This document shows positions 1-64,000 of a stretch of DNA of 64,000 nt, one piece after another. The stretch's first letter is position 1, and each line of letters starts with the position of its first letter. The DNA is taken from NCBI GenBank assembly GCA_024195265.1, contig JAJLRJ010000011.1, positions 20,198,166-20,262,165 on the forward strand, in the 5' to 3' direction. The notes beneath the pieces are model-generated. The model saw only the letters and a program-made list of their open reading frames with translations, searched no databases and was not told the DNA's origin. This DNA comes from Dendrophyllia cribrosa. Lineage: Eukaryota; Cnidaria; Anthozoa; Scleractinia; Dendrophylliidae. The position numbers and the translations under genes were made by a program.

Positions 1-1455
1 TGGTATCGGGGTTTTCACCTTACTGACCTTACTGTGAGTTTACTAAATGTGATTTGATATTACCAAAATTTAGAAAAGAGAGTTTACACTGAGTTTGCAG
101 AGATGGGTTCATTTTATTGCGCATTCAGGATTTAATACACTTTGTAAAATCCCAAAGTGCTAAAAACTCCATCACGTATTTCCGGTTTTGCTGTCTTGTG
201 GTTTAGCGCCCACCCATTTGCCGGAAGTGGTAATCACGAAAACCCCCAAAACATACTTTTCATTTCCTAGGCGTGGGTAATTTGCCCTCAGGAAGTTATG
301 CATCGTATCCTATGATTTGATTTCTTCAGCTTTGCTCTGCAATGGGCCGAAACTTTCTGTCATGTGGTTCTTAACTTTTGAGTTTGTGGGTAAAACTGGA
401 TCCAGAAGTGTGATCGTTTAGATTAAAGGTACTCCCTGTGGAGGGGGTTTTCATAGGAGCACCAGGGAGTCAATAACTGTGGTATCTTCATTTATCCAGT
501 TCATAAAATTTGATTTCATTCACGACAGGCGGTCAAGAAATGCAAATTGCCTTTCTGGTGGAATTTTGAGTTTTCTTAGCCGTTAAATCGTCTCTTTAGT
601 TCGTATTTCTTTGCGTTCATAACTTTTGGCGATCTGGTCCCTAATGGTTGAAATCCTAAGTTGTAACCATGATACGAGACGCCAAAGTGCTGTAGAGTTG
701 TTGTTTATATTGTGGGTCTAACACCCGGGGTCTAACATTTCAGTCGGTGGGCGGAATACTAACAGTGATCATTCAAAGCTTACGAGTAGCAGTTTTCTGT
801 AGTTCTGTTCGCTTTTTGAAGTCATTTTAGAAAATTTGACGATTTTCTATTTTGGCAAGCTTGGTAATGCGTTTTTATCCAAATTGAGTCGGGGTGTTTG
901 ATAGCCTAAACGTTCATATTGTTTTCTTTGTTTTCTCGGCCACTTGTTAACAATTGTTCACCAGAATTCACCAGAATTTTAGTTCCATCCTATCTCTGTT
1001 TGTGGTTTCCCGTAAGACGAGCGATTGTGTCTAAATAAACAAATGATCGTAAAGTAAGTTGGAGCGGATGCTCTGTTTTTTTTTTTACAACAGCACCGTA
1101 TTACCACGCAAAATAACTTTTAGTTGAGGCATACTTTTTGTTGCATTGCAAACGTTATGAATTGAGCAGTAAAATAGATAGCAAAGTACTACTCAGTAGA
1201 AATAGAATCAATCTGCGTTTTGAAATTTAGTGTTCGCCTGGAAATGCAGAATCTGAAGCCCCATCCACACAAATGCATTTCAGAAGTCTTCGTTTTCAAT
1301 TCCAGGTAACGATTATATTCTCATGCACACGAGCGTTTTCATGGCTTTCACTGCGAGTGCGTTTTCGAAATGCTCCCGCCGGTGTCACCCATATGCATTC
1401 ACACAAGCGTTTTCATATCGTCAGAGGCGGCGGAGCGTTTTGAAACGTGGGGGGA

Positions 1456-1482
1456 GGGGGGGGGGGGGGGGGGGGGGGGGGG
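1456..1482 (+). repeat. 27-base G homopolymer
   Basis: An uninterrupted run of about 27 G lies inside a repeat-like segment. The phrase GCGAGTGYGTTTTCGAAA occurs on both sides of it (about 1352 and 1790). Similar G or C runs recur in repeats through the window. Confidence 0.85.
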
Positions 1483-2053
1483 TCATCGTACACCAAGCCA
1501 AGCGCATACCCCTACTCAAATTTCCCAAAATGTCCTTTGCGTAGTTCGTTGACAAAAGCAAGCCTCTTTGCAATCTTAACAGTGTACAGTGTGTCCGTAA
1601 TCGATTTGTGACAGTACATAAGTAGGCAGTTGTTCAGACGATCCTGCTTCATGGTGCTTCTTAGGTAGTTCTTGAGTCGTCGGAGGGCAGAAAATGCTGC
1701 GCTAGCGATATTTTCGGCACCGAAACGTGTGTGAGTGGGGGGGCTGCTCCGCTGCCTATGTCGTGTCATAGTTTTCAAGCCTTTTACTGCGAGTGTGTTT
1801 TCGAAAAGCGCCGTTTTTACCCTTTCACACTGAAACGACGAGTTTTCACAAGACACGTTAGTTTTCAAATGTCAACACTTTTAAATTCATTGGCGTTTTG
1901 TTTGTTCGAATAAAAAAGTTTCGTCAACAGAATTATGATATTTCACATAAAAGCCGTTAAGCATTTTGTTGTGGTATCAACCTTTGATAAAATGGTGAAT
2001 TGTGACCATTTTTAAGCTACTGAACAGTATACTTTTGTGTGGTACTAAAAGGG

Positions 2054-2270
2054 TAGACTGCTAGCTGTCCCTTTTCAGTCAATCGAGCGGGCGAGCTAAT
2101 CACGAAAACAAGCTCAGCGAGACTGGAGCGAGCGAACGAGCCGAGGGGAAACTGGGAGAGAGGCTTCTCCAGAGCCCCCTCGGTTCGCATTACTTTCGCT
2201 CGCTTGGCGCTCGCCGATCGCGTATTTGCTCGCCCGCTCGACTATCCAAAGAGGGACTGCTAGCAGTCTA
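2054..2270. mobile_element. MITE family 2, copy a
   Basis: About 217 bp bounded by an inverted repeat that begins TAGACTGCTAGC and ends GCTAGCAGTCTA. The inner arms read GAGCGGGCGAGC and GCTCGCCCGCTC. A second copy lies at 12867-13086. No coding capacity. The TA at both ends fits a TA-target transposon such as Tc1/mariner (inference). Confidence 0.75.
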
Positions 2271-2404
2271 CTAAGAGGGTGGTTTTGAATTCAAGTCAAC
2301 TACTTTATCCATTGCAATAAAAGCTATTAATTAACAGTAGTGACTCCTTTGATGTTTTGTAAGTTTTTCACTTTTTCCCTACAGGAAATTATTGAATTCT
2401 TGTT

Positions 2405-2670
2405 ACAGATCCACAGGCGATTTTTTTGTGCAATTTTTGTCGCACATTTCAATCGCGTGTGTGAACTAGCGGCGATTTGTCGCGCGAAGTCGCAGGCAAC
2501 TTGGCGGTGATTTTTGGGAAAATCACAGCAAATCGCAGCAAATATTGTACCCGAATCACACAGAAATCGCCGCTAGTTTACACTTCCGACAAAAGTTGCA
2601 TTGGAGAGCTCGAGCGCGACAAAAATCACATCAAAAATTGCATGTGTAAACGGGCCTTTAGCGATAATGC
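2405..2670. mobile_element. MITE family 3, copy a
   Basis: An imperfect inverted-repeat element rich in AAATCGC and GCGATTT motifs and in TTTTTGTCGC. It ends with GTGTAAACGGGCCTTTAG about 100 bp before the first visible NDST-A exon. A related copy interrupts the minisatellite at 34229-34450. Boundaries are approximate because the left arm is eroded. Confidence 0.55.
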
Positions 2671-2766
2671 GACGGGAATCAAAGAACACATCTTTGACCC
2701 CGGCGAGAACCCGAACCCACGACCTCTGGATTGGATCTTTTTGACGTAGGTTTTGTTTCTTTGCAG

Positions 2767-3683
2767 ACAAAATACTCGCTACGGAGTTAACAAAAGCCGG
2801 TTGGAAAACGACATTTCCAGTTGCGATAAGTGATCTTCATGTTGATGACTCTCCATTTTCATCGACCCAATTTGGCAACAGGACATTCCAAGTTCAGAAG
2901 AAAATTTTGCTAGTACATAAATCCTGGGCTAAAGAACGTTCAAAGCTTTCCCACTTCGTTACGCGCTTTTTGGACGGTTTGCGTGCTCCGTATATGATCA
3001 GTGAAGCCGACGATAAGCCTTTCTTGGATCTGAAAGAAGATCTAACGGCTGACGTTACCGTTGGTAGATATTCTCTTATCGTCTTCGTAGACATCAAGAC
3101 TTACATAGATCTCAAACCCAATGTTCGACAAACAGTTAAACTTTACTGCAAGAAATTTGGGATGGGTATCCTGTTTTTCATCTCCAATCACGCTGGGTAC
3201 ATACCTGAATTTCGTATCGAGGTGATTAGACCACAGAAGGAGAGACAGACCTTAGATGTCGAGGTTAACGAAAATTCAAAACTTTTACGAATTACACGTA
3301 GGGGTGGTTCAACGGTGAAACCATACGTACAAAAGGGACAGGGAACTAGATGGAATTATATACGCTATGATCCACTGCAAGTGCCTTACGAAACTGTTGA
3401 ATTCGCCATAAATCGCAAAAAGAGGCTAAAAAGAGACCTAGAAATTGCAGTCACGGAACAAGCCACAGTTATTCTGGACGATGGTGGAATAGACGGGATT
3501 AAAAAAGTGTTTTTTGGTGGCGGTTTTCCGTTTTTTCTTCACACGATGCTATTTATGGACAGTTTAGAGTATTTATCGCCTGTCAGTCCGACTGTGTTTT
3601 CGCTTGAGAGATACCTGCAAATTGACGTGGATGATATTTTCATCGCCAAGACTGGGATAAGAATGAAGAGAAAAGACGTTCTG
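2767..3683 (+). CDS. NDST-A exon 1 (first visible): N-terminal region and start of deacetylase
   Basis: The acceptor is TTTGTTTCTTTGCAG and the donor GTAAGT. Two bases complete a split codon, then 305 codons follow, ending at a codon boundary as in NDST-B. The exon encodes the NDST N-terminal domain and ends with the deacetylase motif [15 protein letters not shown]. The ATG-less open frame begins well upstream of position 2907, so a start near there would be an artefact. The frame also runs on past the donor into a MITE up to 3887; that tail is intronic. Confidence 0.85.
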
Positions 3684-6600
3684 GTAAGTAATTTAAATTA
3701 TATGCAGTTAGAGCAGTTTTCAATTGAGTGTGGTAAAACCAAAACCAAAGTAATTACTCTGACCAATCAAAGCAGTCGTAAACAATCCAATGAACCAATC
3801 AGAGCTCGAAGCAATTACATGTCGGCGGCGCCAAGCGCGGGAAAACGCGTGCGAGCAAGTCACGATTGGTTTTGGTTTTACTTCTGATTGGTCGAAAAAG
3901 TGGCGCGAGATTTTTTAGCCAATCACAAAGCATAGCAATGAAAAACCAAAGCAATTGTGTTATTACTTTTCACACTCAATTGAAAACTGCTCTATTAAAC
4001 TCTTGGCTTACTTAAGCAATCCTGCGCAGGTTTGGGGCGTGGTGCTCGCACAACAGTCACCCTACACGCACACGCTGAAATGATTCGCGCGTGTGTCCAC
4101 AAAGTCGTTCACCCAGGCCCTCTGTTGTTTCGGGATTCAATATTTTTCTTCTTTAATGCTCGAGGCGCTTCTCAATTACAATTGCAACTAAAAGTATGGT
4201 AACATAAGCTAGACATGACACAAGTCACTCGTTTTTTTCTCCAGCGATGGGGGTTGTTTTGCATGGTCCTCTAGGACGGAAAGCTTTAATTGCATGTTGG
4301 TGAGAAGCGCGCGGAAATTAACGAGAGCGCGTGAATGGAATGAAAAAGCAAAGCGTGAATAGTTCCTTCCACAGAACCCGCCACCATTTAAATTTTTTGA
4401 GCCTGCGACCGTCCAACTGTTTTCAATTGAGTGTCAAAAGTAATTTTCAACAATTGCTTTGGTTTTGCATTGCTAAACTTGGCGCCGGCTACATGTCGTA
4501 TTTGCTTGGAGCTCTGATAAACTCATTGGATTGTCTAAGCCTGTTGTGATTGCCTTCGTCAGAGTGAATACTTTGGTTTTGGTTTTACGATAATCAATTG
4601 AAAACTACTCAATAAGCTTAACTGATTATTACTTTAGTGCTTTTTTTCCGGGGTCTAGCCCTCTGTTTCTTTCTGCCTCTCTCTATTTTGTTTATAAAGG
4701 GCTCTTGTTCATGTCTATGGCTAAGAAAATCAGGAGACGAAAATATTCAATACTTTCCTAAATAGGCTTAACAATTTCAAGGTTGGGCATCCTTTTTTAG
4801 ACAACTCGATATGTAATATTTTAGAGTGTTCAGAGTGACGGATTAAGTTCGCTTAACTTCATACTATAACAAGATTTGTGTTTTTGTACAGTTTTCGTGC
4901 TTTAATACAGGATAATTATGGTATTAACGAATAAAATCGTATTAAGTTCCGAAATCTGGCGCCATTGAAGGGGACTGAAGTCTAAGAGTTTAGAGAAAGT
5001 AGCTTGTGTAACTTTCTAAGATTGTTTTCATAGAATGTGACCAACATGTAGAGTCCTGTAATGTGGTTCCGCCTTTTAGAGTGATAAACAAAACAAATAG
5101 GATTAGTCTCGAATAGTGTCTATTTGTCTAATTTTGTTTCACCGGTTTATGTGAAACCATTCCAAGACTGTTGGTGAAATCCAAAACTGCGATCATTCAA
5201 ATAAAGCTATCGAGCAATGCTGTTTATTATGCCGTACAAAGTGGTATTAACTTTGAGTCTGTGGATCAAATTCTATAGTGTGCCATTCAAATGAAAGCTA
5301 TTGCACAGTACTTTCCTGTGGTGCTGTTTATTATGCTGTACAAGGTGGTTCTAACTTTTGAGTCTGTGGATGAAATCCTACAATGTGACCATTCAAATGA
5401 AAGCTACTGAGCAGTACTTTCCTGTGGTGCTGTTTATTATGCTGTACAAGGTGGTTCTAACTTTTGAGTCTGTGGATGAAATCCTACAATGTGACCATTC
5501 AAATGAAAGCGACAAAGCAGTACTTTAATTTGGTGCTCGTTATTATGCTGTGCAAGGTGGTTCTAACTTTTTAGTCTGTGAAACAAAAGCTGTTTAAATA
5601 TAAGCTGTGGAGCATAAATTTTTGTGTAATATTATCTCTTTTTAAAGTTTCCAAAATCGGAATTTAAGAAAATTGCGTTGATTTTATCGCAGCTAACAAG
5701 TTTACGTTTAGTTTCTGCCACCCGTAATGTAATCCAGTTGGCGTCGGTTCTGTTCGTTATTAAAGTGGTTATGCCTAATCCAAAATACTTTGAATTTATT
5801 TCAATTCTAGGTCATCCACTTATTAAAGATGGCCTTTAGATTTGAGTTCCATTGCAGTAAGAACTTGAGTAAAACGTAGATAACGCTATCTGATAGAGCA
5901 GTTTTCAATTGACTGTCGAAAGTAATTACACAATTGCTTTGGTTTTGCATTGCTACGCTTTGTGATTGGCTAAAAAATCTCGCGCCACTTTCTCGACCAA
6001 TCAGAAGTAAAACCAAAACCAATCGTGACTTGCTCGCACGCGTTTTCCCGCGCTTGGCGCCCGCGACATGTAATTGCTTCGAGCTCTGATTGGTTCATTG
6101 GATTGTTTACGACTGCAGTGATTGGTCAGAGTAATTACTTTGGTTTTGGTTTTACTACACTCAATTGAAAACTGCTCTATATCCGGTGGATAGCGCAATT
6201 GGTTTTGTTAACGCTTATCCACTGGATAGTGATTTATCCAGTGGATAGCGTTATCCACTTTTTGAACAACTGGGCCCAGAACTCGTACCAATTCGTGTTG
6301 TTGATCAGGCCCCGGTTGTTAAAAAGGTGGATAGCGCTATCCACCGACGGGATAAATCACTATCCAGTGGATAAGTATTGACAAAATCCTTTGTGTTATC
6401 CGCTAGATAGTGATTTATCCAGTGGATAGCGCTAACCACCTTTTGAACAACCGGGGCCAACCGATAAGGAGACTCTAGAACAAAATTCGTGTGACAAGTG
6501 ATTATCTAAATTTGAAAAGTCATTCTCCTACTGAATCTCGTACTCGTAATCTGTCAAAAAGGCTTGAAATGTTGCATACAAAACTTGCCTGGCAACTAAA

Positions 6601-9600
6601 TTGCGACACTAGCTGCATGTCTAATGTAACATATGCTCTACAAATGTTGCATTTTTTCCATTACCGAAATCGTTTCAAGAAGAAAAACTCAATTCTACAT
6701 TTGCCGACGACTGCGCCAATGAAAACAATGCGACATTTGTCGAGTGTCTGTTACACTAACCTATTAATATTTTTGGTGGCGTTATCCTAGGAATATTTCG
6801 TGCTACTTGTTTCCTAGCAAAAAAGTGACCAGAGTTTTATAAAATTCGCCGTCAGCCGCGAGCAAAGCGAGCTCGCGAGGGAAATGAGTCAAGGATTTAA
6901 AAACTAATTAAGGTTTCTTTGCCCTTCGAGGTATCACTTGATGTTTTCCTGAATTTTGCGTATGCATGAGCAAAGATACTTAGTGAAATATTTAGTGCAG
7001 TTTTGGCCCGAGTTCACTGGTCGTTAAAGAGCGGTGGCCGTTTGGGGCGGTGAGGGTGTGATATAGGCACAACTCATCGAATCTGAAAGTATGTAAAAAA
7101 AATTAAAATTCAAGAAAAATCCCAAATTTCATTTTGTAAAATATTGAAAAACAAATGGTACCATGCAAAAGTACTGTTGAAGAGGTTTCATTTGAATGGT
7201 CACACCGTGGTATAATTTCGTTGACAGACTCAAAAGTTAGAACAACACTAAATGTCTCCATAATTGACTCTGGGATTGAAAGGGTTGAGATCTGCATGAT
7301 TACTCAATGAAAATGCGAATCGAAAGAAGGACAAAAGGTTCAAAACAAACATCACACATGTTAAAAAAACCGTTAATCAAATGATGTTGTACAAGATCGT
7401 TTAACTACAGTGCGGCCATTAACATTAAAGCTACTGAGCAGTACTTTCCTGTGGTGGTGTTAAATATGCCCTCAAAGTGGCTTTAAACTTTGAGTCTGGA
7501 TGGAATCTTCAACCATTAAGATATAAAAAGCTACTCAGCGGTGCTTTGCTAATACTCTGCCGCCGTTTATTAAGCTGTAGTACCAGGTTGTTTTATCTTA
7601 AGCCAGAAATCCTAAAGGTGTTTCGATACATACAATTTGGAACGAGGTTAAGTTTATTGACCGTGACCCACACTGGTTCACCCATAGGGTTAAAGAGGCT
7701 TTCCACATAAGACTTCATCCTAATAACATCAACAGCGATAGTGGAATCGAAATTCCTGAAGCATGGATGCCTACAATCAAGAAGCACAACAGCCGATCGA
7801 TAACAAATCGGACCTGTGAGGGAACAACATCTATTAGGGATAGTAATGAGGATCGAAATGCACCAACAGCAACAAACCAACGTGCCACATAAGCGACACG
7901 AAACCAATCGACCTCATCGCGTGATGAATACTAGCTGTAATAGCAGTCGAAACGTCGCGATCAACATCTCAAAGTGACTCCATCGTGAGACAAACAAACA
8001 AACGTTCACCTATCATACACACCACGATGAACAACCACCACATTTTTAATAACACGTATTTTCTGATACGAGGATCGCGCAAACTTTCACTTTTAGTGAT
8101 TTTGAAGATTGTTATTTATTGTCCTTATGGTAATGTAGATTTTATCAGAAAATACACCTTGCCAAACTTCGAACCAAAACCAGTCAGTGGTAAAAATTTA
8201 ACATCGATCCGACTTGCAGAAAACCGCTTAAACGTCGGGGATTGAAAAATGTAGGTATGGTCGTCTCAAAACTGTATCGAAACACCTTAAGTGAGTTCTC
8301 TCTCTTCTCCTTTCCGTGGTAACTGATTTCGCTTTGACGCAAGTTGCTTTTTCTTTTGCAGGAGATGATTTCAGTGCAAGAAAGGCTGTCACAGAAGATA
8401 TCAGGATTTAAGTTCAACTTGGGTTTCTCGGGACGCAGCTTTAGACAAGGAGATGATGAAGAAGACGAGGGAGATAATGCTCTAATAACACACGCTCATA
8501 AGTTCACGTGGTTTGGTCATCTTTATGATCACGAGCAACCTCATAAACACACTTACTCTGAGATCGTCAATTCGCTGAACAAAAACGAGGAATTCGCCAA
8601 GGTAGCGTCAGATGTCTCCTTCTAATGTAACGACCTGTGAAGGATGAGGTCCTTTTAGTGCGTCCATGTGTTGATGTAAACTATTCTGAGGTTGCCCTGC
8701 TGGTTGTGCCCTTGTTGGCTCTGTCTCTCTCCATTGCGTGTATGAGCAGAAATGATAACCAGAAAGCAAAATGCGGGGGCTGATCTTGTGATGGACCAAT
8801 GCCCCTACCAGGGAGTCACTTGTTTGTGTGAAAGTTTAAGGTTATTTATTCCATCAAGATAAAAATTGTCCAACAATTTTTGGAAACTTTCCTGCCCTAA
8901 TTTGTTTCGAAATGCGCAATAAAAAACCGGCTAAGGCAAAGCGATCGCGAAAGATATCTGATGGTCTATTTATCGCTGTAGTACTGGCTATAGGCGCGGT
9001 GGTGAAGTGCCGGGTTAGCGCGTTGGATTTCAGATCCTGGTCTCGGGCGTTCTGTTGTTTCCTTAGACAAGAAACTTTACTCCACCTCCACATTGACTCT
9101 CTCCACCCAGGTGTATAAATGGGTACCAGTGGCATAATGATGCGGTAACCTCAATTGCGATGGACTTGCAACCCATCCAGGGGGAAGTAGTCCTAGTTGC
9201 TTCATGCTTCGGAAACCGGCTCCGGCCAAGTGGGACGCCTGTGGCTCGTGAGCGACCTTGCCTAATCCCTGCGTATGGTTATCGGTTATACAAGTGGGCC
9301 GCCTGTGACTCGTACCTAATCCCTGCGTATGGTTATCGGTTAAAGGTTTATGTCACATTTTGCGGTAGCTGTAAGCACAGACAAAAATAAGTATAATGCC
9401 GCGACCACAAGGGGCTATTTTGTGCATGTTGTATATGGCAAAGGCACATAGCCTCGAATGGCACTGCGTCAAAACGTTCCTCGTGTGCTAAAATGACAAG
9501 GACATAGTTTTATGCCCACTAGTAATGGGTATGTGTTCTTTAAGCGATAACGTTATTCTCTGGAAGAAATCTTTTTAAACTCTTTTAGGTCACCGTCTCC

Positions 9601-12600
9601 CGTGCTCGTTGAGGAGGAATCAAAGAAATCTCTCTGGGTTCTGAATGCGCGCGCGTTCGTGCAAGTTATACATGAAATTATGCGCAGTAGTGATGCGTAA
9701 TGTAATCCTGAGAAGTTACTAACTTAACCTTACCCAACTTATTAACAAAGATTAATAGAAATATTCAGTCGCTAAGGAAAACACCAAATCTATTGTTTGT
9801 CTTTGTAGAAACATGGCATTCCAATGAATCTGTCATACATGGTCGCTCCGCATCACTCGGGCGTGTACCCAATACATGAACCACTGTATGATGCGTGGGC
9901 AAACGTGAGGCACATCCGTGTGACTTCCACTGAGGAGTATCCGCATTTAAAGCCCGCTTGGTTCAGACGAGGATTTATTTACAAAGGAGTCAAGGTAAAC
10001 GGAGTCACACATTCATAAAAGAGCAGTTTTCAATTGACTGTCGAAAGTAATTACACAATTGCTTTGGTTTTGCATTGCTACGCTTTGTGATTGGCTAAAA
10101 AATCTCGCGCCACTTTCTCGACCAATCAGAAGTAAAACCAAAACCAATCGTGACTTGCTCGCACGCGTTTTCCCGCGCTTGGCGCCCGCGACATGTAATT
10201 GCTTCGAGCTCTGATTGGTTCATTGGATTGTTTACGACTGTTGTGATTGGTCAGAGTAATTACTTTGGTTTTGGTTTTACGACACTCAATTGAAAACTGC
10301 TCTATAGCCGTACTTGTCCATGAGATTGGAGAAAAATTACATCTATTAAAATCATTTCCTCAGTCTCCATTTTTAGATGTAATATATCAAACACTTCTCG
10401 GTGTGGATTCCTGATGAAAAACTCTTTCGAGTGTTTGATCTAGCCCCTCAAACTGGTCATTAAATGCGGAGAAAGCGAAGGGAAAAAAAAAACGCCAAAA
10501 TCTATGAAAATTAAGACCGGGTATCCAAACCTTGTTTACGGTAGTGATTTCTTTATGTTCTCGTCATGGATTATCAATTAGGTTTAGATGTTGTGATCAT
10601 TTACAAGTTGAAGCCGCTACATTGTTATCGCGAGATTACGGCAACCGAAAGTGATGAGGGTGAGAAGAAAAGTGTAGAAGTGTAGCTAATGCTGTGCCGA
10701 AGTCAACAGCCGGCTATAAACCAAATGTGCGTGTAAGTTGTTTCAGGAATGGACACAGAACTGTACTTTGCACTTTGGACTTTCCCCAGCGAACCACCTT
10801 TACTTTTATTTATTTTAGTGAGGGTAAAAAATGCCTTCAGTATTAAACCAAATTTTACCTTCCGCCAACCAAATCATGATGGATGCTACGAAGCCACACA
10901 ATTTCACTAAACTCAACTGGTTACTTATACTCGTTCCACAAACTGTGTACCTTTCAGGCTTTAGCGCTGTAGAAAACAAAACAAACAAAATTAAAACGAC
11001 CACAAAAAGTAAACTTATATAAGCTAAATGAGCACAGTTGGTAAGCACAGGGGAAATTCTGACGGATTACTCCTGGCAAAGTTTTAGAAACTAGAGGGTG
11101 TAATTTTTTAATTTTGTTGGTTCCAGGTTCTTCCCCGTCAGACCTGTGGCCTGTTCACCACAACGAACTTCTTTTACGAGATCAAGGGTGGAAAGAAGGC
11201 GCTGGACAGAAGTATCGAGGGCGGAGAACTGTTTGAAACTCTTTTACGAAATCCAGTGAGTGATACTCATATGACAGTTTGTGATCGTCGTGTTGTGCTT
11301 TTACAGTAAATCAAATCTCGTGAATGCAAAACAACGTAAGGTTAAGTCCACTGGTCGGTTTTAATTTTCCATACTGAGTTTGAATTGAAGAGTAAAACAG
11401 ATTTGAAACGACCAAAACATCTTAGCAGGGGTGGCGCAGTGGTGAGAGCGCTCGCCTCCCACCAATGTGGCCCGGGTTCGATTCCCGGCCCGGCGTCATA
11501 TGTGGGTTGAGTTTGTTGTTGGTTCTCTCCTTGCTCCAACAGGTTTTTCTCCGGGTACGCCGGTTTTCCCCTCTCCTCAAAAACCAACACTTCCAAATTC
11601 CACTTAGATCTGGAAAGTGTCCACAATTAGTACTCGCGTACTAAATACTTTGACACTTAAATAAATTGATTTTTTTAAATATGCATTGTGTGAAACGAGA
11701 CTGTCTAGACAACTGAATGACTTAATACACTGGAGAATTAAAAAAAGTTTACATCTGAGTGATTGATCGATTAATCATTGATCATTAATCGAGTGAACAT
11801 TTGCATAATTGTCCCTGTTTTCTGTATCTCGATTCGCATATTCACGAGATGTAATAGGTACTTCCCTTGTAACTTCATCTATTGGTCTCGCCTCGTAAAT
11901 TCACGGCAGTTTAGCTAATGAGGATTTAAAGAGTTTTGCGTCAGATAACTGTGCAGGTTGGTGGCGATGGAAAGGCGGCGTGAGAAGGACAGGAAAATTG
12001 GGAAACCTGACGCTGAAGGGGTGGGTTCGGAACGAGAAGACGGGACGTCCATCTTCCTGTCCCTCGCCTTTTCGTACCCGCTCTCTGTAGTTCTTCTTGC
12101 CGCTTCCCACTGGAAGACCTTAGATAACAACGGTCTGGATCACCTCGGACACTTAATGAGAATTATATAACGTAATGTCGACACTTAGAATTTTATTTTC
12201 AATAAATTTTTAAGTGTAAAAAAAGAAATCTAAAATCCCCACACAGGATTGAACCTGTGACCTCAGCTAGGTTTAGGCTTACGTAGCCTACCGTACCACT
12301 GTACCACCTAGCTTCTCGGGTTGTTAAGGCCTGCTAACCCCAACTGCTAACCCCAACTGCTAACCCCAACTGCTAACCCCAACCTCAACTGAAAGCTAAC
12401 CAGTTACTCCGTTATATAAGTCTCAATAAGGCGTCCGAGATGGTCCAGGCCGTTGTTATCTAAGGTCTTCCCTTCCCACTATCTCAACGCTTAGAATCAA
12501 TAACTCAATATTATTTTTTCTCACAGGTTTCAATTGTTATGACCCACATGACAAACTATGGCAATGACCAGTTAGCGCTCTACACTGTCAGCCGACTGGT

Positions 12601-15600
12601 CAACTTTGTTCATCGCTGGACTAACCTTAAGTTAAAGTATGCTTCGCCGATTGAACTCGCTGACGTCTACTTTAATTTATTTCCAAAAGATGAAGTTCCT
12701 GTTTGGCTGGTGAGTGCTTATAACGATTAGGGTTAACATGCCTTAATACGGATTTTGCGTTCGAAAGTTCGATTTTCCATTCAATTTATGTAGAATATCA
12801 ACTGAACAATTCGAAGTCTCCAACCTAAACAACACTACCGGAAACTACTGCTTGGTAGCTTTCATATAGATTGCAGCTGTCCCTTTTCAGTCAATCGAGC
12901 GGGCGAGCTAATCACGAAAACAGGCTCGGCGAGACTGGAGCGAGTGAACGAGCCGAGGAGAAACTGGGGTAGAGGCCTCTTCCCCAGCGCCCCCTCGGCT
13001 CGCATTACTTTCGCTCGCTCGGTCAATCGCCGATCGCGTATTTGCTCGCCCGCTCGACTATCCAGAGAGGGACTGCTAGCAGTCTAGAATGGTCACACTA
13101 GTATTACCTTCCAAGACTTTAGATTTGACTGTGGCAGTGAGAGGGTAAAATAGCTGACCTGTCTTATCTGTCCAACAGAGCCCGTGTGATGACAGTCGCC
13201 ATCTTCAAATCTGGCCCAGTCATAAGTCTTGCAGCAGGCTCCCCTCATTCCTAGTGACCGGTCCACCGTTTGGGGGCCTGGACATTTTAGTTCCACTTCT
13301 CAAACTCCACCCGGATTTCTTGCATATAGTTGCCGCTGACAATGCCACGTTGGGGACGAGCTTCTTCAACTCGGACAACTACATGAAAGGCTTAGATTGG
13401 TAAGGCGAAAACAACAACAACAAAGCTTATGAAAAAATACAAGAAACAAAAGTTTCCTTTTCACGCAGTCCAAAGAGTTTTTTTAAGATTTAAAGGACTT
13501 TAACACAGTTTTCATTTGCTTGTAAAATGTAAAGTAATTTTGTTTTCACGTTGGGTTTGAAATGTTGCGTTTTCAAGTGATTTCACTGAAAGTCAAATAG
13601 CATTCCATATTCTTCTTGCTGCACGTGTTCTAGTGCCTTCTCTATCCCACAGCTACAGGCCGACCACTAAATTATTAGTAAATATTGTGTTCATGTCGTA
13701 TCGTTTAGTCTCTAAGGTATCGACATCCGTTTACCATTACCAAACTGAACTTTGCGTGACTATTTTTTTTTTTAAAGGTACATGAAGTTTTTCCCTCGTC
13801 CGACCAGAGCAGAACAACAGTTATCGTATGAAGTCAGCGATGAGTATTTTACCGACCATGATTCGCCATATCGTGCAAGCAACCTCCTCAAATCAGCTAA
13901 AATCCTGATTGTTCTTGAAGATCCTGTTAAGAGAGCCTTCTATCATTATCAGGTCGGTATTAAAGGGGCTATGGCACCATTTTTAGTGTTACTTAAATAA
14001 AAAACCAAAAGACGTATTTATATCAGTGGAAACCCAAAAATAATGGTCTAGTTTTGTTTCAAATTATTCTACTAGTGCTCTAAGAGTAAAAATAAGTGTC
14101 TTGGGCTGCAGATGGCCAGAATGGAAACGGATTGCGACTTGAATTAACTGGACTATTTTTTTCAAGTTTATCTCTTTGTGTTTTGGAATATCCGCTAAAA
14201 CTCTCAGTATTGTTGATTCTCTCTTCGAAATTTAAAATCTTATTCTTGGTGTTCTGAAAGCATTCCGTGTATGACAGAGATCGTAGTTTTAATATTTGGG
14301 GCTGTTTTGACCCGGAAACGTCAAATCTTCATAAGATAGCTCTTTTTCTATCAAAGGAAACTTTAAAATAATGGTCTAGTTTTAATGTGGGTCTAGTTAC
14401 AATATAAGTGTACAAAAAGTATTGTTATGTTGTTTTTAGCAGTGTTCGGTCCCGCAAAATAATTGTCCTGTAAACAGCCTTTCTGTCCTTGAAAACCGGT
14501 GCTACGCCTGGGTCAAGTGCTTCAAGAAAGCTTTCGTTCAAAGAGCTATATATTATACAAGGAACTAGTTCGATCCAACATCCCAGTCGTTCTTTATTTC
14601 TGTCGTGTATGAGGCCCTCGACACATCGTAATTTGATGTCCACTGATGGCGTGATTACTAAATTGGATGCTATACAGTTCGCACTGTCTAAGCCATTTAC
14701 ATTCGGAAGCAGCTTTATCTGTCCGCCTTAGAGAGGTGTTCGCCTTATACAAAGTTTAGTTACAGACGAACAAGTGAAATTCGGCTAAAACCAGACGATA
14801 ATTGCCAGTGGCGTAGCCAGCCTATAGGCCCATAGGCCCGGGCCTACAATTTTTTCAGCCCACTTGTGTTACATTTTTAAGAATTGGTAATGAAAAATTC
14901 AAATCCATTCTCTTTTATCAAATATTAGGATTTCGGTGCTGTCAAGATACACATAAAATCACCAGAAAGTGAAGGATAAAGCATTTTCAATGGCCAACAT
15001 CGAAAAATTTTCCGGGGGGGTATGCTCCCGGACCCCCCCTAGAAGCGGCCCTTGCGGGCCGGATGGCCAGGCCTACAACTCTTCTAAAAGCTGGCTACGC
15101 CCCTGATTGCTGCCCGTCTTAATAAAATGTAGATGTAAAGAGGTGTCCGCCTTACAGGGGTGTCCGTCTTGCAGGGGTGTACGCCTTACAGGGGTGTCCG
15201 CCTTACAGGGGTGTCCGCCTTACAGGGGTGTCCGTCTTAAGATAGTTTACTGTATGATAAAAATCAAGACGCTTTCAGTTCAAATTTCAAACGACCGTTT
15301 TGCCACTCTGCTGACTAGTATTTCCAAATCACAACTGCCAACGGAGCAGGAAGTTCTTATCTAACATCCCATCATTTTTCTAGCATCTAAAAAATGTTCA
15401 AGGTATGGATCTACCCAACTTTGATGACCTCGTGAAGTCCAAAAGCCGTCCTGATCTGTCCGAAATCAGACGAACTATTCTGGGGGCTGGGCACTACTCT
15501 GAACACATCGCTCGTTGGATGAGATACTACAATGCCAAACAGGTTAGTCCTGTCAATCCTGTCTTATCCGCCGCAAAGCCTGGTTTACACGTTCGACATA

Positions 15601-17183
15601 AGCATAAGGGCAAGCGCAAGCATAAGCACAAGAAACCTACGTGTAAACCGGTGCGACGCTAGCATTGCAGCCCTTCGCTTGTGCTTGTATTATCCCGGTT
15701 TACACGTGCGACACAGGCACAAGCATAAGAAAATGGAACGGTTTCCTTTTCCTTGTGCTCGTGCTCGTGCTCGTGCTCGTGCTTGTGCTTGCATCGTTGC
15801 GTCGCACGTGTAAACCTGATAACGCAAGCACAAGCACAACTCTTCCTCGTCCGCCCGTGATATATTTAAATTTGGCCTCGTAAGAGCGGTGTTCAAATTT
15901 TGCGATTGCTTTGCAATTGGTTTGCATTGCTACGCTTGTGGTGGGCTAAAAATTCTCGCGCCATCTTCTTAACCAATCAGCTCTTGTCGCTGTCTGCATG
16001 TATTTTCTCCGAGTTCTGATTGGTTCATTCTAATTGTCCGCGTCTGTTGTGATTGGCCAGATTGGTCTGGTTTAACCGCTCTAATATAACAAACTGTCTC
16101 TCCTCAGATGAATATCGTCAGCGTGGATGACTTGGTTTCTAGGCCAATCACTGTGATGAATACCATTCAAGAAGCTGTTCATGTAGAGACCCGCCTGGAT
16201 TACTCTCAAGTTTTAAGGTGAGTTGCAGCTGTGCCTGGATATTGAAGAAGTTAGAGAGATTTGTTTTGAACCCTTTCACTCCTAAAAAGCAGCCAAGAAT
16301 AAATACCAAATTTCTGTTTAGAAAATACAGAGCTACTGCTCAGTAGCTTTCATTTGAATGGTCACACTTGAACATTTCTGCCACGGACTCAAACGTAAGA
16401 ACCTCTTACACAACGTAATAAAGAGCACCACATGAAAGCACTGCTCAGTAGCTTTCATTTAAATGGTAACACGGCATTTCATCCACAGACTCAAAAGATA
16501 GCTCTCGAGTTGGCTTGACAGCTCATTAGATAGAGCATCGCACCAACAGACCGTTTCGAAAACGACTGGCGGCCTATGGAATGTTTTAACTTCCATCACG
16601 AACTTGAGAACAGTTTCATTGCATTTGCCACTGGGCGAAACACCGCAAGGTTTCCCATCCGTCTCCCCCTTCCCCCCCCCCCCCCCCCCCCCCCCCCCTT
16701 CCCCCCCCCCCTCCCCCACTCACCCAAACCCCGGCCCTGAGCCCGAAAGCTTACTCGCAGGCTAGCTTTTCCATCCCAGTCCTCCAGTGCCGCGCAGTCA
16801 CGCTCGCCCAAGGCTTCCACTATTTTTCAAAGTGGTCTATGATCATTAGGTTATAGATTTGAATCCCGTTCACGCTTGATTTTTTGGCACTGCTACGCAT
16901 CACTGAAATATTTCATCCGTGGTTCCTAAGTTCACTTTCGCTAATATTTGTTTATAAACTGATTGTGTTAACATCAAACAGGTATGATGAAGAGAGTGGC
17001 CTATACTGCCCTAAATCGTCCACTAATGTGACGGAATGCCTAGGATTCAATGAATCCAGAAAAGTACCTCTCAGCCCGCAAACCGAGCAGCACTTGCAGC
17101 GGTATTACTCCAGGCATAACCAGAATCTACTCCGGATGAACCAGAAAATCGAGTTTCCACTGCCCAAATGGATTCATGGGTAA
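2767..17183 (+). CDS. NDST-A: heparan sulfate N-deacetylase with degenerate N-sulfotransferase domain (ten visible exons)
   Basis: Exons 2767-3683, 8362-8601, 9809-9994, 11127-11255, 12527-12709, 13179-13399, 13778-13952, 15384-15542, 16108-16217 and 16982-17183 join in frame into 839 residues plus stop. All junctions are GT-AG. NDSTs are Golgi type II membrane enzymes that deacetylate and then N-sulfate GlcNAc in heparan sulfate. Deacetylase motifs are kept (DVDDIF at the end of the first visible exon, [11 protein letters not shown] in the third). In the sulfotransferase half the PAPS loop [10 protein letters not shown] seen in NDST-B reads [10 protein letters not shown], and the Glu of FEEVQFF, the Lys of EKSANYF, the Ser of HSWYQ and the Lys of GKGKGR are all replaced. 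The two C-terminal disulfide cysteines and the His after the YQ exon end remain. The N-terminal anchor exon is missing. I infer a deacetylase-only paralogue rather than a pseudogene, because no stop or broken splice site is seen. Confidence 0.88.
3711..3992 (-). mobile_element. MITE family 1, copy 1
   Basis: 282 bp with about 17-bp terminal inverted repeats (GAGCAGTTTTCAATTGA and complement), flanked on both sides by TA. It is in reverse orientation to the copies at 5896, 10021 and 59776. It holds several CCAAT/ATTGG motifs and no gene. It begins 27 nt after the exon 1 donor site. Confidence 0.85.
4417..4612 (+). mobile_element. MITE family 1, degenerate internally deleted copy
   Basis: It shares TTTTCAATTGAGTGTC, GCTTTGGTTTTGCATTGCT and the terminal CAATTGAAAACT with the full copies but lacks about 90 bp of the middle. 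Confidence 0.7.
5137..5605 (+). repeat. 106-bp tandem repeat, about four units
   Basis: The unit start GTGGTTCTAACTTTTGAG (or a variant) occurs at 5241, 5345, 5451 and 5557, giving periods of 104 to 106 bp. Each unit also carries TGTGACCATTCAAATGAAAG and AGCAGTACTTTCCTGTGG. Single units and fragments of the same family recur in both orientations near 1970, 7150, 7420, 16330, 36720 and 38450, always in introns or spacer. Confidence 0.85.
5896..6177 (+). mobile_element. MITE family 1, copy 2
   Basis: A full-length 282-bp copy flanked by TA on each side, with the same inverted ends as copy 1 and opposite orientation. Confidence 0.85.
6180..6466. mobile_element. MITE family 4 (GGATAGCG palindromes), complete and partial copies
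   Basis: A complete element at about 6309-6466 has ends GGCCCCGGTTGTT and AACAACCGGGGCC and inner arms AGGTGGATAGCGCTA and its complement. A partial copy with the same GTGATTTATCCAGTGGATAG phrase lies just before it at about 6180-6300. Confidence 0.7.
7617..7960 (+). pseudogene. Retroelement ORF 3' remnant (Penelope/GIY-YIG type, tentative)
   Basis: A frame from about 7646 reads [20 protein letters not shown] followed by a segment ending [13 protein letters not shown], then stops near 7890. I recognise this from memory as the C-terminal part of GIY-YIG-bearing Penelope-like ORFs of marine invertebrates; that assignment is tentative. There is no start and no RT domain here, so it is a truncated 3' end. 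A hammerhead-like fold follows it at 7916-7961. Confidence 0.5.
7916..7961 (+). ncRNA. Hammerhead-like ribozyme motif, degenerate
   Basis: Stem I ATCGC/GCGAT encloses GTGATGA (consensus CUGANGA, first base changed), one extra A, a stem II of ACT-GCT against AGC-AGT with one bulged A, then GAAA and CGTC. Penelope-like retroelements are known to carry minimal hammerhead motifs. Cleavage activity is doubtful because C3 is replaced and there is an extra base before stem II. Confidence 0.35.
8362..8601 (+). CDS. NDST-A exon 2: deacetylase
   Basis: The acceptor is TTCTTTTGCAG and the donor GTAGCG, a weak but valid GT. It encodes 80 residues with FNLGFSG and DDEEDEGD, and the histidines of HLYDHEQPH that align with HMWRHQKAH of NDST-B. 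The exon is in phase 0 at both ends and three bases shorter than its NDST-B counterpart. Confidence 0.9.
8983..9258 (+). mobile_element. tRNA-derived SINE
   Basis: It starts with a pol III A-box-like GGCGCGGTGGTGAAGTGCC, followed by a conserved body with CACCCAGGTGTATAAATGGG and GCGATGGACTTGCAACCCAT. A piece with the sequence CCTAATCCCTGCGTATGG is directly repeated just downstream at 9262-9345. Confidence 0.6.
9809..9994 (+). CDS. NDST-A exon 3: deacetylase metal-site segment
   Basis: The acceptor is TTTGTCTTTGTAG and the donor GTAAAC. 186 bp, phase 0, the same length as in NDST-B. It encodes [12 protein letters not shown] and [12 protein letters not shown], both strongly conserved in NDSTs. 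The residue after KPA is Trp where NDST-B has Arg. Confidence 0.92.
10021..10302 (+). mobile_element. MITE family 1, copy 3
   Basis: A full-length 282-bp copy with the same inverted ends. It has TA on the right and AA on the left. It begins 26 nt after the exon 3 donor, almost the same offset as copy 1. Confidence 0.85.
10303..11126. other. NDST-A intron 3 remainder, nothing recognised
   Basis: AT-rich sequence with a few short imperfect hairpins. No exon, RNA gene or clear transposon end is seen. Confidence 0.5.
11127..11255 (+). CDS. NDST-A exon 4
   Basis: The acceptor is TTGTTGGTTCCAG and the donor GTGAGT. It has 43 codons, the same length as in NDST-B, and opens with [11 protein letters not shown], a nearly invariant NDST segment. 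[12 protein letters not shown] closes the exon. Confidence 0.92.
11424..11679 (+). mobile_element. tRNA-derived SINE
   Basis: The head contains A box GTGGCGCAGTGGTGAGAGC and B box GGGTTCGATTCCC at the proper distance for a tRNA gene, preceded by a GCAGG start. The body with TTTTTCTCCGGGTACGCCGG and the AAATAAATTGATTTTTTT tail are not tRNA, which marks it as a SINE rather than a tRNA gene. Confidence 0.75.
12104..12479. mobile_element. Inverted-repeat element enclosing a tRNA-like segment
   Basis: A 70-bp arm at 12104-12171 (AGACCTTAGATAACAACGG) pairs with 12411-12479 (CCGTTGTTATCTAAGGTCTT). Between the arms, on the minus strand at about 12233-12315, is a tRNA-like stretch with A box TGGTACAGTGGTACGG and B box GGTTCAATCC; its anticodon loop lacks the invariant U33, so it is a pseudo-tRNA or SINE head. 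Confidence 0.6.
12331..12382 (+). repeat. 13-bp tandem repeat, four units
   Basis: Four perfect copies of CTGCTAACCCCAA. It resembles a short expansion inside the surrounding element. Confidence 0.9.
12527..12709 (+). CDS. NDST-A exon 5
   Basis: The acceptor is TTTTTCTCACAG and the donor GTGAGT. 183 bp, the same length as in NDST-B. It encodes [17 protein letters not shown], matching [17 protein letters not shown] in NDST-B. This is the linker between the deacetylase and sulfotransferase halves. Confidence 0.92.
12867..13086. mobile_element. MITE family 2, copy b
   Basis: It is close to the copy at 2054-2270, with the GAGCGGGCGAGC/GCTCGCCCGCTC arms and the right end GCTAGCAGTCTA. The left end is slightly mutated. 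Confidence 0.75.
13179..13399 (+). CDS. NDST-A exon 6: degenerate PAPS-binding exon
   Basis: The acceptor is ATCTGTCCAACAG and the donor GTAAGG. 221 bp, the same length and phase as in NDST-B. It reads [22 protein letters not shown] where NDST-B has [22 protein letters not shown] in the corresponding place, shown here only as far as the motif: the PAPS 5'-phosphosulfate loop with its catalytic Lys (Lys614 in human NDST1) is gone. TFEEVQFF of NDST-B is ATLGTSFF here, removing the catalytic Glu (Glu642). The frame stays open and GLDW is kept at the splice junction. Confidence 0.9.
13778..13952 (+). CDS. NDST-A exon 7: degenerate sulfotransferase core
   Basis: The acceptor is a T-rich tract ending AAAG; the donor is GTCGGT, weak. 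175 bp as in [13 protein letters not shown] stands where NDST-B has FEKSANYF, and [12 protein letters not shown] where NDST-B has [12 protein letters not shown], so the conserved Lys and the 3'-phosphate-binding Ser are replaced while the fold-defining spacing is kept. Confidence 0.9.
13960..14400. mobile_element. MITE family 5, degenerate copy
   Basis: It shares TTAGTGTTACTT-like, AATGGTCTAGTTTTGTT and GGCTGCAGATGGCCAGAATGG phrases with the better copy at 18050-18444. It starts with AAAGGGGCTATGGCACC. The right end is unclear. Confidence 0.5.
14806..15105. mobile_element. hAT-like MITE
   Basis: Ends CAGTGGCGTAGCCAGC and GCTGGCTACGCCCCTG are inverted repeats of the kind common in hAT transposons. 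Subterminal arms GGCCTACAA and complement lie inside. Partial ATTGC target duplications flank it. No transposase. Confidence 0.65.
15128..15240 (+). repeat. 16-17-bp minisatellite
   Basis: About six units of GGTGTCCGCCTTACAGG. It is related to the much larger GGTGTCCATCTTAGAGA array in NDST-B intron 4. Confidence 0.8.
15384..15542 (+). CDS. NDST-A exon 8
   Basis: The acceptor is TCATTTTTCTAG and the donor GTTAGT. It has 53 codons against 57 in NDST-B. It starts with His (human His716 position, conserved) and ends [18 protein letters not shown], matching [17 protein letters not shown] in NDST-B. Confidence 0.88.
15585..15845. mobile_element. MITE with GTTTACACGT ends and GTGCTC tandem core
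   Basis: Phrases GGTTTACACGTTCGACA, GTGTAAACCGG, GGTTTACACGTGCGACA and CGTCGCACGTGTAAACC alternate in orientation. Short tandem AAGCAYAAG and CGTGCT repeats lie between them. It looks like two adjacent or nested copies. Confidence 0.6.
15880..16083 (+). mobile_element. MITE family 1, diverged copy
   Basis: It keeps TTTGCATTGCTACGCTTGTG, the AATCTCGCGCCA-like block and three ATTGG motifs of family 1 but has lost the exact ends. Confidence 0.55.
16108..16217 (+). CDS. NDST-A exon 9
   Basis: The acceptor is TCTCTCCTCAG and the donor GTGAGT. 110 bp, phase 2 end, three bases longer than in NDST-B. It reads [20 protein letters not shown] where NDST-B has [20 protein letters not shown], a strand-turn-helix that is conserved in shape more than in residues. 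Confidence 0.82.
16324..16505 (-). repeat. 106-bp family, about two reverse units
   Basis: It contains GCTCAGTAGCTTTCATTTGA and ATCCACAGACTCAAAAG, the reverse complement of the 5137-5605 units. Confidence 0.7.
16665..16728 (+). repeat. C-rich homopolymer tract
   Basis: Long C runs separated only by single or double T. Confidence 0.85.
16982..17183 (+). CDS. NDST-A exon 10 with stop
   Basis: The acceptor is ACATCAAACAG. One base completes the split Arg codon, then 66 codons and TAA. It has the disulfide pair C-x9-C seen in NDST-B, but [10 protein letters not shown] of NDST-B is [10 protein letters not shown] here, which replaces the substrate/PAPS Lys (human Lys833) by Glu. The protein ends PLPKWIHG, close to the family's usual PTWL end. 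Confidence 0.87.
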
Positions 17184-17368
17184 ATTTTGGGTTTCTTCAG
17201 GAAAGACAGATAAGAAGGGTAGAGAATTGTGGCGCCCAACTCTGTGAATTTGACTGGCGAAGAGGAAACCTGGATGATAGGAGAAAATATTCTTCAAAGT
17301 TCAAATTAGATGTCAGCATTCACAGAGTGCTAATATTTATATTTGGAAGGTGGCAACCTATTCTTTGT

Positions 17369-17374
17369 ATTAAA
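17369..17374 (+). terminator. Possible poly(A) signal of NDST-A
   Basis: ATTAAA, 186 bp after the stop codon, in an A/T-rich context. It is a common variant of AATAAA; no downstream GU-rich element was checked. Confidence 0.25.
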
Positions 17375-17803
17375 AACCTTACTTCTTAAGTAAGGGTGCA
17401 AAAATACAAGTTAGGTAAACTTTTACATAAAATCTTCGTACTTGCGAAAATTTGAAAGAATAACAGAAAAGAAGCTGTTATTTATGGTTACACTGAAGAA
17501 TTTTACCAGCGGACTTGACACTGATTCATCTGTACAACATAGCCGAGGGTTTGTCTCAGACGGAATTATTTAGAACGTAGCGACAAAATGTCTTGAAAAG
17601 ATTTTATCATGTCTAAGTTTTAACGGTTATTTTGGATTTTCAACTTTTTGTTGGTTTGTGCAGCATTCTTATCCATACGCATTCTTGCCTTATTTTCTCA
17701 TATTTATTTACTTTTCTTGCTACTTTTGTGAACATGGTTGGGATGTATCTTTACTTCCTACCGCTGTATTAAAGAAGACTACCTTGAAAACTTTTGAACA
17801 TCT

Positions 17804-17850
17804 TGGATTGATTGATGGATTGATTGATGGATTGATTGATGGATTGATTG
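17804..17850 (+). repeat. 12-bp tandem repeat
   Basis: Nearly four units of GATTGATTGATG. Confidence 0.9.
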
Positions 17851-18049
17851 TGAAAACTGACAGAAGACATAACGAATCATACTATAAAACATTCATTGTT
17901 TTTGCCACTTGAAAGAAAAGTGTAACAGTTATTTTTTTTTCTTAAGCTCTTTGCACACTAGTCGATAATTAATTCGAATCATTTTCCTAGTGCGTTTGAA
18001 ATCCCAACACGTTTATGAAAGATCGTCGTTTATCAGGCAATAACCTGGC

Positions 18050-18444
18050 CTTAAAGGGACACTGTCACCTATTTTTAGTATCACTTTGAAAAGCCAAAAA
18101 ACATATTTGTTTCAATGGAAACCTTAAAATAATGGTCCAGTTTTGTTAACAAATACTCTACCAGTACACAGATACTAGTAGTCGTTATCTTTGGCTGCGG
18201 ATGGCCAGGATGGAAATGGATTGCAACTTGAAAAAATTGGCCAATTTTTTCAAGTTCCTCCCAAGTGTCGTGGAAAAATCGCAGAAAAACTTATTATGGT
18301 TTGTTCTTCCGTGAAGAAATCACTTGATATTATCTTCTTTGTGTTCTAAAAGCAATTTTATGTTTGAGCAAAGGTACTCTGACATATATTTAGTGTATTT
18401 TGACCAAAACACAGCAAAATCTGCGTGACAATGCCCCTTTAAAG
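18050..18444. mobile_element. MITE family 5
   Basis: Ends TTAAAGGGACACTGTCACC and an imperfect complement GTGACAATGCCCCTTTAA. No coding capacity. A degenerate relative lies at 13960-14400. Confidence 0.65.
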
Positions 18445-19065
18445 TTTACTATTCTTTTATTCAGCCAATCAAAAGCCACGTTAGTTTCCAGAGAGTCACA
18501 AGCGCCCGCATTATCAGCTCTTTGTTTGGCTGCGGTGTTTGCAATTAAAGCCAACTGAAAGTTGTCGTCTAAAGTCAGTTAAAAATATTTCTTTGGCAGG
18601 AGGACTTTGCATGTTTTTATTTCTATTTTTTTATTTTTGTAAGAAGAAAGAAGAGAAAAAGAAATTCATTTATATTATAATAATGTGTAAAAGGTCACAC
18701 GTTTATTTTTATTTTAAAGTTCTAAAGAAGAAAGAAGTATATATTGATTATATATATAAAGTTTATATAACTGTATAATAGTTTAATGAATTTAAATAAT
18801 TATATATTATATATATATTATAAGAGAAATAAAGAGATATCGTATCTAGTCAGTGGTATTTGCCGTATCTATTCTGTAATGATACAAGGGTTTGTTTATG
18901 AATAGCTTTGACGACGACGGTTCAATTCCAATCTATCATAGCCTTTTCTAGGCGAGCGAAGAAAAAACAAGTGGGGACTGGACTGGGAGAGGGAGGGGTG
19001 GGGCGGGAAAAAGAGAGGGTATACCAGGAACTGGTTTACCAAAACTGGTCCATTAAAAATTGTCT

Positions 19066-19190
19066 TAGGCCCGGTTCAAACGTCGAACTTCACATGTGCC
19101 GAATCTAATGTAAATGAGCAAGAACAATAGATTTTGCTCATTTGCATTAGATTCGGCACATGTGAAGTTCGACGTTTGAACCGGGTCTTA
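19066..19190. repeat. Near-perfect palindrome (hairpin MITE)
   Basis: Arms of about 55 bp, GGTTCAAACGTCGAACTTCA with its complement, meet at a short loop AAGAACAATAGATTTT. No gene. Confidence 0.85.
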
Positions 19191-19516
19191 CAGGTTCTGC
19201 TTCTGCCCCGACCCCCGTCCTCGTTTTTTCTCCGTCCGTTCAAACATTTTTCGCTCGCCCCCACTATTTGAGAGCCTAGAACAGGCTAATCCATCAGGAT
19301 AATCCAGGTTTCTTTTTGAAACTATTTTCACGATTAATTTGAATTAAAACTTTAACAGCAGTCAAACAAATTGTAGGCTATTGAAAGGTCATAGCACGAT
19401 TAGCTTCCTCTGGAAATTTGAGCCTGATATACCATTAACCTGCGATCGGAGAGCACCTGATCGCAGATTAGATATACAATATGCTATACTCTTCGTGCAA
19501 TGCTCAATCTTTTACA

Positions 19517-19539
19517 GGGGGGGGGGGGGGGGGGGGGGG
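19517..19539 (+). repeat. G homopolymer, about 23 bases
   Basis: Uninterrupted G run. Confidence 0.85.
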
Positions 19540-19703
19540 TGAGGGCGGAAGGAGCGAGATCTCGTTCTTCTTCTTTCAAAGCATCGTTGATTTCAAAGCA
19601 ACGTCGATTGCAAATCATGCGAAAGCAGCGACAAAAAAAGGACCTATTTACAAACCGAATCACGAGTTGTATACCATGCGCGATTTAGAGTAACACTTAG
19701 AGG

Positions 19704-19931
19704 ATGTTTACATGACACCGGGGCGACTTTCGCGCCGGGGCGAGTTCACTCCGGTTCCCTCTTATGGCTCTACATTTGTTTACATGATACCACCATTTGT
19801 GGTGGTATCATGTAAACAAATGTATGGCTCTACATTTGTTTACAAAATGTTTGTCTACAAATGTAGAGCCATAAGAGGGAACCGGAGTGAACTCGCCCCG
19901 GCGCGAAAGTCGCCCCGGTGTCATGTAAACA
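19704..19931. repeat. Large palindrome with an inner palindrome
   Basis: Outer arms of about 80 bp begin TGTTTACATGACACCGGGGC and end with the complement. The left arm carries a further perfect inverted repeat, GATACCACCATTTGTGGTGG. The phrase TACATTTGTTTACA is repeated inside. It resembles a hairpin MITE with internal duplication. Confidence 0.85.
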
Positions 19932-20010
19932 CCCCCTTATTCTTTTGTTAAAACAATAGAATATTAGAACACAAAAGAACGACAATAAAATACAATACCA
20001 TAGAATATAT

Positions 20011-20303
20011 TAGAATACATAATTTTACCTAATACAATGGAGGTGTACAATGGAGCTGACACCCTATTAAAATCAAGCATCATGACGTAGCCTGCGAATA
20101 CAGCCGCCTCTCATCGCTCTCGGCCGCCAGGCGTTCGTGCGAACGCCCCTAGCGGAATAGAATACATAATTTTACCTAATACAATGGAGGTGTACAATGG
20201 AGCTGACACCCTATTAAAATCAAGCATCATATGACGTAGCCTGCGAATACAGCCGCCTCTCATCGCTCTCGGCCGCCAGGGGCGTTCGCGCGAACGCCCC
20301 TAG
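20011..20303 (+). repeat. 147-bp direct duplication
   Basis: The segment from TAGAATACATAATTTTACC through GAACGCCCCTAG occurs twice in tandem, starting at 20011 and 20158, with a few differences. Confidence 0.85.
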
Positions 20304-20343
20304 TGGCCGGGAGCGATGAGAGGCGGCGGTATTCGCAGGCTAC
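20236..20343. repeat. Palindrome
   Basis: GTAGCCTGCGAATACAGCCG and GGCGGTATTCGCAGGCTAC are the ends of inverted arms that meet at GGGCGTTCGCGCGAACGCCC. The second unit of the direct duplication supplies the left arm. Confidence 0.85.
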
Positions 20344-21532
20344 ATATGACGAGTTGAGCCGATTTGCTTTGATCAAAGGTGACAAACAAACTGAACTGAG
20401 CGAATGTGCTCGGTGGCTGGCTTGTGTATCAAACGACCCATTGTGGTCGCAGAAAAGTGAACTGAGTGAATGCGCTCGGTGGCCAATGTGCAAACAACCC
20501 ATTGTGGTCGCAAACATATACATTTTATAAAAGACATCTATTCACGCTTGGCTTTGTTGTCATTGTTCTTCTTCTTGTACGCGTTAGTTTATTTGGCCTA
20601 CATATTTCGACTCCTAATACCTATTATAAAATCAAAAGACACCGAAGACTTACTGCATCTGCTAATGAATCAACACATTCGTTCCTCTTTACTTCAATCA
20701 ATTTTGGACATTGCTACCGAATACCTCCCAATATTTTTTCGGGCAATTAAGGTTACCGTGTACCTTCAGATCGACCATTTTATTGAAATTTTTTTTGGGC
20801 GTCAAAATAAAGTTTACAGAATGAATTTTCGTCCAAAAAAAATTATCGAAAAATAGTGAAAATTGACGGAGAAATGACGGTATAATCTTTGCGGGCGGAG
20901 TTTGTTTATGAAGCGATATATATTTTTTAAGCGCTGTTTTCTCAAAGTTAATTTTTCGCTTGTAAGGGACACTTTAAAGAGCTACAACTCAAAGTTGATT
21001 TGTTCGATTTTCCTCAAATTTAGACAGAAGCTAGGCTAACATATAATCAACAAAAATGTGACGGCGAATGTCTTATTTCCGAAAACTTTTTTGTTAAGAG
21101 CCATTTCCGTGCGATCCCTCCAATTTTTTTTCTCCCCTTTTCGAAAATATTCTGTAACTTTTCACTGCAATTGAATATGGGAAATCGCCGACACGTTTTT
21201 TTACCGCTTTATGTCCGCAAACCCAAGAACAAATCAAATTAGCAATTTGAGTTTTTGCGTTTTAAAGCTGATTCGGACGTTCGAATTTAGATGTCGTAAA
21301 AAAATTCGACAATTCATTTTATTACCAAATGGTTTCCATATTTAGATAGCCAGCTCTACAAGCTTTAATTTGATAAACCTTTGAATGCAGAGGTCCACAC
21401 GACGCAGAAATTAAACGTGCTGGTAGTTGCCGGATCTTCCTTGTGAAAGATCTCGTGCCAGGCGTCACTTGAATGTGAAAATACAAAACTGAATGCAAGG
21501 CTGGCACTACGGCAAAGGGCAGATTTATTAAT

Positions 21533-21573
21533 GGCCAATATTTCGACTAATAGTGTTAGTCTTCCTCAGGTCA
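21533..21573 (-). ncRNA. Hammerhead-like motif, left arm
   Basis: On the minus strand: CTGAGGA, one extra A, a stem II of about 7 bp with one loop-side change, GAAA, TATT, GGCC. Stem I is GACC/GGCC, weaker than in the right arm. Confidence 0.4.
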
Positions 21574-21784
21574 GGGCTGTACTGAAAGAAAATATTGTAA
21601 CGGCTCCTTAAATTTGAAAATTACATGGTTATAAATGATTGGCTAATACATGACATGTAGACAGCGCACTTGTAAACATAAGATAAAAATAATATATGAC
21701 ATATATAGTGTATGATATAAAAATGAGTTCAGCGTTCGTTCCTTCGGTTAATGCCTTCTGGTGACAAAGTGTTTCCTCTATGAA

Positions 21785-23280
21785 TTAAAAAGGCCTCGCG
21801 TGCTTTTCGACTGGAAGCATTGATGGTAAGTGCAGTTCAAGCGGGATGAGTCTCATGTCTGCGGAAGAGTGGCCTGGTAAGTTGAAATGTGTAGGGACCG
21901 CTGCTGTGGAGTTGGCGTGATGTGGGTTGTTTGTTCCTTGTCTGTGTTCTGTGAAGCGTTCACGAATCGTACGTTTGGTTTCCCCTATATACTGTTTTTT
22001 ACATTTTTTACATTCTATCATATATGTGAGGTTACTAGAATTACAGGTTAAATGTTGTTTTATTTGTCTAATTTCCCCGGTGTTGCTAAAAGTATACGAA
22101 GTTCTACCATTGTCAATGTAAGGGCAGGTGAGACATCCATGAGTGGAGTTGCAGCGGAAAGTGCCAGAGGTGGGCTTTGGTGTCGTGTTAGTGTTTTTTA
22201 GTTTAGCTCTAACCAAAAGGTCGCGAAGGTTTGGCGAACGACGGTAAGCGATGAAAGGAACATCTTTGAATATTTTTTGCAGATGATTTGTGGAATGGAG
22301 AATAGGTTGTTTCTTGTGAAGTATTTCTTGAATATTAGGTAGTGCTGGGTTATAGGTGATGGTGAACGGGACTGGGGATTTATCTTTATCCCGATTATGT
22401 TCCAGTAATGTCTCACTTCTGGGTATTTGTTTGGCTCTTGAGATTTGCTCTCTCACAAAACGTTCTTTATAACCTCTTTTTATTAAATATGAAAGTAATT
22501 CTGCTGACCGACGCTCGAAGAATTCGTCTTTGGAACAAATCCGGCGTAAACGGAGGGCGAGGCTGTAGGGGATGGCTCTTTTTGTATGATGAGGATGACT
22601 TGAGGAGTGGAGTAAGTACTCGGCCCTTTGGTGTTTATCTGTAGGCTTGCAAAAGAGGTCGGTTTCAATTTTTCCATTTTCGAGTAGAACATTGACATCC
22701 AGGAAAGGAATTGAAGATGTGGACCGTTCACTGGTGAATTTGATAGTAGGATGGATGTTGTTGAGGTATGTGATGAAGTTGTCTAGTTTTTCTTCTCCGT
22801 GTGTCCATACCATTAGAATGTCATCTATGTATCTGAGCCAGAGAAAGGGTTGGTCAGCGTAATCTTTTAGTGCTTCCCTTTCGAATTCCCCCATAAAAAG
22901 GTTAGCGTAAGCAGGTGCCATTCTACTGTTCCCATCGCCGTACCATGTTGTTGTATAAAATGTCCGTCATTGAAAACAAAGTAGTTCATAGTCAGAATCA
23001 TTCTTAGAAGATCACAGATAGATTCAGAGGGGACGGTTTTGTCAGTTCGTTGGCTAAGAGCTATTCTACATGCGTCGATTCCTTCGTTTGAAGGGATGTT
23101 CGTGTATAGAGAAGAGACGTCAAGGGTGACAAGCATGGCATTGCTAGGGAGGACATTGATTTCTTTAAGTTTGTTCAGCAGGTGGGTGGTGTTCTTTACA
23201 TAAGATGGGAGTGTCTGCACCAGAGAATTAAGATGAAAACTAACGAACTCCGATATTTTTTCAGTAGGATGTCCATTTAG
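21785..23280 (-). pseudogene. Penelope-like RT/GIY-YIG ORF, left copy, frameshifted
   Basis: The frame enters at NGHPTEKISEF near the palindrome centre, passes the RT motif A (LVTLDVSSLYTNIP) and reaches GTAMGT near 22935. There the frame is broken, and the rest continues in another frame from MAPAYANLFMGEF through RYIDDILMVW (catalytic YIDD) to a C-terminal region with MIECKKCKKQYIGETKR, the CxxC-YIGET form of the GIY-YIG nuclease. It ends HARPF. The start of the ORF is missing, so it is truncated and broken. Confidence 0.85.
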
Positions 23281-23283
23281 TCC

Positions 23284-24670
23284 ATAGGTCGACCTATTGT
23301 CTCAGCAAATGGACATCCTACTGAAAAAATATCAGAGTTCGTTAGCTATACACGAACATCCCTTCAAACGAAGGAATCGACGTATGTAGAATAGCTCTTA
23401 GCCAACGAACTGACAAAACCGTCCCCTCTGAATCTATCTGTGATCTTCTAAGAATGATTCTGACTATGAACTACTTTGTTTTCAATGACGGACATTTTAT
23501 ACAACAACATGGTACGGCGATGGGAACAGTAGAATGGCACCTGCTTACGCTAACCTTTTTATGGGGGAATTCGAAAGGGAAGCACTAAAAGATTACGCTG
23601 ACCAACCCTTTCTCTGGCTCAGATACATAGATGACATTCTAATGGTATGGACACACGGAGAAGAAAAACTAGACAACTTCATCACATACCTCAACAACAG
23701 CCATCCTACTATCAAATTCACCAGTGAACGGTCCACATCTTCAATTCCTTTCCTGGATGTCAATGTTCTACTCGAAAATGGAAAAATTGAAACCGACCTC
23801 TTTTGCAAGCCTACAGATAAACACCAAAGGGCCGAGTACTTACTCCACTCCTCAAGTCATCCTCATCATACAAAAAGAGCCATCCCCTACAGCCTCGCCC
23901 TCCGTTTACGCCGGATTTGTTCCAAAGACGAATTCTTCGAGCGTCGGTCAGCAGAATTACTTTCATATTTAATAAAAAGAGGTTATAAAGAACGTTTTGT
24001 GAGAGAGCAAATCTCAAGAGCCAAACAAATACCCAGAAGTGAGACATTACTGGAACATAATCGGGATAAAGATAAATCCCCAGTCCCGTTCACCATCACC
24101 TATAACCCAGCACTACCTAATATTCAAGAAATACTTCACAAGAAACAACCTATTCTCCATTCCACAAATCATCTGCAAAAAATATTCAAAGATGTTCCTT
24201 CCATCGCTTACCGTCGTTCGCCAAACCTTCGCGACCTTTTGGTTAGAGCTAAACTAAAAAACACTAACACGACACCAAAGCCCACCTCTGGCACTTTCCG
24301 CTGCAACTCCACTCATGGATGTCTCACCTGCCCTTACATTGACAATGGTAGAACTTCGTATACTTTTAGCAACACCGGGGAAATTAGACAAATAAAACAA
24401 CATTTAACCTGTAATTCTAGTAACCTCACATATATGATAGAATGTAAAAAATGTAAAAAACAGTATATAGGGGAAACCAAACGTACGATTCGTGAACGCT
24501 TCACAGAACACAGACAAGGAACAAACAACCCACATCACGCCAACTCCACAGCAGCGGTCCCTACACATTTCAACTTACCGGGCCACTCTTCCGCAGACAT
24601 GAGACTCATCCCGCTTGAACTGCACTTACCATCAATGCTTCCAGTCGAAAAGCACGCGAGGCCTTTTTAA
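23284..24670 (+). pseudogene. Penelope-like RT/GIY-YIG ORF, right copy, deleted and frameshifted
   Basis: It begins GRPIVSANGHPTEKISEFV, slightly further upstream in the ORF than the left copy. A 130-bp deletion at 23345/23346 then removes the segment with the motif A aspartate and shifts the frame. A second break at about 23530 is identical to that of the left copy. From 23534 a 378-codon frame carries YIDD and the GIY-YIG region and differs from the left copy at only a couple of residues (for example NNSHP against NNIHP). Catalytically dead as an RT. Confidence 0.85.
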
Positions 24671-24882
24671 TTCATAGAGGAAACACTTTGTCACCAGAAG
24701 GCATTAACCGAAGGAACGAACGCTGAACTCATTTTTATATCATACACTATATATGTCATATATTATTTTTATCTTATGTTTACAAGTGCGCTGTCTACAT
24801 GTCATGTATTAGCCAATCATTTATAACCATGTAATTTTCAAATTTAAGGAGCCGTTACAATATTTTCTTTCAGTACAGCCCT

Positions 24883-24923
24883 GGCCCTGAGGAAGACTAA
24901 TACTATTAGTCGAAATATTGGCC
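24883..24923 (+). ncRNA. Hammerhead-like motif, right arm
   Basis: Stem I GGCC/GGCC, core CTGAGGA (fits consensus CUGANGA), one extra A, a perfect 7-bp stem II GACTAAT/ATTAGTC with loop ACT, then GAAA and TATT before stem I closes. Minimal hammerheads are known from Penelope-like elements; the extra A before stem II departs from the consensus. Confidence 0.45.
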
Positions 24924-25171
24924 ATTAATAAATCTGCCCTTTGCCGTAGTGCCAGCCTTGCATTCAGTTTTGTATTTAATTTGATATCTGGGTTTAGGTA
25001 TATTTAGCGTAATTTTAAGACACTAGAGCTGTTATACTGGAGACACCCCCGAAGGTACACGGTAACCTTACCAAATATGATGCTTTATAACTAGACCATC
25101 TACTCGCAGCACTTTACCTTTCATAAGGAACCACTAGTTAAAACTTTATTGAAAACGGACATTTTGGGTTT

Positions 25172-25286
25172 ACCTCGGTGTAAAAACCTGTGACTTTTCT
25201 CTTTGTTTTCTACCTTTGTTGTCTTGCACTCTTTTGTTTTCTTTGTTTTACGTCACTCGTGAGTTCGCAGGTTTTTACACGAGGAT
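25172..25286. repeat. Dispersed repeat with CCTCGGTGTAAAAACCTG ends
   Basis: The left end CCTCGGTGTAAAAACCTG and right end CAGGTTTTTACACGAGG are inverted. The inside is a TTGTTTTC-rich pyrimidine tract. A related copy lies at 44424-44525. Confidence 0.6.
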
Positions 25287-25442
25287 GAGCCGAAATTTTG
25301 GTCTTTTCAGCTCCTTTTTACGGTTTTTGTAGACAAAATTTTCAGCCTTGTTTGTAAACGTAATCAGGAAAAATATAAAAAATTGTATTTTGCAGGGATG
25401 ACGGATCCTCAGCGATACCGGAAACCACAAAGCATGGCTCTG

Positions 25443-25518
25443 CCTAGCCTCCCACGCAGTCGTTTTTAGGGGTATCGTGTTTCACTCCCCCTAAAAACGA
25501 CTGCGTGGGAGGCTAGGC
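25443..25518. repeat. Palindrome
   Basis: Arms GCCTAGCCTCCCACGCAGTC and complement, about 32 bp each, around GTATCGTGTTTCACT. Confidence 0.9.
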
Positions 25519-26198
25519 TCTGCCCTGATCGAAGTGATGTAGTGCACGAAGCACAAAAATAGCATTCTGTTCATTTCCTGTTATCAAATTTGCTTTTGTG
25601 GCGGGAGTTGTTTGGGGTGTTTGTGCTTTCGATGACACGGAAGTTACATAAATAGATAGGAACCAATAAATTAGACAAATTTGAATTGGCACAATATTGC
25701 AGGTAACTACCAAGGTAAAATTCTATTTTAATTTATATAACGGTAATAAAGGTCAATGAGTAGGTTGTTTTTAATTTCATTTTCAATTTAATTTTCTAAC
25801 CTGAAGCGATGCATTCATATATATCTTCAAAAAGGAAATTTAAATCTCTCAAATGAAATGAGAGACAAGATTTGTAATAGACCCCCTATTGATTTAAGCA
25901 GTCTTTGGCGCCACGATAATACAAATTGCATCTTGTGTCAGCAGCACAGCTTTAAACAATTATCTAAGGGAGGGGAGGGTACGGCCCGCGACTTTTCATT
26001 TTTATGAAAATATTGCTATTTTTTATCATCCGAGAAAAAGACTGTATTCGAATGTTTTTACTAAAACTTCAATAGTATATAATTTTAGAGACTATTTTCT
26101 ATGGTTATTTTTGAAAAACATTGTGTCTGTCAGGTTATGACAATTTTGTTACTCTGCCTACCCTTGTGAAAGCTTTTGTTGTCCGCACATGCGGCGTG

Positions 26199-26206
26199 TA
26201 TTTATA
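26199..26206 (+). promoter_or_regulatory. Possible TATA element of NDST-B
   Basis: TATTTATA, about 72 bp before the chosen start codon. No initiator was verified, and a spliced 5' UTR is equally possible. Confidence 0.25.
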
Positions 26207-26277
26207 CCAGGGCGCTGTGAAAAGGCGCAAGAATATGTAAGCTGTTGGGAGCTGTGCCTTTCTACGCAGAAGAAAGG

Positions 26278-27324
26278 ATGAGATTGTGGCGATTTCGCAC
26301 TGGATCGATACTGCGAAGGTTTATTATTGGATTAGTAATCTTAAGCGTTGTATCATGCTGGATTTTAGTGTACCACGCTTCGAAAGAATACAAAGTTGTG
26401 AGACGTGTCCCTGTCTTCACAGAAGAAAAATGTTATCACCCACGAATTGGAAGCAATGTTCATTTAGGATCTCGAGAATTTCAAGAGTTAGGGAACAACG
26501 CATCGCACAAACTAGAGAAAAGACTTTTGGTTGCAATTCGCAAAACCTCCATAACTTTTCGAACGGAGATTTCTACAGTTTTAGAGGCAAATCGTTTTCC
26601 ACATCAATTTGTTTACCTCGAGCCAGGAGACAAAACGGTTTTCCCAGAGCTGACGCATTTTGGCGTCGGAAAGTTTTCTGCTGTCGTATTTGAAAGCGTG
26701 AAGTTCTATTTAGCGCTGGGACAAGCCAACAAACAATTAATCGACGATTACTGTCGTAAATTCGCTATTGGAATTGTTTTATTTACAGAACAAGAAGCAT
26801 ATGAACTTGATACACACGCATTCGAAGAATTTCACTTAGCTATCAAGACGGGTGTTAACGATCTTCAAGATGTTGAACTAAATCCATCGGCATGCTTGCT
26901 CAGACTTACTCGAGCGGGCGGTATTATTGAAAAATCCCCGATTTTAAAATGGAACGTGTTTTTTCCTAACCACAGCACTTACGAAGCTGTTGAGTTTGCG
27001 ACGCAGGAAGTCACTGTTACAACATTACACTCGAACAAACAAGAGCTTTCTGAAGTCAACTTCGAAAATGCTGTTCTTGATGAGAAGGTCACAACAACGC
27101 GATACACAACTGTTCTAACTGACCTTGGACATCTTGATGGCATACGACGTGTTTATTTCGGAAGTGGTTTGTCTTTCTGGCTTCATAAGTTATTGTTCGT
27201 TGATTCTTTGGCATTTGTTTCGAGAGGTCAATTTGCCCAGTCTCTTGAAAGAAGATTTATTGTTGATATCGATGATATATTTGTTGGAAGAACGGGGATT
27301 CGCATGACGAAAGAAGACACTCAG
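26278..27324 (+). CDS. NDST-B exon 1: signal anchor and N-terminal domain
   Basis: I chose the ATG at 26278 because the frame upstream offers only a TTG before it, and this start puts a short basic cytosolic tail ([13 protein letters not shown]) directly before a hydrophobic helix, as expected for a Golgi type II enzyme. It has 349 codons and ends [19 protein letters not shown] at donor GTAAGA. NDST-A splits this region with an extra intron. Confidence 0.9.
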
Positions 27325-30300
27325 GTAAGAGCTTAAACTTATATATATATTATTTGCAATATTTCTGTCTGTTTTACGTTGAAAAGGCAAAGGTATTATT
27401 CAAAAGTTTTCTTTATTTCTCCATGGCATCTTTAAATATGCTTCAAAAATGTTATTCAGTTAATTTCAATTGTTTATATACACCGTTCTTTTAAATAAAT
27501 TGATTCAACTATCATTGAAATGTAAATGTCTCTTCTGCCCTGCTGTCATGTATGAAAGTGTACTCTTTAAAATAAAAGTGGATTTACAGGTAAACACGAA
27601 ATTTAAATTACTTTTAGTGGATTATTTTAAATTTTAAATTTTGTGTTCCTGATGTGTACATGTATGCATTAAATTAAAACACTTTAACGTTTAGCTTCAT
27701 ATAACTTCTATCCAACCATTTAAAAAACCTAAAAAGAAAAAAAGAAAACTTAACTTAATGCACTGTTGCATTTAAAATCTACACCCACCCCCCACCCCTT
27801 GGTTGCGGACTTAGCCTTTCCTTAATTCTTACCCAAGAATCCCATTGAAAATGAATTGACACCTAAAGACTTCCATAACCAGGCTGAACCGAATAGGTTG
27901 ATCCAAACCCTTTTTAGGTTCATTTATTTGGTGCCTATGCTACTAAAAGCAGAAAAACATAGCTCTTGACCAGGCATTGGATTAAGACATGGTCAGATTA
28001 TCCACTTTTTCAACAGGTCTGGACCCAATGTTGCGTCAATGTGCCTTAAGTCATCTTCTGTTTTACAGGCAATGATCTCTGTTCAAAAGAAACTGCAAGA
28101 GCGAGTACCAGGGTTTCATTTCAATCTGGGTTTCTCTGGTGGCTATTTCTTGCATGGTAACGATGAAGAAGACGAGGGGGATTGGGAACTTATAAAGAAT
28201 GCAGACAAGTTTTGGTGGTTCAGCCACATGTGGCGTCATCAAAAAGCACATGAAAGAAACACTCTGGAGGAGCTAGTGGAAGATCTAAAGATGAACTTGG
28301 AGTTTGCAAAGGTGAGGTTCAAAACACAGACCAACCTGTATGTTAGTGTACATTGTGGGTAAAATCTGTTCTCAGGTTGAATCAGTATTCAATCTAGGTT
28401 AAATATGTACCCAGTAGTCAATCTAGGTAAGCTAAACCTAACCCTAATGCTAACCCTAACACAAAGCTAACTGTCTCCCCTTGTACGAAGGTACACCTAG
28501 CTAGTGGTGTGATGGCTACCTGTAGCTTTTCGTTAGAGTTAGCTTTGTGCTGGGGTTAGAGTAAGCTTATCTACATTGAATACTGTGCACACATTTAACC
28601 TAGATTGAATACTGATCTAACCTGTGACTGGATATAACCTGTAACATATACACTGTACACTGAGAAAAATCAAGTCACATGTGGGATATTCACAGTAGAG
28701 CACAAGCATATTACATGAAGGCTATGTAACACTTACATGTAGTGTGATTTCAGTCTATATTAAAATAAAACTTTGATTGATGCATACACTACAGCCTGTA
28801 TATCCCTATTGGCTGTGTAGCCATTGTACACTTTTCTAAAAACATTTCACTTTGGGTCGGTACAATACCACACTAGAAGGGCAACTGGAGATATAAGTTT
28901 GGCTGTGACATCAATACAGGATTACCAGTTTTGCGATTTCTCATTTCCTGAGTATATTTTGCTGTGTCTCAAAGAAGAAGCATGGTTTTAAGGTGTGTTG
29001 TTGAACATGTATAACATGCACACCAAAACAAATGCAGGAACCAAGAAACCATGAAACTGGTGATCGTGTCTTGACGTCATATTTCACGGTGTTAGAAAAA
29101 AAAACTCAATATATATTCAGAGCACAAAATTAACGTTTTTCTCAAGGAGACATTTGGCTCCTAAATATTCCAAAGTGGTCGCCAAGTCCAAAAAGTTAGT
29201 AGCCATTCTTTATTCCAAAAATGAAAACAAAAAATATTGACATAAACAAATGAGAAGGCAGGTACAAAAGTCGGAACGGATCAACTCGGATCGGATCGGA
29301 CCGGATCCAGTTCGGGTCGGATCAACTCGGATCGACCCGGATCGACTAGGATCATAAAAAAAAATGAAGTGAGAAAAAAATAAAAATTTTACCCAATTGT
29401 AGGTTAAAATTCCTCTCAGAAATACGCTAAATCAAGTAAGCTTTGCAACGTTTTGAGCTCCGTGGCATTCACCCGCCATTTTGTTTACTAGTGCCAGTTC
29501 CTTTCTGATCAGGTTACAAACTCGTGGTCTTGTTACACGCTCCATCGATCGATCAGATAAACGTGGACCCAGCTGAAGGCGAGTCAAAAGTGACTTAAGC
29601 ATGGTTTCCACCTTGATACTCCCCACCATAAATAAATTCATGTCGATTCAGGGTTAGTTCGACGGTACGCAACTGCGAGTTCTATAAACTTGTGACAAAT
29701 AGCAACATCGCCAGCTCTCGCCTGCTGTAAAAAAAAACAAAATGAACATTCTGAGTTACAGAAACTTTAATTTTCTTGAAATTAAGCATTTTCATTGAGA
29801 AAGATGGCCTAGATTTTACCTTCCTTGCCTTCAGCTGGGTCCATGTTTATATGATCGATAGATAGTGGGGAGCTTGTAACTAAGGGACGGACCATTATTT
29901 TTCTGGAGGGGGGGATGAGAAATTTTCCTCTGCAAACAATTTTTTTTAATTATTGCGCCTCTGCAATCAGTTTTTTTAAAAGAGCACCTTCCTGCAAACA
30001 TTTTTTTTTTTAAATTTTTTTCTTACAGTGCTATCTTCTCTGGTGCTAAAAATATCTGAGTTAATAAGCTATTTTTCGGGGAAAAAAATCGATAGTGCTT
30101 TAGCCAATTATTTTGGCCACATACGCTTTTTGTAATTTATAGTTTGTTGTTCCTTTATACATCACTCACCGTTTTAATCCCTACGCAGCAACTGACGCAA
30201 ATAAAGGGCATACGACAGGAAATATGTAAAGGGAGTAGCAGGCTTTTTCGTGATTCCACAGCACATCTTCGTTGACGTTGTTCCCACAGGCCATCATACT

Positions 30301-30821
30301 CGTACCACCCGGCCTGTGGTACCAGCGGTAAAGGCAGGCACATTGCTGATTTAAAATGATTCCCGTCGCCATAGGTTACTCCAAATAACTTGTAAACAGT
30401 TAGTGACCCATTAGCTTTGATGGTGATATCGTCAGAAAGATGACAGACTTCTGAAACTCGCCCATTTCTCGACAGAATGTCAACATTAAATGGCAAGGCA
30501 AGCGGCATTCCTTGAATGAAAACCTGTTGAGATTCTGACCTTAAGCCCTGGCACAACGAAGAGATTTTTGGCTGCTTTTTGCGAAGGCAAGGTGAAGGAG
30601 TTGTCTTGTGCAGCCAAATGAAAAGAGACATCGCTATTTTCAGTTGTATTTGCTTTCGCATCACTGAACAATATTTCAGTTTTGTAACTAATATTTTATC
30701 TGACTTCTCTGCAATTTTATTTATTTATTTTTGCTACATTTTTATACATATCGTGTTTGCAAACAATTTATTTTGTCTTTTCAGGCCCTGCAAACAATTT
30801 TTTTCAATATTTCTCATCCCC

Positions 30822-30875
<54 letters not shown>

Positions 30876-33800
30876 TTCCAAAAAAATAATGGTCCGTCCC
30901 TAACTGGCACGAGTCGTAACCTGATCCGAGAGGTACTGGCACTAGTAAACAAAATGGCAGGTGAACGCCACGGGGAACGCCACGGAGCTCTAAACGTTGC
31001 AAAACTTACTTGATTTGGCCTATTTCTAAGAGGAATGTTAACCTACAATTGGGTAAAATTTTTATTTTATCTCATTTCTTTTTTTTTTATGATCCAAGTC
31101 GATCCGAGTTGATCTGACCGGACTGGATCCAGTCCGATCCGGTCCGACTTTTGTACCTGCCTCAAATGAGAGCAGAAGCGACAGTGCGACACGTAATATT
31201 CTGAGTCCACAATATACACTGTTAGCAAAAAGACATTTGAATGCACAATATACAAAGTAGCCTCTGAAATATCCAAGATGGCGGATGTTGACGTTTCACT
31301 TCATAGAGTTTGTGACGGTTTTGCTACAAACCTCGTCGTTCGCACCGATTTACCCACCTTCAAGCTTTATTTAATTGCACAATGTGTTAAGGTAGGATGA
31401 AGCATAGGGTTCTGGTCGTCAGTGTGGCGACTAACTTTCGAATGTTGGTCGCCAGCACGGAAAATTTATCAGGAAATGTATCAGGCGCAATTTCATGCCC
31501 TATATATATATATATATATATTTTTTTTTTCTTAGCAAAACACCATGTAGATTTAATCAAGCAAATTAAAAAAATCTGTCATTTACACTGTAAGGGTCGG
31601 TTATTATCATAAGGATGTGACTGATGAATTCTTGGCTTTCTTTCTTGCCAAGGGTCGGTTTTTATCGGTTATCGTCGGTCAGTTATTATCATTAAGATGT
31701 GACTGATAATTCTTTGCTTTCTTTCATGCCAAGGAACATAACATTCCTGTGAATACCTCTTATGCAGTGGCTCCTCACCACTCCGGGGTTTTCCCTCCCC
31801 ATGACATTCTCTACGAGGCCTGGAAGAGAGTTTATAACTTGAAAGCGACATCAACTGAGGAATATCCTCATTTATATCCAGCCAGGTTCCGCAGAGGCTT
31901 TGTCTATAAAAACATCAAGGTGAGATACCAACAGTAAATAGGCTTCTGCCTTCTTGAATACACACAACCTCAAACCTGATTAGCTATATAGTAAATGCTC
32001 TTAAGATGGACACCTCTCTTAGATTAAGGGCTGGTTCCCACTAGCGACGTAAGCGGAATAGTAAGCGGAATCGAAATCGCAAGAACCTCTAGTAGGAATC
32101 AAAACAACGTACATGTAAGCAGATAGTAAGCGACGGAAGCAGAAGCGAAATTAGAAGAAAAAGGAAAGCTTCTGATCCTTCTGATTGTGATTTCATCGAG
32201 CTTCCGATTCGGATTGCAACTCCATTTTATATTTCCACTAGAACATAAGGCTTCTTACACTTTTGACTCTGACTCCGCTTTCAACAATGTCGCTAGTGGG
32301 AACCAGCCCTAATGATTGGCTGGTTCTGGCGGAATGTCACTTGTTTGTCTGTAACTAAACTCTCTCCAATAATAATAAATAGTGACTGTAACTGTAGCTG
32401 TAGTAGTGATAGTTTTTAATATATTTTTTTATTTTTTTAAAGAGAGAGGGCTATATCAAGTTTGTGCAGTAATATGGAGATTTTTAGAGAGGGAGTTTAA
32501 AGGACTTATAAATGGCACTTTATTTAAACTGGTTACATGTTGTACTGTACCTTTATACAGGTGCTCCCTCGTCAAACCTGTGGCCTGTACACCCACACTA
32601 TCCATCTTGAAGACTATCCCAGAGGACAGAAGAGATTAGAAAACAGCATCTATGGGGGTGAACTGTTCCAAGTCATTGTTAACAATCCTGTGAGTAAACA
32701 ATCAATTGAAAACATATTTCTTTTAAGCAGAAACTGGACTTCTAATTTATTTTTGCTGCCACTGTTACTTTGACAATTACTTGTTGGTTGAAGCTCAAGG
32801 ACTGTTTAAAACACCTGTTGTAAAAATTATTTCAAAACAAGTTTGATCACTGTCTTTTCTTACATCATTATTACATGTAATTACAGCAACCATTTTCAAT
32901 TTGTTTTTGAAAAATATTGTAAAAAAAATTCAAAGTTGGATCATTTTAACATGTTAATCTCCACTCAAAATTGCTGACACTTGCTCCTTATTAGTCAATG
33001 CAAACCAAGGAGAAACCTGTGAACCCATCCATGGTGGCTAACAGAAGGATTGGTGCACTGAAAGACCCCTGGCTACCACTCATATAGCTGTGGTCATTTT
33101 GTATAACTTGCATTTCATATGCAAATTGTTAATTGCTTTATGCAATCAGCTTTCTCCAAGAATGACATCATCTGTTTTTGAAATGAGTGACTGAAATGTG
33201 GTGGGGACCATTAAATTTTTAGGTTCCATCATAGAGGTGTCCATCTTAGTGAGGTGTACTGTACATCTTAGAGAAGTGTCCATCATAGAGATGTGTCCAT
33301 CTTGAGAGGTGTCCATCTTGAGAGGTGTCCATCTTGAGAGGTGTCCATCTTAGAGAGGTGTCCATCTTAGACAGGTGTCCATCTTTGTAGAGAGGTGTCC
33401 ATCTTAGAGAGGTATCCATCTTAAAAAAGGTGTTTATCTTAGAGAGGTGTCCATCGTAGAGAGGTGTCCATCTTAAAAAAGGTGTTTATCTTAGAGAGGT
33501 GTCCATCTTGAGAGGTGCCTATCCTCGAGAGGTGTGCATCTTAGAGAGGTACCCATTTTAGTGAGGTGTCCTTCTTAGAGACTTGTCCATCTTGAGATGT
33601 GAGGTGAGTGAGGTGTCCATTTTAGAGAAGTGTCCATCTGTCCATCTTTGAGAGGTGTCCATCTTAGAAAGGTGCATGTCCATCTTGAGAGGTGTCCATC
33701 TTAGAGAGGTGTCCATCTTAGAAAGGTGTTTATCTTACAGAGGTGTCCATCTTAGAGAAGTGTCCATCTTAGAGAGGTGTCCATCTTGAGAGGTGTCCAT

Positions 33801-36800
33801 CTTAAATGGTGAGATGAGTGAGGTGTCCATCTTAGAGAAGTGTCCATCTGTCCATCCTAGAAAGGTGTTTATCTTACAGAGGTGTCCATCTTAGAGAAGA
33901 GTCCATCTTAGAGAGGTGTCCATCTTAAAGAGGTGTCCATCTTGAGATGTGCCCATCCTCGAGAGGTGTGCATCTTAGAGAGGTATCCATCTTAGTGAGG
34001 TGTCCTTCTTAGAGACTTGTCCATCTTGAGATGTGAGGTGAGTGAGGTGTCCATCTTAGAGAAGTGTCCATCTGTCCATCTTTGAGAGGTGTCCATCTTA
34101 GAAAGGTGTCCATCTTAGAGAGGTGTCCATCTTGAGAGGTGCCCATCCTCGAGAGGTGTGCATCTTACAGAGGTACCATCTTAGTGAGGTGTCCTTCTTA
34201 GAGACTTGTCTATCTTGAGATGTGAGGTGAGACACTTGCTTTGATTTGCTGTTATTTTTCAAAAATCGCTGCCAAGTTGCATCAGTCCAACTGCAACTCG
34301 AGCGACAAATCGCACCCAAATCGCACTGAAATCGCCGCCCGTTTACACAATGTCATGCGATTTGAAGATGCAACTTGCGCGCGACAAATATTGCATCGAC
34401 AAGTGCGACAAAAATTGCACAAAAAATTGCCTGTGTAAATGGACCTTTAGAGAGGTGTCCATCTTAGAAAGGTGTTTATCTTACAGAGGTGTCCATCTTA
34501 GAGAAGTGTCCATCTCAGAGAGGTGTCCATCTTAGAGAGGTGTCCATCTCGAGAGGTGCCCATCCTCGAGAGGTGTGCATCTTAGAGAGGTACCCATCTT
34601 AGTGAGGTGTCCTTCTTAGAGACTTGTCCATCTTGAGGAGCTGTCTGTTAAGAGAGAGTTGACTCAGACTTAATTAAATGTTATTGTAATCTGTTGGTCT
34701 TGTCATTTTTGGTCCACAGATTTCTATTTTTATGACACACTTGTCAAACTATGGAAACGATCGCTTGGCATTACTTGTGTTTGATAGTCTGACCAAGTAT
34801 CTGCAGTGCTGGACAAATTTGAAATTGAGCTCTGAGAACCCAACAGATTTGGCCGAGAGATACTTCTCTCTGTACCCTGATGAAATGGACCCGGTTTGGC
34901 AGGTATTTTTTCCATCTTGCCTTACTGATTTTGCTGCTCATCACAAGAAAATACAGTATACATTGCAGTACAGCAAACTCCTATTCAATAATTTTTGTCT
35001 AAATGGATGCAATAGCTCTAAGCTACAATCTCAGATGGAGTAAAAAATAATGAGAAAAAAGACCTCCCCTTTGCCTGATTCAATGATGGATTTGTATGAA
35101 AACCAAATGGCCATTTTTCACTGAACTGGTGGGGGGGAAGGGGTCTTAATTTTTTATTTGAAATGTCCAAGATTGTAGCTACAACAATAAAAATAACAAC
35201 AAGGCTATGTACATGTAAGCACTCTAGCCAATTCAGTCAGTAACAAATAAATCACTTTTTTGATTATCTAAAAATGAATGTATTTAGCATGAAAGTGCTA
35301 ATTGGGGACTGATCTTTTATCTTTTTTTTTCATTTGACAGAATCCTTGCCTGGATCCTCGCCACATGAACATTTGGAACCCCAGGAAGAGCTGTAAAAAT
35401 CTTCCATCTTTTCTTGTGGTTGGTCCTCAAAAGACAGGAACAACAGCACTCTATACATTTCTCAAAATGCACCCTGATGTTATGAGCAATGAGCCAAGTA
35501 TTAACACCTTTGAGGAAGTACAGTTCTTTAATGGACACAATTATAACAGAGGTTTAGACTGGTAAGTGAAATAAATGCTATAGAAAATATCAATAACTTA
35601 CTTTATTATTCAACTGTGCGTCATTAATACCTTATAAGGAAAAGAGAACTTGCAAAATATCCATGGCAAGCATATTACACAGTAGATTGCCGTATTACAC
35701 CTGTGTCCCGGTTTAAAGACGCTAGCTATTATAAATAAAATAATTTTAGTTGATTAATATCCCTTATTTGATGGTTTAACAGATAATACTCGCGGGTATT
35801 TTACCCATTGCTTGCATTTTTTCTCGCATCTGTGGGGCTCGAAAAAATACTACGCAACTCACAAAATATCAGCACATAATTATCTGTTAAACCATTGAAT
35901 ATGGTGCATATATAAGTATTAATCCTTTTAATTGGCTTGTAAATCAGCTAGATTCATGTACTATTGATTTCCAGGGCTAGAAATACTTTGTAACTTTTCT
36001 TGAACTTAAACCTTTGAAATATCCATTTTGATCAGAGTGCAGATACGTATCAAAACAAGTGCAAAAAATATGACACATTACACCTTCTGATTTCATGCTT
36101 GTGTTCAGAAAACAAACTTGGAGACTAGAAGTTGTATTTTTACTCGTCAGTTTTTTCTTGCCCAAAGGCTCGCAAAAACAAGACGTCACTTGTGAAAAAA
36201 TAATTCTCAGCCATATATTTACACAACTTGTCACTGAATATTAGTTAAATACCATTAGGAATTTATTCATTGGAAAGTTGAATGTGTCATAATATTAATG
36301 GCTTCCATCTTCAGTTGTTAGTTTTTCATGTGAAAAATTACAAATTCTGACAGACAAAAATACCCAGCTGCATTGATGTTACAATATTTGGCTGGGTAAT
36401 GTCTATAAGCTCAAGGTTTTTACTAAAGTGTACTCTGTGTGTTTTTTTTTAAAGGTATCTGGATTTCTTTCCTGATATCACTAACAAAAGCAACATTGTC
36501 TTGTTTGAGAAGAGCGCAAATTATTTTGACAACAAACTGACACCATTGAGGGCTCATGCTCTGCTGCCAAATTCTAAGATCATTACTATCTTTGTGAATC
36601 CAGTGAAGAGAGCACATTCGTGGTACCAGGTGGGTTCAGGCGTATGACAGTTTTTGACTTTTGTTGAGTTACAATGACAGTTATAGCGCAATATAAACCT
36701 TATACACATAATCGACAAGTACCACAGGAAAGTACTGCTCAGTAGATTTCATTGGTATAACCACACTTAGGGATTTCATACACAGACTCAAATATTTTCA

Positions 36801-39463
36801 ACCAACAACACCACACAAGGAAGGACTGCTTATTAGCTTTCATCTGAAAGGTCATCTATCAGAGCAACTTTTTCTAACCACCAAACATTCTGTGGAAGGA
36901 ATAAATAGGCATTTAATTTTATTGTTTATTAGTAATCACATATTAAAACTGATATAAAACATTTTCAAGGACTTTAATTTATTTGCACATTTGCCTGCGT
37001 AGCAGACACAAAGTAATATGGGCGCAAGAAAGAACGGGCGTGCAAGGGAGACAGGCGAGGAGAGAAAGAGTGCCTGCTTGTGAGGCCCCCTGAAAATCTT
37101 TTTTTCCGCTTTCTGAAAGAGCGGAAAATTCCTATTGGTTGAGAGGCTCCCGAGGGAATAAGTGGTCGCATTGGGTGAGACAACTGTCACTCAAAGGAAA
37201 CACAAATATTCCCTTGAACAGAGGCTGCTAAAAATTGCATTACTTAGTTTAACAAGCTTGTTTAATTTTTGAAGTCGGTTATTTTGAATTTAGCATAGTG
37301 CCTTATCTTCTCTAATAAAAACAAAATGTAACCATTGACATCAGCAAAGATTTGCTTATTATCTTGGACTTGTAAATCTAGGAAGATATTACTATCTCAC
37401 TTCACAATCATTGACCTTTTGTTTATTTTTGTTGTTTTACAATTTAGCATATGAAAAGCCATGGTGTGGCTGCAGCACAAATCCCATTCTACAAGGTTCT
37501 TACAAGTGTCAATACCACAGAGGAGAGAGAAGTCAAAGCTCTTGGTCAAAGGTGTTTGACACCTGGATTGTATGCACAACATTTAGAGAGATGGTTGACG
37601 TACTATTCTCCTTCCCAGGTATATTAAATTAATAGATAAATTACAATATTTTTGTACAATTCATTGGTCAGTCCTGGCTAAAATCTTGCACGACTAGTAA
37701 AGTATTTTCCACAGCTGAAAATGAAAGTAAAATAAAAACTGAACAGATGTGTTCCATCACTTTTTTTGACTCTTTTATTAACTGACTTGGGCCCATAAAC
37801 TTGTAGGACTCGTATACCTGGGTTTGGGCTCACACATTTGGGTCTGCATGAGTCCCAAAACTGTGTACATCTCATTTCTAGATGGATCACTGTTTCTTTT
37901 TAGTTTGGCACCTTGCATTCCCCTTCACCACTTCACATTCTCAGGCCTCCATTCCAGCAGAGCTTTGGGAAGCCTTTCTTGGTCAACCCGTTGGACAGAC
38001 ATGGCCAAGTTACTTAATTTGAGAGCAAAGACACTGGGGTCTGGCCTGTTCTTTCCCTAACTATACTGTTCCTTACACAATGACGTCACTTTATACCTGT
38101 GATGTGACTTTATGACATTATATGGCAGTGATGTTCAGGGGAAGTAATTGGAGAGGGACACTTTTAGTGAAACAATTCCAGTATGAAGAAAGGAAGAAAT
38201 GTGATTTTGGTATTTTAGTTCATTTACAATATTTTTTTCCAGATTCTTATTCTTGATGGTGACAAGCTCAGGACTCGTCCAGCAGATGTCATGTTGGAAG
38301 TGCAGAAGTTTCTTGGTGTCAGTGTTTATGACTATAACAAAAGATTAAGGTGAGTCTGTTGATACATTCCCATAGCATCCACAGACTCAATTAACCCTTA
38401 AACTCCAAACACTGCGAAAAATTAAAATTCAAGAAAAATTCCAAATGTCATTTTGTAAAATATTGAAAAACAAATTGTACCATGCAAAAGTACTGCCAAA
38501 GAGATTTCTTTTGAATGGTCACACCATAGAAATTCATTAACAGACTCAAAAGTAAGCACTACACTACATGTCTCCATTACATGTATATTGACTTCAGGAG
38601 TGAAGCCTACGGTTAAAGTTAAAATCACCTTGGATAGCATAATAAACAGCATTCAATGTACTGGTTACTGCATAATAAGCAGCACCACAGAAAAGTATTG
38701 TTCACTTGCTTTCATTTGATGTAAGATAACAAAGATAGGATTCAATCCAGAGACTTGAGCCACCCTGTACATCGTATTGAACAGTACCGGAGGAAAGTAC
38801 TACTGCTTTTATACATGTATCTTTCTCTTAGCTCTTCACAACACAGGATTTCTTCCACAAACTTAAAAGCTAGAACCACCTTTCATAGCATAATAAACAA
38901 TACACTTAACCCTCTTAAAGTGGTCTCAGCTGTAAGGCAGGCTTACCTAATACCTCTCTCTAAGGTGAGCATAGTGCTTGGCTGGTCCTGGTTGAATTTC
39001 ACTTGTTTGTAATGTAACTCACTATAAAGCGCATACCTCTCTAAGGAGGACAGCTACTAGATCTGATCCCGAGGGTGTCCAGGGTATTAATCAAGGGGGG
39101 CATGCACTCATTGCAAACTCAGGGTTGTCATTTGGCTTTAAGGTTGTCAGCTATACAATGAAAATAGGCAGTCATAAAGTTAACTCAAAATAGCCTCCCA
39201 TGGTTGTTACCATATTTTAGTCCTTATCAAACTTGGAGTTGCTGGTCATCTTCACAGCAGTTGCCAGCCACAATAGCGGATTGCTAATGACAGCCCTGCA
39301 AACTACAGTAAGATCACTTTTTCATTCAAACAACTGGTTTATCCACTGCTTTTCAGATTCGACAAGCGCAAGGGATTTTATTGCCAGGTAACATCTCACG
39401 GGGGTACCCAGTGTCTTGGCAAAGGCAAAGGGCGACATTACGGCCCCATAGATGCAAAGTCTC
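26278..39463 (+). CDS. NDST: NDST-B: bifunctional heparan sulfate N-deacetylase/N-sulfotransferase (ten exons, 3' end in gap)
   Basis: Exons 26278-27324, 28069-28311, 31734-31919, 32561-32689, 34720-34902, 35341-35561, 36455-36629, 37448-37618, 38243-38349 and 39357-39463 (then gap). The enzyme removes acetyl from GlcNAc of heparan sulfate and adds N-sulfate from PAPS in the Golgi. Seen: a type II anchor ([20 protein letters not shown], residues about 13-32), deacetylase motifs DIDDIF and [11 protein letters not shown], the PAPS loop [33 protein letters not shown] and [10 protein letters not shown], so both active sites look complete. The last 40-50 residues fall in the N gap. Downstream tandem copy of NDST-A, same strand. 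The family assignment is firm; which vertebrate NDST it is closest to cannot be told by eye. Confidence 0.93.
27325..28068. other. NDST-B intron 1, nothing recognised
   Basis: AT-rich intron without a recognised repeat or RNA. Confidence 0.5.
28069..28311 (+). CDS. NDST-B exon 2: deacetylase
   Basis: The acceptor is CTGTTTTACAG and the donor GTGAGG. 81 codons: [18 protein letters not shown] and [10 protein letters not shown] are typical of NDSTs. Confidence 0.93.
28373..28624. mobile_element. Inverted-repeat MITE
   Basis: Ends CAGGTTGAATCAGTATTCAA and its imperfect complement. The inner arms contain AACCCTAACACAAAGCTAAC and complement. The CTAACCCTAA stretch is telomere-like by chance. Confidence 0.7.
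30155..30664 (-). pseudogene. Element-borne ORF remnant, function not recognised
   Basis: An open frame of 169 codons inside the nested element. Its middle, [15 protein letters not shown] followed by GWYEYDGL, recalls the His-box region of ubiquitin-hydrolase-like (C19) peptidases, a weak resemblance seen by eye only. After EYDGLWE the composition changes ([11 protein letters not shown]), and the adjacent frame reads [13 protein letters not shown], which suggests a frameshift near 30285. It could be a captured host exon. Confidence 0.35.
30823..30875 (+). repeat. 53-base C homopolymer
   Basis: Uninterrupted C run at the right end of the nested element. The left end has only a short G run at the mirror position, so the run has expanded on one side. 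Confidence 0.9.
31501..31520 (+). repeat. (TA)10 microsatellite
   Basis: Ten TA units followed by a T run. Confidence 0.95.
31596..31734 (+). repeat. Duplicated 3' end of NDST-B intron 2
   Basis: The segment GTCGGTTATTATCAT...TTGCCAAGG at 31596-31653 is repeated at 31677-31734 (start-to-start distance 81 bp) with a few changes. The second copy ends at the used acceptor CCAAG; the first has the same pyrimidine tract and CCAAG. Confidence 0.8.
31734..31919 (+). CDS. NDST-B exon 3: deacetylase metal-site segment
   Basis: The acceptor is TCTTTCATGCCAAG and the donor GTGAGA. 186 bp: [20 protein letters not shown] and [18 protein letters not shown]. Confidence 0.93.
32561..32689 (+). CDS. NDST-B exon 4
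   Basis: The acceptor is CCTTTATACAG and the donor GTGAGT. 43 codons starting [16 protein letters not shown]. Confidence 0.93.
33220..34640 (+). repeat. 17-bp minisatellite in NDST-B intron 4
   Basis: Many imperfect units of GAGAGGTGTCCATCTTA, in places ordered into longer higher-order blocks (for example CTTAGAGACTTGTCCATCTT followed by GAGATGTGAGGTGAG recurs about every 420-460 bp). A MITE interrupts the array at 34229-34450. It is related to the smaller array at 15128-15240. Confidence 0.9.
34229..34450. mobile_element. MITE family 3, copy b, inside the minisatellite
   Basis: It is rich in AAATCGC/GCGATTT and ends AATTGCCTGTGTAAATGG plus ACCTTTAGA, like the copy at 2405-2670. The minisatellite resumes directly after it. 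Confidence 0.65.
34720..34902 (+). CDS. NDST-B exon 5
   Basis: The acceptor is TTGGTCCACAG and the donor GTATTT. 61 codons with [17 protein letters not shown]. Confidence 0.93.
35341..35561 (+). CDS. NDST-B exon 6: PAPS-binding exon, intact
   Basis: The acceptor is TTTTCATTTGACAG and the donor GTAAGT. It encodes [17 protein letters not shown], the 5'-phosphosulfate loop with catalytic Lys, and [14 protein letters not shown] with the catalytic Glu pair. 221 bp, the same as NDST-A exon 6. Confidence 0.95.
35562..36454. other. NDST-B intron 6 with an inverted-repeat MITE
   Basis: A MITE at about 35771-35897 has ends GGTTTAACAGATAAT and ATTATCTGTTAAACCA. The rest is AT-rich and unremarkable. 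Confidence 0.6.
36455..36629 (+). CDS. NDST-B exon 7: sulfotransferase core
   Basis: The acceptor is a T tract with AAAG; the donor is GTGGGT. It encodes [19 protein letters not shown] and [12 protein letters not shown], the 3'-phosphate-binding region. Confidence 0.94.
36720..36870 (-). repeat. 106-bp family, reverse fragments
   Basis: GTACTGCTCAGTAGATTTCA and ATACACAGACTCAAA phrases in the reverse orientation. Confidence 0.6.
37448..37618 (+). CDS. NDST-B exon 8
   Basis: The acceptor is TTTACAATTTAG and the donor GTATAT. 57 codons from [14 protein letters not shown] to [17 protein letters not shown], the same length as I recall for vertebrate NDSTs. A longer frame over the same DNA (starting near 37411) is in the wrong phase and was ignored. 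Confidence 0.93.
38243..38349 (+). CDS. NDST-B exon 9
   Basis: The acceptor is ATTTTTTTCCAG and the donor GTGAGT. 107 bp: [17 protein letters not shown] and [16 protein letters not shown]. Confidence 0.93.
38440..38700 (-). repeat. 106-bp family, reverse fragments
   Basis: TTTTGAATGGTCACACCA, ACAGACTCAAAAGTAAGCAC and CATAATAAGCAGCACCACAG are the reverse complement of the family. The block at 38415-38560 closely matches 7100-7260 in NDST-A intron 1. Confidence 0.7.
39357..39463 (+). CDS. NDST-B exon 10, cut by the assembly gap
   Basis: The acceptor is TCCACTGCTTTTCAG. One base completes Arg, then [35 protein letters not shown], with the C-x9-C disulfide and the essential Lys. The frame is open at the first N. 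No continuation or stop is seen after the gap. Confidence 0.92.
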
Positions 39464-39963
39464 NNNNNNNNNNNNNNNNNNNNNNNNNNNNNNNNNNNNN
39501 NNNNNNNNNNNNNNNNNNNNNNNNNNNNNNNNNNNNNNNNNNNNNNNNNNNNNNNNNNNNNNNNNNNNNNNNNNNNNNNNNNNNNNNNNNNNNNNNNNNN
39601 NNNNNNNNNNNNNNNNNNNNNNNNNNNNNNNNNNNNNNNNNNNNNNNNNNNNNNNNNNNNNNNNNNNNNNNNNNNNNNNNNNNNNNNNNNNNNNNNNNNN
39701 NNNNNNNNNNNNNNNNNNNNNNNNNNNNNNNNNNNNNNNNNNNNNNNNNNNNNNNNNNNNNNNNNNNNNNNNNNNNNNNNNNNNNNNNNNNNNNNNNNNN
39801 NNNNNNNNNNNNNNNNNNNNNNNNNNNNNNNNNNNNNNNNNNNNNNNNNNNNNNNNNNNNNNNNNNNNNNNNNNNNNNNNNNNNNNNNNNNNNNNNNNNN
39901 NNNNNNNNNNNNNNNNNNNNNNNNNNNNNNNNNNNNNNNNNNNNNNNNNNNNNNNNNNNNNNN
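39464..39963. other. Assembly gap of 500 N
   Basis: Exactly 500 N, probably a placeholder of arbitrary size. It ends in a 61-base C run. Confidence 0.98.

Positions 39964-40024
<61 letters not shown>
39964..40024 (+). repeat. 61-base C homopolymer at the gap edge
   Basis: The run starts at the first base after the gap, so its true length is unknown. Confidence 0.95.
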
Positions 40025-40026
<2 letters not shown>

Positions 40027-40423
40027 CACCCCAATATAAAACAATACTACCTACTATTTTGCAACCAAAAAAAGCGCAAAGAGGAAAAGTCAACGAAAAT
40101 TGGCAGGAACTGGGATTAAAGCATTGCACTGGTATCGCAAAGTCGTGGGTTCGAATCCCGTTCAAGCCTGAATTTTTTCAGGTTACTTTTTCAAATGCTT
40201 AAGTTGAAAGCACACTGCGACGATCATAAAATTTCATTAATGTTTATCCGCAGTTTACATATATAATATATGATTTTCATATATTCATATTCATATAATG
40301 GTAAATTATTTAATTATTTATGTTTTAGCCTCCGGGAGTGGTTTATTTACGGTTAAATAGCATTTATTTGATAAAATGACGTCATTATGATGTCAGCAAA
40401 ATATTTTGATGAATTCTTACTCG

Positions 40424-40475
40424 TGGTCATTCGTAATCATTCGTGGTCACTCGTGGTCACTCGTGGTCACTCGTG
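40424..40475 (+). repeat. 10-bp tandem repeat
   Basis: About five units of GTGGTCACTC, the first ones imperfect. Confidence 0.9.
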
Positions 40476-42330
40476 TGTACTTTTAGACACGATCGACACG
40501 AACGACCAATGTTCACTATCAAATCATAACTTCTTTTTTTAAAGTACACCCGAAACTAGTGAAGTCTTGTGGAAGAAAAAAAAAAACAGTCAAACCTGTA
40601 TTGTCGATGTCCCAAAATTTTGTTCCCGTATTAACCCATGATTAACCGTAAAAACTGCCTCTCTTTAAGTGAACACCTCAATAAAGCGGACGCGGACACT
40701 TACATTGAATAAATGGTCATTTCTCATCGTCAAAACCTGACCTGTACTATAAAACGAACACTTTAATATAATGAAACTCTTGCCATTGAAAATAAAATCC
40801 AAGTTTCCTTTGTTCAATTTGACGTGTCTTATCCTTACTAGAGTGAAAAGCAAGGAAAAAGACGTTTTGCGGCGCTCATTGTAGCAATTCAATCAACGCG
40901 AAAAATGATAGCACGATTTAGCATGAAGGGGACAGTGACATTCTCATTATCACAGCAAAGATCCTGCATATCTCGGTGTATTGAGCGGACGCCCTATTCG
41001 GACTGCAGAGCACAGAGGAACAAAGGAGAGAAAATGTCATACAGACTATATAGAGTGACAAAAAGCAGTTAAATTAATGGCTGCTGATAATTGCGGAGAT
41101 AAAAAAATAATTAAAAAATAATTGCGGAGATAACGCATTTATCCCAACCAAAAACTATTTTTTTATGTCTTGAGTTGCAGAAAAAGAAAATAATGTGGCA
41201 TTACTTAAAATAAGTTGACATAAGTAAAGACGATTTACACGCTGCGCTTTTTCGGTCCGAGGGGGTTTGCGGCTGTTCACAGTGGACAGATGGATTTTTT
41301 TCACTCCCATTTCAATGCACGTCGCTGTTACATAGAGATGAGCAAACCGGCAATTTCCTTGTAATATTGTAAGTTTATGTACCGATTAACCCTCGGGTGT
41401 ACAAAGGGCGTATACGGGTGTACACCCCTCCATAAGGTTTTTCTTGAATTTTTCCAAGCAAGACGAATCATCATCTACACTTGCCGTGGGAGGGGAGCAC
41501 GGGCCTACTACCGGAACCGGAAATAAGAAGCGAAGAACGGTTGAGAAAGTCCAGTGTATACGTTTTGGCACAATTCTCTGACGTTCTCTGCAAAACAACT
41601 ACGTGAAATTACCAAATTCGAGGTTTTGAAGAAAACGCGAACACGTGACTGTGAATTTTCCTTTCTCTATCTGAACTTTAAAGAAGCCTTCTCTACAAAT
41701 TCAATACGCGGGTAGTTCGGCTACATTATACAAATTGAACTTGTCGATTTATATAATCGCGAAGTAGTTTTATAACTGCGGATTGATTTTTTAGTGACGT
41801 TTGCGTTGGTGTCGCCGTTAATTGTGGTTTCGTATTAAGGTCTTTATTAATTTGAACGGTACATATTAATAAACCTCGTATTTCCTTTAAAGATTCCTTG
41901 AAATCGGCTCAGCATAAATGCCTGGACGTTATCAGGAATTTTCACTTTAAATTGATAATTATTGCTTTTGTTTATAAATTATTTTGTCCCATTTTGGCGG
42001 TTATTCTTTTGTTACCGACGGCTTACGATTGAACATGACGAAACGGTAAAAATATATATATATATACCGCTGTACAAAGGCTTCGCCGGGTTTTCCGATT
42101 TTCCTCTCTCCGCGCACACAAAAAGAAACAAAAACAAAATTTTTACATTGTAATTCGATCTGTTAACAATAGTGAAGAGTCACTAATTGTGGCTATGCCA
42201 CTGCAAATTTCTAATATGATTAGTGGACGATAAAATTCGAAACTCCGCTTTGGGAGAAGCAAGTTTTTGGTATTTTTTTCTTTTTAATTTTTGGTATTTT
42301 ATTTTAATTTTTTGATAATTTGTTACCCGC

Positions 42331-42446
42331 GACTTTTACCCGCACCCGCACCCGCACCTTTTACCCGCACCCGCACCTGTTACCCGCACCCGCACTTATC
42401 ACCCGCATCCGCACCCACGACTTTCAGTCGCGACTCGCGACCCGCG
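42331..42446 (+). repeat. ACCCGC tandem array
   Basis: Repeated ACCCGC hexamers in blocks separated by TTTT or GTT, ending in CGCGACTCGCGACCCGCGAC. Confidence 0.85.
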
Positions 42447-43725
42447 ACAAAAAGTGCTACTCAATTAGTTTCTGTTTCTATTTGCACAACTTTTTTGTGG
42501 AGAATGAAAACAGTTGTTTAAATAATATTAGTTGCAATTTACTAGGAGACTACCAATATTCATTTTACATGCGTTTAGTTTCTGTGAAAGACTTTTCTGG
42601 TTGACATTACGGAAACAAGTGGTTCAGAGAATTTTCAGTTTAATTACTTGGGCGTAGCGACCAAGTATTAAAATGCAGTTTGGTCGTCCACAAATGTGCA
42701 GTATTGCGCAACTCTGGGGACGGCGGGAATGTTCAAACCTTCACCGCGGTCACACGTCGAAGGCGTTTTTCGTTTTATTTGGTGGGATTCATTTAGTATT
42801 AAGTGGAAACGTGGGCAAGGATGTATAAAATAATTAGTTTATGTAACTATCTTTTCATCTTTCCGGCTCAAAATAATGAGCTTCTTTTCGATCGTTTAAA
42901 ACTTATCAAAACGCTTCGTGCCTGAGCAAAATTGTGTTGGCAAATGACGCCGACAGTTCTGCGGTTCATAGTTTTCAAACGCTTAGAACTTTTTTTGGTA
43001 AACTTACAAAACGTTTGGTGAGTTGACAGTGTATTGTTAATATATGAAACTTTTAATAAACAGTGAAAATAACAACCTTAACTTTGAAGTACTTAGGTTA
43101 ACTTTTGCAAATTTCTCTCGTTTGACCGCGGTGGAGTACATACCTGTTGTTTGTTGATGCGAGGCGAACGTCACAAAGTGCGAGTTGTGTTTTCTCTGTT
43201 GCATCTAACAGTTTCATATTCAATATGCGTAAGGAAATTACTCAAGAAGACACTGCGAAAGTATTTGACACTCGCGATTAATTCTACGATACGTAATACC
43301 TTCATGACGGAAACCCGCTAAAACATGTTTAAACGAACATGAAGAAGATAATTTAGACGAATGCATACATAGCGTTTATTGAAGTGAACAGTGGACAGCG
43401 AAGGAAGAAATATAAGCGTGGTAGGAATCCCAATTAATTTCACTTCTTTCGGTTGTTTGCCTTTCATTAATTTTTATTTCGTGAAGTTGAAGGAACAGAA
43501 CAGCCAACTGAAACTTTGGGTGCAAAAATTCACCGCCGAGAGAAGATGTAAACAATGCACGCGGTGTCTTTCGAGACGTTTCTTGCGAGTTTCGCTTCCG
43601 CTAGTGAATGTTTCTCGGGCGAAAATAACCTTAAAGCGATCACTTTTTCATTTAATTTTCTTTTCTGTGTTTCGGATACAGAGGAATAAAAACTGGATAT
43701 ATTTTCGTGTGTCTGATTGCGAGAC

Positions 43726-43853
43726 AACCTCGTTCCCAGGGTCTTCTCGGTTTTCAATATGGCGGCGCTTCGGGAGAAGACCCAACTTCGTTCCCAGGGG
43801 CTTCTCGGTTTTCAAAATGGCGGTTTGAGAGGAGAAACCCCTGGGACATAGCG
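43726..43853. repeat. Pair of GTTCCCAGGG inverted repeats
   Basis: Two adjacent units each begin CGTTCCCAGGG(T/G)CTTCTCGG and contain AATATGGCGGCG or AAAATGGCGG, ending in the inverted counterpart. The same unit occurs in reverse at 47484-47545. Confidence 0.75.
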
Positions 43854-44423
43854 ATCTAAAACGACCGCTGATTGGTTTATTGATCCTGATTCTTACATCT
43901 ATTCTGATTGGTTTACGTTTTTCTAAGAAAAGATGGTGGATCACGGTAGTTTCTTCTAGAAACCAAAACAATGCTATATCGAAGGTCTCCGAGACGTGAA
44001 AGTTGAACAGTTTTCCTGAGTAACTGTTAACAAAATTGCAGCTGTTCCTGACGATGCGGCTATGATCCAACAAGCGTAAGATTTAGAGATAATTCGCCGA
44101 TTTTCAGGCTTTGCGTTTACGGTTGGCAAATGGTAAGCCTTAAATAATTTCGAGATATTTTTTTCTGCGAGCCCTACACTTTTAAACTTTCAAAATACGA
44201 GGCGGAAAGAAAAGCTATATGGAAAAGCTTTACCAAATAAATCGAGACACCGAGACGTGGAGAACCGCTCAAAAAACCGAGACTGCGAGACCCATAATCT
44301 TAATTTTTTGAAAGACCATTCGCCACTCACCCCCCGGTACGTGATAATTTATAGAATTTTGGAATGACTGGAATGGGGAATGCTGGGCGTAATGTAATTT
44401 AATAGAGTCCAGAATACTGGCTG

Positions 44424-44525
44424 AACCTCGGTGTAAAAACATGTCTTGTTTTGTACCTATTTCTACTTATTGTTGTCTTGCGCTCTATTGTTTTATACAG
44501 TTTGTTTTCTTTGTTTTTCAGTTCA
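44424..44525 (+). repeat. Dispersed repeat with CCTCGGTGTAAAAAC end
   Basis: Same family as 25172-25286. Confidence 0.6.
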
Positions 44526-44698
44526 TTTATGGTTTCACAAATAAAACAGAGCCGACCGCCAATTGTTTGCTATTCAGTTACTTATTCACTTGTGACAGCT
44601 TGACTGAAGTTAAGCTCAATTTAGTTTTTAAAACATGTCAATAAAAAACAAAACAGATATGCATTCCTCAAAATGGCAAGATTTTAGTATAACCCCCA

Positions 44699-44933
44699 AC
44701 ACTAATGGGCCATTCCATTTTATATCCGTACCCTCCCCCCCCCCCCCCCCCCATTGAGGTATGCACTCAACATCCCCCCTAAGGAAAAAAGATCAAAGGG
44801 CCGACAGAACACCCCCCTTAGAAATAGCAGATCTTTCTGTTACCCCCTTGGGAAATTTTTTAAGATCAAAGGATGTCGATGCAAGAACCCCCCCCCCCCC
44901 CCCCAAGGACCAAGGAGACCCTTATACCTCAAT

Positions 44934-44964
<31 letters not shown>
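44699..44964. mobile_element. MITE with poly-C/poly-G subterminal runs
   Basis: CCATTGAGGTAT after a C run (about 44733-44752) mirrors ATACCTCAATGG before a G run (about 44935-44964). A third C run lies at about 44888. Inside, AGATCAAAGG is repeated. Confidence 0.7.
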
Positions 44965-44966
<2 letters not shown>

Positions 44967-47483
44967 GCGGATATTAATTTTGCACATGCATGTATGTACT
45001 ATTGTTTTTATTTAGGCAATCTTTTGTTCTGGCTTTTGTTTCAGTCTTCAGAACTTATTCATAATTTGTGGGATTATATGGAAATATTACCCTCAAAATT
45101 CCCAACCACATTTTCAGGCCCAAGAACTGTTTTTAAGATTTTGCTTCTATGAAATGGCAATGTAGTTTATAGCTGGCAAATCATCCCAGGCACTCTGGAT
45201 ACCAGACGTTCTCTTACAGCAGGCCTTTTGCCCTGAGGCTCTTCCTTCTGGCAAAAATATGAGTCAAAAGAGGCATGTAATATCATATAGTTTATGAGAG
45301 AGATAAGAGGCACCCATGCAGGGTACATCCCGACTTATTTGGACCGATGATATTAGGGTGTTTTTTTTGCTTAGCTTTGAAAATCATTAAAAATTCAATT
45401 TTTCTTGACAAACATTATGCACATAACAGCTTTTCAGGCTCCAAAGTTTTCTGCACTTTTGAGAAACGCATGTCACCAGAATGCTAGTTAACATGTTTTT
45501 GCCTCCAGTCAGCTTAAGGTTTAAGAGCCAGTCTGTTTGCCTGAAAACAGTGGAGTAGAATATGTCAAGCATGAAATTAATTTTATTCCTTGTTTGAATG
45601 AGTGAATGATATGATTAATATGGCTTTGAACTATCAGGATTTCAGAATGGTAATCATTGCAAGCCATTGGGTTGATACAATAAAAAAACATTCTAGAATA
45701 TAATCAGCTGTGAAACATTCGTTCATTCCACAATAAGAAGCTAGTCTTTGAGCTGAGGCTGGGGAGAGGAAAAAGTGAAGTGCACAAGAAATGTGCCCCA
45801 TGTGCCCCCTTTTCATTTTATATTTTCTACATTTCAGTTTTTTACTGAAAAAAGCCTCTATGAAGGAGGGAGATGTTGATGAATTTTGACAATCATGGCT
45901 CAGGTCTAGTGGATTTTTCTGTCTGATCAGGAAATTCTGTCACTTGTCCAACAAAGAAGGAATAGCTCCTGATTTCTTTTTTATTTGGGGGCCATCCTTG
46001 TTATAAGTATGACACATTAAGCTTCTTTGTGATGTTTTATTAACATTTTAGTTTTTAACACAACCATGGAGAACAGGGTGCTTTCTGGTCAGGCCTTTCT
46101 CTTGCAGTCCAGTCTGGCTTTGTTTAATGTGTCAGGAGCATAAGATTCCCACTGACATGGCCTTAGGGGTTGTAAGGGCTTACAAGCATCCCTGCCACAT
46201 CAGACAGGGAAGCTTTGATTTAAAACAATCAGGTAATCAAGTGACCAAACCTTTCTACCTGTAAACAATGGCTAGATTTAGGAAGCCCAGTCCAGCTTCT
46301 GAAGTTGACCAAAGCTATATATTATTTTAACTTTAGAAGGGTTTCCTCATCAATTCATTCCCAGGGTTACAATTTACCAGAGGGGAATTTCTATGCCAGT
46401 CACAGTTAGTTGACATGAACCAATATGTATACTTCATGTGCAATATCCAGGTAGGGATTGACAGGGAAGTGTGTACAAAGTCGGCAGATTTGGAATTAAA
46501 GATTTTGGCCGTTAAACGATAATTTTTAAATTGGGGGACGAGTAGCTTTGGCCCATGACTTGTTTATTTGCTGGTTTCAGAATACTGTCACATATCCCCT
46601 GGTCACCATTTAGGGCGGATGTAGCTGCATTTGGAAATGGAGTAAATGTACTTTAATCTTCAATTTTACAGTTTTATTTGATTTATTTGGTAATAAAATA
46701 CACTAATCACACTGCTGTCATTTCCAACATAAATTGTACATGTTTTCCTCAGAAACAATTGTGACAAACACCTCTAACAAATATGGGAAAAATACTTTGA
46801 CTTGTCTTCACTTTTCTTCTCTTTTTTTTTTTAGAAAATTTTAACTTGGTGGGAGATAAATTCCCGGAAATGAGTAAATAAAAAGCACTTAATTTACCAT
46901 ATTTTGCTGTTGTCAGTGTTTTGACTGGATCAGCAAACCATCTCTGATTAAAAGATCAAGTAAAAGTGTTTTATTGAGGGGAAGACGGTAAATTACTTTA
47001 AAATGCCAACAAAACGGTGATACCCGCGCAAGAGCAACGGTGAAAGCATCGACGGTTAAATCGAAAAAATATAACCACAAAAACTTCATGCTATTTTGTT
47101 GCTTGCGGGCGTGATCGTGGGAAAAGAAGCCGAAAATACTATAATATAAGAAACCAAAAGTCTTTTAGCTGAGACGGTAAATTTACTCGTTTCCTTTGAA
47201 AAATCGTGCTTCCTTGAAAAAAAAAAGTTTCGTAATCTGCGGCGTTTCGAATTTTTACCTTCACTGCCTGTGTATCATTTTTCTTGAAACAGCAAAGCAA
47301 AGAAAAACTTGACAGGTCGATAAATGGTTCCACAGAAATCCCTCCTTGGCCGCCATTTTGTTTATTTTCCTCTTGGTTTGCAATCTCGTACCCAGATCTT
47401 CTCACTCTTTTTCTTGGCCGCCATTTTGAATACATCTTCACAAATAGTGCAGATTTTGATCACGTGATCTGCTGTGTGCCAGG

Positions 47484-47545
47484 GTCTTCTCCCGAAGCGC
47501 CGCCATATTGAAAACCGAGAAGACCCTGGGAACGAGGTTGGAAGC
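47484..47545. repeat. GTTCCCAGGG-family hairpin
   Basis: AGGGTCTTCTCCCGAAGCGC and GAAAACCGAGAAGACCCTGG form inverted arms around CGCCATATT. Reverse orientation of the unit at 43726. Confidence 0.75.
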
Positions 47546-47997
47546 AGAAGTTAAGGAGTTCATCAATTGGTTACAAGAAAGTAGCCACATAACGAGATCA
47601 GCAGCCAAAAGTCGCAAGTCAGAAGTCTGAGCTTTTATATTAATATTATTCTAATATTTTTTAGCAAAATTGCACCGTCATCACTGGTCATATCAGCAGC
47701 TGATCAGTTTATTTCCGTTTACGTCACGAAATTCTGTGTGGTGCAATAATGCGATGTTCCGTGTCCGAAAATAAACTGAGTGATGGCAGGACCTATAATA
47801 GGCTCCTTGTGATTGTTTAGTTGATTGTGAATTTTGACGTCTCGATTGCCCTAAAAAATGATTCAAAGTTGCTGAGCTTCCAATGGCCATCATTTGGTTA
47901 CAATCTTCCCTCCCCCCTCCCCGCTACGCAATCCATCGCAACCCCTAGTCGACATTGCACCATCAGTGCTACATATCAGTCACGTAAGAACGGTGAA

Positions 47998-48227
47998 GTG
48001 ACTCGATACTCCGGTCGTCATATTTCAAATGACGCGATTTCATTGGTTGTGAGCTGGAAAAATAACCAATCAGAATGACGAAACTAATGTATACATAGCT
48101 CCTGTTATGTGAAGTGTTCTTCGACAGAAAGTGTCGTGCATGTAGCTTGTCTTGGAGCTAGCAGCAGACGCGCCGAGCGACGATTTGTACAGGTCGACAG
48201 TTTGATAACGACAAAGCCAGCAGAACA
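47998..48227 (+). promoter_or_regulatory. Possible promoter and 5' UTR of the ABCG gene
   Basis: An ATTGG at 48042 and a CCAAT at 48066 face each other, a GTATACAT lies near 48089, and the 120 bp before the ATG are relatively GC-rich. Transcription start unknown. Confidence 0.3.
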
Positions 48228-48369
48228 ATGAGTGAAGAAGTGGAAGAAAATGCACCTATTTTTCTGTCCTTTGCCAATCTTGGCGTGAAAATCGATGATC
48301 GGCAAATTCTTAAAAATGTTACTGGGAAAGTCCACCCAGGTGAAATGTTGGCTGTGATGGGGCCCAGTG
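48228..48369 (+). CDS. ABCG exon 1
   Basis: The ATG is in context AACAATGA and begins [18 protein letters not shown]. It ends in the first base of a Gly codon inside Walker A at donor GTAAGT. Confidence 0.88.
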
Positions 48370-51300
48370 GTAAGTTAACTGTACATAGTTTTAATTCGTC
48401 TTGTTTTTTGTTAAGTTCTTCATAATGATAAGCTTAAACCAATACCATCGCACGTTGCCTAATCGTACATTTAAGCTTTAAGGTTAGTAATGCTGTTTTT
48501 TATTGTCGTTGATTCGCTTCAAATTTAGCTGCGCAACCTGTGCCTTTTGTTAATTACATAAGCTTAACAGTCTTGTCTTGAGTTTTGATGAGTTTGGTTC
48601 AATTCAACAAATTCTGTAGTTTTCAGTTTCGTTTGTGTCTTAGTGAATAATTTAAGATCATTTAAGGAGCAGTGCATCATGAAACCCACGACTTTCTACG
48701 ACTCTCTTTGCAGCCTGAATATTAATTTTCAGGAACTGATCATTATCATTACATAAGATTATATATGAATACGAAAACTTGTTAAATTTGTTGTTGTGGT
48801 TCAAATTTTTCTTTGGTTTGAAAAAATAATTTCAAACCAGTTTGATGTTTGTTTTCCTTTGTCTAAGATTGTGATAATGAATCTGATCACTAAACTATCA
48901 CACTTTTCGGGCCCAGAAAGCAGCATGTTTACATTAAAGATTCAACTTTTGTGTAAGATTTGAAAGCTAATTAACAAATAAATTTTAGTTCGCCATTATT
49001 CTTGGTTTTCACTTACATTGTACGTCATATCAAAATTCGGAAGCATTAAGCAATAGATTTCGAATCTAAAATGTTTATGGAATTGTAGAGAGTTTAAAAC
49101 TACACATCTTGGCCAAATTTTGAAGCGCAAAAGCATTTCGTTTAAGAGTTATAGGCAAACAAGTATTAGTCATTTTTAGTAAGAAATGTATGGGGTGGCC
49201 ATCTTTGTGCCCGACCCAGGGGCAATGGGGCACAAAGATGGCGGCCAAAAATTCAAAGTCTTAATTACACCAAAAATCAAATCAAAACATATTGTATTTG
49301 CTATGAGTTCCATTAACTCAGCTTATAAGCACTTATAATGCAAACAATAACTTTCAGCTGATTCAATTTTGTTTATTTTCACAGCTTATCTGAAATAGCG
49401 TGACAAATTGCGTGACACATTTAAAATCTTTGTAAATCGGAAGCAAAACATCGTTAAAACCTGAAACTTTTTGTGGAAGATACCATACCATGTTAGAAAC
49501 AGCTTTGTAGAACCAAGAATATGCCCTCTGATAAATAGTTTGACATCATACAGTAGCATGGTCACGCGAGTAATTCCACAACTGTTTTGGCCATGCTATG
49601 GCGTCAAATTTATCAGAGGACATACAATGACGATCACTAAAGTTATATATTTGCTTTTTACCATAACAAAAGCATTTTACTTGGAACCATCATGTTCAGT
49701 TTGGCCTTAAAATCCAGAGAAATGAACTTAACATCGAGTGTACATGTATATTGAAACTTTTGATTTCACAGACAAGAATACAAAGTAAACTTTGAGTCAT
49801 TTGTTTATTTACCTTTTTTTCCACTTTATAAATAATGAAGCAGTAGTGTTTCGCATCCTCTTTCGACTTGAATAAGTTTGCCAGGTTACCGAAGTCCTCG
49901 AGTCTACAACCGTCCCAAGTTCTGCTCCAAACGTTTGAGCTTTTACTTAAAGTGCCTATGAAATGAAATTTATTTTTTGATGTATCGAAAGTTTCACCTT
50001 TTTAGACCTTGGAATAAAAGGTTTAAAGTGTTAGGGACGATGCGAAATGCTTTTTTTATGGTTTCAAAGTTAGGTTGTTGGCGCTAAAAAGTGGCTCCAA
50101 TTTGTGCGCGGCCAAAACCAGTGTCATATTACACTGTGACGTAAATAGTTGTACAAACTGCTGCGGGATATAGAGAACAAGAGAGCTGACAAGAGACGTC
50201 GCTAGAGGTGGACCAATATTATGTGGCGAGCGGCCTCAAACATACGAGATGTTAGAATTCTTCGATAACAGAGGGTGTAACAAAGCTTTATTTTGCTCCA
50301 GAGGAAAATAGGCCGGTGAAATACACGAAATTTGTTCGTCGATATCGGAAAGGGTACGTCAAGCGATGTTGTTTTCAATGAAAGCGCTTATTGTTAAGAT
50401 TAAATAAAATATTATTTTGCAAAAGAAAATAACATTCCGGCCGGTGAGGCCGTTTAATCAAGCATAATTTTTCCAATCCATATCCTGTTTGGAAGTTCCT
50501 TCAAGCCTCGGCTCGACTGGAGAGCCGTTGAAGTCAGTGAAGCCTACAAAAATATACTGACTCGATCGGCACTGACTGGCGAGTAATATAAATGTTTATA
50601 CGGTATTCCGAATTATAAAATTCAAAGTGCAGTGACGCAAGTGTTCACTGGAGGGCGTCTATTCTATGTAACATCTATCAAAAATCTACACGTACAAATG
50701 CGTAAGACTATTCGAAACAAAATACATCGCTGAATCATTGCGTGCTCGATCAGATCAATTTTTATACAATGAAATATAAATCAGACATAAATGTAAACAC
50801 GATACTTTGAACTCACTTACAAGCCGCCAAGTGGTTAAAATTTCCAGAAATGATCAATCGCTGGCAAGACACTTAACTAAGAAGCATAATTATTACGTAT
50901 ATACTTGAGTTCAAACATTTTGAATAAATAAATAACAAAATAGGCTATCAAGGCACCTTGCCGCTAAAAATACACCATTCACATTCAATTCAGCAAGCCG
51001 TCTGAAAAACACCACCTCGGATATGCATAACATATCAGTATAATTTAGAAACTTTCAACTAGCAACCCGCCAAGACATATCCTTCGCATTGAAAAAAGAA
51101 CTTTAAGTAGACGAGCGAATTGCCAAGCCGATAAAATAAGTTCATAACCTCCAGGCGCGATCAATGAACTTCAGAGAAGACCGGCTGAGTCGCTAATGCG
51201 CTAATATCATGATTGTTTGTACTACAAATATATCGTTCGCGTTCGATAAACGCTAGTCAACGAGCCACTAAAAAGAAACAACAAAAACGCCTCTGCGTTC

Positions 51301-54300
51301 AATAAGCTTACAACTCAACTGACGAACCACTGAGACGCTGTGCTACTGAAATGTATACCTTTCACGTTCAATAATCTAAATGATCAAAGTCCGTCTTCTT
51401 CATGTTCACTTCCTTCGCTCAAGCGGCACAGTCGGTTTGTCTCACTACGGCAAAACTACAGTGGACACGATCATTTCAGTTGATCAAGAGTGATCCGAAA
51501 CTGATCCTCTTCACCTTCAGAGGACTGTAAAGAAACAAATTAGGCGCTGTCTGACATTTGTACAGCCAAAAACGTTGGCAAAATGACCATCACGCTAAAG
51601 GATTCCAAGGGAATTATAGCGTAAACAAACCAATGTGTCATACTATTTACGTCATCACGCACGCCCACTCGCCCCCAGGCTCTCCAAAAATTGGAGCCAC
51701 TTTTCAACCGAAGTGACGCATCTTCGAAGGGCTAAAAAACCGATTTTCTTTCTTTTCTTCGGGAAATGATTATTGTTTTCGTTCTTTGGACATAATAAAC
51801 TAATGAAAAACGAAGAAAACAAATTCATTTCATAGGCACTTTAAGTGTGGATTTTTTACCAATTGCAAAATGTGATATTTGATTAGAAATGGCCAATTTG
51901 CCGAAAATAGGCAGAGAAAGCAGCTATAAAATTATAGCACATTACAGACGAGCAAGTGTTCTATAACAAGTTTTGCCTTGACAATTTTTACTTGCTCGTG
52001 TGTAAATAAAAACAGTTTACTAATGTCAAGACTTTTCTTGTCAAGTGCACTTGTTCGAAAGCTGGCATGCTAGCTTTTGAACAAGGCAACTTGTCATAGA
52101 AAACTTGATAAATCGCAAAACTTGCTTGTTTGTATGCTCAACATTGAAAACTTGACAAGAATCATTGCAAAATTACGGACCGATTCTACCACATCGCTTC
52201 TACACTGTAACTAGAATACCTCCGAACAAAATACAAAGGCACCCCTATAGAAATAGAAACAAAAGAAAGACTCATGACTACGAAGAGGTTCTTGACCTCA
52301 TGAGAGCTGACGTTCCTGCAAAACCAAGACCATTGAAGCAAGCACCTTTTTCTCCCTTGTTAAAAACGTGTAAGCCATGATCAACAAATAAAATGACGTT
52401 GTTTTCTTCGTCCGCTGTACAATTGTATTGCTGGCTACAAAGAAAACTTGTCAAAGAAAACTTGTTTATTCGTTCACATGGGCAAATAAAACTTGTCAAG
52501 GCAAAACATGTCAAAGAAAACTTGTTATTCCTGCACACGAGCAAGTAAAACTTGTCACAGACACTTGTCATAGAAAACTTGCTCGTCTGTATAAACATGC
52601 TTATCTTTCAAACCAAACCACCTGAATTTCTTCTTGAAGCCAAAATCATTTGTTTTGCTTGACGCGGGTGGCGTGGTCAATTACGTCATACATGTATCAT
52701 GATTGTTCTCTAACTTATAAACAATAGCTCTCGGCCAATGAGCGCGCAGAAAATTTTACAGTTATGGTAAAAAGAAACTATATTCTGAGTCGACGAAATA
52801 CTAGGCGGGCTGGTTTGCAAGCTACACCACCATTCTATAGATATTTGCCGGCCAGGACCAGGGGAAAATCGTGAACTGTTAAATTTCCACTGTATTTAAG
52901 CTCCGGGCCTATTAAAAGTTATCAGGATTTTCAAGAAACAGGATACTTAAAATGTGAATGGGTAAAATGCACATATCGTCAACCCTTTTTTGTGACAATG
53001 GAAACCTAGCTATTTTAAAGGAGCTGAAGTACGTTGCCAAGTGTGATCCACACCACACTTGAGAAGGCAGTCGACCAATGGGAAAGCAGAAGCCAACTAA
53101 AAGACAGTGTGCAACGGCGCAAAACACCAATGACATTGGCAGCTTATGTTAAATTTTCAAGAGAGAGAGAGATTCTTTTATTTGTGATCCTCCACAGGAT
53201 TTCATGTACTAAGGTGATGACACGCACACGGTACGTTAGCACGCTGTGACACGACATGCTAATCGTGTCAAGAGTTCTGATATGCGCATATTTAAAAAGA
53301 AAAACAAAAGTTACCGTGTTCCGTGTTAGTCACTATTGTTCTTACCTGCTTAACACGCAAAAGAAGCTTTGTTTTCTTGACACGGTAAAGCTTTGTTATC
53401 TTGACACGGTATAAGTTTGTTTTCTTGACACGGTAAAGTTTTCTTTCCTTGACATAGTAAAGCTCTGACACGGTACACTGCTTTGGCTTCCCCGGCATGC
53501 TAAATAATTTTTCTCGTAGTAATATCACGATAATCGCTGGCAGCCGATATGACAGAAGTGAAATTCAGTTTGACAACGTGTTGATTTTCTAACAAAATCT
53601 ACAGTCAACCAGTGCGCATAATGAAGATCAGTGGTCTGATTGAAACATGTTCGTTTTGGCTATTCGTACGGCACCCGTACGCGGACTTTGATTTGCTATT
53701 CGTACGGGAGTCCAAAACTTTCGACAATTTTCGATTTTATTTTTCACTTTTGTTGGTCCACAATATTAAATGTTCGTTTAGTTTTACAAAGCGCTTCTGG
53801 TAAGCGATGTTGATTTGGCTCAGACTAATTTACTGAGTGTCTGTATACTACGCGAGCGACTCATTTTGTGACACTTAGAAATTTTTCGCGTCAAAGAATA
53901 CTCCCGTACGGCCAACTTTGATTTGTTATCCGTACGAAAGTCCAAAACTCAGTTGTTGCAGACAAGCTAGATGTTTTATGAAATTGTTGCGTTGCGACGC
54001 GTTGTCGACCCGAAAGGTTCAAATTACAGAAAGCTCAAATTACGTTTGACGTATGCAAATTAAATAATGCATGATGTTCACCTGCGAACGACAGGTATGT
54101 TTACAATAGCCTCTGTTTTCTACGGAAGAAACCTGCTTTCCCAGGCCTGCTTTCAAAGTATGCGACGGCAAACGGCAGGCAACAAGCTTGTATTTGTTTT
54201 AGTTTCATTCAAGATTTATTTTAGAAACAACAGACCGAACGTCCGTCGAAAGTTTCGATCACAAAAGCGCGACTATTTCACACAGGACTCAGGGCCGCTT

Positions 54301-57300
54301 GTTTACGTGAATTAAACTCCTTTACACGTGGTTGTTTTTTCCACAGTTATTGGATTTTAACGGTGGCTTCGGCGATTGTAAACAGTTAAGTAAGGAAAGG
54401 TTACTGAAAGATATTATTGGAAAGCGACAATTAGGATCACTTTTTACAGCCATAAACAGCTTCAAACTCGATGACTATGAAGCCATCTAGGAAGAACCGT
54501 CCAAAATGTCCAACCTCGGGAAACTCTGAGGGCAGGCAACTCTTGGTAATCACACTCCAACCTTCTCTCTGAAACTTAAAAAAAATCCTTTGCACACAGA
54601 GTGCATTCACGCACGGTAAGTGTGTTTTTGCACGGTAAGTGTGCGTTCGCACGGTAAGCGTGTGTTGTTCGCACGGTAGTTTTTGTTGTCGAATGCTGAC
54701 ACGGTTCATTATTTACCTCTTGTTTCTTTTGTGTTGCGTAAAACAAAAGAAAATTTTAATGAGACTGAAGTGCACAGCACGGTTATCGTGTTAAATTTCT
54801 ATCTTTTGTTTTACCGTGCTAACGTACCGTGTGCGTGTCATCACCTTAGTACATGGAATCCTGTGGAGGGTCACATTTGCACAAGTAAAGTCAATCGCCT
54901 CGGGTGATGGGGTGAGCAGAGATGTTGAACCCAAAACCCCTTATAACCAGGATTTTACAAGTACACTAATTTCTGTCTTGCAAATCTGTTAATAATTTTT
55001 GTCATGCTTGAGGTTGAGCTGGGTATTATCCAAGGGGTTAATTGTAAAGAGGTTGTCTCCGTAAGAAACAACAGGAGCCCATTACTAGGAGCCTGCAACT
55101 CCCATACTAAGCCTATGTCACGGCGTTTTCACAGACAAATTTATTTTTAGACTATATTTTCCCGCGAGAAAAGGGCAGTTTGCTACTTGTGATTGGTCAT
55201 TGGGGCTCTGCGAGTCTGCAGGAGTCTGATATTAGTGGTACAGTACCTCTCAAAAGTAAGTTACCATCGTCGTGCGCTACGCGATTCGCGTCCTGCGCTA
55301 CGCGATCCGCGTCCTGCGCTACGCGAATCGCGTCCTGCGCTACGCGAATCGCGTAGCGCGCGAAGCTTAAACAGCTTGTACAACTTCTTGCGCGATTCCG
55401 ATTTAAAAATATCTTATTTCCTGGGGCGTTTGAAGATGAAGATGCGACCAAGTGAACCACCGATCGCGCTAAGCGCATGCAAGGCGACCAAACTTTGGTT
55501 CGATAGACGGTGTTTGCTGAACTCTGTATATTTTAAAACAGATCGCGAACACAGCGAACAATTATCCATTGCAAAGTTTATCACGAACTTTGCTTCCATT
55601 TGCTTGGTTTAAGCATCTTTTTACGGCTTTTTCTTGCCGTTGCCAAGCACGTGATAAATATCTTCCCTCGGTCAAATTTCACGTCGCGTAAAGAAGTCTT
55701 TGGAAACATTTTGCCGACTCAGGAAATAATTGCGCTGGATGATCTTCCGTAATAAAACAGCTAGTTTTTCTCTCCCAGAAATGTCATCGAGCATCTGTTT
55801 GGCCAAACACGAGCGAGATTCAAGCCAGACAACAGTCCCGCTCTTAAAACGAGCAAGAATCAAGCGACGAATGTTTTTCTCACTTAGACGGAGATCACGT
55901 GGATGGATCGATGAAACGCTCGCGAAACCAAATGCGGCTTATGTTTATTCCCAGCCCGAAGACACTCCAAATTTTCTGTGATGTTTTAGCGCGGTGGAAT
56001 ACTTGGAAATGAAGAAAGAAAACATATAATTTGTAGAAGTTTATAATACTAGTAAATACTTGTGACTTTCGCTTGTGCCAGCGTGTTTTCAGGTTTCAAA
56101 TTACCGTTTTGACATATGCAAATTCGATGCACTTTTACCTCCCAAGGGACCGCCAAGCACTTTTTTTACCAACAACTACAACAAACTTCAAAGGGTTTAA
56201 TTTTTATTTTGCTACCAAACTTTCCCTACCGTCTTTAATTTTGATTATAATTTTTAGTTCCATTCAAGATTTATTTTAATAATAAGTAAACATGAAGTGC
56301 AGAAATAATTTTACACATGAATTTTGCGTGACTACTGCACTTGGGACTCCGGGCCGCTTGTTTACATTCCGCGAGCAAGCAGCGACAAAAGAATTAATGT
56401 TTTGCAGTCTGATAAAAGAAATCACGTTTATCATTCCCTGGCCTTGAAGTCAAAACCTTGCTCGATTCAAATAAATGGTAAAACGAGCGTGACTGGTACT
56501 TATTACTTTGTCTTCTCGCGGACTGCTGGCGTAGTCTGTCATTCAGTCAATGTCGCTCGCAAACAAAAAAACGCCATTTGATTCAAACACAATTGTTTTG
56601 TTTGTGGTGAACTAAAAGGAAAAATACCTTGCTCGTGAAATACTCGGCCATCCAAATCACAATGTCTGTCGATGACAAATACATAGTAATTTCGCATAAC
56701 GTGTCGCTTGCGCAAAAATTAACGAAAACTACAAGTACAAACACTTTCGAAACCGATCTGTTTTAGAAAACTTAGCCATTTAATTCGCATGATTTGTTGA
56801 GGACAGACTGAAACATTTCCGTTGAGGAAAACACGAAACGCATTGAATCCCGAGATACCTTTTTGCCTTCTGTTTTCCTGACAACCATCCAGTGGCAGTT
56901 AGATGCCGACCTTTGCGCGAAATTAATCGGTTTCGCGCAAGATAAACTTTTCGTACAGTGTAATTATTGCCGCTTCGGTGACTCTCGCGCTACGCGATTC
57001 GCGTCCTGCGCTACGCGAATCGCGTAGCGCAGGACGCGAATCGCGTAGCGCGCGAAACGCTACGCGACAGGTAACTTACTTTTGAGAGGTACTGTAAATT
57101 CAAATCTAAAAATAAATTTGTCTGAGAAAACGCCGTGACAGGAATATACATGTAGGGCAGTTGCACGCTCCTAGTAATGGGCTCCTGGAAACCACCAATG
57201 ACTTTGGTTCGAAAATACATGACTGTATAAAACTTTTAGTAATATCTGATATACATTAATGTATGGGGTTATTTAAAAGCCTTTACCTTAGAAGTCATAA

Positions 57301-60300
57301 AAATGCAATTTGTTTGATCCAAAATACATGTACATGTAATAGTTTATTTTCTTTATGATTTATTAAAAGGTCCAGTATCACCCAAAATGCATTGCACGCC
57401 CAATGCCTCGACGCAGTCGAAAATTCCCGAAAGAGCCAATCATGAGCGAGCTCGTCATTTGACCGCAAAGCCGAATGGGTGATACTGGGCCTTTAAAGTT
57501 TCATTTATTTTTATTTTCTTATTTTAACAGTATACAACAGGTTATTTTACACAAATACAGTCATGTAATTGGCCTCCAAGTGAAACACAAAAATAACTCA
57601 ACTTTAAGGAGAAATTTTAAAAATGTGGCACCAATGAACTAAGTCATTCTACATGTATATATTAAACAGAAACTATTTAAATGACCCTATATTAATCCTA
57701 AATAAGAATAATGTTTTTGTGGACTCCACATTTTCAAGATTTACAACTGTTTGAATTTTACTAAAATGCAAAAACATGCAAATAAACAAACACTTGCATT
57801 TAGCAGAATGCTTGGGCGGGTTCACTTTCTATAATCTCTTTCTATGCTTCAAGTTGAGAGTTTTGGCAGCTTAATTAAGTCATCCCTAAATCTTGAAAAG
57901 CATCAAAGCAATACGTACGATTTTCATCCAGCGCTAAGTTTCTATTGAAGTTTTACGGTTACTGTATAAACAGACCTAAACCGCCATGTTTCTTCGTTGC
58001 GAGCGCGGCAGGCTTGTGACATACTTTGGTTGGATTTGATTGGTCAGCATAGGACACACAAGGTACATGTTTGTACATATGTATGTCTTGAATCTGTGAC
58101 GCCAATACAAAGAAATATGGCCGTTTAGGTCTGTTTGCATACGAAACTTATTAATAAATCATTAAAAAATATATATTATTTTGGATCAAACGAATTGCAT
58201 TTTTATGACAGTCTGCCAAGGTTAAGGCTTTTAAATTAAACCCCATATCAAATAAATCTATTTTTTGAACCAAAATCATTAATTATAATGTTCGTTTCTT
58301 ATGGAGACACCCTCTTAATTTAATTGTTTGGTTGTTTTTTACATATGTTTCATTAATTATTTTGCTAGTGCATTATGAATTTTCATCCTCTTACAGTATT
58401 GCATTTATGTAAAGACAAAATTTGCAGTTTTTATCCTGAGGCATGGAGAAATCATGCTCACAAAACAACTGAATTAATTAGGCCTGATTTTTCTTTAATG
58501 TTTTCTTGTATGTTTTAGGCTCTGGCAAAACCACTTTGCTTAATATTCTTGCTGGAAGGTTGTCTCCTGAAGATGGTGAAATTCTACTTAATGGAACAAA
58601 GCTCAACAAAAAGCTGAAGAAGAAAATTTGTTATGTATTACAAGAGGACATTTTCTTCGCAAACCTCACTCTTCGAGAAACCCTAACGGTAATAATATGG
58701 TTATCTCAAACTTTGAGATTCATCACAGTTAACGATAAAAAATATTTATTGCAATTACATGATAAAAAATACATACATGTATATGTTTCATTGAGAAACT
58801 AAAGAAATATTAAAGACATGACAACTGACTATATTGTCAAAGTTAACAGTATTTTACCAGTATTTCTATGGCAATCTTTCACTTTTAAGGTAGCATGGCT
58901 GACAACAGTTCCTTAAGTAATTTCCAGTCTTACACTTTGATGGATCACTACACAACAACATTCTTTTTATCAGTTACAATTATAATGGTATCAAACAATT
59001 AAATGCCCAGTCGTTCTTGAACAAGTTATGGTCATTGTGATGATATAACAGATTACTATGGTAGCGATATCGAGCTCAGTGACCCCTACTTTTTATTAAT
59101 ATTATCAAATTGTAAGATACAACTTTTTGCAAAGTTTAAAAATATTTGGGAAGGAGTTCAGAAAATTTAAGGTGACCCTGAACCCCTTCACAAAATATTT
59201 TTAAAGTTTCATATAGCCATGATTGTACTGTGTGACGCGCCTTACCATTGAACAAGTTATGGTCATTGTGATGATATAACGGGTTACTATGGTAGCGATA
59301 TCGAGCTCAGTGACCTCCACGTTTTATTAATATTATCAAATTGTAAGATACAACTTTTTGCAAAGTTTAAAAATATTTGGGAAGGAGTTCAGAAAATTTA
59401 AGGTGACCCTGAACCCCTTCACAAAATATTTTTAAAGTTTCATTTAGCCATTATTGTACAGTGTGACGCGCCTTACCGTTGAACAAGTTATGGTCATTGT
59501 GATGATATAACGGGTTACTATGGTAATAATATCGAGCTCGGTGACCCCCACTTTTTATTAATATCAAATATTTGTAAGATACAACTTTTTGCAAAGTTTA
59601 AAAATATTTGGGAAGGAGTTCAGAAAATTTAAGGTGACCCTGAACCCCTTCACAAAATATTTTTAAAGTTTCATATACCATTATTGTAGCATTACAGTGC
59701 AACATGCCTTACCATGGGCATCCAAAAAAACATTTTGACACGTTTCCACGATATCACCATTTAATTCTTATAATAGAGCGGTTTTCAATTGAGTGTCGAA
59801 AGTAATTACACAATTGCTTTGGTTTTGCATTGCTCATTTTGTGATTGGCTAAAAAATCTCGAGCCACTTTCTCGACCAATCAGAAGTAAAACCAAAACCA
59901 ATCGTGACTTGCTCGCATGCGTTTTCCCGCGCTTGGCGCCGGCGACATGTAATCACTTCGAGCTCTGATTGGTTCATTGGATTGTTTATGACTGCTGTGA
60001 TTGGTCAGAGTAATTACTTTGGTTTTGGTTTTACGGCACTCAATTGAAAACTGCTCTATTATTAAAGGTATTTTTGTAACTGTGGATATGTGTGAAACAA
60101 TATTTATAAAAGTGAATAAGATCTTCATATTTAGTAACTAACTTTACACTCCTGTGATGAACACGAAACGATCGACAAGACTATGTAAGTTTAGTCGTGC
60201 TCAACTTTGCAAGGAGGTGTGTCGGTCAATTGAATTCTGGCTCTCTGATTGGCTAACTTGTAAAAAAGTTTGTTGGATGCTCATGGTATAAAGGCACATC

Positions 60301-60731
60301 GCACTGTAACTGTAAAGGAGTGTTTAATAGTATTGGTCCATCAAAGTGTACTGGAAATTACTAGAAACTGTTGTGAGCCACCTTATGCCAGGGTAGACTT
60401 AAGGGGCAGTTTAAGGTGCATTATTCAGGCTGCCCATGTAAACATTTTGTCATCAATGAAAAGAAACTTATTAGATAGCTACAGTGTATCAGGGTGTACT
60501 AGCTAGTATGTAGCATTTGTTTGATGTATTGCTCATGATTCTCCTTAGCTATGTACATAATTATTACAGTTGTCTCATTTCTTAACCGTAAATTAATATC
60601 AATTGGCAAATTTGCGTTGATTTCTGCTAGAAAAAGGCAGTAAAATTTAATTATTTGTTTCTTCTTTTTTTTAGTTTTCAGCAATGCTCCGTTTACCAGA
60701 TTCTTTATCGAAAACTGAAAAGTTGGAAAAG
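48228..60731 (+). CDS. ABCG-type half-transporter, N-terminal three exons
   Basis: Exons 48228-48369, 58519-58688 and 60675-60731 give 123 residues; the gene continues past the window. ABCG proteins are half-transporters with the ATPase domain before the membrane domain, working as dimers to export lipids, sterols or small molecules. Seen: [20 protein letters not shown] leading into Walker A ([11 protein letters not shown]), then [20 protein letters not shown] with the Q-loop Gln, then [20 protein letters not shown], all typical ABCG spacing. The signature LSGGE, Walker B and membrane helices would lie downstream. Substrate cannot be inferred. Confidence 0.88.
48370..49946. other. ABCG intron 1, first part, nothing recognised
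   Basis: AT-rich. Short inverted phrases such as GTGGCCATCTTTGTGCC and GGGGCACAAAGATGGC at 49195-49242 form a small hairpin. Confidence 0.5.
49947..51847. mobile_element. Inverted-repeat DNA transposon, non-autonomous
   Basis: Ends ACTTAAAGTGCCTATGAAAT and complement. Inverted matching continues inwards (AGTGGCTCCAATTTGTG near 50089 against AAATTGGAGCCACTTTTC near 51689, and GACGTAAATAGT near 50138 against ACTATTTACGTC near 51641), so arms are about 200 bp. The core at 50800-51400 is a degenerate repeat of CATTCAATAAGC-like and CGAGCCACTAAA-like phrases roughly every 90-100 bp. No transposase ORF. Confidence 0.75.
51944..52590. mobile_element. Inverted-repeat element with AACTTG subterminal repeats
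   Basis: Ends ACAGACGAGCAAGT and ACTTGCTCGTCTGT-type complement. Many AACTTGTC/GACAAGTT motifs lie inside both ends. A 71-codon frame at 52165-52380 ([14 protein letters not shown]..., [17 protein letters not shown]) has no recognisable family. Confidence 0.75.
53180..54877. mobile_element. DNA transposon with 60-bp ends and ACACGGTA repeats
   Basis: Left end CTAAGGTGATGACACGCACA at about 53210 and complement near 54828 belong to inverted arms of about 60 bp. Subterminal arrays of TTGACACGGTAAAG (left, about 53378-53480) and GCACGGTAAGTGTG (right, about 54612-54690) resemble transposase-binding repeats. The interior (54040-54315) is related to 56085-56370 of the next element. No transposase recognised. 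Confidence 0.75.
55073..57184. mobile_element. Outer inverted-repeat element split by the next one
   Basis: Arms GGAGCCCATTACTAGGAGC plus GTCACGGCGTTTTCWCAGAC at 55073-55151 and complement at 57104-57184. It contains the CAGTACC element at 55237-57097. Confidence 0.7.
55237..57097. mobile_element. TA-flanked DNA transposon with 21-bp subterminal repeats
   Basis: Ends CAGTACCTCTCAAAAGTAAG and complement, with TA on both outer sides. The left end carries about four units of CGCTACGCGATTCGCGTCCT, the right end a palindromic version of the same unit. TA targets and a CAGT start fit a Tc1/mariner-like end (inference). No intact transposase; the open frame at 55193-55612 is produced by the repeat. 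Confidence 0.75.
57259..58251. mobile_element. Inverted-repeat element with a nested small MITE
   Basis: Arms ATGGGGTTATTTAAAAGCCT and CATAAAAATGCAATTTGTTT with complements at 58178-58251. A small palindromic MITE at 57364-57496 has ends AAGGTCCAGTATCACCCA and TGGGTGATACTGGGCCTTTA. Confidence 0.75.
58519..58688 (+). CDS. ABCG exon 2: Walker A to Q-loop
   Basis: The acceptor is TGTATGTTTTAG and the donor GTAATA. It completes the Gly codon of GPSG and continues [20 protein letters not shown] and [20 protein letters not shown]. Confidence 0.92.
59020..59712 (+). repeat. 231-bp tandem repeat, three units
   Basis: AACAAGTTATGGTCATTGTG starts at 59020, 59251 and 59482. The units are nearly identical apart from a few substitutions and the last few dozen bases. 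Confidence 0.92.
59776..60056 (+). mobile_element. MITE family 1, copy 4
   Basis: A full-length copy flanked by TA on both sides, in ABCG intron 2. Confidence 0.85.
60675..60731 (+). CDS. ABCG exon 3
   Basis: The acceptor is CTTTTTTTTAG and the donor GTATTT. 19 codons, [19 protein letters not shown], the segment that follows the Q-loop in ABCG proteins. Too short to find without the family pattern. Confidence 0.82.
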
Positions 60732-61573
60732 GTATTTGGCAGCATTATTTTTATTAATATTAGAACAAGACAGTATAGCTTTAAAAACGTTGGACTGCAC
60801 CATCTAGCTGTTTGGTCCCAGAACTCCCTACTCGGCCGCTCCCAGCTAAATGCTTTTTTTTAGTGAAACCGATGGAACGGTCCGCAGTTCATAGTCCACA
60901 GTCCACAGTCTATTTAACGCAGTTCACTGATAGGCTGCAGTCCACAAGTCACAGTCAAGTCACTCCATAGCTTGTCTAGTCCACAGTCTACTGGTTCACA
61001 GTCCAGTCCACATACTCTTTTGACAATTAAAAGTCCCAAAGCAGTCCATAGTTCGCAGTCTAGTCAACAATCTACAGATGTATTAGACGTATGCCAAGTC
61101 CATTCCAATCTCTTACATACATGTAATGACATAGATGTACTTATACATGTTGATCAGTGGACTGTCATTTGTAAATCTGTGTTCAGTCATCCACATTTTA
61201 TGACATTGTCAGTGTTAAAAATTTAAATCAAGCCTACAAAAACACTCTGTTAGAATGTACATACCGTCTTGTGTTTTAGGAAAACTTTGTAATATTTTAT
61301 TGTGGTCTGTAGATGAGATCCTGCAGTGTGAGCATGTTTATATAGACAGTTCCCATACGAAATTAGAAGCGCTGTGCAGCGCCTCAAAAGCGCTTCAAAA
61401 TAGCTGTACAGCGTATATGCAGCCGATATGCAGCGTTTTAGAAGCCATGCAGCAGCTTAAGTCAAGTTGAAGCTGGCTGCAAAAACGCTGTGTAGCTCAT
61501 CGAAGCCTTCCGCAGCGGTTTTGCAGTGTTTGGTAGCTGTTTGCTAGACTGTAAAAAGCTGTCATTCCCCCAA
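60732..61573. other. ABCG intron 3 with CAGTCCA and GCAGC-rich degenerate repeats
   Basis: CAGTCCACAGTC-type decamers are scattered at 60889-61080, and GCAGC/GCTGC phrases at 61370-61560. No exon recognised. Confidence 0.55.
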
Positions 61574-63471
61574 GTACAGTACTGCCCGAAACTATTGACC
61601 CATTTTCCTCGGTTTTGCCTCGGCGAAACCGCAGATCGACGCCACGATATCGCCTCGGTAATGACGCGGCGTGCCGAAATTTTACCCCGGTTTTACCTAG
61701 GTTTGCCGCGGCAATCAGTGCCGCGGTAAACATTGAGCCGCGGTAAAGTTTGAATAGGCTTCCGTTTCTTTTGTTTAAGTTCATCAACTTCAATAGGCGA
61801 GATTTCACACTCCGATCATTTCACAAATTAAAGAAACTGCCGCCATTTCGTTTCACGTATTCACACACAAAAAATATTTTTTCAAGTCAAGGGGTATTTA
61901 GAGTCAACTTCAATCTTTTTTCGCGTTGTGAATGCGAAGGATAAAGTCATGGAAATACCGATCGATTTTAATATAAATATACATGTACGGCATGAGAAAA
62001 TATCATCGCTCGGCTGCTCGCTGTTGCGATCATACTCGATCAAGTTATGCAGTTTTTGTTTTGAGCATTCTCGTGCTAAAATATAGAGATTTAAAACCGC
62101 TTACGATTTAAAAAGTGTATTACGAATGATATTTTTATTGGCGCCGAGGAAAACGCTGGTTAAAAACGACAAGCCACGATTCATAAATTACTAACTACGC
62201 GTTGAAGGAGTTAACATGTGAAGTGCATGTCCTGGAGTCCCTGAAATGCGGGAATTATCTCCCTGATCCTGATAGCTGAATGACGAATTCATTCGCGATT
62301 TGAAACGTTCATGAATGATTTTTCGTTGCCAGCGGCTTAAGAATTATTTTCGCAGACGGTTTCAGTTGTTTTAAAGCTCCTGAAGGATATTTTTTCTTTT
62401 AAACTACGATTTATGTGACCCAGACCGCTGAAATTGGGTGTAAACAAACATGGCGAAGCGACGCGACGCGACGCGACGCGACGCGACGCGACGTGACGAG
62501 TACTTTCAAATACTGTAACTCGGCTAACTATAACAAAATAACTCTAAATGATTTTATCCTCTTCAAGGTATTTTAATTTACGTTCGGATCATATTGTTTC
62601 GTCACTGCATAATATGCAAGGTTCGTGATAACAATTTGTACTTGCGGCTCGCTTCGGAAAAATATTTCTCGCCGCTTTAGCGTAAATGACGTGACACATG
62701 TCAACAAACGCAAGCAACCAATAAAAATCAACTGTTCCCACGGATAGAATTTCACTGCGGCGCCAAAGTGGCTAACGTTACGAAACCGATAACACAAGTT
62801 TCGGTCGCCACAAATTGTGCTCGCTAGTTTTAATAGATGAAAAGACGTGCGGCACGTAAACACTAGGATACAGTTTGAGTTTCAATGAATCTTCCTTGGA
62901 TTGTTTTGACACCGGGATCCGTTGATCCTGAATGAAATAGTGGTATCAACAACCGAGTCGCTAGACTGTCAAGAATTATAAACATCGAGCACCACGCAGC
63001 TATAAACGCGAAGTGAATGGATGTTAAAATCACAGCCTCGACCGAGACAAACTTCAACTCTCTACGAGTTGAATAGCTTTCTTTTAATATAACTCTCTCT
63101 AATCCTCCAACGACGAAAACTTTAAAAAATAGCTGGACCCAGCGTGACAAAAATAGCTGGATTCACACCACCATTCACGGCCAACATGCATGTATCATCA
63201 GATATCATTTCAGAAAATTTTAATGTCTGCCAACAGTATCTTGGCGCACAATGCACATTGTTTGAGAGACACCTTTTTGATTTTAGAAATTAGTTACTAT
63301 TGTTTCTTCTCCGCGACATACCGCGGCACGCTTGCCGCGGCGTTCGGTTACGTTCGTGCAAGACGAGGTAGAGGCTTTGGTCCTGCCGCGGTGAATTCGC
63401 GGCAAAACCTTTCAGCAAAGATGCGAATTCACCGCGGCGCGGTGGGTCAATAGTTTTGGGCGGTACTGTAG
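61574..63471. mobile_element. TA-flanked DNA transposon, CAGTACTGCCC ends
   Basis: Left end CAGTACTGCCCGAAACTATT, right end the complement with three changes, TA on both outer sides. CCGCGGTAAA and CCGCGGCA-type motifs lie inside both ends (61690-61750 and 63320-63440). The core has no recognisable transposase. A five-base array sits at 62458. Confidence 0.7.
62458..62497 (+). repeat. GCGAC pentamer array
   Basis: About seven units of GCGAC, ending in GTGACG. Confidence 0.92.
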
Positions 63472-64000
63472 CTGCTAGAGGCTGCATGACACTGCAGATC
63501 TAAAATCCATAACTTTCTTCGAGACGACTGAATCACCTCTACATGACAAAAGTCTCAAATTATTTGATACAAATGTCACGCGTGATCAGCGTTCTGATGT
63601 AGCAAGCTTTCAGTCAGTGATACGTACACCACTGAATATTTCGCTGATAACTGCAGGTTTCAAGTGAACAGTTTCTCCAACTGCAGATCAGAATACCTTA
63701 TTGTTACGTTACTTATTTTCGCGGTCACTTCGCATATTTCGCGGGACTTTATTCTCGCGATTTGGAAACCTTTCTTGGTTTGCGGGATTTCGAATCCATT
63801 AAAAAATGTTCCTGCATCTTTCTTTTGTCTGGAATCAAACAGTGTTCATAAGACGAGCAGACCAGTGTCTGTAAGCAGCTGGACTCAATGGATAATTTAA
63901 AGTGCCACTGTGATAAAAAATATACATTTTCTGTTCTCTTCATATTTTTAAAAATGTAAGTACTCATTATTTACCTTGCGAAGTTTCAAGTCAAAACTCG
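63472..64000. other. Terminal stretch, nothing recognised
   Basis: Presumably further ABCG intron. No exon of the expected signature-motif region could be found. Confidence 0.5.

What the first reader, a model, noticed from the sequence alone, without database searches (positions are those of the whole stretch)
13179..17183. NDST-A has lost the sulfotransferase active site but keeps an open, normally spliced frame
Seen: against its neighbour NDST-B, NDST-A replaces [10 protein letters not shown] by [18 protein letters not shown] by [16 protein letters not shown] by [15 protein letters not shown] by RAFYHYQ and CLGKGKGR by CLGFNESR. In human NDST1 numbering (from memory) these remove Lys614, Glu642, Lys676, Ser712 and Lys833. 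Known: Lys614, Glu642 and Lys833 are needed for N-sulfation. The deacetylase motifs, the C-x9-C disulfide, His716 and all exon phases remain. Inference: a deacetylase-only enzyme, or a regulator of NDST-B, that decouples two steps normally done by one protein.
Basis: partly seen in the sequence, partly recalled or inferred. Interest (0 to 1): 0.9.

Follow-up and report, generated by a model that had tools for sequence, protein, structure and literature searches.

The report
Coral NDST without its sulfotransferase site
A coral appears to carry a second copy of the enzyme that starts patterning heparan sulfate in which the sulfate-adding half is dead while the acetyl-removing half looks intact and maintained, which would separate two steps that animals normally perform with one protein.

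Summary
Spliced NDST-A is one open 881-aa frame of 11 exons; the first exon, encoding a membrane anchor, lies 4 kb upstream of the window. The sulfotransferase active site is lost: K614F, T615G, T617L, T618D, E641L, E642G, K676V, S712Y, R782V, K833E. Five probable orthologues (two Acropora gene models, three from unnamed sources) share the loss; the three unnamed ones sit on contigs so short that they are probably spliced transcripts. All five tested deacetylase residues (D319, D320, H389, H393, H529) are kept. Of near-invariant NDST positions, NDST-A lost 28 of 85 in the sulfotransferase domain but 7 of 108 in the deacetylase domain. Best reading: a maintained, sulfotransferase-dead, deacetylase-competent NDST paralogue. 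Deacetylase activity is inferred, not shown (H491T and W391Y are cautions); a non-catalytic partner of NDST-B is the main rival. Codon dN/dS could not be computed.

The parts
2767..3683 (+). NDST-A exon 1 (N-terminal domain and start of deacetylase domain). The preceding first exon, encoding the membrane anchor MRVFTRAKRLRFSRKLCLVVIPVGWFAIFITL, lies outside the window at contig C3:20194090-20194213 (-4075 to -3952 in window terms).
   Evidence: same N-terminus in P0001-P0005
3414..3437 (+). NDST-A residues 258-265 RKKRLKR|D: polybasic loop with an R-x-K/R-R site in the N-terminal domain, specific to the NDST-A clade at this place (furin-type consensus is recalled)
   Evidence: 6 of 6 NDST-A sequences, 0 of 179 others in the aligned region
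3630..3635 (+). deacetylase pair D319-D320 (NDST1 numbering), intact
   Evidence: function from PMC10864358 (passages)
8362..8601 (+). NDST-A exon 2; metal ligands H389 and H393 intact (within 8518-8532, motif HLYDH; M390L and W391Y between them)
9809..9994 (+). NDST-A exon 3 (deacetylase domain)
11127..11255 (+). NDST-A exon 4; C486 kept, H491 replaced by T (11145-11162)
12527..12709 (+). NDST-A exon 5; H529 intact (12545-12547)
13179..13399 (+). NDST-A exon 6: former PAPS loop GPQKTGTT replaced by GPPFGGLD (13260-13283); ETFEE (638-642) replaced by NATLG with a new N-glycosylation sequon (13341-13349)
13778..13952 (+). NDST-A exon 7: K676V (13833-13835), S712Y and W713H
15384..15542 (+). NDST-A exon 8 (begins with the H716-equivalent codon)
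16108..16217 (+). NDST-A exon 9
16982..17183 (+). NDST-A last exon: PAPS-lid loop CLGKSKGR replaced by CLGFNESR (17037-17060) with a new N-x-S sequon (17049-17057); disulfide cysteines kept; C-terminal 22 residues identical in all six NDST-A sequences (17115-17180)
26278..39463 (+). NDST-B, the tandem paralogue with an intact sulfotransferase site (exons 26278-27324, 28069-28311, 31734-31919, 32561-32689, 34720-34902, 35341-35561, 36455-36629, 37448-37618, 38243-38349, 39357-39463); its C-terminus is cut by an assembly gap at 39464-39963

Best explanation
NDST-A is a tandem NDST paralogue of what is probably a stony coral, expressed in relatives and maintained by selection, that can no longer bind PAPS or transfer sulfate but keeps the metal-dependent N-deacetylase. 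Most likely mechanism: the membrane anchor places it in the Golgi lumen, where it removes acetyl groups from GlcNAc of nascent heparan sulfate and leaves free glucosamine (GlcN). That GlcN is then either sulfated in trans by NDST-B or left as N-unsubstituted glucosamine. The old sulfotransferase domain persists as a folded scaffold whose catalytic face has been remodelled, and substrate anchoring may have moved to the newly cationic N-terminal domain. Shown by sequence: open frame, loss of the PAPS site in six sequences, retained deacetylase residues, divergence no faster than NDST-B. Predicted by model: retained sulfotransferase fold. Inferred: Golgi location, deacetylase activity, GlcN product, shift of substrate anchoring.
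For: Open 881-aa frame. K614, E642 and other PAPS-site residues lost in every NDST-A sequence with data (6, or 5 at K676 and S712), while K614 and E642 are kept in 179 of 179 others. D319, D320, H389, H393 and H529 kept in 6 of 6, C486 in 5 of 5 with data; alanine mutants of those five abrogate turnover in human NDST1 (PMC10864358, passages). Near-invariant positions lost: sulfotransferase 28 of 85, deacetylase 7 of 108, Fisher p 3e-6. Stem branch 0.65 in the deacetylase tree against 2.75 plus 1.26 across the midpoint root in the sulfotransferase tree. Crown divergence, window v Acropora (P0003 for A, taken as Acropora because nearly identical to P0004; P0121 for B), differs in no domain: 42/164 v 42/172, 47/293 v 56/294, 73/243 v 51/211; Fisher p 0.80, 0.39, 0.17 (P0121 is truncated in the sulfotransferase domain). 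Three orthologues sit on contigs of 3175-3359 bases encoding 872-895 aa, while this gene spans 21 kb, so those contigs are probably spliced transcripts. AlphaFold model of the 94%-identical P0001 matches the NDST1 sulfotransferase domain 1nst at TM 0.90, rmsd 2.2. New sequons at human 638 (6 of 6) and 832 (5 of 6), 0 of 179 others. Sulfotransferase net charge -2 to -4 in five NDST-A sequences against +6.2 (sd 3.1, range -2 to 18) in 179 others; N-terminal domain +7 to +11 against -1.2 (sd 3.7, range -13 to 8).
Against: No activity data, and no expression data in this species. H491 (176 of 179 others) is T in all five NDST-A sequences with data, and M390L, W391Y, Y498I, P499K lie in the deacetylase domain, so substrate or rate may have changed. 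With some outgroups the deacetylase half of A is also faster than B (44 v 23 with P0015, 52 v 31 with P0018, 58 v 19 with Nematostella), though not with human (32 v 29); the N-terminal domain is faster too (27 v 14, human). In NDST1 the sulfotransferase cleft anchors the polysaccharide (PMC10864358 section 11); A has lost 8 of 14 conserved basic sites there, so it may bind heparosan poorly. Positions that replaced lost residues are no more conserved within the A clade than other sulfotransferase positions (18/26 v 135/216, p 0.67).
Confidence: 0.6

Rival explanations
1. NDST-A is a pseudoenzyme that regulates NDST-B or the wider heparan sulfate assembly line, for example as a heterodimer partner, an EXT-binding decoy or a substrate-holding factor, with little or no deacetylase activity of its own.
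For: A PDB entry titled human NDST1 homodimer exists (9f6z), so pairing within the family is plausible. The sulfotransferase fold is predicted to be retained while its site is dead. The last 22 residues are identical in all six NDST-A sequences, as an interface might be. H491T, M390L and W391Y lie in the deacetylase domain. A review says NDST1 is influenced by EXT1, EXT2 and EXTL3 (PMC7570499 passages).
Against: All five tested deacetylase residues are kept in 6 of 6, and 101 of 108 near-invariant deacetylase positions are kept. A purely structural protein should not favour that half so strongly.
Confidence: 0.22
2. NDST-A is an N-deacetylase with a changed substrate or place of action (another GlcNAc polymer, mature heparan sulfate, or extracellular matrix) rather than a supplier of GlcN to nascent heparan sulfate.
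For: The cationic character of the sulfotransferase domain is lost and new sequons sit at its former site. New polybasic R-x-K/R-R|D loop in 6 of 6 against 0 of 179, a possible convertase site. Residues between and near the metal ligands changed.
Against: The deacetylase domain still matches the heparan sulfate deacetylase family at E 2e-85 and is as close to human NDST1 as NDST-B is (154/293 v 157/294 identical).
Confidence: 0.13
3. NDST-A is a decaying pseudogene or a gene-model artefact.
For: Large loss of conserved sulfotransferase residues. The Acropora gene models P0004 and P0005 lack or misread some exon segments.
Against: 881 codons open over 11 exons with canonical junctions; three complete orthologues on transcript-sized contigs; crown divergence no faster than NDST-B.
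Confidence: 0.02
4. The gene still makes a bifunctional enzyme through an alternative exon carrying the PAPS loop.
For: None found.
Against: Translated searches of the window and 10 kb upstream found only NDST-B's exon and A's own. The genome search returned those two plus three hits lying in long single open frames (354, 338 and 448 aa) that look like 3-O-sulfotransferases, a label given by eye and from no call. K676, S712, R782 and K833, in other exons, are also lost.
Confidence: 0.01

Closest known systems
[quoted passage not shown]
   Same: Three-domain architecture (HSNSD_N, HSNSD-CE, Sulfotransfer_1), membrane anchor, phases of exons 2-10 (with NDST-B), deacetylase residues, cysteines of both disulfides reported for NDST1.
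   Different: PAPS loop, E641/E642, K833 lid and most PAPS contacts replaced; new sequons at the dead site; reversed domain charges; polybasic loop in the N-terminal domain.
NDST3 and NDST4 of vertebrates
   Same: Paralogues with unequal activities; a review says NDST3 has poor N-sulfotransferase activity and can give unsubstituted GlcN, and NDST4 lacks deacetylase activity (PMC7570499 passages).
   Different: The NDST3- and NDST4-named sequences among the 177 other retrieved proteins keep K614 and E642; NDST-A has lost the site outright.
Human NDST1 changed at Lys614
   Same: Lys614 is reported as critical for N-sulfotransferase activity (PMC4359090 passage); Lys614, His716 and Lys833 mutants were simulated in PMC3733922 (passages).
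   Different: NDST-A is a natural, multi-residue, lineage-fixed loss rather than a point mutant.
Agd3 fungal galactosaminogalactan deacetylase
   Same: Named in the NDST1 paper as a relative of the deacetylase part; hit 17 of the fold search here.
   Different: NDST-A retains a full sulfotransferase-fold domain and NDST sequence identity; the Agd3 Pfam match is below cut-off (E 0.07).

Membership tests
[quoted passage not shown]
   PF25119 93.6 bits, PF12062 286 bits, PF00685 40.4 bits, all over cut-off; PF13469, found in NDST-B, is not listed
[quoted passage not shown]
   six of six (C486 five of five with data)
[quoted passage not shown]
   P612, Q613 and K614 read P, P, F in six of six; P, Q, K in 179 of 179 others
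[quoted passage not shown]
   G, E and Y/N; others E 179, K 178, S 179 of 179
[quoted passage not shown]
   hydrophobicity scan, exon read, orthologues; topology inferred
[quoted passage not shown]
   needs assay; so it is filed as an NDST-family paralogue, not as a bifunctional NDST
Processed or decayed pseudogene | Frame breaks, missing introns, neutral divergence | tested here: not met
   codon dN/dS itself not testable here
Pseudoenzyme partner of NDST-B | Binds or modulates NDST-B | not testable with these tools
   only indirect support: NDST1 homodimer entry 9f6z

The most novel reading that the evidence does not exclude
NDST-A is a deacetylase split off from N-sulfation that has been re-plumbed. 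Glycans block the dead sulfotransferase cleft, heparosan is held by a new polybasic patch in the N-terminal domain, and proprotein convertases cut at R-x-K/R-R|D to release a soluble deacetylase from the Golgi membrane. Corals could thus write free glucosamine into heparan sulfate independently of N-sulfation, possibly after secretion.
Probability: 0.15. Interest if true: 0.9.

Novelty: new variant of a known kind. Interest (0 to 1): 0.72.

Why it matters
The two NDST activities are normally encoded in one chain, and a paper on the family states that all investigated invertebrates have a single Ndst gene and that the GPQK motif is conserved in all species (PMC4359090 passages). A maintained coral paralogue without that motif is an exception to both statements. 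It offers a natural experiment on whether deacetylation can be uncoupled from N-sulfation, and a genetic handle on the origin and use of N-unsubstituted glucosamine in heparan sulfate. Database records for the two Acropora orthologues call them bifunctional, so that annotation is probably wrong. Paper searches on cnidarian, coral or Acropora NDST listed nothing that, by title or abstract start, describes such a gene; one search listed 12 of 27 papers, none of the coral or anemone papers was opened, and the library lacks most subscription journals.

Tried and rejected
Codon dN/dS: no orthologue DNA is reachable (the searchable DNA collections are microbial, viral, phage, plasmid or E. coli; metagenome scans were capped at zero and not tried), so protein-level rate tests were used instead. 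Gene placement: trees put NDST-A on a long branch; grouping with hexacoral NDST-B is not rejected (AU p 0.239 deacetylase, 0.389 sulfotransferase), so the date of the duplication is unresolved. P0201, P0203 and the gappy P0005 were dropped from the domain trees (40 of 43 rows kept). The species was not identified; the NDST-B tree puts it beside Montipora and Acropora. Alternative exon 6 was sought and not found. The idea that the sulfotransferase domain survives as the heparan sulfate anchor was weakened by charge loss and new sequons. The idea that replacement residues are unusually conserved was tested and not supported. The R-x-K/R-R pattern as such is not rare: 166 of 201 other NDSTs hold one somewhere after residue 60, mostly in a conserved PARxRRGF stretch; only its place and basic density set NDST-A apart. 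Protein searches list the best 120 (of 1001, 1248 and 1198 matches), and searches scored only the roughly 8000 candidates sharing most words, so other sulfotransferase-dead NDSTs could have been missed. Residue tables used the 182 proteins, not the 22 added. Absence of NDST-A from other cnidarians is not shown.

Full report
WHAT IS THERE. The finding's interval 13179-17183 is exons 6-10 of a longer gene. Joining exons gives NDST-A, 881 aa, open throughout, with AG before each window exon and GT after each internal one. Its first exon lies about 4 kb upstream of the window (C3:20194090-20194213) and encodes a short basic tail and a hydrophobic anchor; the same N-terminus occurs in five probable orthologues. 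A phase-1 intron separates this exon from exon 1; NDST-B lacks it. Phases at the start of exons 2-10 agree with NDST-B at 26278-39463, and exons 4-7 have equal lengths in both (129, 183, 221, 175). NDST-B's last exon runs into a 500-N gap. A family search of the whole 627-Mb genome returned deacetylase-domain matches only at these two genes, 6 exon matches from 9 scored candidates. The host is taken for a stony coral because its NDST-B groups with those of Montipora and Acropora.

WHAT IS LOST. Human NDST1 residues 126-874 were taken from the PDB comparison and checked for numbering. In an alignment of 185 rows, 6 NDST-A sequences were compared with 179 others (177 retrieved proteins, human NDST1, NDST-B). 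K614, T615, T617, T618, E641, E642, K676, S712, R782, F816, K833 and Y837 are replaced in every NDST-A sequence with data. NDST1 binds PAP through K614-T618, R782, K833, R835, Y837, W817 and F816 (PMC10864358, passages); of these A keeps G616, R835 and an aromatic residue at 817. A simulation paper gives Lys614, His716 and Lys833 roles in sulfate transfer and Glu641 in glycan contact (PMC3733922, passages); the roles of Glu642 as base and Ser712 as phosphate site are recalled. H716 and cysteines 586, 601, 818 and 828 are kept in 6 of 6. The one K833 exception among the others, P0121, is a predicted isoform that departs from the usual sequence before that residue.

WHAT IS KEPT. D319, D320, H389, H393 and H529, whose alanine mutants abrogate NDST1 turnover, are kept in 6 of 6, and C486 in 5 of 5 with data. 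Of positions at least 97% constant in the others, NDST-A lost 28 of 85 in the sulfotransferase domain, 7 of 108 in the deacetylase domain and 4 of 19 in the N-terminal domain (sulfotransferase v deacetylase Fisher p 3e-6). The seven deacetylase losses include M390 and W391, between two metal ligands, and H491, five residues after C486; this is the main reason not to call the deacetylase fully intact.

IS IT MAINTAINED. Protein searches gave five NDST-A relatives at 70-94% identity, then a drop to ordinary NDSTs near 40%. P0004 and P0005 are Acropora digitifera and A. cervicornis gene models, both lacking or misreading some exon segments. P0001-P0003 are unnamed and complete, and lie on contigs of 3175-3359 bases, too short for a 21-kb gene unless spliced; P0003 is nearly identical to P0004 and is taken as Acropora. 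In domain trees the NDST-A stem is 0.65 for the deacetylase domain and 2.75 (plus 1.26 across the midpoint root) for the sulfotransferase domain. After that burst, divergence between the window species and Acropora does not differ between A (P0003) and B (P0121): N-terminal 42/164 v 42/172, deacetylase 47/293 v 56/294, sulfotransferase 73/243 v 51/211 (Fisher p 0.80, 0.39, 0.17). So the dead domain appears again about as constrained as the live one. Relative-rate counts show the sulfotransferase acceleration with all four outgroups (for example 71 v 10, human). For the deacetylase domain A and B are equal with human (32 v 29), but A is faster with P0015 (44 v 23), P0018 (52 v 31) and Nematostella (58 v 19), the last a doubtful outgroup; the N-terminal domain of A is faster too (27 v 14, human). 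Codon dN/dS was not possible.

NEW FEATURES. (a) N-glycosylation sequons sit at E638 (6 of 6; 0 of 179 others, also within 3 columns), three residues before E641, and at S832 in the PAPS lid (5 of 6; 0 of 179; P0001 lacks it); a third at 824 is 6 of 6 but also in 21 of 179 others. (b) Net charge of the sulfotransferase domain is -2 to -4 in five NDST-A sequences (gappy P0005 left out) against a mean of +6.2 (sd 3.1, range -2 to 18) in the others, while the N-terminal domain is +7 to +11 against -1.2 (sd 3.7, range -13 to 8). Of conserved basic sites 8 of 14 are lost in the sulfotransferase domain, 1 of 10 in the deacetylase domain and 3 of 7 in the N-terminal domain. In NDST1 the sulfotransferase domain makes the high-affinity contact with K5 polysaccharide (PMC10864358 section 11), so NDST-A should meet its substrate differently. 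(c) A loop in the N-terminal domain reads R-x-K/R-R followed by D in 6 of 6 and in 0 of 179 others in the aligned region, with 6-7 basic residues in ten against at most 4; the pattern elsewhere in the protein is common in NDSTs (166 of 201). The loop is poorly ordered in the model. It could be a convertase site, a heparan-binding patch or both (both consensus forms recalled); this is a lead. (d) The last 22 residues are identical in all six.

STRUCTURE. The AlphaFold model of P0001 (mean pLDDT 78, pTM 0.77, 25 sequences) matches human NDST1 full length and the 1nst sulfotransferase domain at TM 0.90 (by target length), rmsd 2.2. The model was built from an alignment with intact NDSTs, so fold retention is supported, not independently proven. 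A homodimer entry of NDST1 (9f6z) keeps the heterodimer rival open.

MECHANISM. Best reading: Golgi-lumen deacetylation of GlcNAc without sulfation, handing GlcN to NDST-B or leaving it free. Free GlcN in heparan sulfate is known, and a review links it to poor sulfotransferase activity of NDST3 and to EXTL3-NDST1 interplay (PMC7570499 passages). Some 3-O-sulfotransferases accept it (PMC8632541 passages), and the genome search met three open frames that look like 3-O-sulfotransferases (class judged by eye). My probability that N-sulfotransferase activity is lost: about 0.97; that deacetylase activity persists: about 0.7; of the whole best reading: 0.6.

NOVELTY. A family paper states that all investigated invertebrates have one Ndst and that GPQK is conserved in all species (PMC4359090 passages). 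Paper searches on NDST with cnidarian, coral or Acropora terms (listings and abstract starts only) showed no description of this gene. It is a new variant of a known family. [quoted passage not shown]

Noticed in passing
window 21569-24886: A perfect 1541-nt inverted repeat (arms 21569-23109 and 23346-24886, 236-nt spacer) between NDST-A and NDST-B. Each arm holds a 393-aa ORF; the one scanned has a GIY-YIG domain and looks reverse-transcriptase-like (Penelope-like, by recall). Either a very recent palindromic insertion or an assembly fold-back.
   Followed up: partly
window 39464-39963: A 500-N assembly gap, followed by a homopolymer C tract, removes the end of NDST-B's last exon.
   Followed up: no
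window about 16665-16716: Long poly-C run in the NDST-A intron before the last exon; other poly-G or poly-C runs lie near 1450 and 30840.
   Followed up: no
window 58488-58802: ABC-transporter ATPase frame (PF00005), a downstream neighbour useful for synteny.
   Followed up: partly
P0121 (Acropora muricata NDST-B isoform X2): Predicted isoform departs from the usual C-terminus before the PAPS lid; possibly a gene-model error, possibly an alternative end lacking the lid in the intact paralogue.
   Followed up: no
loci L011, L012 (contig C20) and L013 (contig C22): Three open frames (354, 338 and 448 aa) resembling heparan sulfate 3-O-sulfotransferases by eye, weakly matched by the NDST-B PAPS exon.
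   Followed up: partly
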